DNA from: Zygnema cylindricum
Lineage: Eukaryota; Streptophyta; Zygnematophyceae; Zygnematales; Zygnemataceae
Direction of reading: 5' to 3'
Assembly: GCA_037447655.1 (NCBI GenBank)
Contig: JBBHKE010000777.1
Location: 1 to 64,000 of the forward strand
Length of the DNA stretch: 64,000 bases
Made by a program: the position numbers and the translations under genes. Positions 1 through 64,000 of the stretch are shown here, piece after piece. The notes under the pieces are model-generated. The model saw only the letters and a list, made by a program, of their open reading frames with translations. It was not told the origin of the DNA and did no database searches. Every line of letters begins with the position of its first letter. Positions within the stretch are counted from its first letter, which is position 1.

Positions 1-670
1 TTGGTCAGCGTTTTTGTCTGCCAGGGTGGCAGTTATTTTTGCTTAAACACAAAGGGGTCAGGATTATCCTAGAGGCTTCTTGGAAGCTGTCCACTCTGAG
101 GACTTATGGAGGTCTCAGAGTTACAGCCGATTGTACTTCTTGTACGACCATTGTACAACATGGCCTTTTGGTTGACTCTTGTCAACATGAGAGTTGTCGT
201 TCTTCCTCCCATCCTTTCCGGCGTCCAATGATGTGGCGCCACGTGGCACAGCGCGCCGCTATGTTCGAAAGTCGCCAAAGATTCCTTTGTGTTTGGCGGG
301 GGCGACGACGTCCGTCGGATCATGTATTTTTCACGGTTAGATTTGCGTCCGAGAGCGTCGTTTGACTATAGATGTTGTTTTGTCAATTTTGGTCTGTTTT
401 AATGAAAGTGACGTTTTGCGAAACACTTTAAATACATAACAAACTGAACACGTAAATCGTTTCGTACACACCATAAAGGTTAAGGCATACATCTATGTCG
501 TATTTCGTAGACGTAGGTTCAAATCTGGCCTAGGGCAATATTTTGCCAATCTATTATTCTGTCTGCCTGTTTCTTTCTTACTATGGCGGCAGCCATGGTG
601 ACTCTCTCTCTCTCTCTCTTCACTCTAGAGTCTAAATTAAGAAGTGAATATTAATTAGTTCTTTTCAACA
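1..670. other. intergenic DNA left of the copia element
   Basis: I see no supportable gene here. The short open frames on both strands match no family I recognise and have no plausible splice context. A (CT)n run lies near 601-620. A tRNA-like B-box lies at 517-527 and is listed separately. Confidence 0.5.
473..540 (+). repeat. tRNA-like remnant (possible SINE head)
   Basis: A GGTTAAGGC stretch resembling a tRNA D-arm/A-box is followed about 40 bp later by GGTTCAAATCT, close to the RNA polymerase III B-box consensus GGTTCRANTCC. I could not fold a complete cloverleaf, so this is at most a degenerate tRNA or the tRNA-derived head of a SINE. Confidence 0.25.
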
Positions 671-989
671 ATAACTATCAAACCCTATGTATCCTAACAG
701 ACTACTACGACAGACCGGTAAGAGCTGACGGCAACGTCTCGCTCTGCCGGTCAGAGGTTCGAGTCCTACCGGACTCAACCTTTTTGTTGAGAGTGACTTA
801 GGTCACTCTTTAGTCTTGTCTATGGGGCTGAGGCTGCCATGGCTCCACCACCCTCTCTCTCCTTTAGTGACTAAAACAAGTATGGGGGCTAGAGAGAGAA
901 GGTGGAGACTACCTGCCTACACTTTTTTTTAGCTATTCTAATCAATTAATAACTAGAAAATATCTCTCCCAAATCTATTGATTTCAACA
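671..989 (-). repeat. copia 3' LTR
   Basis: It is collinear with 7592-7909. On the minus strand it starts TGTTGAAATC, directly after a polypurine tract, which fixes this end. The other end reads GATAGTTAT in both copies and lacks the usual CA. Internally both LTRs carry GGTTCGAGTCC, an exact tRNA-type B-box, inside a tRNA-like stretch on the plus strand. Confidence 0.8.
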
Positions 990-1002
990 CTCCCCTTATT
1001 TT
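990..1002 (-). other. polypurine tract of the copia element
   Basis: On the minus strand AAAATAAGGGGAG lies directly before the 3' LTR. This is where plus-strand priming starts in LTR retrotransposons. Confidence 0.75.
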
Positions 1003-1538
1003 CTAGTCTAATTTTAGTTTCTCTTTTAGCCCACATTTTTCTCTACAGTATTTTAACTTGGGAGAGGGCTCACGTTTTGTCAACATATCAGCTACCATTT
1101 CCCCATCACCTCTATCCATAAGATTCACAATTTTGTTTTCAACCTTTTCCCTCACAAAATTCAATCTTATATCCATATGCTTAGCCTTAACATGATTTTT
1201 TGAATTGGCAGCAATGCAATTGCAGCCTGATTATCCCAAAACACTTCATGCACTCCCTTCTTCATATACACCAATTCTTGCAATAAAGACTTGACCCACA
1301 TCAACTCTTTCACAGCAGAACAAGAGGCCATATACTCAGCCTCCATAGTGGACTGAGCAACCACCTTTTGTTGCTTGCTACTCCAACAGCAAACACCTTC
1401 CCCCACATATAATACATACGCAAAAGTGCATCTTCTCATAGGTGCATCCCCATAACTGGCATCACTCCAAGTAGTGATGTCAGTGTGCTCGCCTCCCAAA
1501 TGCAACCATAAATCCTTGGTTCCCACCAAGTATCTCAT
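1003..1538 (-). pseudogene. copia RNase H and C-terminus (frameshifted)
   Basis: The RNase H region shows the copia hallmarks: WSDASYGD near its start, WSSKQQKVVAQSTMEAEY in the middle and WDNQAAIAL toward the end. The frame changes near position 1210. The following frame continues with typical copia C-terminal sequence (RLNFVREKV, MVADMLTK) to a stop at 1003-1005. It is out of frame with the RT segment that overlaps its start. It would remove RNA from RNA-DNA hybrids during reverse transcription, but this copy is broken. Confidence 0.85.
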
Positions 1539-3046
1539 GACTCTCTCGGTTGTCTCCCTTCTCTCTTCTTATGATCATTAAGACTCTTACTGAGGACTTC
1601 AACTGCTTCTGCTATGTCCGATCTAATACAATTCATAAAGTAAATTAAGCTTCCTACAACCTGTCTATATGGAATAGACTTCATAAACTGTCTCTCTTCC
1701 GGACTCATCTGGTCATCTAGTATTATCACTCCTCCTTCTACACTTCCATCATTTACTTTCTTCAACTCCATGGGAGTGGTACAACTGTTTGCCTTTTCCA
1801 TCTGAAATTTCTCAAGCATATTTCCGATTACTTCCTTCTGAGTAAGTTTGATTATTCTCTTCCCTCTATCTCTTTCCATTTGAATCCCCAAAATATATTT
1901 AGCCTCCCTTAAATCCTTCATGTCAAATATGCTTTTAAGATCTTTCTTTAACTTATTGATCTTTTCCATAGGCTTACATAATACTAGCAAATCATCCACA
2001 TAAATTGTAATAAAAATTACACCATTCTTATCCTCAAACATATAAATAAAATGGTCAGAACTCATCCGAATATATCCCAAACAGGTGAGAAACTCGTCTA
2101 GTTTCTTGTTCCGTTGTTTGGGAGCCTGCTTCAATCCATATAAGGACTTTATGAGCTTGCAGACTTTGCTCTCTTCTCCTTCCTATATAAATCCCCTTGG
2201 TTGTCGCATGAAGATTTCTTCCACCAGTTCACCGTTGAGGAAAGCGTCTTTGATATCTATCTGGTGTATGTTTATGTCTTCCGCTGCTGCTAGACTAAGG
2301 AGAATCCTTAGATATGGGAACCGCACCACCGAAGAAAAAGTCTCCTCATAATCTATCCCCTCTTTTTGGGTGAACCCCTTTGCTACCAACCGAGCCTTAT
2401 ATCTCTCAATGGTATTATCTGGGTTCAATTTCAATTTAAATACCCATTTGCACCCGATACGTTTTCTGTCAGGAAGACAGTCCACCAGCTCCCAAGTATT
2501 AGCTTCCATGATGGAAGCCATCTCATCAATTATGGCTCTGACCCATCGCTCTTTCTCCCGACTGTCCATTGCCTCCGAGTATGACTGAGGCTCATCTGGG
2601 TGAGATAGCTTCGTTACCTTGTGAGCAGCATGTTTTTCTTGTAGTCTTTTGCTGCTCCTCTGTCCTCCATCAAAGTCCGAAGCTAGAATGGAGGGAAGTC
2701 TCGGGTTCCCCCTTACTGTCTCATTGGCTCCCCTATCCATGGAAACCGATTTTGGCTCCTCTTCCTCTCTCTCCTCAGAGTGTGTAGAAATGTGAAGAAA
2801 TTCCGGTATGTCTCCCCCAACTTTAATCTCCCTTGAATCTGCAATCACGTTTTCACTTGTGTCCCTTCTGGGAAGATCTAAGTCTTCCTCACTTTCGGAC
2901 TCAAAACTGATTCTGATTTTCTTAGTGTATTTAAAAGGATCAAATGACTTTCCATCATCAATGACAACAAGATGCTTTACCAGAATGATATCTTGTTTAT
3001 CCAAATCATAGACTGTATATCCTTTGACATCCTCATCATATCCCAC
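1535..3046 (-). pseudogene. copia reverse transcriptase (one in-frame stop)
   Basis: The RT domain is seen as WELVDCLPDRKRIGCKWVFK, then RYKARLVAKGFTQKEGIDY, then the catalytic YVDD box (bases 1991-2002) in ITIYVDDLLVL, then PYRQVVGSLIYF. The two parts, 2183-3046 and 1535-2134, are in the same frame and separated by a stop at 2183-2185 with recognisable RT sequence on both sides. The break is therefore a single nonsense change rather than a domain loss. The upstream part also contains an acidic, poorly conserved linker following integrase. Confidence 0.9.
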
Positions 3047-3116
3047 AAAATATCTCGGTTTCCCTTAAGCATCTAGTTTCTAGTTTTTCTTATCTGTGTA
3101 ATGACAATAAACTTCA

Positions 3117-4548
3117 CTACAAGTGAGAAATATTTGGTTTCCTTCCAACCCATCTCTCATAAGGTGTCATTCCTTTAACGGCTGTAGTGAGGACTCTATT
3201 CTTAATGTAATTAACACAGTTTATGGCTTCAGCCCAAAATCTTCTTCCTATTTTCTTATCTGCCAACATACTACACACACTATCTCTTAAAGTCCGGTTC
3301 AACCTTTGAGCTACCCCATTTTGTTGTGGATTATTCGGTACGGTTTTATGATGCTGAACTCCCTCATCTTTGAAGTATTCCTCAAACTGGTTAAAGGTGT
3401 ACTCTCCCCTATTATCACTCTTTATTTTCTTAATTGAGGTCCCGTGCAAATTCTTGTTGTTCTGAGACAACTGCTGGCACTGAAGATGAAGAAGATGCAG
3501 CACTGAAGATGAAGAAGATGCAGCAGTAGTCATCGTAGAACAAATCAAGAGAGGAAGCTTCCACAAATACCGATGGCTGAACAGCAACTTTGATAGACTA
3601 TAACTTTCAGAAAAACGCTCTAAATATCCTGAAAATTCGCCACATTGTAGATAACATAAAAAACAACACACACACAAAATTTCAATTAATTCGGCTCACA
3701 AATCTGTGAGATATCTAGAAATGTAATTACATAAAACTGAGTGTACAGTTTTCACATCATTTGTTCCTAAAAATCAAATTCACTAAGTCCTACTTTTATA
3801 CACCGAAACTACACTAAGCTGTACGGAGGCATTCCAGCCGTACATCTAACATTCTATCACAAATATTTACACCGAAGTTCAGACAACATAAAGTGATAAT
3901 GATCTAGTCACGCCTCGTCACTATTTGTTGGCGGCGGCTGTCAGCGGTCCGATTACAGGATTTGGCACCGTAGAATTGACTTTACGAAGTCCAGTGGTCC
4001 TGCCGAATTTCCGTACGTCCACGGAGGACATACTCACGCATTCTCCCAAGTGACGACACGTGTCCCAAGTGTGAATAAACCGTGAACTCCCAACTTCACT
4101 GTCACACTAATTTCGGTAAGTACTGAACCGAACTCAACCAAAAATAGCTTAAGTCCTGAACAACTCTCTCTCACAGCTGAGGCATAAAGAGGACTAAAGC
4201 TTTCTAAAAACAACACTTCTCACTCCAGGCTTGGTATTCTTTGAAGTACTTTGGTGTTTCAGACTTTGTATTTAGGACGTAGACTCTAGAATATCTGGAC
4301 CAATCATCAGTAATTGTCAGCATATACCTCTTCCCCCAAACCGAAGGTACTCTAACTGATCCCCATATATCTCTGTGGACCAGATCTAGTACTTTATCAC
4401 CTCTATACGTGGCAGTTTTGGGAAAGGGGAGTCTGTGAGCCTTACCCTGGGCACACCCACTACAATCATCCATCATTTTATTATCCCCAAACTGAATGCC
4501 TTCTACTACACCCAACTTTTTCATTTCCCTCAGCCTATCAAAATGCAC
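3117..4548 (-). pseudogene. copia GAG-pre-integrase and integrase, split by a solo LTR
   Basis: The N-terminal half (4216-4548) has the zinc-binding end CSGCAQGKAHRLPF and the first catalytic Asp in LVHRDIWGS. The C-terminal half (3117-3454) has the second Asp in KSDNRGEY and the third-residue motif as NGVAQRLNRTL. The family normally reads NGVAERxNRT, so the catalytic Glu is Gln here. A 761-bp LTR of another family separates the two halves; removing it brings the flanking integrase codons back together. The segment is out of frame with RT downstream. Confidence 0.88.
3455..4215. mobile_element. solo LTR (family S) nested in integrase
   Basis: It is 761 bp with ends TGTTGTT...AACAACA, the short inverted termini typical of an LTR. 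It aligns along its length with 5944-6746, including an internal duplication of a GCACTGAAGATGAAGAAGAT unit. The flanking 5-mers ATTCT and CTTCT differ at one base, a slightly decayed 5-bp target-site duplication. There is no internal coding region, so it is a solo LTR left by recombination. Confidence 0.8.
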
Positions 4549-4680
4549 ACTCCCTTACCGCTTATGCCAGATCATGAAGCTCAGGACACCACCATAGTAA
4601 GCACTATTCTTTTCATTACTCAGATTAAGCGTAAACATTCCTTTGCTACCCTTATCTGCTGTGAAATAGACTTCATTTTT

Positions 4681-5112
4681 CTACTTAGCTGTAAAGACTC
4701 CCTTTCTAGTGAACGTATCAAAATCCTTGTCATCTAATACAGAAGTAGACACAAGATTTTTACCCAGCTGAGGAATGTAAAGCACATCTGAGAAGGTGAG
4801 TATAGATGTCTTACACTCCACTAGAACTTTCAGATCTACCGAGCCCACTAGATTTGTGGTTACTACTCTCCCATCCCCATACTGTATTTCAACAGTTGGG
4901 ATCTTTCTTAGCTTAGTGAAGAGGCGCCTGTCACGGCACATATGCATGGATGCACCTGAATCGATAATCCATCCTTCCTCAAGAGCTTCCCGAATGGATT
5001 CAAGAGCACACTTCTGTTTCCGAGGAATCTCTTTTCCCTCCAAATTCTCGTCGAGGAGAAGCCCCCCATCCTCCTTCTCAGTGGACTCGTCCTCCTCGGT
5101 CTCTCCTTTCAC
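4681..5112 (-). pseudogene. copia aspartic protease region
   Basis: The retroviral-type protease active site is seen as WIIDSGASMHMC, followed by VLYIPQLGKNLVS, a conserved copia block just after the protease. An acidic linker precedes it (EEDESTEKEDG). The frame closes at 4681 before the pre-integrase segment, so the polyprotein is no longer continuous. Confidence 0.85.
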
Positions 5113-5196
5113 TCATGTGACCACAAGTGCCTTCTTCTTCCCTCTAAAAGAACCCCCTCCACGGATTTATTGGAGCCTCAGCTCCGACAACTTGAT

Positions 5197-5778
5197 GCAA
5201 TCAGCCATGAAGTGTCCCGACTTTTTGCAAAAATGGCAAAGACCCTTTGGAGTCATGGGTTCTCCAAATTGATCCCCTTTGAAGTTGATGTACGGCTTCT
5301 TCGGATCCTTCCTCCACCCGTCTGTTCCGACAGCTAGAGCTTGAACACACTTTCCTCCTCAGCGGATCTCGATAATGTTCTCTTGCACGAGTATCATTCG
5401 GACCACGGTGTTCCACTTCCAAGAACTATCATCCATTTTTTGCACTCGCTACACTATGTTTTCATAATCCTCAAGCAACTTCATGATGAGGGTGTTAACT
5501 TTCATCTTCATTATGCATGTCCATCCGACACTTTCCATCTCCATGTACAAACAAGAGAGATCATTACAGTAGTTTAACATCTTCCATCCTTTGTAAGTAT
5601 AACTCGTCAACCTTTGCTCAATTAGCTGGAGCTCTTGAATGGTACCAGCTCTATAAATCTCCACTAAAGCCATCCACAACTCCTCGGCCTTGAAGATGTG
5701 AAGATTAGAGGTCGCCAAAGCTTGAGTGAGGTGCCTCAAAATGAAATGCCTGGCAGTCATGTTGGTGTACTCCCACAT
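5197..5778 (-). pseudogene. copia gag fragment with CCHC zinc knuckle
   Basis: The zinc knuckle CHFCKKSGHFMADC (C-x2-C-x4-H-x4-C, bases 5197-5238) is the nucleic-acid-binding end of Gag. Upstream, 5449-5778 resembles the UBN2/copia gag domain (AEELWMALVEIY, LQLIEQRLTSY, LIMKLLEDYENIV). The two parts are in different frames and the N-terminus is cut off by the solo LTR at 5944. Confidence 0.75.
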
Positions 5779-5943
5779 TTGAATATCATTTCCTCAGTCT
5801 TTACGGCCACGGCTCCGGGTGTCGTGGCGATAAGAGTGAGAGGTATCTCTTTTCATTTCCCCTTTTCGAACACACTACTGTCCCCATCATCTGAATCCTC
5901 TGTTGGAGAAGATGCTCGTGTAGAAAACCTGACTCCTCCAAAC

Positions 5944-6746
5944 TGTTGTTCTGAGACAACTGCTGGCACTGAAGATGAAGAAGATGCAGCACTGAAGATG
6001 AAGAAGATGCAGCAGTAGTCATCGTAGAACAAATCAAGAGAGGAAGCTTCCACAAAGATCGATGGCTGAACAACGACTTTGACAGACAATAACTTTCAGA
6101 AAAACGCTCCACTGGTCCTGAAAGTGTACCATAGTGTATATAACATACAAAGAAACACACACATAAAATTGCAATCGTTTCCGGTCAGAGATCTGTGAGA
6201 TATGTAGAAATAAAATTACATAAAACTCAGTGTACAGCTTTCATATCATTTGTTCCTAAAAATCAAATTCACTAACTCCTACTTTTATACACCAAAACTA
6301 CACTAAGCTGTACGGAGGCATTCCAACCGTACATCTAACATTCTGTCACAACAAATAATTCACTATTAACAAAGTTCTATTCTACCAAATATTTACACCG
6401 AAGTTCAGACAAAACGTAAAGTGATAATGATCTAGTCAAGCCTCGTCACTATTTGTTGGCGGCGGCTGTCAACGGTCTGATTAGAGGATATGGCACCGTA
6501 GAACTGACTTCACGAAGTCCCGTGGTCCTGCCGAATTTTCGTGCGTCCACGGAGGACATACTCACGCATTCTCTAAGTGACGACGTGTGTCCCAAGTGTG
6601 AATGAACCGTGAACTCCCAACTTCACTGTCACACTTATTTTGATAAGTACTGAACAGAACTCAACCAAAAGTAGCTTAAGTCCTGAACAACTCTCTCTCC
6701 CTCACAGCTGAGGCATAGAGAGGACTAAAGCTTTCTAAAAACAACA
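5944..6746. mobile_element. solo LTR (family S), second copy, perfect TSD
   Basis: It is 803 bp with ends TGTTGTT...AACAACA and is flanked by the perfect 5-bp duplication CAAAC (5939-5943 and 6747-6751). It is the same family as 3455-4215, in the same orientation. It is longer because of a short segment around 6345-6390 that the other copy lacks. The perfect TSD proves an integration event into the 5' part of the copia element. Confidence 0.9.
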
Positions 6747-7591
6747 CAAACCTTGGTGGAGTTCCTTGAGATGGACGTTTCACTTGTCCACTAACAATAC
6801 CCCATTATTGTTTTTCACACAATGCCCTTGTCATCATGGCTTCCCAGTAAATGAACCGAGATCCGTTGATTATGGGCACCCTAGAGGGTGGGCCAATAAC
6901 CTGCAATTCTGTGCCCCCCATTTGGAATGCAAAATTCATGAAGCCTCTAGGTGGTTTTTCACTAACCCACTTTCAACTCGAACAGCTGCCACCCAAGCAG
7001 ACAACAAGTAGACAAATAGACAATCTGACTGCACCCCTATGCAGTGTGGATTCCCTTGAGTCCACAAAAAAAGGAATCACTGAAAACGCCCAACAAGGTG
7101 ATTAGTTATCAAATGGCAAAACTGCCAATATTTATACAAGCTTGTTAGGAGAGAGGCGGCTTCCTCCTCAATCCTCTAAGTCCTAAACTCCTCTCACATC
7201 CCCTATCTACTAATGTATGTACCAATCAGAAGACTGTACAGTACAGAAAGGTACTAGGGCTGATGTACTTTATATACGACCTGTGTACGAAAAGGCCATG
7301 GAGTGGACGTATGTCTCCTCCAGACTTGTCTTTGCGTTCCCCGGGATTCTCGCTTCCCAATGATATCTTGCCATGTGTCGATCGGTCATGTCAAGTCCGA
7401 AAACGCCAAGGCGGCCATTCTGGGATCTCGTCGATGATGAGGGCCGTCGGATCCAAACCGGCTTTTAATGCTAGCCGTTCAAAATAACAAATGTCCGATA
7501 CATTTGTTTCGTGCGTACTAAAACTCAACTAGTTTTTATGTCTTCAATATGTTATTCCGTGAATCGAATTAATGATCTAGCTAATGTTTAA
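6747..7591. other. 5' internal region of the copia element
   Basis: This lies between the second solo LTR and the upstream copia LTR. It should hold the leader and the start of gag on the minus strand. I recognise no gag motif and no primer-binding site adjacent to the LTR, so it is strongly decayed or has been replaced. Confidence 0.4.
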
Positions 7592-7909
7592 ATAACTATC
7601 AAACCCTATGTATCCTAACAGACTACTACGACAGACCAGTAAGAGCTGACGGCTACGCCTTGCTCTGCCGGTCGGAGGTTCGAGTCCTGCCGGACTCAAC
7701 CTTTTTGTTGAGAGTGACTTAGGTCACTCTTTAGTCTTGCCTATGGGGCTGAGGCAGTCATAGCTCCACAGCCCTCTCTCTCCTTGAGTGACTACAAGTA
7801 TGGGGGTTAGAGAGAGAAGGTGGAGACAGGTTGCCTACGCTTTTTCTTTTAGCTATTCTAATCAATTAAGACCTAGAAAATATCTCTCCTTAATCTAGTG
7901 ATTTCAACA
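7592..7909 (-). repeat. copia 5' LTR
   Basis: It is collinear with 671-989, starting TGTTGAAATC on the minus strand and ending GATAGTTAT. Small differences scattered along it show the pair has been diverging since insertion. Confidence 0.78.
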
Positions 7910-8797
7910 GGTGGGAGGGAGGGAGGAGGGAGGAGTTGTGTCAAAGAAATGGTCATTCCTCTCTCCTTTACCATGTTTTTTCCCTTCGCTTGCCACTCTC
8001 TCTCGTTTCTCTCTCTCTCCCTCTCCCTCTCTCTCCCTCTCCTTCTCTCTCCCTTTCCCTCCCTCTCCTTTCTATCTCCGTCCTCCCTCTTCCTCCCTTG
8101 GGTTTAGGTTTCCTAGGTTCGTTTCACTGTTTCCAACAGAGGTCTCAAAAGTCAAAAATTTAGATACCTGATTTTGACATTTTTTTGTTTTTTTCAAAAT
8201 TTGAGCACCCGAAATCCGCCCGCGTTATGTCACGCTCCTAACTTGGTACCTGGTACCCGATACGTGTATACGACAAAAAAAAGTTAACCGAAACTCGTTT
8301 TCTCGCAACTTACTCGTACCCATACGTACCCTAATAAGTACAAAATTAGTGGTACAAAATCTGCCTTGTACCTTCCACGATACCAAGTACAAAGTACAAT
8401 GTTGTTGAATAGTATGGACACCACAATACGGACAAGACAATACCTTACTGTAGTGGACCGTACCTGCGAAACCTTCATTTTTTTCTTTTTTTGCTTATTC
8501 GGCCGTATCTGAATTGGTATTTTACTTTTTTCTATTCACCCGGCCAAATGCAACGGTCCCCAAAATTTGGCACCCGAATCCGTTTCGGATCAGACGCAGC
8601 TAGCCGGGTACGGATTGTGTACGGATTCGGGTACCGATTGCGACATCTGCTCTCGATGTACGGCGGGTCAATATCGAGACATCGTCGGCGGATCGCCACA
8701 TCGCATCGCATTGTCATCTGAAAACCGACATTAGAAAAATATAAAAAATCGTTTCGATTCATGTTAGAGGGTATTTTACCGCTAGGTCTGGTTAAAT
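7910..8797. other. intergenic DNA with a pyrimidine-rich tract
   Basis: A GGGAGG run directly follows the LTR and a CT-rich tract spans about 7996-8095. The open frames in it are low-complexity. The rest shows no gene. Confidence 0.5.
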
Positions 8798-9103
8798 CAT
8801 AGTTCAAAAGTAGGCGTTTTTATTTTAGGCCTTTGGTCTGCGCCATTATCGTAAGTTATGTTATGGGCTTTTCATGTGATCTTCTTAGATCGCTACTTTG
8901 ATCAACGACCGTCCGATCGTCCGAATCTGACGGTGTAAATAACGAATTTTGGTCCGAATATTTTAATTGGTCCAAATTTTGGTCTGAATGGTTTAATTGG
9001 TCCGAATAGGTCCGAATACAATTTGGGTCTTAAGGTCATATTGTATGCTTTGCATATAATAGGCATATTGTAGGGGCCTACTTTCACCTACTTTTGAACT
9101 ATG
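8798..9103. mobile_element. MITE family M, copy 1
   Basis: A 306-bp non-coding element has a perfect 17-bp terminal inverted repeat, CATAGTTCAAAAGTAGG and CCTACTTTTGAACTATG. The flanks GGTTAAAT and GGTTAAAA match at seven of eight bases, suggesting an 8-bp target-site duplication. A second member, in reverse orientation and split by another insertion, lies at 60825-62083. Confidence 0.8.
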
Positions 9104-12100
9104 GGTTAAAACGAGTGTTGTGCAAATCGTTCGATTTTTTCAAATTTTATGATTGAAACGTAAAATTCGTGACGATTTTGAAAATTGAAAAAAAAAAGTC
9201 TACTGTAAACTAAAACTGACAATTTACGGGAAAAGTACAATATTCTCCGTAATATGTACGGTTTTTTACGTAAATGTACGATATTCGAGGAAAAGATACG
9301 TCGTGGTTATTGATACTTTCTGTTCAGTGAACTGAACAGAAACATCAAGGAACTTGTACGTCTATTCATCGAAAATGTACCGATATTTTTTAAAAAAGAT
9401 GTTGAAACTTCACACTATTTTCGCGCGGTAACTTTGAAAATTGTACGGGCGTCTTCTTCTTTACTTTTTTTTTTTGCAGTCGTGTGCTGTTTGATAGATA
9501 GAGAGTGAAGGCATAGAGAAGGCGGCCATGGCTGCCTGTCAGATAGGCTCATACAGGCTCAAACAAACGATTTTTGATAAAAATGTGCGCTGGCGGACTT
9601 TCGAACCCGGGTGAGTCAAAGTTTTGGAGTAGCACTGTTTCGCGATCACCGCTACCAGTTGGTGAAGAAACTCTAATAACGACTTAGAGTGTCATATTTA
9701 TTTAAATATTTGTAATAAAACCCTAATTTTTTTTTAATGGTACGAAATTGTACGGATGGAAATTCATTAACGATTTTTTGCGATTTGTTCAAAAGGTTCA
9801 ATGCTTTCGTTACTTATAATTAGTCACGATTGAAAGTTAGCACTAATCGCTATGAACAACTATGGTTAAAACTTAAATGTTCCAGCTATACTATACGTGG
9901 AAATTAGTGCGGAATTTTGTGCGGAACAAAAATTGGGCATTAAAGTACGCGTACCGTACAGTACGCGGATAATAATGCGGTGAACCGAGCACAACGCGAT
10001 ATTTGGCGTTTTCTGAGTACGCAAAACTCAGCTTTATGTGCTTCAATTTGTTTGAACGTTCCTCCCCATCGGGAGTTGCCAGTATCTGTACGAAACGATG
10101 TACTGGCAGAAATTTTCAGGCCAATCGTCCATCAGGTCGTGGCAGTAAACCACCGTACAGTACTGTAGCTCCCATTTACGTGTTGGTGGTACCACGGGCT
10201 TTTGTCACATATTTAAAATTCGTCGAAGATTTTTCAAGCGTACAATTTGAATGTATGATTCGTACCGTACTATCTTACTGTACAAAAGACAAATTCAGAG
10301 AGACTAGAAAACGACAAATAAGCACAGCAGACTACGAAGGTCAACGGAAGGAAAAGGGAGCGAGACAGGATATCTTCCGCCAAATATGGTACGGTAGATT
10401 CTCATAGATTTGCATCCACTCTGTCCCAAGTCACATGGCATTTACGACGTGTAAAGTAATCATGGATGGCTATCTTCCCACTGATTGTTCTTATCCACGT
10501 GTAATGCATGCACACGGCCCCTACTGTACTGTAGTTAGCCGCCGTCCTCCTTAAGGACGGTTGAGGAAGGTCAGCTACGGGCTGGTTGGAGCGATAGATG
10601 CTCCAGGGAGGATGTTATGTAAAAGACAAAAAAACACGTCATGGTACAGATCTATACGGATTCCAGTAATCTTACTGTACTGTACAGTACACTTTCTCGC
10701 TTGAGTGGGAGGTGCTTGTGCGAAAAATCCTCAGTATAATATTTTTTCTTCCAAAATGTACGGCACTGTACTGTAGAGAACATGATCAATAAACATGATC
10801 AATGTAAAATACTAAAAAATGACGCAAAGGAAGCATATAGCCGTCAGGTAAAATACGAAAGGGGAGCTATGATTGGCTCATAATGGTTTCGTGATACTCT
10901 CGATCTGTTACCTGTATTATAAGGTTCCGTCTGTCAGGAGTTCCTATCCCTCCACGTCGACGAATGTATGTTTTTCGATTCATCAACGAATGTTGGTTCA
11001 GATGCACGTGTCAACATTTCAGTCGCGAAAAGAAATACGATTTGAAACGACTCTCATTCGCAATCCATTGATGTAATGTATACACGATACACTTTCGTAT
11101 CAATTGGTCAGAAAAGCGTTACATGAGTCTCCTCTCTATTGATGTGCCATTCAACCCTGAAGGCTGACCTATTTTTTTCCAAAGACCGTCATCATGCGGG
11201 TTTTGCGCGTCTCATACAGAAAATCGTATAGAACGACATTTATACGTGCGTACTATTGTGCGTATTAATCCTATGCTTCGGCGGCGTTGAGTGTACGGAT
11301 TTTACCAGACCGTGGCTGCCAGAATATTAGGTCAGGTCGCTTCAGAAAGCGACAAATGAGCTCCCAGTGTCCCACAGTCTTACAGCATATATTAAGCACA
11401 TGGAAATTTATTGTCGGCTTATGGCCCGTTTTTCAGCTCCCAGAGTCAAGTTACGCATGTACGGATGCGCGCACTATCTGGAACCTAGACCAGATGTACC
11501 CGGCTATTCCGCTCTCTGGTCAATGATCGAACGCCTGACAACCTGCCACAGCCGCTGGAAATCTCCCGTAAGCGGTTGAGTCGTCGGCTTTAATTTAATC
11601 CTAGCCGTCTTCCTTTTGGTAATAATGGTCAGGATCATCCAGGCTGGTCCCAGTGGCCCTCTGGCTGCCTCCAGCAGCAGAAGGCAGGTCAGAAAAGCGC
11701 TCTTAAAGTCTTAATTCTATTTTTCCCGTACGATTATTTGCGATGCAGATCGGACGGTCCAGTCGTGCCTGCTAATGTCAAAGTTTGAATTGAAATTGAC
11801 AGTACTGTACAGTACGACTGCAAAGTAGGTACAGTACTGTACTGTAGTCTTGCTCATCGTTGGCCGATAACCGTTAGCCGGTTTCCCATTACCGATTATC
11901 AAATTGTTTTTACTTGTCAATCGTCAATATTATGCTGCCAATATATCACCTCGTGACATGTGTCAATCGATATACGACATATTGTAAAATTGCTAACAGT
12001 TGTATATCCACTCACCTGATATCTCCAACCACACCCGCTGGCAGTCTACGAACTACGCGACAAATTTCTATGCGCCGGTTCCAGCTCCAGCCGTCCTATG

Positions 12101-13519
12101 CGTGATGATTTCTGACTTTTTGGCTTCTGCGGGAAAACCCGTTTATCCAGGAAGAAAAAAAAAAATACAAGTGGCAAAATGAGAAAAATCACACTCGACC
12201 AAGGAAAAAAAAAATATTACCCTGAACCCCAAAAATTTCGAAACTTACATACGTACGGTCTGGTACACATTGTATGAGCATCGCACGAGTAAATGGTTTT
12301 TTTGTTTATTTTTTTGGCAGTGTGTGTGATATCACCTGTTTTTTCTGTTCAAGTAGAGTAGCTGTCACGTAGACGGCCGCTTTCAATATATTCACGCTAG
12401 CAATGTGTCGCAACAAAGATGTACTTTTTGGATACTGTACTTTTTTTGTCGCGTAGTTCAGAAATAGAGTTTTAGGGTGTTTCCCGAGATAGAAGGTAAG
12501 TGGGTGGATATATAACTCGTTTTGATACAAATGCCAGCCAAGCCGGAAATGCTTTGTCGTTATCTGTCGTAAATACTAAATAGTTTGATCCGTAACCGTA
12601 TTGAATCTAGTAAAGCCTTGGATTACCAGACATTCGACACCGGTTTATACCCGATCACAAATTTATAATGTGAAATGATTATTACTAATATGCCGTACCC
12701 ACTACCCACGATGCCGAAATAGTCGTGCGAAAACAGTTTGGAGACACTTGAGTAATTCTGCTCGTTTGCAGGCGTATTATACTGGGAAAAGCCCATATAA
12801 TACGTGTATCGTACAGCATAAACTTCATATAGCGTTTCTAATACCGCACTTTTGAACTATGAAATGAACTAGCGCAGTCAAAGCTTTGTCAGAATTGAAA
12901 AAGACAAAGGAAGAAGCAGGTTGAGCATTATCACCTAATTGCAACTTTGCAAGCCTAGACTAAGAGAAGGCAGCCATAGCAAGTAGATCTCGCACTAGTT
13001 TCCTTAGAAAGCCAACAGGTAGGCTCTTGTAGGCATGCTTCAACGCACGGACGTGTTTTTAGTAAGGAAGTATTTTGGTAAGCTATTAGTTTGAATAGTA
13101 TTTAGTGGCTTATTTCATTAGGAAGACCTTGCATCTCTTTATTTATTTTGTATTAGGAGATGATTTTGTTGAAGGTGTTTTTCTGATTCTTACTCATTAC
13201 AGGGAAGCCTGGCAAGGGTAGGAGGTTTTAAGGGATCCTCAAATCGCTAAACCTACATCCATTTATCCTGTTTTTTTACAAAGGAGATGAGATGTTGGTT
13301 TATCGAAGATAAGTTTGGAAAAAAAGGAGATAATTTTATTTTTTTCCAATCTTTTCCAAACTCTATCTATTTGTGGTTCCCTGTCCTCTTTGTCTTGCCA
13401 GGCTTTCTTTCTTTCTATTTTCTTTTTTTTCATTTATTTATTTTGCTCACCTAGTCCAAGTTAAGTTCAGCCTTTTGATACGTTTTTTCTTCTTAGTCTT
13501 TTGTTTAGCTCTGTTAATC
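9104..13519. other. gene-poor DNA rich in GTAC/TACGG words
   Basis: This is about 4.4 kb without a supportable gene. GTAC-containing words (GTACTGTAC, CGTACGG) recur throughout, as in the repeats at 44.6-46.8 and 60.5-64 kb, so it is probably decayed repeat DNA. The part just before 13520 should contain the promoter and leader of the AP2/ERF gene. A long T/C-rich stretch at 13370-13510 fits a 5' UTR. I could not place a TATA box with confidence. Confidence 0.45.
9597..9680 (-). repeat. tRNA-like sequence, possible SINE head
   Basis: On the minus strand CCAACTGGTAGCGG (A-box/D-arm like) is followed by GGGTTCGAAAGTCC (B-box/T-arm like) at about the spacing found in a tRNA. The stems are imperfect and no intact acceptor stem is visible. 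I read it as a tRNA pseudogene or tRNA-derived SINE head. Confidence 0.35.
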
Positions 13520-14926
13520 ATGACTACAGTAGGGAGATATGGAACATTTGGAAACAGTAGTGTCCACACTAATCAGGATATGGTGGACTTAATGCGCAAG
13601 CTCTTAGCTTCTGGAGGATCAACCAATCAGAGTCAAGCTTTTCAGCAGTCTCCTTTGACGCGCCAGCATACCTATATGTCGCAGCAGCAACCTTCCTTGC
13701 CATACGACAGAACTCCTTCGCCACATCAGCCATCTTCTTTTCAATATCAGCAGTCTTCCCTGCCTCTGCAGCAATCTTCAATGTCGCTTCACGAGTCTTC
13801 TCTGCAACAAAATTCCCTTTTGCCACATCAGCAGTCTCCTCAGTATCAACAGTCTTCCCTACCATATGAGCAGTCTAATTCATTTCAACAGTCTCCTCCA
13901 TATCAGCAGTCCTCTTCATCTCATCAGTCCTCTGGACCATATCAGCAGTCTTCCGTTCTGTATCAGGATCCTTTCGCACCATATCAAGAGTCTTCCGTAC
14001 CGTATCAGGAGTCTCCATCTTACCTGCAGTCTCCCCTGCCTAGTCATCAGGCGTCTCTGCCTCCATCTCCCATATCGTCTCCTGGATTACCTGAAGATAC
14101 GTCAAATTCGTTCAATTCTGCAGCTGGTTTAATGGACACTTCCACTTGTTCTCCCTCCATTGTTTCTCGACAGCGAGATCTCCTGATTTTGGCGGCAATC
14201 AAAGAGGAACTGATGATGCGAGCTCCGAATCTCACGTGGGAGCAGCTCTGTCTCTATGATCGTCTCACCGCTTTACAGAAGTCCATCATCACCGGTTCTC
14301 TGGAAGTTTCGGCATCCGACTTCACGCAGCTCGTGAACCAGAAAATGTCATCTCAAGTGCTGCTGGACCGCAATGGCGGAGGTCATGAAGATGCAGAAGT
14401 GGTGTTTCAGCCTCAATCTGCCAAACGGGCAAAAATTGAACCTGCAGAAATTGTGAGTGTCGGGTTTGGACTGAATCGATCTGTCGGTGAGGCCAATGGA
14501 ATGAACAACATTGCTCCAGGGGCAATGCCACCAAGATACAAGGGCGTCCGCCAGCGGAAATGGGGTAAATGGGTCTCTGAAATTCGTGAACCTAAGAAGA
14601 GGTCCAGGATTTGGCTCGGATCATATGATACTGCAGAGGAGGCTGCTCGAGTGTACGATGTGGCGGCAAGAATGCTTCGAGGCAGAAAAGCTTCTCTGAA
14701 CTTTCCTGGAAGTTTTCGAGAAGTTCCGCTACCCCCGTCTACAGCTGAGACCTTAATGAAGGCCAGTAAGGCAGCGGCTGCTGTTTTGGATATCCCTCCT
14801 TCGGACATATTTGCGCCATGCAACGGAACAGGAGTTAGAATGGAGAATGGAATAGGAAATGAATCAGAGAACGGAACAGATAATGGGACAGAGAACGAAT
14901 CAGGATCTTATGACAGTTCTGTTTGA
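13520..14926 (+). CDS. AP2/ERF transcription factor (DREB-type)
   Basis: This is an intact single-exon protein of 468 residues. The first ATG is at 13520. The open frame continues upstream without an ATG and is hydrophobic T/C-rich sequence, so I treat that as leader. Residues about 40-220 are an extremely Gln/Ser/Pro-rich region built of repeated YQQSS-like units, a probable activation domain. A conserved-looking helical block follows ([19 protein letters not shown]). A basic stretch, SAKRAKIEP, could be a nuclear localisation signal. The AP2 domain spans residues about 338-397, with [33 protein letters not shown] and the closing LNFPG. Val in WVSEIR is typical of the DREB side of the family. 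A short Asn/Glu-rich tail ends the protein. It should bind GCC/DRE-type DNA in the nucleus. The stimulus cannot be told from sequence. Confidence 0.93.
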
Positions 14927-16077
14927 ATCAAACTGTTTGGGCAACGAATCATGGGAGATGAGGTTTGAAGAGTTTTTATTCGCCGTATGTATATTTTGTG
15001 TGCATGTAGTGCATAGGGCAATGTACGATAGTTAAAAAAGTGTTTAGCCAGCAATCATGTGTTTCTGTGAATCGCTAGCAATCAGTCCTAAAACAGGAGC
15101 TTAGACGAGTTAGGTTTGCTTGACTGCGATTCAGATTACATGATTTCTTGTATAGGCACTTGAAAATATTAGGGTTTTGTTTGGCAGCTTTGCTGTTGGG
15201 AGTGGGCACTTATCGTGACAGCAATAGCATAAGTTTTACAGAGGCTGGAAGAAAAGACAGGTTTTAGATTGGGAGTTTAATTAAAGCTTTGGATTGGGAG
15301 TTGCTGGGCCTGGAATCATGTGGTCGAAAGGGTCTGGATCAGGTTTGAAGCACATTGTGCTTGGAACTGATCCCGGTCACATGATGGCAGGCCAAAGCAT
15401 TCTTCCCTTTTCTTTGGTGTTAGGTGACTCAACTACAAGTAAGTTGGTAGGTTCGACTTCAGGAGTGGTTAAGCTATGGCTATGGATTGTTGAATGGCTG
15501 GGTGGGTTTCAATAACATTTTAACTTTTTCTGAGATCTACAGTGTCAATGTGTTTTTTTATGTTTGATAATGCCTTAACTCGCTTGTAAATTCGTTTTAT
15601 CGTTTGTGTTTTTGCTTCTACTGAAGGTTTTTGTTTTGACAATTGGTTGTGGTTTTGCTTGTTTGAGGAATCTAAGTTATATTGTTGCTATCATTTTTAT
15701 TCTTGAATCATCTTGGATATCCTTGGCCGGCCTGTTGTATCTGTTGATTTGCCTTACGGATAACACTGATAGGTTGATTGCGATGTCAAAGACTTACCCT
15801 TCAAGTGTAAATTCTACAATGTTTACAGTTTTTTTAGTATTTGTATGTTCAGTTCACCCTAAAAACTGGACAATTCACTCTCATTGTTAGAGGGAATTTT
15901 TTCAATGTAATTACACTCTGAAGTTGGTACTTTTTGGCCGTGTGAGAGTGAGGGCGGATGTTGCTGGTCTTGTTGTCTTTGTAACGTGGCGATGATGTTT
16001 TTATCATTTTATGGCTGTCTCCTAAATTTGAAACCCACTTTTATTGAGAGATGAACTGACTTTCAGTGTATCCACAG

Positions 16078-16196
16078 ATGAAGAGAAACCAGGAGATAAT
16101 GTGGACCCTTTCAAGCCCAGGGAACTCAAGCGGAGAGGAGAACCTCATGACAGAACCAGGGAAAACTATTAATGCCCACAAAATGGACAATTTAAG
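16078..16196 (+). other. exon-like segment
   Basis: A 119-nt stretch lies between a good acceptor (TATCCACAG) and a donor (GGTACA) and is much less T-rich than its surroundings. Two frames are open: one from an ATG at its first base through the donor, another ending in TAA before it. I recognise no domain. It could be a 3'-UTR or alternative exon of the AP2/ERF gene, or chance. Confidence 0.25.
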
Positions 16197-17341
16197 GTAC
16201 AATACGGACCTTGTTTTTAGGCATGAACTCTGTTTATTGTAGGGCTGCAAATACATTAACATGTAAACTGGTGCTGTTTTTTTGTGTTATAAATTCTGCC
16301 AAACATTGCTGAAATTTAGGAAATTGCGGAGCAGGTTAGGGTATGGTTTGGTAGCTATTGTTTGGGTTTTGCTTTTTGTTACTGGTTTTATGTTGGTTGC
16401 TCCTTTTCACCTCCTTCAATTGTTTGTCGTTTTTGCCGTTCACTTTCTCTCCAATTGTTGTGCATTGTCTGTTTGTTTGATTTGTTTTTTCAGTTTCGTT
16501 TTGCGTTTCCATTCTTTTATTTCCATGTATTCAGATGGTTTACCATTTCCTGTTTTTAATTACTTTTGTTGTTAATTATGGTGTCTTGACCATGACATCA
16601 GGGAGAATTACCGAACTACTATGGGAAGATTTTTGTGGTATTCTTCCTTTTATCTTTCTATAATAAGTTCCGTTAATGTAACATACAACTTTTTGACAGG
16701 CTGAAAAAGTTGTATAAGTAAAAGCTGTTCTGAGCTGTATAAGCTTTTCGAGTACTAAATGGCATACTTGGACTTCGCTATAAGGTTACTGAGCCTTTCC
16801 TGTAAAACTGCTGAAAACTCCTGGAAAAACTTTGTTAATTAAGGGTTCAAGTTATATTGAGCGCTTAATTTGTAACGTCGTTGCTTGACACACTGTTCTG
16901 TGGTAGTGTTAGAAATACTCTTTCCTCTTGAATAAATGTGTAACTCGCTTTCTAGTTAACAGCTATTAAGTTTCTTTAGTTGAGTCTGTGCTCTACTCGT
17001 GGTACTTTTGTACCGTGAATTCATTCAGCTAAAGAGGATCTGAAATAATATTGCATTTAACAATATAGTCAAATTCAACAGTAGCGTCTTCATTCAGAGA
17101 GACATTTGATCAAGTCATGGGAATGAAATCCTTTAAATAAACTTATTTTTTTCTGACGTTTCTGCTTGTTTTGACCCTTTTTTTGGATTAGAGCAACTGA
17201 ACCGGTCTCACAACTCCATAACGGTGGAAACAGGTGAAGTGCTCCATCATGAACTAAAATCAAGATGTTTGAAAAAAAAATGTGCCGAAATTTCTTACAG
17301 AACATCCTATTAAGCAATAGAAATCTGAGAGAAAAACAGTA

Positions 17342-17530
17342 TCATGCCATGTTGTGTCTTCTTACACGCAAGGCTTTTGCCTTGGGTTTTAACAATTTCA
17401 GTTCTCTGAGGGGATTGGTACTCTGAATCGTTTTAAGATTATATTTTTTGCCTCTGACCACAGAATATCGCTGTTTTTTCCTTAACGTTAACTCTTTACA
17501 AGCTTCATAATCAGCGACATCACCCCGGAA
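17342..17530 (-). other. possible terminal exon of an unknown minus-strand gene
   Basis: On the minus strand an acceptor-like GATTCAG precedes 63 open codons ending in TGA. The peptide is strongly basic with ordinary codon variety (KELTLRKKQRYSVVRGKK), unlike the low-complexity frames nearby. I found no upstream exon and recognise no family. Confidence 0.25.
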
Positions 17531-17861
17531 CTGAATCAGAATCAACAACATCATATTAAAATAACGTAAAATCCAATGCCAATAATTTCTCCACTCTAAT
17601 AACATTTTTCGGTGTAGCGAAAAAACTTGTTTAAGCGAATTATTGAGCTTTTCGTGAAATTACGTTTTAGGGAGTGTGAAAATCTTTGATTGTTTTTTCC
17701 CGTTTCTTATATTGAGAAGGTGAGGGGTTTTGTACCCTTCAAAACCCTAAAACTTTGAAAAACCCTAAGAAGTGTCAAGAAACCCTAAAAGTCGCTGACT
17801 ATTTTGATGTTTAGTCCTAAGAAATTTTCAGAACTGGCGTCTTTCACCCGAGCATTTTGTT

Positions 17862-18095
17862 GGAGAGGGAGGGAAGGGGAGAGAAGGAGAAGGGAGGAAG
17901 GGGGGGGGGGAAGAGAGGGAAGGGAGAGGGGGCGCAAGGTGAAGCAATAGGAGGCGAGGGGGGTCGAAGGGAGGTGAGGGGACGTGAGCGCGAGGGAGAG
18001 TGAGGGGGAAAGAGAGAGAGGGAGAGTGCAATAGGGAGAGAGAGAGGAAGAGGGTGAGGGAGTGCGCCAGAGGGAGAGAGGGCAAGAGGGAAGTG
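17862..18095. repeat. G/A-rich simple-sequence tract
   Basis: An almost uninterrupted GGGAGA/GAGGG mixture. Frames through it encode only Pro/Ser/Leu low complexity on the minus strand. Confidence 0.8.
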
Positions 18096-18322
18096 AGGGA
18101 GAGAGCAGATATAAATACGGATTACGTACTTTGAGTTTGTGGTATGGTACTTTTATCTAAGGTTTTAGGAAATTGGAATTGAATGCCAAAACAATTTCGG
18201 AAAACCCCAAAAGGGCCGTGGAGGAAATTTCTAGGAGAGTTTGTACGCATTTCAGCTATGAATTCCGTATTTCTATTTCAGGACCATAATCTGCCACGTC
18301 TCCTGGCACTAAATTAGAATGA

Positions 18323-18383
18323 TTGACGCTAATTTTTTCTTTACACTAATAATTTCTATACGCTAATAACGATTCAAGGTGTA
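18323..18383. repeat. remnant of foldback element family F
   Basis: It contains TTGACGCTAAT and, 40 bp later, CGCTAATAACGATTC followed by GGTGTA. These match the terminal inverted repeat of the foldback element at 59093-59309. It lies just beside the breakpoint of the duplicated F-box segment. Confidence 0.5.
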
Positions 18384-18451
18384 GTTAGTTGGAATCATGC
18401 AGACCTCTTACATTTTGTTTGTTTTTCTTATATTTACATTTTTTGTTGCAG

Positions 18452-18800
18452 GCCAATAGAAGATATCTCCGATGAAGCTCTCCTTCTCTTGAAGGAAAAC
18501 TCTCCTTTTTTGCGATGTTTGAGTTTGACTTATGAGCGTCCAAATGATGGTGGTATAACAGACAGAGGAATGGAATATCTTTCCTTTTGCTCTCGGCTTC
18601 AAACATTAAGTATTGAAAACAGTAACATTGGGGGATCTGGCTTATATCACTTGGAAAAGCGATGCTTGTGGTTAAATCTTTTGGTAATACGGACAGATGT
18701 GAACAATGGTGCAGAAATATCGAGAATTATTCGGGAGTTAGAGTTTCAAAATAGGGGCTGTTCTGTGAAACTACTTGTAAATACTGTGGGAGTTGTATGA
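18452..18800 (+). pseudogene. orphan exon 2 of an F-box-like/LRR gene
   Basis: After an acceptor (TTTTGTTGCAG) it encodes the C-terminal LRR segment found in exon 2 of the genes at 31466-33509 and 39058-41096: a PIEDISDEALLLLKENSP start, then GITDRGMEYLSFCS, then HLEKRCLWLN, ending at TGA 18798-18800. The frame is intact, but no exon 1 exists upstream; the nearest upstream gene is AP2/ERF. Homology to the minus-strand copy includes about 65 bp of intron before the acceptor and several hundred bp of 3' flank to about 19020. It is therefore a truncated segmental duplicate, closer to the minus-strand copy than to the intact gene by residues such as GGITDRG and CLWLN. Confidence 0.85.
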
Positions 18801-19079
18801 AATTGACAATGGGTGGACCTGATGAGAATGCTGCTTAGAGCCTTTTGATTGGCCACAAGGTCACAAAGGTACATTTCAAAGTTTGATTTCAACTTGTTTT
18901 TTCCGAGTTTCAAAATTTTATCCAATTTTGGGTGTTGACGAGTTCACGTGATTTTTTTAACTTAGTTTGGCAAGTTTCTGGCTGAATACTGCAAAGTTAA
19001 CTAGTCATAAGGGGACAAAGAGAGTAACTGTCGATGAGTACCTTTTGTGAAATTTTGTGAATACTGTACGACTAGTTGT

Positions 19080-21186
<2,107 letters not shown>

Positions 21187-21482
21187 CACAATCCACAACT
21201 ACAAAGAAAGTAAACTTGACACTGGAATTAATGGGGCGGACTTTATTAAAAAGCGCAATGGTAAACCATCTGAGTCCATAGGAACAAAAGGAAATAGCAT
21301 TGCTAAAACTGAAAAAACCACATGACGAGGGAATAAACAAAATGGAAAATCAAGGCAAAAACGACGTAAATACAAAAGGTTGGTAGGGAAATCGAAAACA
21401 CCCAAAATAGCAAAACCCAGCAAACAAAACATCAAAGGAAAAAACTAACACGTATAAAAAAACCCCCAACATAACTAAAAAT

Positions 21483-22637
21483 CTACGGAAAGCAACCACG
21501 TAAGTCCTCGAATCCCGGAGGAGCACGAGGAGGAAGTTCCGGAACACGCCGTCGATCCATAACGGCAATAGACGATCGAAGTAATATAGAAGCCAACACC
21601 CGTTGTAGGGCCACAGAAAAACGTTGACGAAAAAAAGAAGTAAGGACTGAAACAGAAGGGCTCCCAAGTCCCCGCCTCTCGAACGAGCGCCGACCACAAG
21701 TACGGAAAAAATCATCCAAAGCCACACCCAAACAACCAAATATCTCGATCGCCATCGGAATGAAGCCATCCATAGCGTCACGACGGGCATAATCACGCTC
21801 CTTCCTTTTAGCCGCGTCACGAGCGGCCATTCCCACATGCCGAGCCGCTTGGTTGACAACTGTAGTTGATGTAGGGTTAGCCAAAACAATGTCACCAAAT
21901 GTACGACGCGCACCATCAAGTAAAACAAGGTCAATCTGACACGAAGGAATAATGTGAGAGACCTCCCGACGAACAGAAAAACCCCGCTCAGAAGAGATAG
22001 TAGCGATGGTGTCTCGAATCGTGTCGTGCGCCTGAATCAACTCTTTCCCGTGGGAGCAACGAAGCAAATGGACCCCGTCAGGCTGAAGAACGTGGCCACA
22101 AGAGCAAACAAGTGAGCCAAGCAAAGCTGGGTGAGGGTGGCCAAGCCAGAACCTAAGGGCCATCGTGAATTGAGCCGGGGTGAAACGAAGAGTGGATAAG
22201 ATAGGGACAGCCAATAACCAAGCTTCAGAGCCAAGTCCGCCACAAGACAGGAAGCGTGCACGCAAAGAATCGGAAGGAAGCGCCTCGAGAAGCTCGGATT
22301 TAATGGCGGCGAGAACCCGATCAGAAATGGATTCCTCAACACGTGCAACTAATGTCGTAACAAGAGTGGAAAATATCGGCATGTCCTCCATAGCAGCCTG
22401 ATTAAGTGAACGTGATGCATCCAAAAGGGACCGTTGGAAGGCGAGCTCACCATCTGAGACGCGGGGAACCACGGTCACAAGAATAGGAGTGTGCCCAGCC
22501 AAAAACGAGAGAGAATAGTGGAAGCAACAAGACACGAACTTCCCAAATAGGCGGTTGGAGAAACACGCGCCGTCGAGAGTAAACCCAAACCGCCAGCCGA
22601 GACAAAAAGAGAGGCTTGGGTGCGTGCCGCAGGCCAA
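21483..22637 (-). pseudogene. C-terminal zinc motif and endonuclease-like domain of the non-LTR element
   Basis: This is the longest open segment of the element (384 codons). It contains a C-x1-C-x9-H-x3-C motif (CSCGHVLQPDGVHLLRCSHG), followed by an Asp-containing segment (CQIDLVLLDG, then GDIVLANP) and FIPMAIEIFGCLG. The layout matches the C-terminal region of RT proteins with PD-(D/E)XK-like ends. In that family this domain nicks target DNA. Which Asp residues are catalytic here I cannot say. The frame continues upstream but is interrupted at 22637. Confidence 0.7.
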
Positions 22638-22782
22638 GACTCGCGATCAAAAGTTCGACGACCCAACAAAGTGTGGAGGACATCCATAAGGCAATCATCG
22701 AATGCAGAAAGTAACGACTCAAAAGATGGGATAGGAGGGGAAGTGCGAGAAGGGTAGGAGGGCCGGTGGGGGAAACACAGTG

Positions 22783-23389
22783 TCAGAGGGGATCAAAAAG
22801 GTGAGGAAGGTTGTCCACGTAGGACAAATCTGTCTGAAGAGCGGAATTGAGGAATTTCGTGACGTATGGATCAGAACCAAGCAGGCAACCCAACACAGGA
22901 ATGCCTTCGAAAGGAGGAGCCTGAAAACTAGGAGGGGGAGTGAAAGGAGGAGGAATAGGACGTGGGGACCAAACAACACACTTAGAGGGTTGGATCGAAA
23001 AATTGAGTTCGGCCAAGCGAGCCTTGAAAAAGTTATTGGCAGGTATAACTTGGTCTGAAGGACCAATAGAGGGCGCGGTAATGGGCTAGGGCAAACAAAG
23101 ACCCCCCCAGAGGATCTCCTTGACGGGTGCCAGTTGTGGAGGAAAGTGGGACCAAACCATCATCAGTGGAGAAAGAGAGGCTACTGCTCAGAGAATAAAA
23201 GGCTCTCACAAAAGGAAATATCTTGACAATCGGGGGAGGTGCAACCATAAGCTCCGAAAAAATGGCATTCCGTTTCAATGTATTAAAGGCATTAGAAACA
23301 TCCACCTTGAGAACTAACCAATCCGAATAGGCATCTAACAAAGCCCGGATTGTGTGGACCGCGGCCTCACAATCCCCTTGGGTTGCCAC
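22783..23389 (-). pseudogene. reverse transcriptase domain lacking the catalytic YADD block
   Basis: 23033-23389 has the RT finger/palm blocks VLKVDVSNAFNTLKR and GTRQGDPLGGSLFALAHYRAL. 22783-23016 has the following thumb-side block LNFSIQPSKCVVWSP. Between them the expected [FY]xDD segment is absent and the frame changes, so about 25-35 residues have been lost. This copy cannot polymerise DNA. Confidence 0.75.
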
Positions 23390-23457
23390 TCCGAACTGAT
23401 GAGGAGATAAATAATCATAGAAAGCGCACTGGATCTAGATGTAGATTGCACGGTCCA

Positions 23458-23927
23458 TCAATCGGTACAATACCTCGTCCATTGCAATAGGACGGATGCC
23501 CCCATTGGGTTTTGTGACAACCCCGAGGTGGGAGGCTGTGAGGAGATCGCAATTACGAGAAGGGACTGTGCCAGCAGCAATAAGGGAACATACTCAAAAA
23601 AACATGTCAAAGCCTCGAGCACCATATTCCAAAGGCAAACGTCGCAAAATAACTCATAAACAGTGTCTGAAGGACCCCCAGGTGAAAGATGTGGAGAAGT
23701 CGTAAGGGCTTTAATGAAAGATTCTCGATCCAAGAGAAAACACCCTGTCGGCTCGAAGGTGTGAATAGTGGGGGACTGAGGGGAAGGGCTGGCGGATTAA
23801 GAGCTCGGAGAATCTCAAAAGTCGCATCAGATCGAGGAGCATGACTAAAAGGCTGGAGGGCCCTAACCGCTCGAGAGAGTTCACCAACTCGGCCCAAATG
23901 TACCGCACGACGATAGAAGGATGGCAC
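23458..23927 (-). pseudogene. linker upstream of the non-LTR reverse transcriptase
   Basis: Two overlapping frames carry blocks typical of the region before RT in this element type: RVGELSRAVRALQP, ATFEILRALNPPALPLSPP and, in the next frame, SPGGPSDTVYELF. The frame breaks near 23610-23730. No enzymatic motif is visible. Confidence 0.5.
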
Positions 23928-23930
23928 ATC

Positions 23931-24346
23931 TGAAGTCCGAGATGTACGACGTGGTGTGAAAGAAGCACTCGCAACTCGATCCTCGTGCTTGGCATGAAGG
24001 GCTCGCGAATCACCTTGAAGGAATCAGCGACATCGAGCCATAGTTTCTCGGGCCTTACTACCACCGCCACGGCCAGTTAAGACTAGAACCCAAAGTGAGA
24101 ACATGAAGAGGAGGAGCCAAGGTCCAACATGCGACATCTGAAGTCCGAAATGTACGACGTGGTGTGAAAGAAGTACTCGCAACTCGATCCTCGTACTCTG
24201 CATTAAGGGCTCGCCAATAACCTCGAAGGAATCGGCGACATCGAGCCATAGTTTCTCGGGCCTCGCTACCACCGCCACGACCAATTAAGACTAGAACCCA
24301 AAGTGACAACATGAAAAGGAGGCGCCAAGGTCCAACATCCGTGGGA
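23931..24346. repeat. 208-bp tandem duplication inside the non-LTR element
   Basis: TGAAGTCCGA begins at 23931 and again at 24139. The two units are collinear with scattered substitutions through CCAAGGTCCAACAT. 208 is not a multiple of three, so the duplication itself shifts the frame. Confidence 0.85.
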
Positions 24347-24723
24347 TCCGAATAAATACAGGACAAAGGAAGGTGGAGGGCGTCCTGTACGATAATCTGC
24401 ACAGCCATCGGAATCCGCGTGTATACACGCGGACGGCGAGCTCCCAAATCATAAGCTCCGAGCACGTCTAAATCGCGAACAAATGCCCAATATTCGCTTG
24501 TAGGTCCGGACGGGAGTGTCGTGGAAGAAAAGGTACTAGAGGAAGGGTTGCTCAAGGCCAAAAATTGTTTACAACTTTTTGTATGTCGGGCAATGCCGGC
24601 ACCGGTCGCGAAATGGTTATGACACCCGTTACATTCTACCCGTGTTGAGGCTTTTGTACGAGGTTTAGGTGGAAGAGGTGAACGAGGGAGAAGAGGCGAG
24701 GATGCACGGCCAGACATGGTCAT
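24058..24723 (-). pseudogene. N-terminal zinc-finger segment of the non-LTR element
   Basis: It starts at an ATG (24723). Residues about 30-50 form a C-x2-C-x12-H-x3-C finger (CNGCHNHF then RHTKSC), as found at the N-termini of target-specific non-LTR elements, where it binds DNA. The downstream part repeats itself because of the tandem duplication at 23931-24346. Confidence 0.65.
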
Positions 24724-24782
24724 TGAATGAGAGGGAGAAGCATGGGACGTGATAGAGAGAGAGGAAGGGGGAAATGGGAAAG

Positions 24783-25129
24783 TGCCTCGAGAAGCTCGGA
24801 TTTAATAGCGGCGACAACCGGATCAGAAATGGATTCGTGAACACGCGCAACTGATGTCGTAACAAGAGTGGAAAAAATCAGCGTGTCCTCGATAGCAGCG
24901 CGATTAAGAGAACGTGATGCATCCAAAAGGGACCGTTGGAAGGCGAGCTCACCATCTTAAACACGGGGAACCACGGCCGCAAGAATAGGAGTGTCCCCAG
25001 CCAGAAAACGAGAGACAATAGTGGAAGCAACAAGGCACCAACTTCCCAAATAGGCGGCTGGAGCAACACGCGCCGTCGAGAGTAAACCCAAACCGCCAGC
25101 CGAGACAGGAAGAGAGGTTTGGATGCGAA
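24783..25129 (-). mobile_element. fragment of a second copy of the non-LTR element
   Basis: It aligns with 22281-22624 of the full element (GCCTCGAGAAGCTCGGATTT through AACCGCCAGCCGAGACA), with scattered substitutions. It is in the same orientation and truncated at both ends. Confidence 0.85.
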
Positions 25130-26689
25130 TTACGAACCTTCATTACGAATCTATTTCTAAAAGATTTTTCTTGAAATATGTATTTTTTAATATTTTTTGG
25201 TGAGATAAACAAACAATTTCACATCTCCCTTGAGCGATTGTACAAGGTATACATCCTTTAGTGTGTACACACTCCCTAAAATGAGAGGTTTTGGAGGCAA
25301 ATGTTTCTTTTTCCTTTTTTGAACGAGCAACGTGTCAACCAAAATAATAATAATAATTGACACACAAAAACTTGAGGACACTTTGTGTACTCCAAAAAAA
25401 ACAAAAAATTGTCGCTTTTGCGACAAACACTCGATTTCGACAAAACAAAAACTTACAAAAAAACTAAAATAAAACGAAAAAAATGTTGCATTCAACGTAG
25501 ATTAGACCGTTTATACCCTGCCTTAGAAAAAATGTTTTTTTTTGTGTTTTTTCAATCTGGTCAAACCTCCATGATAGGCTCTCACGATAAACTCTCTAAA
25601 AAAAAAATTGTCTTTGTTTCTCGACAAAAAATTATAATTCGAAAAAACTATAAGAGATTCCAAAATATATCGAAGAAAAAAGACATCGTAAGCTTGATTT
25701 GTCAAGTTCTACAGGATTTTCTTTTCAAATTGCTAGTTTTTACAACACCAAGTATTATTTTGTTTTTTTTATTATTATTATTAAGAATACGAAAAATAAT
25801 AATAATATAATAATCCGAGAAACTCCAAAACTCAAGAATAAAAAACTCGCAAATCCCCAAAACCCAGAAACCCAAAAGCTCCAAAATCCCAAAATCCAAA
25901 AAAAAATAAAAAATAAAAATGTTAGGTTAAAATTTCAAATTTCATGATCTTTGAAAAGAAAAATATTCCCACAAACCAAATAATCGCAAAAAAAAAAAAA
26001 AAAAATTGACAGACCTCAAATTTGATCGACGTAAAAAAGTAAAGTTGGTAAGACAAAAAAAACAAACAAGAAAAAAAAAGCAGTAACAAAATCAAAAAAG
26101 TTTTATATAGTTTCCTTTTACTTATATTTCCTTTTTACTTTTCTATTCATTTCTTTCCATTTTTTTTTTTGCTTTTGTAACTCCGTTTGGTTTCAGTTCC
26201 TCATCGGCAATTATTTTTTACAATTTTCTTTTGTTTTTCCCTGTTTTTTTTTATGTTTTCAAAAATTTCCTAGGACAAAAAAACAATATCCAATTCCTGA
26301 GGCATTTCATCGTTTATTCCATTTTTTTTTTTTTTTTTTAATTTTTTAGCGTTTTTTCTATGCGCACATCATCATTTTTTTAAGGTTTTTGGACGTTTTT
26401 AAAGCCTTTTTTTTTTTAGCATTTAATTTTTTTTCTTGCAATTTTCAAACATATTTTAGAGTTTTTAAAACTTGTTTTTATAGCGTTTTTAACTGATTTA
26501 AATGATTCCCCCCAAATTTAATGTCGGTCAGTGATTTATCGATTTAAAGCCTATTTTTCATCATCTTTTTCCAATGTTTCGCTTTTTTTTTTGCAATTTT
26601 CCGGGTTATTTTTTTTTAACTTTTGAAGTTTTCTGTTGTTTTCATTGAAAAGCCACCTGGCGGTGGTCAGCATGACAGCCGTAACGCCC
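25130..26689. other. AT-rich intergenic DNA
   Basis: Dominated by A and T homopolymers and (AAT)n. The open frames are Lys/Phe/Ile low complexity. No gene seen. Confidence 0.6.
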
Positions 26690-26832
26690 AGCGGAGAGGG
26701 AGAGGGAGGGAGAGAGGGGGGGAGAGAGAGAGAAAGTAACGCAAAGCAGAGGGAGAGAGGGGGGGGAGAGAGAGAAAGTAACGCGAAGCCGAGGGAGAGA
26801 GGGGGGGGGAGAGAGAGTAACGCCTAGCAGAG
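26690..26832. repeat. purine-rich tandem repeat, about 43-bp unit
   Basis: Three units of AGTAACGC-AAGC-GAGGGAGAGAGGGGGG separated by GAGAGAGA tracts of variable length. Confidence 0.7.
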
Positions 26833-26871
26833 CGTCGGCCAATCAGAGACCTCTGGCTTCCGCCAGACCGC

Positions 26872-26920
26872 ATTATATATATATACTAGTAAATCAATGC
26901 CCGTTACACGGGCAAAGTTC
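26872..26920. mobile_element. possible Helitron terminus
   Basis: A TATATATACTAGTAAATC run is followed by GCCCGTTACACGGGC, a perfect 6-bp stem with a 3-nt loop. TACTAGTAAA plus a GCCCG...CGGGC palindrome is a common Helitron 5'-end pattern. A mutated copy of the palindrome (GCCCGTTACACGGAC) lies at about 27396. I see no matching 3' CTRR end and no Rep/helicase sequence. Confidence 0.3.
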
Positions 26921-28049
26921 GTGTTGTGTGTATTTAAGGTTGTATAGAGTTTTTTTACTCTATATGTTTGGGAACAACTTCAGGTGGGTATTTTGATGAA
27001 CTATACAAATGTAAATCAAATGTGGGAATAACAACCATAGGGTGTTTTGATTTACGACACAAATATAGACAATTTTTAACCGAGAGAATGTTCCATGTAA
27101 GATGTCATTCTGTGCAAACAAACATGTTTTGAAGTTCGTAATCATATTTATTCTACTTCACAACAAGAATATTGTAGTTGAGATTAAATGGGTTTACTGA
27201 TGACTGAGTGTCACCTTTGTAATAACGTTCAATGGTGTGTGGCTCTAGCAATTTCAACTGACTAACTAAACTAACCATTCTCCGCCTATATCTATGTGTA
27301 ACTATCAGGAATCAAATGTTTATTTTTAGCTACAGATCTCATGTTGGTGTGTTTTGTTACACAATATGTTTTTGTTCACATAAGTCAATCAATGCCCGTT
27401 ACACGGACATGATTCGTGTCGTGTTTTGTTATGCTTGTTATATGGGCATGTATCGTGTGTTGTTTTATCACACTTTGTTGAGCCTTACCAAAGTACTATA
27501 CAAATATACGTTTATGTGTTCAATAAGCAATTGTACGACATGCATTATATGTAAAGAGTCTCTCTGCAACTTTTATTGGAACAACAACCATAGAGCGATG
27601 GTATAAGCATAAAAAGCATACACACTTCCAAACAGCAAGAATATTCTGTGAAGAAATAGTAGTGTTAGAACATAAGTGTGTCGAAGTATGTATACCTATG
27701 CAGCTTACTTTAAAATGTTAACAACCCAATTAGGATTAAACATAATTTTTTATCTTAACTTTTTATAGCTCTAACAATTCTAACGGATAAGTTTCTTTCG
27801 AAACTACTTTATTTCACTATTGTAAAAGAAATGGCAATATTCACATTGTATTACATTCTCCTGTTTATGAAAACATCTAAATACACCATGGATTGCTTTT
27901 AATGTTAGACACACTGATTCAACGCCCCTTTCTTTTTCCTATCTCGCTTGTTTTTCTCCCCCGTCCCTCTCTCTTGTTGTCTCTTCCCTCTCCCTCTCTC
28001 TCTCCCTCTTCATCTTCTATCTCTCTTCTCTCCCTCTTTCTTGTTGTTC
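26921..28049. other. intergenic DNA with a recurring 15-bp motif
   Basis: No gene seen. AACAACCATAGGGTG or close variants occur at about 27030, 27583, 28340 and 29088, suggesting a decayed longer repeat. A pyrimidine-rich tract covers about 27960-28045. Confidence 0.4.
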
Positions 28050-28295
28050 GTTCATATATTGTTGGTTCACATATTGTTGGTTCATATATTTCCGGTGCAT
28101 ATAATTGTCGGTTCGTACTTTGGCGATTCATATCATGTAGGTTCATATATTGTTGGTTCACATATTGTCGGTTTATATATTGTCTCTTCATACATTGTCG
28201 GTTCGTACATTTGCAATTCATATCTTGTAGGTTCATATATTGTAAGTTCACATCTTGTCGGTTCGTACATTGTCGGATCACACATTGTGAGTTCT
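28050..28295. repeat. 15-bp minisatellite, about 16 units
   Basis: Degenerate units of GTTCATATATTGTCG. Because 15 is divisible by three, the plus frame stays open as repeating VGSYI-like pentapeptides. This is a repeat artefact, not a protein. Confidence 0.85.
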
Positions 28296-28551
28296 TGTTC
28301 AGCTCGTATATTCGTACTCACGCCTACACACTTTGCAACAACAACCATAGGGTGTTTGCGTTAGGGTCACATACGCATCATAAACTCTTTCAAACTGCAA
28401 CAGTGAAGTAATGTACGCTACTGACATCTACACATTTTGTGTCACTTTCATAAATCAACCCCAATTTAAAACATAAGAAATGCAATGATATATTATTACT
28501 GCTTGTATATTTCACGACTTAGCAACGTACTTGCATGTAATGTGAATTGTT

Positions 28552-28859
28552 AATCAACAACAATAATAATATATCCCTCTATTAATAACCGTTTCTTACG
28601 AATTACAATTTTTTGTAATCTTTCATTTGATATGTATTTTTAGGCATCAATTGAGCCGTGATGGCACACGCGTACCTTTTCCTTTTTTGCTCTTGTGATG
28701 TTAAATCAACAACAATAATAATATATCCCTCGATTAATAACCGTTTCTTACGAATTACAATATTTCGTAATCTTTCATTTGATATATATATTTTAGGCAT
28801 CAATTGAGCCGGGATGGCACACGCGTACCTTTTCCTTTTTTTACCTTGCGATGTATGTT
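28552..28859. repeat. 152-bp tandem duplication
   Basis: AATCAACAACAATAATAATA through ACGCGTACCTTTTCCTTTTTT occurs twice in tandem with few differences. A short third start (AGGCATCAATT) follows. Confidence 0.9.
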
Positions 28860-29154
28860 GAGGCATCAATTTTGCACCGACGGCACATGGGAACATGGGT
28901 CGTGGTCGTAAGGGACATCTCGTTTCGGGTCGCGGGGACGTACAGACACCGCTGCGCGCGCACAAAGATATCGCCTATTTAAGGTTTTCAACACGGGAGC
29001 CAAAGGTCTATAATTTTTAGTCGAAAAAACAAATTTTGTATTTTGTATTTTTTCTCTTAACAGTAGTAATACACTCTTAATGGGAACAAAACCATAGGGT
29101 GATATGATCAGCTTAAAGTGTTTTTTTTTACGATACTGCCGGTGGTCGTTCGTA

Positions 29155-29662
29155 GATACTGGCGGGCGGCAACGTTGCATTACGTCATCAGTACAGCTGT
29201 CTGTATTGCGAACTGTCGCACGGCAACGTTGTATTGCGGACTGTCGCACGGCAACGTTACATTGTGCCAGGTACAGCGGTATGTACTGCTGACGGGCGGC
29301 GACGTAGAATTACGCCAGCGGGGGGCAGCGTAGAATAACGCCAGATGGAGGCAGCATAGAATCACGCCACCGAGCGGCAGCGTAAAATCACGCCAGCTGG
29401 CGGCAGCACAGAATTATGCCGGCCGGCGGCAGCATGGAATTACGCCACCGAGCGGCATCGTAAAATTACGCCACCGAGCGGCAGCGTAGAATTACGTCAC
29501 CGAGCGGCAGCGTATAATTACGTCACCGAGCGGCAGCGTAAAATCACGCCAGCTGGCAGCAGCGTAGAATTATGCCGGGCAGCGTGGAATTACGCCACCG
29601 AGCTTATGTCACCGAGCGGCAGCGTAAAATTACGCCACCGAGAGGCAGCGTAGAATCACGCC
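29155..29662. repeat. 26-bp GC-rich minisatellite
   Basis: Units of CACCGAGCGGCAGCGTAGAATTACGT repeat with a 26-bp period and degenerate toward the left, where CGGCAACGTT variants occur. It is markedly GC-rich and CpG-rich against an AT-rich background. Confidence 0.88.
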
Positions 29663-31092
29663 TCCCCCTCCTCCTCCCCCTCTCTCTCCCTCCCACTCTC
29701 CCGCACTCCCTCTCTTTAAATTCTCTTATTATTGTCATTATTTCTTCAGTTACTTATTTTCTTCTTTCGTTTGTTATTTTTGCTCCTGTATTTGTCCTTC
29801 TTTATTTTCTTGTCTATTTATTGATTTATTTTTTCTCCTTGTTCTTCTTTATTTAATTATTTCAGCTCTTTTTAATTTGTCCTCTTTTCTTTTCCTTCTT
29901 TACATTATTTATTTTATTATTTATATTCTGCTCTTATTTTCTATTATTTTTTTTTCGTTTCTTTTTGTGCTTTTCCGTTGTTTACAAATATATATTAGTA
30001 AAAATGCATTACTTGGGACAACATACAACAGAAAAAAAGGTCAATATTCAATTATTTACGGGTCGGATCTAATTCCAAAAAAATAGCAACTAAAGTTTAC
30101 ATATATCTTGAAATGGGAGGTGGAAAGTCACTTTTGTACAAGAAAGGAAAAAGGGTTTCACTGATAGGAAACTGAAAGACAAAAACGGTTCATGTTTTGC
30201 CTTTGCATTCTGCTAAAAAGTGAGAGGGAAATTTATGAAAATTTAACTGATCGAGACAGTGGAAGGTTCTTAACTTCTATCATGTTGAAAAACCTTTACT
30301 TCTTCATTAAAGTTGACGCTTTCTTAAGTGGAGATACTTTGTAAATCATCAAAGCATTTTAGACAAGCCACAAACTTAAGTACACTCGAGTCAATCTATT
30401 ATAACTGACAGTTTCTTAAGGGGGATTATTTGTAACACTTTATTTAAGAAAACTGATTTAGAGATTGAAAGAGTAAATGGTTTATCAATTCTTCATCAAA
30501 TTCTCGAAGACGAGCGAGTTAATAAAAAACAGTCGCGGCCCAATGAGCTGAAAAAATGATTGAAGCACTAAATTTAACCACACTAAACTTCAGGTCAACA
30601 CTCACATCCCAAAAGAATTTGAACCTGAAAAGAAAGTGCAAATTTTACCATGTCAATTTTACTATTTACACCCAAGGCACAAGCTTTGACACAGAAAGAT
30701 AAAAAATAGAGAAGAGTAATAGAAAAAAGACGGGAATTGTATGAGAAATTGGATGAAGATTGATGAGAAATTAGAAGTAATGGAACAGTAACTCTCTTCG
30801 TCTCCCTCTCCCTCTCACTCTCCCTATACCTCTCCCTCTCCCTCTCCCTCCCACTTTCTCCCTCCACCTCTCCCTTCCTCTCGCCCTCCATTCCTTTTTC
30901 TCGCCCTCTCTCTCGCTCCCTGCCTCCCTCCCTCGCTCGCTCCCTTCCTCCTTCCCTATCTCTCTCGCTCTCCCTCCCTCCCTCTCTCACTCCCTCCGTC
31001 CCTCTTTCTCACTCCCTTCCTAGCTCTCCGCCACTCATTACCCTCTTTGCCTCCCTTCCTCCCTACCTCCCTCCATTCCCTCGCCCCCCTTA
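29663..31092. other. AT-rich DNA and a CT-rich tract
   Basis: No gene. 29663-29720 and 30786-31092 are pyrimidine-rich simple sequence. Between them lies T-rich and then mixed DNA without long frames. Confidence 0.55.
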
Positions 31093-31377
31093 TGACTAGT
31101 TAACTTTGCAGTAATTAGTCGGAAACTTGCAAAACAAGGCTAAAAAAAAGCGTAAATTCCTCAACTCCCCAAAATTGGATAAAATTTTAATACTCGGAAG
31201 CAACAGGTTGAAATGGAACTTTGAAATGTACCTTTGTGTTCTTGTGGCCAATCAAGAAGCTCCAAATAGCATTTCCGTCGAGTCCAACTATTGTCCGTTT
31301 CATACAATTCTTTTTTCCAAACCCTCCTCCCCTCACCCCCCCCACAGGTTGTGATGCTCCAACCACCTTCCGGGCAC

Positions 31378-31455
31378 ATATCAACGATATTCTCAGACCG
31401 ATATATCGACCCTTACCAATACCGATAACGATATATCAGTTATTGATTTTATCAC
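31378..31455. repeat. remnant of hAT-like family H terminus
   Basis: CGATATATCG, CCGATAACGATATATC and TTATCACGATAAGAA match, on the minus strand, the end of the hAT-like elements at 43473 and 60883. It sits in the 3' flank of the F-box pseudogene, just beyond its stop. Confidence 0.5.
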
Positions 31456-31465
31456 GATAAGAACT

Positions 31466-33509
31466 TTACCGATGCAAAATGATGTTATTTACATGTAGTT
31501 TCACAGAACAACCGCTCTTTTCAAATTCTAGCTCTCGGAGAATTCTCGATATTTCTTCAAAATTGTTCAAATATGTCCGTATGGACACATGATTTAACCA
31601 CAAGCATCGCTTCTCCAAGTGAATTAAGCCAGATCCCCTGATGTTACTATTTTCAATTTTTACTCTTTGAAGTCGTGAGCAAAAGGAGAGATATTCAAGT
31701 CCTCTGTCTGTTATACCACCATCATTTAGACTCTCGTAAATCAAACTCAAGGATCGCAAAAAAGGAGAGTTTTCCTTCAAGAGAAGGAGAGCTTCATCAG
31801 TGAAATCTTCTACTGGCCTGCGACAAAATAAACAACAACAGAAATATCAGAAAAAATAAATATAGATAAGAGGACTGCATGAGTCTAACTAGCTATTGGT
31901 GATTGAATATTACGAACACGGTCATGAAGTAATAAGGGCCACACATTGACATTACCAAAACTTTCAAGTGATGTTGTTAACAGCTCGCCATACAATAACT
32001 ACATACCTCTCGTTGTATTTTGAGATATAAAGAATCATGTGCTTCAATTCGATAAAATATATCAACACGACAAAAGAATTAATGAACATCAAGGCACTCA
32101 CAGATGCACTTCCAATTTTTGTAAGCCCTTCACTCCACTCAAAATTCGTCGGAGAGTTTCGTTTCCCACCGGTGCACAAAGATCTTCCAAATTAGGACAT
32201 CCACTTAGAGCTTCGAAAGCTCGACATAACAACGGATTTGGATATGTGGATTTGGATATATAGGATTTAGATTTTGCATTCCACAAATTATGTGAAACTT
32301 CCGGAGTAGCGTACAAATTGAAAGCAGCTTGTACAAACCTTCATAAGAGGTCTCTTCGACCGGAAATGTAACAGTGAATTCTATTTCCTGCAAGAACTGT
32401 ACTCTAATCGAGAAATTTTGATTGAATCCAAAAACGTACCTAAAATCTTCAAATTTATTCCTTGAAAAAAAATCCAAAACTGCATTTTCATTATCCATAT
32501 TTTGGTCCCTTCCATGCCTAGTTCCCTCAACAGACAAGATTCTCTCTACTATGGCTTTGTACACTAATGGTTGGTTATCGCGCAATTGGATAGAAATAAT
32601 TCCATGGTTTTTGGAAATATATTCTGCAAAAAGGTAATCGTCTGATACTGAAAAGAGAGATAGTGATCGGAGAGTAGTACAATGAGAAAGTGTCGTAAAA
32701 ATACTTTCATGTACCTCTGAACTGAATTCCAAAATTTCCAAAGGAGATCCTGCCCTAATAATTGCTTGAACAAAACAACACTCAATATCACCCTCAATAG
32801 ATCCACTATCCAGACGTAACTCACGAATACTTTTAAGTTTTAAATTTGGAAAGCTTGGATCTTGAACTGAGTCATCGAGTTCAAAAAGATCATCAGCGAC
32901 TAAAGATGTAAGAGTAGCACATTTGATGATAACTGGCATCAGATCATTTATAACACGTCCATTATCGCGAAGAGATAGTCGACGAAGTCCAGAAGAAGAA
33001 TTGAAAAGGAGATCGTTCAAACCATTATTGGTGAGTGAACTCACGCTACTTGTCAAAGTTAAATCTTGTAAGAGCTTGCAACCTTTTCCTATCTGCGCTG
33101 CAATTTGGTTGTTAAGAAAACAATTATGAAGATGCAATATTCTCAGTTGAGACAAATTTTTAAGAGAAGCTATATCTTTCGTTTCTATTTGAAAATCAGG
33201 TTTAAGGGAGAGTCGAATTTTCAAAAATTGCAAATCAGAAAGTTTAGTAAAGAGGACTGTAAAAAGGGAATCACCAAGTTTTTTCGATACTGGACTAAGA
33301 TCAAGTTTTGTTAAACTAGGCAAAACTTGAGGAATTTCAAGGAGCTTGTCGATTCGTCGACATGTGATTCGCTTAGCGGAATCAAGTACGGTTCCTCGGT
33401 GTAATTTGGAAACTAGTGACAGGCTAATTAAGTCGAAGTGGTCGTCAAGGAAAGATATGATGCAAGAGAGGAGATAGGTATCATGGACTACTTGCACCGT
33501 AGAATCCAT
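31466..33509 (-). pseudogene. F-box-like/LRR gene copy, frameshifted
   Basis: Exon 1 runs 33509-32102 and exon 2 runs 31817-31466, joined by a 284-bp GT-AG intron at the same codon as in the intact gene. Exon 1 starts at an ATG aligned to the intact copy (MDSTVQVVHDTYLL against MESKELVVHDPYLL). It has the F-box-like helix region (SCIISFLDDHFDLISLSL) and LRRs (LRILHLHNC, LTSLVADDL). Near 32228-32285 the frame changes inside a short tandem repeat (CCAAATCC units); the next frame continues with LCRAFEALSGCPNL to the donor. Exon 2 is intact to a stop at 31466-31468. The frame upstream of 33509 is (GGGAGA)n low complexity, not part of the protein. I call it a pseudogene, but a single-base assembly error would make it a gene. 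Confidence 0.85.
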
Positions 33510-33569
33510 GCTAGAAATGTGAAGACAAAATACAACAAAGAAAAGAGAAAACAAAAAAATGATAAGGAG

Positions 33570-34124
33570 GTAGGGAAGAAAGGAAGGAGGAAGAGACAAA
33601 GAGACAGGGAAAGGAGAGAGAGATGGAGAGAGAGGGAAAGGAGAGAGAGATGGAAAGAGAGGGAAAGGGAGATAAGGAGAGGAGGGAGAGAGAGAATTAG
33701 GGATAAAGAGAGAGAGAATAGCAGCGAAGGTGTGGGAGGAAGTGCAAAGACAGAGGGAGGGAGGGAGGGGGGGGGAAAGGTAGAGGGAGAGGGCGGGAGA
33801 GAGGGAGATAGAGTGCGCGAATGAGAGGGAGAGGGAGAGACAAAGAGAGAGGGAAAGGGGGGCGGAGAAGAGGGAGAGGGATAGGGAGAAAGCGAGGGAG
33901 AGGGCGAGGAGGGGGAAAGAAAGAGGGAGAGGGAGAGGGAAAGGGAGGGGAACGTACGGGGGCCGGGATAGGGAGAGGGAGGAGGGGAGGGCGGGAGGGG
34001 GGAAGGGAGTGAGGTGGGGAGGGAGGGAAAGAGGGAGAGGGAAAGGGAGGGAAAGTGGGAGGGATGGATTCACGGAAGGGAGGGAGGTAGGTAGGGAGGG
34101 AGGAAAAGCGGCAAAGGGAGAGGG

Positions 34125-34158
<34 letters not shown>

Positions 34159-34590
34159 GGAGAGAGAGGGGGGGGGAGGGAAAGCGGCAGAGAGGGAGGG
34201 AGGGCCGGAGGGAGGGAGGGAGAGGGAGGAAGAAGGAATGTGAGGGAGGGAGAGGGAGAGGGAGAGGGAGAGGGAGAGGGAGAGGGGGAGGGGGAGGGGG
34301 AGGGGGAGGGGGAGGGGGAGGGGGAGGGGGAGGGAGAGGGAGGGAGAGGGAGAGGGAGAGGGAGGACGGGGAGAGAGCGAAGAGTGAGAGAAAGTGAGCA
34401 AGAGAGAGAGAAAGAGAGATAGGGCGACAGAAAGAGAGAGTGAGAGAGAGGGAGAGGGAGGAAGAAGGAATGAGAGTGAGGGGGAGGGAGAGGGAGAGGG
34501 AGAGGGAGAGGGAGAGGGAGAGGGAGAGGGGGAGGGAGAGGGAAAAGGAGAAGGAGTGGGAGAGGGAGAGGGAGAGGGAGAGGGAGATTA
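33570..34590. repeat. 1-kb purine-only (GGGAGA)n tract
   Basis: The plus strand is almost exclusively A and G for about 1 kb, with hexamer GGGAGA and GGGGGA arrays near 34250-34350 and 34480-34580. It lies directly upstream of the F-box pseudogene start, where the promoter would be. Confidence 0.95.
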
Positions 34591-34690
34591 TATATACATA
34601 TATGTATGTATATATATATATATGCATATATGTATATATATACATATGTACATATGTACATATAAATATATTTTTATTTTTTATACATTT
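34591..34690. repeat. AT-rich (TATATACATATG) tract
   Basis: Alternating TATATACATATGTA runs follow the purine tract. There is no gene. Confidence 0.85.
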
Positions 34691-35722
34691 ATATATACAA
34701 ACAAAAAATAAAGAAAACTAAGAGCAGAATATAAATAATAAAATAAATATTACAAAAAAAAAAGAAAATGAAGGAGAGCAAATAAAAAAGAACAGAAACA
34801 ATTAAAAAAAGAAAAACATGACGATGAACAAAAAAAGTTAAAAAATAAAAAAGAGAATAAAAGAGGACAAACACAGAAAAGCAAAAATAACATAATAAAG
34901 AAGAAATTAAGGAACTAAAGAAATAACGACGATAATCAGAGAAATTAAAGAGGGGGAGGGAGGGAGAGAGAGAGGGAGAGGGAGGAAGAGGAGGTGGGGG
35001 TAGGGGGAAAGGAGGGAGAGGAAAAGGGAGAGGCAAAAAATTGTAGGAGAACTGTTGGAGTAAACAGATAAAAAAGAAAACCTTTTTTTTTTTTTTGGGT
35101 TTATTATAATATCAATGCTAGAAACAATTCCGAGGGGAAAAAAGAAAAAAACAAAATGGATAAAAAAAACGAAACTAAAAAAAATGGAGGGGGGGAGGGG
35201 GATAGGGAAGGGGAGAGGGGAGAGGGGGGAGGGAGAAGGAGGGTGGAAGGGGAGGAGGAGGGTGGAAGGAGATGGAGAAAAGGAGCGCAAGTAAAATAGA
35301 AAAAAGAAAAAGAAAAAAAAAACAATAACATCCATGTTTTTTTTACCTCGAAAATGTCGATCGCATCTTCTCTTTCGTCAGAAAAGGACGATTTTTTTTG
35401 TCTCTACTGAAAAGGACAATACCCGGGTTTTTTTTTTTTTGTCTTTTTCCCACTTCTCTCTCACGATTGGTCGATTCCAAAGATCTTCTTGGATACCCAA
35501 AAAAAAATCTTCTATTTTTTTTCTTTCCCGGGGAGTCCAACCAGAATTTTTTTTTTTTTTTTTTTTTTCCAAATTCGATTTTCGTTTCTGACTCCGAAAT
35601 ATGTATCGATAAATTTGTTTTGGCAATGTCTTTTTTTTTGCCGGGCAGCGTTCGAAAAGTTTTATGGCTCCGAGGTTTCGGAATATGAAATAGTGTTTTT
35701 GAAGGAGGGGGAAATGGAGAGG
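34691..35722. other. A-rich, G-rich and T-rich simple sequence
   Basis: A succession of A-rich DNA, GGGAGG tracts (about 34950-35030 and 35185-35280) and T homopolymers. No gene seen. Confidence 0.6.
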
Positions 35723-35822
35723 GACAGGAGAGGGAGAGGGGGAGGGAGAGGAGAGAGAGGGGGAGGGAGAGGAGAGAGAGGGGGAGGGAGAGGAGAGAGA
35801 GGGGGAGGGAGAGGAGAGGGAA
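35723..35822. repeat. 21-bp purine minisatellite
   Basis: About four to five units of GGGGAGGGAGAGGAGAGAGAG, nearly identical. Confidence 0.9.
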
Positions 35823-37749
35823 ATGTAGAGAAGAGAGTGGTTTTACCGTTTAAGAATATGAAACATAGTTGTTCAAATCGTACGGATTTGGGCTTTTCAA
35901 CGATTTTTACGTAGTATTCGTCGATTTTATACTTTTCGTAAATTTCGTATAGCTTTCGCTGTACGAAAATGTACGGAAATTGTCCTATAACCCTAAAACA
36001 TTTTTACAGAATCCTAAAACGTACGAACAATACACGAAATTTTTTGCAGAGTTTCCTTTGATTTTTGTAAGCCGGTTCCTTATTAATGTTTACTTATTAG
36101 TGTTTCCTTATTATTGTTTCCTTATTAGTGTTTCCATATTTTTGTAACGATTTATAAGCACGTAGAGGAATAATGTCATTCAACAATTATTCAAATAACG
36201 CTTTTACATGTTGCACATGGGATTGTCGATCCGTCCAAATCGAATAAATGTTGAAATTAAATAAAATACGATTTTGTTCCGTAAAGGTTTTGGTCACTGT
36301 AAACATGGGAAGGTGTGGCGCCACAAACAAACGCAGTTGATAAATTGACATGTTTGCATTGCGCGGTGGTTTGAAAGATGTTAAAGAAGCTTTTATGTAA
36401 AATGCGTATTAATGAAAGAAATGAAATAAATAAAATACGAGGGGAGGGGAGGGAGGAGGGGGGGGGGGGAGGGAGGGAGGGAGGGAGGAAGGGAGGGGGG
36501 GAGTGGGGGAAAAGGGGGGGGGGAGGGGGGGAAAGGGGTATAAAGGGAAAGTTTTGGAAAAAATGAATGTTTTTTTTTTCCATTCTGCCCGCTCAGCTTG
36601 TGACACGTGCTGACATCCACATCAGCTTGTAGGGGCTGGTAGGAATCGCCACGTGCCAGTCGGGTTTTGCGGCGGAAAAAATGCCAGCTGGCAAGAGGAG
36701 GGTCCGAAATCAGCGTCATAAAAAAAATTCACAATTTTTTTTTTTTGTTTTTTCCTTCACAAGTGATTTTTTTATTTTTTATTGTGTTTTTAACATTCTG
36801 CTTGCACAATTGGTATACTGTGATTAGTGGGAGGTTATCGATTTGTTGGTGTTTTGCCATCTTTTGAAAAGCAATTATGGCTTTAGATGCATTTTGTGAT
36901 AGGAAATGTATAGAAATATGTAAAACTAGGAAAGTATTTTGTATTACTTCGGTTTACTGATTATACATCTAGTCATTAATATGTATTGCAAACTCTGAGA
37001 TGCTCCGTGTATCGATATTAGCGTTCATGTTTTGCTGACCCTTCAAATCTATGTTTTTCTGTACACCCCTGTATATTTTCTTTTTGGATAGCAGCTATCA
37101 GAAGGTAAAATTTTCCTTTCCATGGCAGTCTCCAGGTTGATAATCCGACAAGTGACTGAAAATTTAGTTTAAAAGCCAAAGGAAATCCATGTTGAACATT
37201 AAGGATAACATTGGTACTAATAGGGAACTATGATTCTAGTTCTGTTGGAGCACCACCATTCTAATTATTGAGCCGGAAAACCTCCTCGGGGAGTGTTTTG
37301 TAAGCAATATTGCGTATTTATATTCAGTTGCTGGTATATATTATAGAGCATACCGACAGAGTTTGATGGTGAGAGCCAGCCCTTGTGATGAATTTGATAC
37401 TATTAAGGACATCAATGTTGATATATTTCTCCTCCTTTTGAACTTCAATTCTCCTTTAGTACTCCAATTTTTAATTTTCTCAGATTTTGTTGCTCTTTCA
37501 ACCATTGGGTTATCCACATAGATGTCTTATGCGCTTAAAACGCACGCATGAAACGCCAAAAAAATAACGAATATGCGCATGAAACAAAGTTCAAATTTTT
37601 TTTAAATGCGTTGGTCGACTTTGACTCCATACTAAAAATAAAAATTAAAAATTAGTAAAACATTTAATTGATAACGAAAAATACGATGACAACTTAATCA
37701 AAATTTCAAAAGTTCTAAACGAAAACCAACGACGACACTGTCTCTTCGC
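35823..37749. other. intergenic DNA
   Basis: No gene seen. GTACG-rich sequence covers about 35870-36060, a G/A tract covers 36440-36545, and a dispersed repeat at 36268-36440 is listed separately. Confidence 0.5.
36268..36440 (+). repeat. dispersed repeat D, copy 1
   Basis: From ACGATTTTGTTCCGTAAAGG to AATGAAATAAATAAAATACGA it matches two tandem copies at 42928-43225. Non-coding. Family unknown. Confidence 0.8.
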
Positions 37750-37935
37750 TGGACGCTGAACCTGTAACCAGCGATCACACTGTCACGTTGCCAGCGATCA
37801 GACTGTCACGTCGCCAGCGACCAGACTGCCTCAGCGCTGGACTCGTCGCCAGTGCCGAGGCAGCGCCGGCGTCTTCCCGGCGCCGTGTCGGCGCCAAGTC
37901 AATGCCGACGCCCTCCCTGCGCCATGCCGGCGCTA
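37750..37935. repeat. GC-rich degenerate repeat
   Basis: Short repeats of GTCGCCAGCGA and GCCGGCGC make a CpG-rich island of about 190 bp in AT-rich DNA. No frame is convincing. Confidence 0.5.
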
Positions 37936-37963
37936 TTACAACATGTCAACCATTCACAAATTT

Positions 37964-38150
37964 ACAATTGAAGCAAAAAATAACCATTTTTGAATGTCAA
38001 AATTGAATAATGACAAAATCACAATTGAAAAAAAAGTATCCATTTCTGTATGTCAACATTTAATAATGATAAATTCAGAATTGAAGCAAAAAATAACAAT
38101 TTTTGTATTTCAAATTGGATAATGACAAAATCATAATTGAAAAATTAAAA
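37964..38150. repeat. 56/57-bp tandem repeat, 3.3 units
   Basis: Units begin at 37964, 38021, 38077 and 38133 with ACAATTGAAGCAAAAAATAA-like sequence and end in AATGACAAAATC. Confidence 0.85.
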
Positions 38151-38304
38151 TCTATCATATCCCTTTGGAGCCTCAACATGCTCCCACTTTGCTCCTCGAG
38201 GCCTAGAAATGGCTGCCTGTGAAAAGGTTCGTGGAAGCTTCAAGGGTGGCATCAATGGAGCCTTCAATGGCGGATCCAATGGCGGCTTTGTTGTAATGAT
38301 GAAC

Positions 38305-38475
38305 CGTACAAATTTCTTTCAAACATCGCGCGCGGAAATGAAGCGTCACTTTTCAGAACTTTACGTACATTGTATCCGTACCGTACAAATTTTCTTTCAA
38401 ACTTTGTGCGCGGAAATAAAACGTTTGTTTTTTGAAATTTACGTACATAATATTCGTACGTTTTATCCGTACGAA
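38305..38475. repeat. 87-bp direct repeat, two units
   Basis: CGTACAAATTTCTTTCAAAC through TTACGTACAT occurs at 38305 and 38392. A plus-strand frame of 97 codons spans it, but the repetition and lack of a known domain argue against a gene. Confidence 0.7.
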
Positions 38476-38565
38476 AAGTATACGCATTTAACGAAAGATT
38501 GAAAATATAGAAAAAATAACGAAATTTCGTAAAAATGTCAAAATCCGTACGAATAAGACATCTAT

Positions 38566-38978
38566 GGTTTTCTGTTTACTGATGCCTCACCTGCATACTG
38601 TTGAACGTTTATGGACTCCCATTCTATGAAATTTTGATTCAATTCTCCTCTCTTCTCCTCTTTATCTTGATTCTCGTCCACTACTCCTCCATCCTCCTCT
38701 TTTATCTTTACTTCTTCTTCACTGTCACTTTACTGTTGAGTATTATTGCAACACATACTAAATACTGTTGAGTATTATACGACACATATCGTACTATATT
38801 GAGTATCGTACCACTGTTTTCTGTTTTCTGCTGCCTCACCTGCATACTGCTGAACGTTTATGGATTCTCCTTCTATGAAATTTTGATTCACTTCTCCTCT
38901 CTTCCCCTCCTTATCTTGATTCTCGTCCTGTATTCCTCCCTCCTCTTTTATCTTTACTTCTTCTTCACTGTCACTTTG
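38566..38978 (+). repeat. duplicated 5' region of the F-box gene
   Basis: 38566-38731 and 38816-38978 are two copies of one segment (CTCACCTGCATACTG through CTTCTTCACTGTCACTTT), separated by ACTGTTGAGTATTA repeats. The second copy ends about 80 bp before the ATG at 39058, so the promoter or 5' UTR was duplicated in tandem. Confidence 0.85.
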
Positions 38979-39057
38979 TTTCCCCTCTTTCCTCTCTCTC
39001 CCTCGTTTTTTTATTCTCTTTCTTGTTCTGTCCTTCTCCTTTCTCCTCTTTTGAGCC

Positions 39058-41096
39058 ATGGAATCTAAGGAACTCGTAGTCCATGATCCTTATCTCCTCT
39101 CTCGCATCATTTCTTTCCTTAACGACCACTTTGACTTGCTTAATCTCTCACTAACTTCCAAATTACACCGTCAAACAGTACTCAGTTCTGTACAGCGAAT
39201 CACCTGTCGACGAATCGACAAGCTCATGGAAATACCGGAAATCTTTCCCAATCTAACGGATCTTGGTCTCAATCTGTCGGTGAAAAAACTCGGTGATAAC
39301 ATCTCTAATTTTGTCATTTCTAAACTGTCTCATTTGCAAATCTCGCAGTTTCGACTCTCTCCTAGGTCGGATGTTAAAATAAAAAGAACCGCGCTGGCTA
39401 GTCTAAAAACTCTGTCTCAATTAAGAGTATTGCATCTCGAACGTTGTTCTCTTGACGACCAAATTGCAAAGCAGTTAGGAAAAGGTTGCAAGCTCTTAGA
39501 AGATATAACTTTGAAATGCACGGAGGGTTCACTCACTAATAAGGGTGTGAACGATCTTTTTTTGAGTTCTTCTTCCGGACTACGTCGACTATGTCTTCAG
39601 GATAATGAAAGTTTTGAAGATGATCCAATGCCGATTATCATCAAATGTGCAACTCTAACATCGTTGGTCCTTATTAACGAACTTAACCTCGGTTCTTCGA
39701 TTGAAGATCCGAGTTTTCCGAACTTGAAACTGAATAGTATTCGCGAGTTACGAATCCTTGGTGTTATTCCGGACCATACAAGAGATTTTGATTTTGTCGG
39801 TTGTTTTGCTAAAGCGATTATTAGGGCAGGTTCTCCTTTAGAAATCGTGGAACTCGAGGTAATGGCATCCAAAAGTATTTTTGTGACACTTTCTAATTGC
39901 ACTACTCTCCAGTCGCTGCAACTGGCGGACTCGACATTGGACAAAGACCAGATTCGACAACTTTTTTCCAAAAATCTCAAACTTAGCGCTCTCGGGTTGC
40001 GCGATCCACAGCAACCTGAAGCGCACGAAGCAATGGTAGAGAAAATTTTGTTCGTTGAGGGAATCAGAAATGGAAAGGGCCAGAATAGTGATAATGAAAA
40101 TGCAGTTTTGGATCTTTTTTCAAGGATGGATTTTGAAAATTTTAGTTACCGCTTCGGATTTAACCAAAAATCCTCGAGTAGAGTGCAATTCTTACAAGAA
40201 ATAGAACTGAATTGTTTGTATCCAGAGACCTCCTTTGAAGGTTTGTACGAGTTGTTTTCAGTTTGTACACTTCTTCGAAAAGTTCGCCTGCTTATTGGTG
40301 GAGAGGAAGAGGAAGATCCAGAGGAAATTCCAGAGGAAGATCCAGATCCATTTCTATGTAGAGCTTTGGAGGCGCTAAGTGGATGTCCGAATTTGGAGGA
40401 ACTTCGGGCACCTTTGGGACACAAAATTCTCCAACGAATTTTGAGTGGAGTGAAGGGCTTACAAAAATTGGATATCTATCTGTGAGTGCCATGACATTCA
40501 TTAATTTTTTGTCTTTTTGTTGAATTGAAACACATAAATTCTTTGTATCTCGAAATTCAATGTGAGGTGTTGTAGTTACTGTATAACTCGTCCTTAGCAG
40601 TATGTGAAAGGTTTCTTAATGTCAATATGTTTCCTTCTATTTTTTCCACGACAAATGCTTTCGTTCAATCATTAGACTCTTGCTGTTTTTCAATATTAAA
40701 TTATGTTTATCTTTAATTTATCTTATGCTTGTCTTTTATTTACATTTTCGTTTATACTGTCGCAGGCAATTAGAGGACATCACCGACGAATCTCTCCTTC
40801 TCTTAAAGGAAAACTCTCCTAATCTGCAACGTTTGAGCTTGAATTACGAGTCTCCAAATGATATTGGAATAACTGACAAAGGACTCGAATATCTCTCCTT
40901 TTGCTCACAGCTTCAATCGGTTAGCATTGGGCATTATGAAGGCAATGGATCCGGCTTAATTCACTTCGAAAAGCGATGTTTTTGGTTAAATTTTGTGTAC
41001 ATTGGGCGAAATGTAAACAATACAACAGAATATTCCAAAATTAGTCAGATGTTGAAGAATAGAGGTTGTTATGTGTTTCGAGGTGTAAATCGCTAG
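39058..41096 (+). CDS. F-box-like/LRR protein, intact two-exon gene
   Basis: Exon 1 is 39058-40481 and exon 2 is 40766-41096. The donor is CT/GTGAGT and the acceptor GTCGCAG, with a phase-2 junction that keeps the frame, giving 584 residues. Residues about 8-45 look like an F-box (LLSRIISFLNDHFDLLNLSL, then SKLHRQTV). F-boxes bind Skp1 in SCF ubiquitin ligases. The rest is irregular LRRs (LRVLHLERCSL, LTSLVLINELNL, LQSLQLADSTL), with the last repeats in exon 2 (LQRLSLNYESP, GLEYLSFCSQLQ). An acidic run from a short tandem repeat (DPEEIPEEDPDP, about 40312-40350) interrupts the LRRs. The start is the first ATG after a T/C-rich leader and matches the start of the minus-strand copy. The substrate target is unknown. 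The F-box assignment is by pattern and moderately sure. Confidence 0.9.
40482..40765 (+). other. intron of the F-box-like/LRR gene
   Basis: A 284-bp GT-AG intron. The minus-strand copy has an intron of exactly the same length at the same place (31818-32101), although the sequences have diverged. Confidence 0.9.
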
Positions 41097-41099
41097 CGA

Positions 41100-42006
41100 G
41101 TTGGAAGAAGCGAGAGGGAGAGGGAGAGAGGGAGGCAGAGGGGGGAGGCAGAGGGCGGAGGGAGAGAGGGGAAGGAGAGAGGGAGGGAGAGGGAGAGGGA
41201 GAGAGGGAAGGAGAGAGGGAGAGAGTTTCTAGGTGTAAATTCCTAGCGACTTTCAGGAAATTGACAAACTTTGGACCCGTTTGCATTAGAACCTGAAGCC
41301 TCGTGATTGGCCAATACTCTTGTCAAGTTTCTTATCAACGTTGTGAAAATCAAGCTCCATATTTTACACATCTTTGATAAGTTTTCCAGTAATTTTTCGA
41401 AATTATTATTTTTATTTGGAAATTTTTTGTAGTCTTGTTTTGCAAGTTTTTGGCGGATTAGGGTTAGGACGCCAAAGGGAGTGGGAGAGGGAGAGGGAGA
41501 GGAAGAGGGAGAGGCTCTCCTTCCCTTCCAACCGCTTCCCTCTCCACTCCATTCTTGGCTGCCCACTTATTTTATCCTCTTCTGCCCATTCTCCTGTCTT
41601 CCCCTCCTTGTGGCCAACCCGTTCCTCCCCAGACGTGACTAAGTCTCTCCTCTCTCGTCTTCCCTCTCTCCCTCCCCCCTCTCCTTCCCTCTCTCCCTCC
41701 TCACCCTCCCGCCCTCTCTCCTTCTCCCTTCCAATCTTCCTCTCTTCTCCCTTCTCCCTCTCTCTCTGCCACTCTCCCTCTTTCTTTCTCTCTATCCCGC
41801 TCTCCCTCTCTCACCCCCTCTCTTTCTCTCTCCTTCCCTCTCTCTCTCTCCTAACTGTAATAATAATATCTACGATAACAATAATGACAATAACTGCAAT
41901 AAGTTTGTATGGTTGCCGTCCGTATCGCCGATTTTCGACGATTCTTGTTGTTTGTTTAGTTTCGAAGCAAGCGTTGTCACATAATTAAAGTGTATTTTTC
42001 TCACAG
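41100..42006. other. 3' flank of the F-box gene and simple sequence
   Basis: 41105-41228 is a GGGAGA tract. 41281-41460 contains GTGATTGGCCAATA and GTTTTGCAAGTTTTTGGC, related to the 3' flanks of the other two F-box copies. 41600-41850 is pyrimidine-rich. No further gene. Confidence 0.55.
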
Positions 42007-42120
42007 TTCAAACCCGCGAAAAGGAGCTTCGGGCAGCGAAGGAAACGGCCGAAAAAACAAATTAGGCCAAAAGTCGATTTTTGGCGAATACGAGTCGCAA
42101 AATTTGGACATCGATGAACG
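42007..42120 (+). other. exon-like segment with a nearby partial duplicate
   Basis: A 114-nt stretch is bounded by TTTTTCTCACAG and GAACG/GTAATG. Read in phase 2 it is fully open (38 codons), with KSIFGEYESQNLDIDER at its end. A degenerate partial copy with the same donor ends at about 42284. I recognise no domain. It could be a stray exon or chance. Confidence 0.3.
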
Positions 42121-42284
42121 GTAATGAGATTATATATTTTTTTATTTTTTTATATTCTTAATAATTCTACATATTCATTTAATCATCTCTGGTTTTCAAA
42201 ACAACAAAAATAAATTGAAGAAAGGGAAATTTTGAATCCGATTTTTTGCGAATATGAGTTGTGGAATTCGGATGCTGATGAACG

Positions 42285-42927
42285 GTAATCAGAATAAATT
42301 AACGAAAAAAAAAGGATAAATAATTGTATTTTAACGTTTTCCAGGGTCCTTTTAGGGTTTGTAGTCAACCTTTACATTTTTTTATTTTTTTTGCAAATTT
42401 GGGGTGTGTTTCTAAAACACAGTTGTTGCAGTTGTGGAAACTTAATGTTAGTTTTGCAGGTCTTTGACAGATTCCTCAATTCTTTATTTCTGTGTTTTTT
42501 TTTAATCCTTTTCCAACAGTTTTTCACGTTTTTCATCGCTTTTTAAACACATTTTAACGCTCTTTTAACGCAATTTAACGCTTTTTAACATTCTCTGGAG
42601 CCTGTTTTTGGTGTTTTTTGGTTTCTTTTGTTTTCAATATTGCCAATTTGGGGTTTTATCACCATTTGTAGGTCAATTTATTTTTATTTTTTTCTTTTGG
42701 CTCCTTTTGTGTTTAGCTTTTGAAATGTCAATTTTTACTTTTGGTTTTCTTTAGGCGTTTTAATTGCAAGAAGTCTTTTTTTTTTTTTACACAGAGGTTT
42801 TCGAAAGCGTTCAATTACACAATGTTCTCGAAAAAGGTGAGAATTTTTTTTGGAAAAGATTATCATTCTTTATGACATTCTATCCACACTAATTCTGTCT
42901 TTTTAGATAAATGTCGTAACAAATGAA
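42285..42927. other. T-rich intergenic DNA
   Basis: No gene seen. Homopolymeric T tracts dominate. Confidence 0.55.
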
Positions 42928-43225
42928 CTACGATTTTGTTCCGTAAAGGTTTTGGTCACAGTAGACACTGGGAAGGTGTGGCTCCACCAAAAAAACACAG
43001 TTGTTAAATTGACATGCTTGCAGTGGTGTGGTTGAAAGATGTTGAAGAAGCTTTTATGGAAAATGCGCCTTAATGAAATAAATGAAATAAATAATATACG
43101 ATTTTGTTCCGTAAAGATTTTGGTCTCAGGAGACATTGGGAAGGTGTGGTTCGACAAAAAATGAAGTGGTTAATATAACATTATTGCATTGTTGTGGTTG
43201 AAGGATGATGAAGAAGCTTCAATGG
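42928..43225 (+). repeat. dispersed repeat D, copies 2 and 3 in tandem
   Basis: Two tandem, diverged units each start ACGATTTTGTTCCGTAAAG and end with GAAGAAGCTT. The first is the better match to 36268-36440. Confidence 0.8.
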
Positions 43226-43472
43226 AAAAAAATAAGAAACTGTGGAAACCCACACTAATTATGACTAGACGGCAACTTTACCAAACAGGCAGAGAAGTAA
43301 AATAGAACAAAAATACCCGAGCAATAAAATAAGGGTGCAAATCCACATTATTTGTGGTGAAATCCAGTTTTGATCAAAGGGGCAAAAAAAAAAAAAAGAG
43401 GTCAAACTTTGATAAAAAAATGTCATGAGAAGCTTTTGAGAGTAGAAGTGTCCTTGAAACCATACTAAAATC

Positions 43473-44361
43473 TAGTGTTGTGTATCGGTTAAAAACTTAT
43501 CGCGATAACACCGATACCGATAGTTATCGGTTATCGAACGGTCAGAGGTTTCGATATATCGTTTGAGACTAACAAATTCCATATCGGCGTTAACTTAAAA
43601 ATATATAGTATGCATACAATAGTACTTTATAACATACTGTATTATTTTATTGATTTTATATAGCGTGGCATGCCACATATAAAAATCTGTTCCGTTCCCG
43701 TTTAACTGCAATTTCTTACGGACAGCGCAGCACATAAACGTTGGCCGGTTAACTGAACAGAAATTTTACGGCAACGTACGGGATTTTACTGACAAACTGG
43801 TGAACATGGAACTGGAAAAGGCGGACACAAAAGCACAACAGACGCAAAATAACATTCTGCGCGCCACCGAAATCGAACGGACGACTTGGAATGAGAAAAC
43901 ACGAGTGGACGGGCCAGCGTGAGCGCTGCCATCCCGGAATGGCTCTTTTGGCAGCTTATGCCAAAAAAGCTGACAGTTTGACACTTGGCAGGTCCCCAGT
44001 GGATCTCAAGGAATAAAGGGACAAAGCCATGGCGTCGGATGTGAAAGGTGCATTGTTTTTACTGGATCCGTATCAAAACCGAACAGATCTCATGGCGGCT
44101 ACTGTACTTTCTGTGCTTGTACACGTCCAGGGAATAAGACGTATAGTTGAGTGTACAGGTCGTACATTTATATGTACGTCCCGTATAGTTATTGCCAATA
44201 GTTATCGTTATCGGCATTATCGCCGATAATTACCCGATATTATCGGCTACTTATCGGCGATAAGACTGATGTCGATATATCGAACCAATATACCGATTAT
44301 CGGATACCCGAAAAAAGGCCCATATCGGTTATCGGCAAATCCTTACCGATACACAACACTA
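43473..44361. mobile_element. hAT-like non-autonomous element H1
   Basis: An 889-bp element has terminal inverted repeats TAGTGTTGTGTATCGGTTAA and TTACCGATACACAACACTA, and a perfect 8-bp target-site duplication CTAAAATC (43465-43472, 44362-44369). The 8-bp duplication and short termini fit the hAT superfamily. Subterminal regions are dense in CGATA/TATCG words on both sides, as expected of transposase-binding motifs. No transposase frame is present. The central part is shared with H2 and contains short frames of unknown origin (MASDVKGALFLLDPYQNRTD). Confidence 0.9.
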
Positions 44362-44654
44362 CTAAAATCACACATTTTAACCCAAGATTTAGCGAATTGT
44401 ACCCATACACCTAATGAATGCCCAAAAAGTTACCAATTTGACCCATAATTGTGACAACTTTTTCAAACCATAGTTTAACAGTTTTATTTTTTAGGCGACA
44501 CTATTATGAAACTCATAGAACTGGTTACATCCTTATTTTCTAGTTCGGAGACTTGGACATTCCAAGAACAATCATAGATATAAAATGCGATAGTAAACCT
44601 CGAATGTAGTGCATATTTTATGTTTTGAACGTACAATAATAATTACGACATATG

Positions 44655-45010
44655 CAAGCTCAACGGTTTCATGCACCTGTTAACTATTTCCGGTTTCCCC
44701 GCTTGGAAGGCCGTGTCGACCACAGTCACAGGCAATCAGGAAGTCTTGAAAGTTGAAACAGAGTTCGTTTCGTACTTTTGCTTATGGCAAGTAATTGTTA
44801 TTTTGACATCGTACTTTAAAATAAAGATCGAACAAATTAATCTACTCATAGAAATTCGAACGAAAAGGTTTTCTCTTGTAATCTTCGTACAGTGTACATG
44901 CTGCATTCTCACCGTCCTTACGCCAGTAAGCGAATCAAACTAAACGGTATATCTTTTTGTACAGGAGCAACTGCTACGCTTGGGATTAACGCTTTAACCT
45001 ATAAGGCCGG
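44655..45010 (+). repeat. dispersed repeat R, copy A, left part
   Basis: CTGTTAACTATTTCCGGTTT through CGCTTGGGATTAAC aligns with 60470-60824. The repeat is then interrupted by element X1 and resumes at about 46010. Confidence 0.8.
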
Positions 45011-45012
45011 AC

Positions 45013-45809
45013 TCCCATTAGCGAAAAAGTGGGGTTGTTTGCTGAAGGCCGTACCGTTTTGTACAAATTCGTACCACTTTTTTTTTGCAAGAAAAAGATC
45101 TTTACGGAAATAATCTAAAAGGTTGTAGGCGTAGAAACTGACCGTCGGATGCGTTGCTCTCTTTATCCGAGACGGCACGTCGTTAACCCTACAGGTGTGT
45201 GGCTCACGTCCTCAATGACGACACTTTGCACACACTGAACGTGTAAAATTGAAGCCGCGTGGAAAAAGACAAAATAATCCATGATATGCGCGTGATTATG
45301 TGCCTAAACGTGGCATGGGCCATGTGCTTTTCGCCAGGGTGGCTGCGAATCCGCCGAAATCATCCCGTCACGCTCCCACCATCAAAGTTTGCTGCCGCCT
45401 TTTTGTCGTTCCGTTTTGAAATGTTAAATAGTACATTATCATGCACTCTTTACGAGTCACTCACTACCTCCGGTGGCACAGATATTACCTCCTGTGGTAT
45501 GGATATTACCTCCAGATATTACCTCCGGTGGTACGGATACTACCTCTGGTGGTACGGATATTACCTCCGGTGTTGCAGATATTACCTCCAGATACTACCT
45601 CTGATGGTACGGATACTACCTCTGGTGGTACGGATACTACCTCCTGTGGTACGGATACTACCTCTGGTGGTACAGATAATACCTCCGATGGTACAGAAAT
45701 TGCGCTCATACTTTGTCTTCGAAGATTGTTTAAGATTTTAAGTTGACGTGGTACCAATCAGAATGAGCCACGAATATAAAATGTGGTTTACGGACGCGAC
45801 CTAATGGAA
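45013..45809. mobile_element. element X1 (GTAC-rich family X)
   Basis: It starts TCCCATTAGCGAAAAA and ends CTAATGGAA, matching the boundaries of X2 (62827-63515) and X3 (from 63535). It shares with X2 the internal words GACCGTCGGATGC and GCCGTAC...TTTTGTAC. A 21-bp minisatellite has expanded inside it. It is non-coding and I know no family with these ends. No target-site duplication was identified. Confidence 0.55.
45470..45700. repeat. 21-bp minisatellite inside X1
   Basis: About ten units of GGTGGTACGGATACTACCTCT. Because 21 is divisible by three, frames stay open as GGTDTTS-like heptapeptides. X2 lacks this array. Confidence 0.9.
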
Positions 45810-46009
45810 GACACTACGGCAATCAGTAAGCGTATCCGTACATTTACTGTAGTCGCTGTCCGTCCAAAAGAGACAGTCAGCACGTCAAGACTCATTTTGA
45901 AAAGAAAAGACCGCTACGTGTCACACATACGTCCGTAGTCCATCGCAATTCAATGCTACAAAAACGACATGCGAACTGAAACTCAAAACGACAAAAACTG
46001 AAAGTGCGA

Positions 46010-46780
46010 AACGTACAAATAACGTACAAATAGCGTACAAGTCAAAACTTTACGAAGCGATTCCGGCCGTACACTAAAGACGATTGCTGTCCACTTTCCA
46101 ACCGTACGATACTCACTATAGCTGTACGAATCCGTTACAGTACAGTGACGGATTCTGACGATTTCGTCGTTTGGAATTATTGAAATATTTTGACGGCGAA
46201 CTAAATTATAATGAGTCATTAGTACGGTTTCACTTGTACACATTCGATCACGTGTGTGCACTATTTTCACGCACGAAAAGAGCTCCGCCGTACAACCGTT
46301 ATTGACTGGTAAAAAAGCCGCTCCATTTATTTTGTCTTTTTTGACCGACAGGACTCAAAGAGACTCCCGCCACAGAGAGCTTCCCATTTTCCATTACATC
46401 TCGGCCGTCCAATGAAAACGCAATTTTTCTTGCTTCAAAAAGTGCAAATGAAACTGCTTACGTGGACCGCATGCGTGTTCGAATGCTGTCTTGATGATGA
46501 CGTGGCGTCAATCTATACCCTACAAAAAAACACATGTCCAATTGTGGTTCATCAATTACAGAGTTGCACGATATTAGCGAACACAAAAAAAAAAAAGAAG
46601 ACGTGCAACAGGTTTTCGTTCGCCCAAAAAGTACAAAGGACTGAAAACAGTACATATTATACAAAATGTACGGTTATGTACTGTAGCGTGCACATATTCT
46701 GGCTACAAGACAATAATTTGACCAATAAGAATTGTGTTATCTCGAACCATTACTACACAAGACATGACTGACAGCGGGCT
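46010..46780 (+). repeat. dispersed repeat R, copy A, right part
   Basis: ACAAATAACGTACAAATAG through CATATTCTGGCTACAAGAC aligns with 62090-62800. The longest plus frame (119 codons from 46412) also exists in the other copy but is cut differently, so I do not call it a gene. Confidence 0.8.
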
Positions 46781-46989
46781 ACGTCAGCATGGACATTGGC
46801 CATAGGATTCGACCGTACGGATGCACCTAGTTCCCAAAAGTAAACAAACAAGTACACCAACAGTCCCCCGTCCAAATCCTCGCTTCCAGTTTTGATGACG
46901 TCATAACAAATAGCATGTACAAACATCGACCAAACCGACAAATATTATTGGACCTTACGTAGTGAATGGTACAAATGGGCGGTCCGTAC

Positions 46990-47235
46990 GATGGCAGAAA
47001 CCGACAAATGGAAGTGGGCCGTTTTACGAGAATGGTACGGAAGGGCGGTAGATTCTTACCCTAAAATCGACATTTGAAGTTTCGTGGCACATTGTAAAGG
47101 AAGGAAAAATACTAAATTAGGGTTTTCTCAACTCAAAAGCGCTGCTCGATCCACTGAAACCGTCATCATTAGGTGAAGAGACCGCCACGTGTCTTTTTTT
47201 TTGAGGAAACCTCCCCACGTGGCGACTGCACAGCC
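46990..47235 (+). promoter_or_regulatory. upstream region of the LRR gene with two G-boxes
   Basis: Two CACGTG palindromes lie at 47186-47191 and 47216-47221, within 50 bp of the start codon and each in a CCACGTG context. CACGTG is the core bound by plant bZIP and bHLH factors. Their position so near the ATG could also place them in the leader. No clear TATA box. Confidence 0.45.
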
Positions 47236-47326
47236 ATGGTGGTCGCGAGGACCATGAGGAATACGATGCTGCTTTTCTTGTGCCACGTGGCACCCACCTT
47301 GGTTGCATCCATCTATGTAGGAGACG
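47236..47326 (+). other. LRR gene exon 1: signal peptide
   Basis: Thirty codons plus one base, with basic residues (VVARTMR) then a hydrophobic core, then GTAATA as donor. A second in-frame ATG lies five codons later. Confidence 0.8.
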
Positions 47327-50300
47327 GTAATAATCTCCACCCCTCTCCGCTCTCCCTTTCGGACGAGCTCGTTCTCCCGTCTCCGTTCGCACGTGTGAAG
47401 CATCGCTCTGATTGGCTCCCGTGCGGCCTCTGCAGGCGCGGCGCTGTGGGCGATGCGGAAGGCCATCGAGAACAAGGAGGCGTTCGCGCTGCCGCGATGC
47501 GGAGGGCCCGTCGGATGCGACGCCGACGGCCGAGTGTACCGGATGTGAGGGGATTGTGATTGTCGCTGCGTGCACTCTCTGCTGCGACGCGCTTTTTCAT
47601 CCGCACTGAATTTCGCACTGAAAACGCACTGAAGTTTTACTCGGATTGTCACTGCGTGCAATCTCTGCTGCAAAGAACCCGCACTGAATTTCGCACTAAA
47701 AAACCGCACTAAATTTTTACTCACATTGTCACTGCGTGCACTCTCTGATGCGATACGTTTTCATCCGCACTGAATTTCGCACTGAAAACCGCATTGAATT
47801 TGTACTCACAGACTGGTCGGATTCTCTGCCGATGCGCTATATTGTTTTAGGATTTTTTACGGTTTTTTAGGATTTTTTTACATGCAGATATTTAGATAAT
47901 AAAGTCCTGAGGGGGAAAATTGCGCCGGAGATTGGCAACCTCACAAAGCTACAGGAAGTGTGAGTAGATGCTGGGAGGGGAGATATTTTCCATATCATAT
48001 GATATTTTCTTTTTCCTTTGGAAAAAAGGAAGTAAAGCAAATGAATATTGAATGATTGTGGTAAAAAGCATCTGAGATTTGCATTATTGACTTTTTATTT
48101 CTTTTCATTTTTGTTTCAAAAAATGGAAAGGGGTAGGGGGAAAAGGAGAGGTTCTTATCATATGTATTTTTCTTTTTGACTGTTTGTGTCTTTTGTAAAT
48201 GCTCCAAGTCATCCCCTTCGTTTGAAAAACCATGCAAAAATTAAAAAAACTATGGGGAGTTTTATATTATTGGCCACTTTAATATAATAGACAAAAAAAA
48301 CACAAAGGTTTATGAGGGGAGTAGGGGGGGATGTTGGGGATTTGGTAAGTCTTACAAGAGGAAATCATAACAATGTATTTATTTTGCAAAAGAAATTGCA
48401 TTTTTAAATCTCATTATAACTTTTGTTGGTAAAGATGAAACATGTCACGTAGGCTTGTGTTACATATTTTAGTTTGGAAAAAGGTAAGATGGGGGAGTGT
48501 CATGTCCATTGTTTACAATTGGAAATTCATCATAAATTACGCATATTCAATTTTAGGAAAATTCATCATAAATTATGCATATTCAATTTTAGGAAAATTC
48601 ATCATAAATTATGCATATTCGATTTTAGGAAAATTCATCATAAATTATGCATATTCAATGCTAGGAAAATTCATCATAAATTATGCACATTCAATTTTAG
48701 GAAAATTCATAATAAATTATGCATATTCAATGTTAGGAAAATTCATCATAAATTATGCATATTCAATTTTAGAAAAAATCATCATAAAATATGCATATTC
48801 AATGTTAGGAAAATTCATCATAAATTATGCATATTCAATTTTAGGAAAATTCATCATATATTATGCATATTCAATTTTAGGAAAATTCATCATAAATTAT
48901 GCATATACAATTTTAGGAGTCTTATGTTATATAAGAGCCCTATAAACGTACATAGCACAGTCCATACTAAAATTTTCTTAAATTTTTTATATTTGGGTCC
49001 AAATAAATCGGAGTCATTTAGAAATGGAGGGGTTGATGGTGAGGATGACGTCACAGATATCTACATAACAACCAGTTGAGTGGAAGCATTCCATCGTCCA
49101 TCGGTCAACTGACAGAACTCTATATTTTGTAAGACTTAATTCTACACAAACCCAATTGCTATTTCTAAAATGGGGTATAATTTCCTCAAAAATGGTGCTT
49201 AATGGCAATGAATGTGTTGGCACAATTTTAATTTTTGAAGTTACTATTTTTTTTGCGCGATAAAATAAGAAGATCTATTGTACGAGGGATGATTTTTACT
49301 AGGACTCACCTAAATACACTCCTTATTTTGGGGGACATTAGGAAAGGGGATGTATTTTATGTCATTTGGGAAAAAAAAAAAACAAGTGAATGGATAATAG
49401 ATAAAGATGGTAAAAACCAGCTGAGGTTCACATTTTTTTTTTTTTTTTGCTCGTTAAAACAAAGGGTGGTGGGGGAAAAAAAGGGAGATTTTTATCATGT
49501 ATTTTTTTTTTGACCATTTTTTGTAAATGTACTATTTGTGAGGTTTGTCTCATATGACTCATTATTGAGATGAACAAAAGAGTACAAAGGCTTATGAAGG
49601 AGGGGGGGGGGCAAAGGGGTACGGGGAGGGAAGGGAGTGTTAGGGTGGGGTAAGGGGGTGTTGGGAGGTGCTAATGGGGTGCTATTTTGAAAAGGATAAA
49701 TTTATTAAACACTGAGCAAGAGAAAATTGTATTTTTTAATCCTCATTATTTACTTGGGTTTGCAAATGCTGTTCCATAGTTCAATTTGAAAATATGGTGA
49801 GGGGTGTGGATTCTGTCATTTACAATTAAAAATTTGTCTTATGTAATGAATATTTATTTTGATGAGTGTAAATTGAGATTAGAGGACTACAAATGTACGT
49901 AACAAGAGTTTATCTTATTTTTTATTTAGTTTTTAATAAATTGGTCCAAAGAAATTAAAAAGCATTTAAAAGCGGGGGGGTTAATGGGGTTAATGGGGTT
50001 AATGGGGTTTATGGGGTTTATGGGGTTTATGGGGTTTACGGGGTTTACGGGGTTAATGGGGTTAATGGGGTTTATGGTGTCACAGAAATTTAAACGGTAA
50101 CCAGTTGAGTGGAAACATTCCATCGTCCATCGGTCAACTGACAAACGTCCAAATCGTGTAAGACTAAATTCTACACAAAACTAATTGTTATTTTTAAAAT
50201 AGGGTAGAATATCCACAAAAATGGTGTTTAATGGCAATGAATGTGTTAGCACTTTTTTTTTTGTAAGTTACTCATTTTTTTGGCGCATGAAATTATGAAT

Positions 50301-52320
50301 ATCGATTGTTTGTGGTTAATTATTTATAGGAAAACATATGCAGTGTTAAGATCTACCAAAATTTTTAAAATTGATAAGTGACGGAAGGATAGTACAGGTG
50401 AAAGGCGAGGGGGAGGGAGATAGGGAGTGGGAGGCGAGAGGGCAAGAAGGGGATAGAGGGGGGGTGAAGGAGAGAGAGGGAGGGGGGAGCCAACTTTAAC
50501 ATTGTATTTAATGTGGTTGGGGAGCTTAACACCACACCCCAACCCCCACTCCCTACATTCTCCCCCCTCCCTCACAATCATATTTAGAGTGAGAAAAAGA
50601 CGCTTAACCTCACCCCTCACACAAAAGATATTCCGTGTGACCAGGGAAGTTACCCTCACCTTCCCCAAACAATATTTAGTGTGACGGGGGAGCGTACTTA
50701 AACCCCTCCCCCAAACCATATTTATTGTGATAAGGGTACATATACTTACCCCTCTCCCAAACCATATTTAGTGTCGGAAGGGAACTTACCCTCACCTCTC
50801 CCCCAAACCATGTTTATCGTGACATAAGAAAATACTCTCACCCCTTAAATTATATTTAATGCACCAGAGGGGCTTACTCTCCACCTACACCTCCAACCAT
50901 ATTTAGTGTAGCAAGGGAGCTTTCTCTCACCCCTCTCCCTCTCACCCCTCTCCCGAAAAAAAAATAGTATGAATAAAAGCTCACCCTCTAACCTCTTCGA
51001 AAAGCTTATTTTTCACCCCTTCGTAAACGGCATTTAGTGTGATGGGGGAGGTTAACCTCACTCTTGAAACCAAATTTAGTGTGACAAGCGTACCCTCACC
51101 TCTCCCTCGAACCATATTGAGGGTGGTAGGGGAGCTTACCTTCATACGTCCCCCAAATTTTATTTACAATAACAAGGGGAACTTACACCCCCCGTAAACC
51201 ATATTTAATGCGATAAAAGAGCTTACCGCTTCCCCTCCCCTAAACCATATTTAGTGTGACACGGAAGCTTACCCTCACCCCTCCCACAAACTATATTTTG
51301 CGTGACACGGAGCTTTTACTCACCCTTTTCCAAACCATATTTAGAGATAAAAGACCCCTAAACCATATTTAGTGTGACGAGGGAGCTTACCCTAACGACT
51401 CCATCAAACCATATTTAGAATGACAGGTGGGGCTTACTCTCGCCCATTACCAAACCATATTTGGTGTGAGATGGAGGCTTACCCTCACCTCTTTCCTAAA
51501 CCATATTTAGTGGGACAAAATATTGTATTCTTACCTCTTCCTAAATATATTCCGCGTCAGTGTATCTTTACCCCTCCGCCATAAGTTTGGTAGGGGAGCT
51601 TAACGTCTTCCTTCCCCTAACCATATTTAGTGTGACAAGAAAGCTTGTTTTCACCTTTCCCCGAAAAGATATTTCGGATGATGGGGGAACTTACCCTCAC
51701 GTTTGCAAAACATACTTAGTGTGGGCGAGAACTTACGCCTTCCACCAACCATATTAAATGTGATTGGGGATCCTAACCTCAACATTTTCTTAAACCATAT
51801 TAGTATGACAAGGGAGTTGTCCATCACCCCTCTCGCAAACCATATTTAGTGACATAAAATTTAACCCTCATCCCTCCCTATACCATACTTAGTGGGGCAC
51901 GGGAGCTTTTAGTCATCCCTCGCCGAAATCATGTTTAGTGTGACAAATGAGCTTACCCTCATTCGCCCCCCCTTTTCCAATTTAGTGTGATGAACGAGCT
52001 TTCTCTCACCCATACCCCAAACCATATTTACGCTAACAAAGGGAGCTTACCCTCAACTCTCTCAAAATCATAATTAGTGAGATGCGAGAATTTACCCTCA
52101 TCCCTGCCTACACCATATTTATTGTGGTGTTCAAAAGCATTGAAACATGACAAGCGAGGGGAGACATTACCTCCATTTTTTCCACCTTCCTACCTCTCTC
52201 TCTCTTTTCTTTTCCTGCGAAAAAAAAACCGCCTTTTTTCCAATTTTTTTTTTTTAAATCGCCTGTTTTCCAACTCTTTTTTTACTTATGATATACAAAA
52301 CAAATACGTTACAAAAAAAC

Positions 52321-52353
<33 letters not shown>

Positions 52354-55300
52354 GTATATATATATATATCTATATATATATATCGAATAAACCACAATAG
52401 ATATAGATAGAGAGAAAAGAAAAGGGGTGAGCCTAGAGGTGTGATAAGCAAGATGCGTTGTTTTTAAATTTTTTGGAAACACATCCCATATTTCTATGTT
52501 ATAATTTGTTATTTCAAATGATCACTTGAGGGGTGATGTTGGATGTTTTTTTGATAGTTTTTTCAATGACAAATTGGTAAAAGCTCAAAATGTTGGAAAT
52601 TTATGTTAAGATTTTTTTTGTTAAATTGATTGATTTTTAGCGACACAAATACCAAAAACACAGGAATGATATAAACGCCGCAAACATGTGCAAATATTAA
52701 TTCGAAAACTCACCAGGCAAGCTTGTGGGGGGAGGGGGAACGGGAGGGGGAGGGGGAGGGGGAGGGGCAAGTTTGTATTCCACAGTTCAATTGGTGAAAA
52801 TGGTGAGGAGCTTGTCAATTCATTTTTTATGATTAAAGTGTTTTCAAAAATTTAAGTCATCGATTTTCACATGTGACGCTAGGTTGGAGCCTTTTCAATG
52901 TACAATCAAAACAATCATATTGATTTTTCCCTAAGTTTATAATATTAAGGTCCCAAAAAACAAGAAAGCATTTAAATTGGGGGGGGGTGTGATGGGTGAT
53001 GACGTCACAGGTATATAGGCAGCAACCAGTTAAATGGAAGCATTCCATCGTCCATCGGTCAAATGACAAACCTTCGAGAATTGTAAGACTTAATTCTTTT
53101 TTTTTTAGTATAGGGTAGAATGTCCTGAAAAAAGGTCCTTATTTGCAATGAATTTGTTGGGAAAGATTTTTTGTTTGAAGTTATTTTTGTGTTATTTTTC
53201 ATATTCAACACAAAAATTTTAACTTCATCTATTCCAAATCTTTCTAGATTCTTTAACAACATAGTTTAACCCGATGTAGGGGAAGAGGGGAGGGGAAAGG
53301 AGAGGGGGAGGGAAAGGAGAGGGGGAAAAGGGGGAAGGGGAGGGGAAAGGAGAGGGGAAAAAGGCGGACAGAAGCTTCCAAAACTATGGTTAATGTTGTT
53401 AGGCAGTTTAACCCCACACCTTTCCCTCTCTTTCCCACACCTCTATACCTTTCCTTCCTCCCCCCTCACCCCGGTTTGCATTTTTCTAGAAATAATAAAA
53501 CATTCAAAAAAATACCGAAAACCAAAACAAAATACAAAAACATTAAAAAAAAAATGAAATCCCGTTGCACGCAAGATTCCCCAAAATTTTCAAATTTTAC
53601 AAAAAAATTAACCAAAGGAAAATAACAATAACCACTCCCGCTCTCTCCTCCTCCCCTAAAAGAAATAGGAAAAAAAAACACTTGAATAAAACAAAAAAAT
53701 ATGAAAAAAAAGGAAAAGTAGGACTACCCTCTTTCTTTCGTTTATCTGTTAAAATATATAAGAAAAATACCTTACGAAAAAAAAAACAAATTACAAAAAA
53801 CTCAAATAAACCACCATAATGATTTAAAAAAAACAAAAAAGACTTGAATTTTACCCTCCCTTACTCCCCTCGTCCCCTTCCTCCTAACGCCTCCCAGGAA
53901 CCCATTTTTGAACCCCCTAAATTTACCCTCTCCCTTTACCCTCATATCTCTCCCTATACCCTTTTATTTCTCCCCTTGTCTCTCAACCCTCGCGTGTCTC
54001 CCCCTTTTTTAAAAATTTGAAGCACTAAATAAACATAAAATTTAGCGGCATTTAATGTTGTATTTTCCAAAATCTAAGAATACATGGGATATCTCCACGC
54101 TATAGTTCTGTTTTTGAAAAAATAATAAAAAAAGTGTTTGAGGGGTATGTTGTATATTTTTGATGGTTTTCTCAACCACAAAGTTATAAAAGCTCAAAAT
54201 GCTGAAAAAAAAATAAAATGGATTTAATCAACACAAAATCCAAAATAAATAAATAAAATAATTGTCGCTAACACGAGTCTTTATTAGACATCTGGAAGCA
54301 TATCATCGGAAAATATATCCTCATTTATTGAAAAACCAAGATGGAGGGTATCTAACCCATTGGTTACGATTTAAAACTCAACGTAAATTACAGTTTATCG
54401 GTTTTCTCGAGTGTGAAGCTAAATTATAGCCCTACCCAATGTTCATAACAATAGTCCATATTCGTTGTTTTTTTAATTCCTTATATTCCGGGCCAAATAA
54501 ACAAAAATTAAGAGGTTAAACAAAAATTAAGAGGTTGATGGGGTGGATGGATGGTTTTCCAGTGGGCTGGATAACAACCAGTTGAGTGGAAACATTCCAT
54601 CGTCCATCGGAAACCTGACAAACCTTCTTTACTTGTAAGTTTAAATTTCACACATGTCATTTACAAAATGGGGTACAAAATGGGGTACAGTTTTACCCCT
54701 CCTCTCCCCTCCCCTCCGATCATATTTTGAGTATTGGTAAATATTACACTGAATATAGTTTGGAGGAGGGATGAGGGTAAGCTTTTTCGAACTCTAAATA
54801 TGATTGTGGGGGACAAGGGGGGGATACGGGGAAGGCGAGGGAGTGCGTGGGGTTAAGCTCCCCAACCATATTAATTATGGTGCTTATCTCTATGAATTGT
54901 TTATTTTTTCTAGCAAAATTTTAAAATACTACTTGAGGAAAGATGTCGGATATTTTTTCAATATTTTTTTACGTCACAAAAGCGATAAATTCTCAATATG
55001 TTGTAAGAAAAGGAACGATTTTCAATTTACATTCCGGTCCAAATAAACTTAAGGGCATTTAGAGGGTTGGCGAGTTGATGGGATGGATGACGTCACAATA
55101 AACTTAAGGGCGTTTAGAGGGTTGGGGAGTTGATGGGATGGATGACGTCACAGAGGGACATCTAACAACCAGTTGAGTGGAAACATTCCATCGTCCATCG
55201 GTCAAATGACAAACCTCCAAGTCGTGTAAGACAAAAATCTTCTCAAAACCAATTGTTGTTATTAAAGTGGATTATAATTCCCTCGAAAATGGTGCTTCAA

Positions 55301-57569
55301 GGCAGTAAATGTGTTGGGTTAATTTTATTTTTTTGAAATTTCCTACATTTTATGTTATTTATCAATTTAGTACAAAAATTTGTTGTTATTAAAATGGATT
55401 AGAATTTCGTCGAAAATGGTGCTTCATTTCAATAAATGTGTTGGGTTAATTTTATTTTTTTGAAATTCCTACATTTTATGTTATTTATTACTAAGTACAA
55501 AAATTTTAAGCACAATGTTCAAATATTCCAAAACTTTATAAATTTGATAAACAACACAATTTAACACGATGTAGAGGGAGAGTCAGAGGGGAGGGGAAAG
55601 CAAAGAGAGGGGGTAGAGAGATAGGAAGAAAGGAGACCGACGCTCTCAATACCAAAGCTAATGTGGCTAGGGAGCTTAACCCCAAATTTCCCACCTCACC
55701 CCTCACCCCTTTTCCCCAAATTTCCTCACCTCCCCTATTGGGTGACTATCCCCTCACCCCTCTTTGATGGGGTGGATGACGTCACAGGTGGCTACACGAC
55801 AACCAGTTGAGTGGAAGCATTCCATCGTCCATCGGAAACCTGAAAAACCTTCAAGTCTTGTAAGACTAAAATCTACTCAAAACCAATTGTTGTTACTAAA
55901 ATGGATTATAATTTCCTCGAAAATGGTTCTTAATGGCGATAAATGTGTTGGTATAAGTTTTATTTTTTTTAACTTCCTATTTTTTTATGTTATTTATCAT
56001 TCACAACAAAAAAATTAAGCACGATGGTTAACTATTGCGAAGCTTTTTGAAATTTGATAAAACAACGCAATGTAAATCAATTTCATAGGTACGTCATGCG
56101 TATGAAACGCATGGTAAAACAACCCAAAAAATAATGAATATTCGCAATTTTTTTTAGTAAATACGTTGTCCATAAAATGCGTTGACTGAATTTGACTTTC
56201 GCCAAACTGTGACGTAACAACAAGGTCGGTCGGGTGAAAAATAACTAAGTCAATTCGATTTTGTCATTTTCGTCCGTTCGATGCAATATCGACACTTTGT
56301 GTAAATAAAAATGTCTAGCAAAATGAAATCGCGATTTCATTTCGTCAAATATACGCCGTCAAATATATTAATTTCGCCAAAACTAATGAGTAATCGTCTT
56401 AAAACTCGTCAAATTTCGCACATCACTATCACGAATTTTACGAAAAGTCCAAAATCGTGAAAAAAATACTACATATTCGGATTTGAAAAACCAAAAATCA
56501 CGCGTGACGTAAGTATGCTCGATTTAAAGGGAGATCGCGAGAGGAAAGGAAGCCAAAAAGGGGTAAAGGAGAGAGAGAGAGGGGGAGGAGAGACAAACGC
56601 TCCTAATACCACAGTTAATGTGGCTAGGGAGCTTAACCTCACACCCCTTTTTTCCCCACATTCCCCCCACCCCCACAAGGAAGATTTTCCTCACCACCAT
56701 TAATAGTGTGGATTTTTTTACAGACGTCTATATAACAACCAGCTGAGTGGAAGCATTCCATCTTCCATCGGAAACCTGACAAACCTTCAAGAGTTGTAAG
56801 ACCCAATTTTTCAAAAAACCATTTTTTTTGTCACTAAAATGGGGTAAAAGTGTCCCTCTTAATGGTGCGTAAAGGCAATAATTGTACTAGCACCATTTTT
56901 TTTGATCGATTGTAGATGAATAATTCTAATTAGGAAAACAAATCACCTCCTCACTCTCCCTCTCGCTTTTCCAACTTTACTACCCGTTAAATTACTTTCC
57001 TAAATCTTTGGATTTTTCTTTTTAATTTGTTCTTGATTGACACCTTACTTCTTTTTTGTCATTCTCTATTTTTGTTTATGGTTTTAAAAAAATCAATCTT
57101 GTGCAAATGAAATAAAAAATTTAGAAATCGCTAACTGTTTTTTCTATTTTTGACGAATACTTTTGACGTTTTTTATGTTAACAGTCATATTGTAAACAAC
57201 TATATCATCGGGCCCCTTGTACAATTTACCCAACGCTCGTTGTGTATCGTTATTTTTGGAAATTGTCTATTTAACTTTAAAATCCCAAATGGATATTTAT
57301 GCGGATCCGACGTTCAACGAAGTAAAAGCGATTGTAACGCGTTTTGCGACGCGACGCAAGTCAGAGGAGTTTGCGGGGGAGGTGGTATCTGCTCTAATGG
57401 GACAAATGGGACACGTGTGTGTGCTTGCAACGAAGGCTACACCGACGCGGCGAGAAAATATACTTGCAAATGTACGATTTTTTGTGGCGATTTTGGGTGC
57501 GAGAAAAATGGATTGCCTTCAAAAATGGATTGCCTTTCAAAAACAGTAGAAATATACGTAAAAAAATAG
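47236..57569 (+). CDS. secreted LRR receptor-like protein, 11 exons
   Basis: Exons: 47236-47326, 47436-47544, 47888-47959, 49057-49128, 50086-50157, 53011-53082, 54563-54634, 55154-55225, 55788-55859, 56724-56795, 57185-57569. All introns are GT-AG and the reading frame is maintained at every junction, giving 386 residues if the last exon is read to its stop. Exon 1 encodes a signal peptide (MLLFLCHVAPTLVAS). Exon 2 encodes an LRR N-terminal cap (AALWAMRKAIENKEAF, a Cys pair, then CDADGRVYRI). Exons 3-10 each encode one plant-type LRR (for example NNQLSGSIPSSIG). Exon 11 encodes a Cys-rich, EGF-like end. The ATG has a GCCATGG context. The ectodomain should face the apoplast and bind a peptide or protein partner. 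No membrane helix or kinase is seen, so it is a receptor-like or secreted protein, or the kinase lies beyond an unplaced donor (57472) or the window. Confidence 0.85.
47436..47544 (+). other. LRR gene exon 2: LRR N-terminal cap
   Basis: The acceptor is CTCTGCAG and the donor GTGAGG. The phase is 1 in and 2 out. The reading ALWAMRK...LPRC...GCDADGRVYRI has the LRRNT layout (helix, Cys pair, then GRV leading into the first LRR strand). It is GC-rich compared with the introns. Confidence 0.82.
47558..47812. repeat. intron 2 minisatellite, 80-86-bp unit, three units
   Basis: Units start GATTGTCGCTGCGTGC at 47558, 47644 and 47724 and contain CCGCACTGAATTTCGCACTG. Confidence 0.88.
47888..47959 (+). 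other. LRR gene exon 3: first LRR
   Basis: 72 nt, phase 2-2. It reads YLDNKVLRGKIAPEIGNLTK and is the most divergent of the eight LRR exons. The donor is GTGAGT. It is the founder-like repeat joining the cap to the amplified array. Confidence 0.85.
48522..48917. repeat. intron 3 minisatellite, 36-bp unit, 11 units
   Basis: Eleven near-identical units of GAAAATTCATCATAAATTATGCATATTCAATTTTAG (first 20: GAAAATTCATCATAAATTAT). As 36 is divisible by three, two plus frames stay open over it with 12-residue periodicity. It lies wholly inside an intron. Confidence 0.95.
49057..49128 (+). other. LRR gene exon 4: LRR 2
   Basis: 72 nt, phase 2-2, after the acceptor TGACGTCACAG and before the donor GTAAGA. 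It reads YLHNNQLSGSIPSSIGQLTE. Confidence 0.9.
49974..50080. repeat. intron 4 G-rich 9-bp repeat
   Basis: About eleven units of GGGGTTAAT/GGGGTTTAT immediately before the exon 5 acceptor. Regular G4 runs could form G-quadruplexes. The unit resembles but is not the plant telomere repeat. Confidence 0.9.
50086..50157 (+). other. LRR gene exon 5: LRR 3
   Basis: 72 nt, phase 2-2. It reads NLNGNQLSGNIPSSIGQLTN. The acceptor is GTGTCACAG and the donor GTAAGA. Confidence 0.9.
50505..52130. repeat. intron 5 minisatellite, about 55-bp unit, more than 25 units
   Basis: Degenerate units of AACCATATTTAGTGTGAC, then A/G-rich GGGAGCTTACCCTCACC and a C-rich stretch repeat for about 1.6 kb. Single versions of the same block (TTAATGTGGCTAGGGAGCTT) occur in introns 6, 8 and 9, so the array is a local expansion of a shared intronic unit. 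Confidence 0.9.
52327..52385. repeat. (AT)n tract in intron 5
   Basis: Nearly pure TA dinucleotides, no gene. Confidence 0.9.
53011..53082 (+). other. LRR gene exon 6: LRR 4
   Basis: 72 nt, phase 2-2, acceptor TGACGTCACAG, donor GTAAGA. It reads YIGSNQLNGSIPSSIGQMTN. Confidence 0.9.
54563..54634 (+). other. LRR gene exon 7: LRR 5
   Basis: 72 nt, phase 2-2, acceptor TTTTCCAG, donor GTAAGT. It reads GLDNNQLSGNIPSSIGNLTN. Confidence 0.9.
55154..55225 (+). other. LRR gene exon 8: LRR 6
   Basis: 72 nt, phase 2-2, acceptor TGACGTCACAG, donor GTAAGA. It reads GTSNNQLSGNIPSSIGQMTN. The stretch just upstream (AATAAACTTAAGGGC...GATGACGTCACA) is tandemly duplicated, leaving one dead acceptor-like copy. 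Confidence 0.88.
55788..55859 (+). other. LRR gene exon 9: LRR 7
   Basis: 72 nt, phase 2-2, acceptor TGACGTCACAG, donor GTAAGA. It reads WLHDNQLSGSIPSSIGNLKN. Confidence 0.9.
56724..56795 (+). other. LRR gene exon 10: LRR 8
   Basis: 72 nt, phase 2-2, acceptor TTTTTTACAG, donor GTAAGA. It reads RLYNNQLSGSIPSSIGNLTN. Confidence 0.9.
57185..57569 (+). other. LRR gene exon 11: C-terminal cap and EGF-like module
   Basis: After the acceptor TATGTTAACAG the frame gives a last degenerate LRR strand (IVNNYIIGPL), a Cys-rich linker (GYLCGSD, SDCNAFCDA) and an EGF-like pattern C-x5-C-x9-C-x1-C-x12-C (CGGGGIC, RVCACNEGYTDAA). Two NGT sequons lie between the second and third Cys. The frame stops at 57567-57569, but a donor-like GTACGA at 57472, right after the last EGF Cys, may end the exon. 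The stretch beyond it (ATGGATTGCCTTCAAAA repeats) looks non-coding. Confidence 0.7.
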
Positions 57570-59092
57570 ATTGCCTTTTCACAACAAAAGAAAATATACA
57601 CGATTTCCGGTGTTGTGGTCTCGGGCGTCTCACACTTTTCAGTTTTGCGGTAATATATACATATGGAAGTACATATGGAAGTTTGAATCAGTTGTTATCT
57701 TTTGGGTTTTTATATTTAAGCATTCTCGTTTCATTGCACAAACGTTCACTATTTTTCAAAAGTTTTTCGATTTTTGGCAACTGATGCCAGTTGTTAACAA
57801 TTCCTTATAATTAAATATATTTTTGAACAACAGTATTTACCACAAATAAAAAGGGATCTAAGGCTTTCCATTGACAAGTCCTCCTGGTCCACCACCTTCC
57901 ACCTCTAAATTCCCCTCCCCTTCCCCCCCCCTCATTTTCCTCCTTCCTCCCCCGTTCCTCCACCCCTCCCTTCCCCTCTTCCCTCCTCTTCCCCTCCTCC
58001 TCCCTTCCCCTTCCCTCCCTTCCCCTCACTGCCTCCTTTATCGTTTGCCCGACTTCCTCCCCTCCCCCTCTCTATCCTCCTTCCCCTCCCCATCCTTCGT
58101 CGTGTTCCACGTTCTTAAAATCTCAAACAATAATAGTGTTGGTATTTTAATTTTTATTTTTTAGATTATATCCTTGTTAATCATTTACACTATTTTAAGT
58201 GTAGCCATGCTAGCCGAGATTTAAAAAAAAAAAAAAAAGAAAGAAAAAAAAAGAAAAAAGAAAAAAAAAAAATTCTCCAAAATTAATTTATAAAAATAAT
58301 TAGGCACAGTCCAATCATTTTTTTTTTCAAAAATGTGGTATGTGGTAGTTTAAGCTCATTTTTTTTTTGTCGGTAGTTGGGAAAATTACACATAAATTTT
58401 CACATACTGAAAGATTAGGGTTTTTGGAGAATCTGAATGAAAAGAATTTGAATTTGTTCATTTTTTTTCTGCAATTTTTTTTTTTACCTTTTATAATAAT
58501 AATGTGATGCATCTTATAGACCATGGAGAAGTAAACAAGGTTTTTTTTTACAGTTTAATAAGATATAATAAGATACACAATATGTTATAATTTTATCAAT
58601 CTTTCATGAATACCCACCAACATTTACTCTAAAAATGTAAAAAACCACTTTAAAAATCACACCCATAATGTTTGTATCCCAACATAGTCATATTCTCATT
58701 TTTGTTACTCTTAAAAAATTTAAATTAATGTTACAGTGAGTAAAACTAAATCCCGTTACAGCGTGACAGCGTGACGTCACCTTGTCTATTGATCAATTGA
58801 CAATAATGATATTATAAGTAAATAACTAAAATAAATAAGAATGTTTATGTTGTCAATTTAAACACTATGGCTCAAAATGATCCCATCATATGGAGTGGAT
58901 AACGTGACGTGACATCCTCCTTTTGCCCAAACAAAAAACAGGACAATTTCTCAATTTACCTTAAGCTACTGAGATAGCTTACCTACAATTTTTCCATTAT
59001 AAGAAGCTAAGAAATTTGCCGTTTTTCCAAACAATAAAAGGAAGAATAAAAATGCTTAAAATTGCTTCATTATATGTTTTGGCAGTAAAGTA
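57570..59092. other. downstream DNA, no gene seen
   Basis: A pyrimidine tract spans 57870-58095 and A/T homopolymers follow. I looked on the plus strand for a membrane segment and kinase motifs continuing the LRR gene and found none. Confidence 0.5.
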
Positions 59093-59309
59093 CACCGCGA
59101 ATCGTTATTAGCGTCAAGGTTCTTTTTGCCACTTAAAACATCTTTTCCCCGTACACAATTGTCGGATTGTGGATCTGACGGTTGTGATTGAAAGGTAACA
59201 TTCTCAGCTTCCGATTGGGAGTCTCAGATCAAAAATCCGACAAGTGTGTACGGAAAAAATATGTTTTAAGTGGCGAAAAAAACATTGACGCTAATAACGA
59301 TTCGCGGTG
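59093..59309. mobile_element. foldback MITE (family F) flanked by TA
   Basis: A 217-bp element is almost entirely an inverted repeat. CACCGCGAATCGTTATTAGC and the following 55 bp at the left are mirrored by GCTAATAACGATTCGCGGTG at the right. TA dinucleotides flank it at 59091-59092 and 59310-59311, fitting a Tc1/mariner-type target. Arms are about 75 bp with minor mismatches. Confidence 0.88.
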
Positions 59310-60469
59310 TAGATGTCACGTTGGTTAAGGGAATTTAACTCAGGTTTTGGGTTTTTTTAGGCCATAAAAGCCCCTTGTTATGACTGCCCTATAGTAACCC
59401 TTGGTGCCTTTATCCATCCTCTCTATTTGGGAATAACCTCTATCCTCTATGTTTTTTTGTTTTTTTTGTTTTTTTTTTTTGAAAGCAGGGAAGCCGCCTC
59501 CTGTTTGACTTGTACCGGTTTCGATCGAGTCTTCCATAGAGAAGGACTGGGATTGGCTGAAAGGCTTGGACCATATTTGACTTCAAAATGGAAAAAAATG
59601 GATTTTAGACACTAGTGGATACAGACACGTGGCACTATAAACACCCTAGGAGATGGAGTTCCTTTCCGACAAGGTGGATGAAAAGGAGAATATTTATGAC
59701 TCGAAAAACATAATATTTTTTTGGTTATGTCACAAATTAGGGAAAACATAATATATCAAGGACACAATGATGGTTTGCTTTTTTTTTTTTTTTTACAGCT
59801 TTTTCGTTTTAAACATACTTTGGTTGGCGTGATGGAAATGCTTTCTTAAGTCTGGAATGTGATTTGGTGAAATGGTTGAGGGAGAAAAAGTAAAATTTTT
59901 AAGTGATAATACGAAACCTTTTTTGAGATTCTGTCTCCTTGAAACCTTTTTGATGTCATATATTTTTGACACTTTATGATGCTTCTCTTTTCTTTGCCAC
60001 TACATCTGAAGGAAAATCTAAGGAATGTTTTTGAAATAATTAATCTTGTAAAAATATAAATTCTTGTCTTTGTTTCGATATTATTGCTTATGGTCGATTC
60101 AAACACGGAAGAAAATATGTGACATTGTTGATGCATATGTACGGACTAAAATTATTATAAAGTGTTTTTACTTTTTACTTTTAAATAACTTCCTCAAATA
60201 GCACGAAATTGCACCAACCGATATAAGAAATGATAAAATGGTAATGTTGTATATCGAACGAATTTAGAGTGGAGGTGTTGAATTATAGGAAAAATGAAAT
60301 ACCGAAGCCCTTAAATCAGGTATTAAATCATGATGTTGCAATAATTGGCAATAATTGATGAGTAAACATACGGTATTTAGCTATTAAGTTCATAAAACTT
60401 TACAAAAAAAGAAATATATCACGCCTAATCTTCACCGAACACTTGATTGGCTGAAAAAATTGAGAGTCT
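59310..60469. other. intergenic DNA
   Basis: AT-rich with homopolymers. No gene seen. Confidence 0.5.
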
Positions 60470-60824
60470 TAAATATAAAATTTCATGCATCTGTTAACTC
60501 TTTCCGGTTTCCCCGCTTGGAAGGCAGTGTAGACCAGAGTCACAAGGCAATCAGGAAGTCTCGAAACACTGAAACAGAGTTCGTTTTGTACTCTTGCCGA
60601 GTACGGCGAGTACTTGTTATTTTGACATCGTGTTTTAAAGTAAAGATCGAACAAATTAATCTACGCATAGAAATCCGAAAGAAAAGGTTTTCTCTTGTAA
60701 TCTTCGTACAGTGTACTTGCTGCATTCTTACCGTCCTTACGCCGGTAAGCGAATCAATCTAAACCGTACATCTTTCCGTACTGGGGCAACGGGTACGCTT
60801 GGGATTAACATTCTAACTTTTATC
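60470..60824 (+). repeat. dispersed repeat R, copy B, left part
   Basis: It aligns with 44655-45010. It is interrupted at almost the same point, here by MITE M copy 2, and resumes at about 62090. Confidence 0.8.
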
Positions 60825-62083
60825 CATAGTTTAAAAGTAGGTGAAAGTAGGCCCATACAATATGCCTATTGTGTGTAAAACATAGTGTTGTGTATCGGTA
60901 AAAAACTTATCGCGATAACACCGATACCGATAGTTATCGGTTATCGAACGGTCAGAGCTTCCGATATATCGGTCTGGGACCAACAAATTCCATATCGGCG
61001 ATAACCTAAAAAATATATAGTATGCGTACAATAGTACTTTATAGCATACTGTATTATTTTATTGATTTTGGCATGCCATGTATAAAAATCTGTTCCGTTA
61101 CAGTTTAACTGCAATTTATTACCGTAAACGCGGCGCATAAACGTTTGCTGGTTAACTGAACAAAAATTTTACGGCGACGTACGGAAATTTACTGAAAAAC
61201 TGGTGAACATGGAACTGGAAAAGGACGGCGGACACAAAAGTACAACGGACGCAAAATAACATTTTGCGCGCCGCCGGAATCGAACGGACGACTTGGAATG
61301 AGAAAACACGAACGGACGGGCCAGCGTGAGCGCCGGCATCCCGGAATGGCTCTTTTGGCAGCTTTTGCCAAAAAAGCCGACAGATTGACACGTGGCAGGT
61401 CCCTAGTGGATCTCAAGGAATTAAGGGACAAAGCCATGGCGTCGGATGTGAAAGGTGCATCGTTTTTATTGGATCCGTATCAAAATCGTACAGATTTCAT
61501 GGCGGCTACAGTACTTTCTATGCTTGTACACGTCCGGAGAATATGACGTACAGTTGAGTGTACAAACCGTACATTTATCTGTACGGTCCGTACAGATATC
61601 GCCGATAATTATCGTTATCGGCATTATCGCTGATAATTACCCGATATTATCGGCTACTTATCGGCGATAAGACCGATGTCGATATATCGTACCAATATAT
61701 CGATTATCGGGTACCCGAAAAAAGGCCCATATCGGTTATCGGCAAATCCTTACCGATACACAACACTAGTAAAACATACAATATGACCTTAAGACCCATA
61801 TTGTATTGGTCGCAAAAGGAAAAAAAATAGTAACAGGGTTGAGTTGCACATCGATCGATAGAGAATTAAACGTCATGTCTAAATTTTGAAAAACATTCGG
61901 ACGAAAAATTATTTTTCTGTGAGTTTTGAGGTATTTTTTTTTTTAAACCGTCAGGTTCGGACGATCGGACGGTCGCTGATCAAAGGAGCGATCTAAGAAG
62001 ATCACATGAAAAGCCCATAACACAACTTACTATAAAGGCGCCTACAAAAGGCCTACAATAGAAACGCCTACTTTTGAACTATG
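60825..62083. mobile_element. MITE family M, copy 2, split by hAT-like H2
   Basis: The ends CATAGTTTAAAAGTAGG and CCTACTTTTGAACTATG, and the internal words (GATCTTCTTAGATC, read in reverse), match the MITE at 8798-9103 in opposite orientation. The hAT-like element at 60883-61768 is inserted in it; without that insertion it would be about 365 bp. Confidence 0.85.
60883..61768. mobile_element. hAT-like non-autonomous element H2
   Basis: It is 886 bp, with the same ends as H1 (TAGTGTTGTGTATCGGTAA...), and a perfect 8-bp target-site duplication GTAAAACA (60875-60882, 61769-61776). It is collinear with H1 over its whole length with modest divergence. It has no transposase. The small frame around 61298-61546 is shared but broken in H1. 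Confidence 0.92.
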
Positions 62084-62089
62084 GATAGA

Positions 62090-62800
62090 ACCAAACGGAC
62101 AAATAACGTACAAATAGAGTACAAGTCAAAACTTTTCGAAGCCATTCCGGCCGTACACTAATGACGATTGTTGTCCGCTTTTCCAACCGTACGGTACTCA
62201 CATAGCTGTACGAATCCGCTACAGTACAGTAACGTATTCTGACAATTTCGTCGTTTGGAATTATTGAAATGTTTTGACGGCGAACATCCAAATTATAGAG
62301 AGTCATTAGTACGATTTCACTTGTCTACATTAGATCATGTGTGTGCACTCTTTTCAAAACGCATGAAAACAGCTCTGCCGTACAACCGTTATTGACTGGT
62401 AAAAACTAAAAAGCCGCTCCATTTCTTTTGTCTTTTTTTGACCGACAGGACTCAAAGAGACTCCCGCCACAGAGAGCTTCCCATTTTCCATTACATCTCG
62501 GCCGTCGAATGAAAACGCAAATTTTTCTGCTTCAAAAAGTGCAGATGAAACTGCTTACGTGGACCATATGCGTGATCGAATGCGGTCTCGATGATGACGT
62601 GGCGTCAATCTATATCCTACAGAAAAATACATGTCCAATTGCTGTTCATCAATTACAGAGTTGCACGATGTTAGCGAACACAAAAAAAAAAAAAAAAGAC
62701 GTGCAACAGGTTTTCATCGCCTAAAAAGTCAAAGGACTAAAGTTCAGAACAGTACTGTACGGTAATGTACTGTAGCGTGCACATATCCTGGCTACAAGAC
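62090..62800 (+). repeat. dispersed repeat R, copy B, right part
   Basis: It aligns with 46010-46780, including the CCGACAGGACTCAAAGAGAC and GATGATGACGTGGCGTCAAT words. Confidence 0.8.
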
Positions 62801-62826
62801 AATTATTTCGACCAATAAGGGCAAGG

Positions 62827-63515
62827 TTCCATTAGGGAAAAAATGACGTTGTCTACTGAAAGCCGTACTGTTTTGTACAGTGCCGTACCAAAAAAAATAA
62901 AATGTCAGAAAAACAAGGCTACTGAATGAGGGATTTGATTCTCCATGTTTATGGGCGTTAATGTGGACCGTCGGATGCATAATCGGATATGACATCGTCT
63001 GACACTTTCAGTTCGCAACAAGTGACCCCGAGTAGGTCAATTCTCAGCGCCTGAACGAATTGCATCGTGCCTCGTGGAAAAGTGAACAAATATCTACGAT
63101 GACCGCGCGACCAGGTGGGTACACGTCGCACATGACATGTGCCTTCCGCCAGGGAGGATTCGAGGCCACCGGAAGCCGCAATAAAATTTTTGACGGAGGA
63201 TATTGTTTCACGCGTCTGTCGCCATCCACTAACCATTCTGACATTTTCGTACGTTTTTACAAATCCTAAGTTTCGTCCGCCCGTACAAATTTTATTCAAT
63301 ACGTCGTACGAGTCACTTTTTACCTTCGTTGATAAAAATGTGTGGTCGCAACTTGCTTTCAAAGATTCTGTAAAGATTACCAGAATCACGTTCATCTACG
63401 ACGTGGACCAATAAAACTGTGCAACGCAAATAAAATGTCGGTTACTGACCCGACACAATGGAACGGTCGCTTCAGTAAACGAATTTTCGACGTTTACTGA
63501 GACCGCCTAATGGAA
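62827..63515. mobile_element. element X2 (family X)
   Basis: It starts TTCCATTAGGGAAAAAATG and ends CTAATGGAA. It shares the GCCGTACTGTTTTGTACAG and GACCGTCGGATGC words with X1. It follows directly on repeat R. No gene is supported. The 145-codon minus frame has no recognisable domain. Confidence 0.55.
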
Positions 63516-63534
63516 CAACGCTCTAAGGGTGGAA

Positions 63535-64000
63535 TTCCATTAGAAGAAAAGTGTGGTTCGTCACTGGACGCCGTACAAGCTCGTACATATCCGTACCACT
63601 CCGTACCTTAAAAAAAATTGTCAGACGAAAAATCGTTACTGGAAAACTGTCGGAAAGCTCTAATGATGTAGGCGCAATTTCTGGCCGTTGGATATTCCAC
63701 TTTTTCAGATCCGCGAAGCAATCACGCACATCATCCAGTGTCACGACACTCTCCTCGCGAGGAGAGTTGTACGATACTAGACGTGTACCATTGGTACACG
63801 TGAAAAAGAAAAAAAATATCTGCTTTGAACAAGCGATCACAGGTCTACACGTCGTATAGGCCATGTGCCTACGTCGTACGGTCCATGTGCCGCCTGCCAC
63901 GCTGGATGCAAGTGAGCCGAAATTTTTTTCGCATGCTCCGTCTGACATCCACCGACATTCAAAGTTTGCCGCGACCTTCAAAGTTTGCCGCGTCTTTTTG
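63535..64000. mobile_element. element X3 (family X), cut by the window end
   Basis: It starts TTCCATTAGAAGAAAAGTGT, followed by GCCGTACAAGCTCGTACATA as in X1 and X2. It lies 19 bp after X2 in the same orientation and runs off the window. Confidence 0.5.

Follow-up and report, generated by a model that had tools for sequence, protein, structure and literature searches.

The stretch of DNA analysed here (the window, 64,000 nucleotides from the conjugating green alga Zygnema cylindricum) contains an LRR gene of the plant type that is split into many exons, each phase-2 exon encoding a single LRR, a reading that is well supported. Within this gene the variation between the LRR exons is concentrated at the exposed beta-strand residues that are cut by the exon junctions, as is clear in copies 1, 2, 5 and 6 of an array of seven related exons. 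We consider it probable that the gene is a receptor-like gene with eight LRR exons, the strand residues of which have been diversified by tandem exon duplication and, likely, by the exchange of short segments between exons. The data basis for the gene is one haplotype, at the level of genome sequence alone.

Gene structure and coding signal

Re-derivation of the 11-exon model on the + strand (47236-57569; Table 1) yielded 1161 nt, i.e. 386 codons plus a stop, with 0 internal stops and with GT-AG borders for 10/10 introns. Exons 3-10 each measure 72 nt and are entered and left in phase 2 (8/8). An earlier note on this DNA had proposed the same exon coordinates, borders and phases, and these were borne out, in that all 11 exons join stop-free over the 386 codons; the seven 72-nt LRR blocks and the divergent eighth likewise have the positions, the length and the phase 2 that were claimed for them. 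The description of the blocks as 'near-identical' holds for the core (codons 5-18, for which the seven array exons show a pairwise identity of 81-98%) and fails for the whole exons, which are 71-85% identical.

Table 1. Exons of the LRR gene model, with positions in the window
Feature	Position	Strand	Basis
Exon 1: ATG in GCCATGG context, hydrophobic leader, predicted signal peptide	47236..47326	+	frame, GT donor; by eye
Exon 2: N-terminal cap, two cysteines (RCGGPVGCDADGRVYR)	47436..47544	+	joined frame; cap by eye
Exon 3: divergent LRR, 72 nt, phase 2-2	47888..47959	+	frame, profile, codon score
Exon 4: LRR array copy 1, 72 nt, phase 2-2	49057..49128	+	repeat search, frame, profile
Exon 5: LRR array copy 2, 72 nt, phase 2-2	50086..50157	+	repeat search, frame, profile
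Exon 6: LRR array copy 3, 72 nt, phase 2-2	53011..53082	+	repeat search, frame, profile
Exon 7: LRR array copy 4, 72 nt, phase 2-2	54563..54634	+	repeat search, frame, profile
Exon 8: LRR array copy 5, 72 nt, phase 2-2	55154..55225	+	repeat search, frame, profile
Exon 9: LRR array copy 6, 72 nt, phase 2-2	55788..55859	+	repeat search, frame, profile
Exon 10: LRR array copy 7, 72 nt, phase 2-2	56724..56795	+	repeat search, frame, profile
Exon 11: final LRR strand (HIVNNYIIGPL), then a brief LRR-like segment, a cysteine-rich EGF-like part and the stop; 3' end uncertain	57185..57569	+	

The evidence for the LRR exons is their common LRR sequence, together with the joined frame and the conservation; the borders by themselves are weak evidence, and a count of chance borders returned 83 stretches of the + strand that consist of AG, 72 bases open in the array frame, and GT. 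When the eight LRR exons are turned into a nucleotide profile, a search of both strands of the window returns these eight at E 2.4e-14 or less and just five further matches, all with E>4. At the same time, a repeat search delineated a 128-nt unit (exon plus flanks) that occurs seven times with 68-85% identity to the reference copy. Codon scores, trained on two ORFs within the window, are best for the predicted frame in 8/8 LRR exons and leave that of exons 1, 2 and 11 unsupported, and these three exons are therefore less secure. We take the LRR exons to be coding and exons 1 and 2 to be likely so; for exon 11 the start is likely and the end uncertain.

Reading through into the intron from the nine exons with a phase-2 exit (exons 2-10) leads to a stop one base beyond the border, a by-product of the fact that the donors GTAAG/GTGAG fall in phase 2. 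Several introns have modules in common, which fit a tandem duplication of exon-plus-intron units, and the array is flanked by repeated DNA on either side. Conserved intron structure as a means of splicing control was considered and rejected: an alignment of six intron flanks, from which copy 4 is excluded on account of its poorly aligning flank, contains 11 pairs, one of which shows a compensatory change.

Predicted product and neighbouring gene

Compared to Pfam, the 386-residue model matches LRR_1 with E 5.3e-26 and 85.5 bits (cut-off 20.6), and among solved proteins FLS2 attains the top score for the LRR region. The protein search that the earlier note had suggested did return LRR matches, 6401 in total; the 120 listed cover 44-79% of the model, with none above 79% among those. 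Pfam yields no kinase family in the 386-residue model (downstream, the + strand ORFs scanned against Pfam were exon 11's own and the one at 61196-61543). The 12 families that are listed for the model with an E of 1 or below include neither ROC or COR nor an LRR N-cap, the two-cysteine cap being recognized by eye. Inspection by eye of the same model, of which the 3' end is uncertain, made no membrane span evident. The predicted product is likely a secreted or membrane-anchored receptor-like protein.

The window also contains an AP2/ERF frame (13334-14926), the best match of which covers 81% of the searched region at 89% identity. Among the 120 matches listed out of 185, at least 17 are named Closterium and the third is named Centaurea, and some of those listed carry gene names that we take to be of the Mesotaenium and Spirogloea type. 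The AP2/ERF frame thus points to a streptophyte alga as the source, likely a zygnematophycean one near Closterium. The idea of a bacterial LRR gene was rejected on the spliced structure in combination with this AP2/ERF neighbour and its streptophyte relatives.

Position of the variation

The exposed residues of an LRR strand are the x of the motif xxLxLxx. Every LRR junction in the gene splits this motif at its first Leu, and each strand is thereby assembled from two adjoining exons. Since the split codon is that of the first Leu, the exposed residues of a strand come from codons 22 and 23 in the first of the two exons and from codons 1, 3 and 4 in the exon after it. Because the strand spans two exons, the duplication, loss or skipping of an exon alters the strand at the new junction, and because all eight LRR exons are of phase 2-2, any of them could be skipped with the frame kept.

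For the five exposed codons the per-pair difference amounts to 0.33-0.80, versus 0.11-0.28 in gapped alignments of the flanks, and is higher in 21/21 pairs (Fisher p<0.05 in 18/21, where the pairs are non-independent). A stricter comparison concerns the 21 bases at the exon edges, the limits of which were set once the variation map was known and coincide with the known strand register. In copies 1, 2, 5 and 6, which were chosen because their flanks can be aligned (repeat family D6), these edge bases differ at 0.50 versus 0.22 in the upstream and 0.19 in the downstream intron (splice bases excluded, p=5.9e-5); for copies 5 and 6 the values are 0.43 versus 0.06 and 0.07 (p=1.3e-4). Over all seven copies the edge differs at 0.51 versus 0.40-0.45 in the flanks, with p=0.073 when the splice bases are excluded and p=0.019 when just AG and GT are left out.

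In a sliding 13-nt comparison the maximum lies at the exon start. The steepest rise is found between copies 5 and 6, which differ at 0.62 of the first 13 exon bases (38% identity) and in 4/4 amino acids of the first four codons (G-T-S-N vs W-L-H-D), with near flanks that are 93-96% identical. The interior of the exons presents the opposite picture when all seven copies are considered, as the per-site difference is 0.11 in the core versus 0.40-0.45 in ungapped flanks (p=5.4e-10). For copies 5 and 6, the core (0.14) exceeds the flanks (0.06-0.07), owing to codons 10 and 16-21, and the part that is nearly constant in all seven copies is therefore restricted to codons 5-15, within which codons 7, 8, 10 and 13 vary.

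Selection and probable exchange between exons

At the exposed codons pS equals 0.617 and pN 0.546, figures that rest on few synonymous sites (2.7 per pair), and in codons 5-20 the corresponding values are 0.130 and 0.090. Classical positive selection is unsupported, as the two measures lie close together for the exposed codons. Point mutation with selection on the amino acid would by itself not raise synonymous change, whereas copying from diverged exons would raise pS; that pS is as high as pN therefore fits exchange between exons better than it fits point mutation and selection alone.

The distribution of the individual sites follows a similar line. In bases 48-62, copy 3 is identical to copy 5 and copy 4 to copy 7, whereas the near flanks pair copies 5 and 6 instead. 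Among 27 informative sites, 59% of the site pairs are incompatible, and neighbouring sites are more compatible with each other than in shuffles (p=0.015, or 0.008 without copy 4; p=0.061 for copies 1, 2, 5, 6 and 7). These conflicting site patterns look mosaic and fit exchange.

On the explanation that we favour, exon-plus-intron units would have been duplicated in tandem, as suggested by the intron modules and the site patterns, after which short segments would have been exchanged between exons, as the site patterns again suggest. Selection would maintain the differences between the strand residues, and the core would be spread by duplication and exchange. The gene would thus be a small inherited set of cassettes that varies the recognition of its protein. 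The gene would be expressed, and the concave face formed by the strands may, by analogy with plant LRR receptors, bind a ligand, for which a microbial molecule and a mating or cell-surface molecule are the candidates. A more far-reaching version, to which we assign a rather low probability, is that the exons form a cassette system in which the frozen core of ~35 nt serves as the anchor for exchange and a 13-nt box immediately inside each splice acceptor is replaced by templated copying. In that case a binding strand would consist of two neighbouring cassettes, such that duplication, exchange and skipping would all give new faces.

The last exon

Directly after the acceptor at 57185 the sequence reads, in phase, HIVNNYIIGPL, which is an LRR strand in the register of the array. 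The AG sites number 3622 on the + strand and 3581 on the - strand. The strand pattern, defined only once exon 11 had been inspected, occurs in the phase-2 frame at 8 of the former, namely at six exons of the array, at 57185 and at a single site without relation to the array, and at 0 of the latter. The cysteine-rich stretch that follows matches EGF_Teneurin with E 0.0026 and 18.2 bits in the model, and with 18.4 bits when the ORF of exon 11 is scanned alone, in both cases under the Pfam cut-off of 24.3. The reading in the earlier note, that of an LRR gene put together from single-LRR exons, stands as such; the secreted or membrane receptor ectodomain that it proposed is a prediction, and its EGF-like element corresponds to a match below the cut-off.

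A search with the tail of the model among ~5.8 billion proteins gave no match at E<=10, with 7 candidates having words in common. An ORF of the length of exon 11 arises by chance on the + strand with a frequency of 0.055 in simulations; as for exon 11 being such a chance ORF, its length by itself stands at that value, and the opposing case, on which we reject the idea, is made by the in-register strand and the cysteines. A single-sequence AlphaFold2 prediction of exon 11 had a mean pLDDT of 53 and the structure was set aside. The closing bases of the exon repeat a short word and may be non-coding there. GT sites near the end of exon 11 leave room for additional 3' exons.

Weighing of other explanations

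The most conventional reading would be that of an ordinary plant-type LRR receptor-like gene, the middle exons of which were duplicated in tandem and the strand residues of which are merely the least constrained. In rice LRR kinases, 72-nt phase-2 exons encoding one LRR are indeed routine (PMC3050792), and the near equality of pN and pS in the strand codons and the outcome of the strict edge test over seven copies (p=0.073) are in line with such a gene. Nevertheless, this reading predicts a divergence that is at most that of the adjacent intron, and the values obtained exceed it, both for copies 5 and 6 (0.43 vs 0.06-0.07) and for the strand bases of copies 1, 2, 5 and 6 (0.50 vs 0.19-0.22); we hold it to be unlikely. 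Far less credence still do we give to the array being in decay, or never expressed, with exons that are intact merely through recent duplication. Exons 1, 2 and 11 not being scored as coding, a tail that lacks a database match and the repeated DNA on either side would all suit a relic, but the difference between core and flanks over seven copies (0.11 vs 0.40-0.45) and the in-frame best score of the LRR exons (8/8) do not. Moreover, when copies of the consensus were subjected to neutral substitution in simulations, at 8-15% per copy, splice sites and frame survived in all seven in 2.6%-0.1% of the runs.

The skippable nature of the exons raises the matter of combinatorial splicing, in which varied subsets of the phase 2-2 LRR exons would be joined per cell or condition, such that one gene would yield many ectodomains. 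All of the 256/256 subsets of LRR exons give open and distinct predicted products, and for the ROCO genes of brown algae splice variants that differ in their LRR exons have been reported (PMC11378527). Yet any run of phase 2-2 exons permits skipping, and the six intron flanks display no convincing conserved RNA structure, so we deem such splicing improbable. Diversification of the strand residues by exon duplication and likely exchange is the explanation that we retain as probable.

Comparison with known systems

The variable lymphocyte receptors of lampreys also consist of LRR modules, in which the frame is conserved and the concave residues vary, and they are assembled somatically. By contrast, the exons described here are pre-ordered in one genome and are known from genome sequence alone.

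In rice LRR kinases, phase-2 introns split the first Leu of xxLxLxx and a 72-nt exon equals one LRR (PMC3050792). The same is seen here in 8/8 LRR exons (72 nt, phase 2, same Leu split); the intron register matches and the gene therefore has the layout found in land plants. It differs from the rice genes in that seven exons have a nearly identical core, localised strand differences and mosaic patterns, and in that the model lacks a kinase match and its tail a database match. In the accessible part of a paper on legume SERK genes (PMC3061892), exon length or phase was not found.

Brown algal ROCO genes have shuffled 72-bp phase-2 exons of one LRR each, with splice variants, and site models place positively selected sites at positions 14, 16, 18 and 19 on the concave face (PMC11378527). 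The length and phase of these exons are shared by the present gene, the concave residues of which vary too, with an excess over the intron in copies 1, 2, 5 and 6; however, the selected ROCO sites lie inside the exon, whereas here the exposed residues are at both exon ends and the strand runs across the junction, and here neither a ROC/COR match (up to E 1) nor a pN above pS is found. The LRR genes of Tetrahymena contain long arrays of phase-2 exons, for which unequal crossing over has been proposed (PMC6564038); these are of equal length, as in the present array, be it at 90 bp instead of the 72 nt found here in 8/8 exons.

A likely related alga, Closterium, has CpRLP1, an LRR receptor-like protein with a signal peptide, a membrane span and no kinase, which has 10 putative LRRs in 589 residues and controls when protoplasts are released during mating (PMC5736609). 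The likeness is one of description only, and the membrane span of CpRLP1 has no counterpart evident by eye in the 386-residue model. The Zygnema genome paper mentions an LRR expansion and, in its accessible part, no such exon array (PMC11096116). Searching the partially covered literature by title and the start of the abstract, we found no comparable array in a zygnematophycean alga.

Implications

The diversification of LRR genes by way of exon cassettes is already known from brown algae and ciliates (PMC11378527, PMC6564038). The host lineage of the present gene, the conjugating green algae, is the sister group of land plants. As to its role, we considered recognition of a mating partner as well as recognition of microbes, and by analogy the gene may serve either. 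If cassettes also occur in the nearest algal kin of land plants, and in the exon register of land plants, the phase-2 cut through the strand may itself be a means of creating binding faces, and this one locus could then serve to study how the surface receptors of the plant lineage acquire their specificities.

Repeated DNA around and within the predicted LRR gene

Within the window, the predicted 11-exon LRR receptor-like gene is bracketed by direct repeat copies that lie ~16 kb apart, are 88-90% identical and are partly rearranged in order between the two sides. The introns of this gene contain tandem repeats, among them a minisatellite (unit ~46 nt, 50500-52110) in the intron 3' of array copy 2, the second of seven alike 72-nt one-LRR exons, with lone related copies in other introns at 53382, 55650 and 56607. 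Two more repeats lie at 48451-48990 and 49959-50107: one is a tandem repeat with a 36-nt unit, and the other, whose 9-nt unit reads GGGGTTTAT/GGGGTTAAT, extends as far as the acceptor of array copy 2.

Positions of repeats and other features
Feature	Position	Strand
Direct repeat pair	46009-46729 and 62093-62819	
Direct repeat pair	43466-44382 and 60876-61788	
Direct repeat pair	44667-44998 and 60481-60817	
Inverted match	8786-8942 with 61939-62096	
Broken pieces of Ty1/copia-type element and second reverse-transcriptase element	1167-5112 and 21483-24801	both (-)
AP2/ERF transcription-factor ORF, single-frame	13334-14926	(+)

Other features of the window

The stretches 31562-33611 (-) and 38964-41021 (+) are inverted paralogues (72% identical), with akin pieces at 18382-18783. 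A family scan returned zero matches for 32208-33701, a piece of the minus-strand paralogue; ORF 39055-40482 in its plus-strand counterpart gives F-box-like and LRR_At5g56370 matches, both under the Pfam cut-off. The Ty1/copia-type pieces match RVT_2 (E 1.9e-33), and those of the second element score 27.1 bits for RVT_1 against a Pfam cut-off of 29.6. The AP2/ERF ORF, which served for placing the source organism, is Gln/Ser-rich in its N-terminal part.
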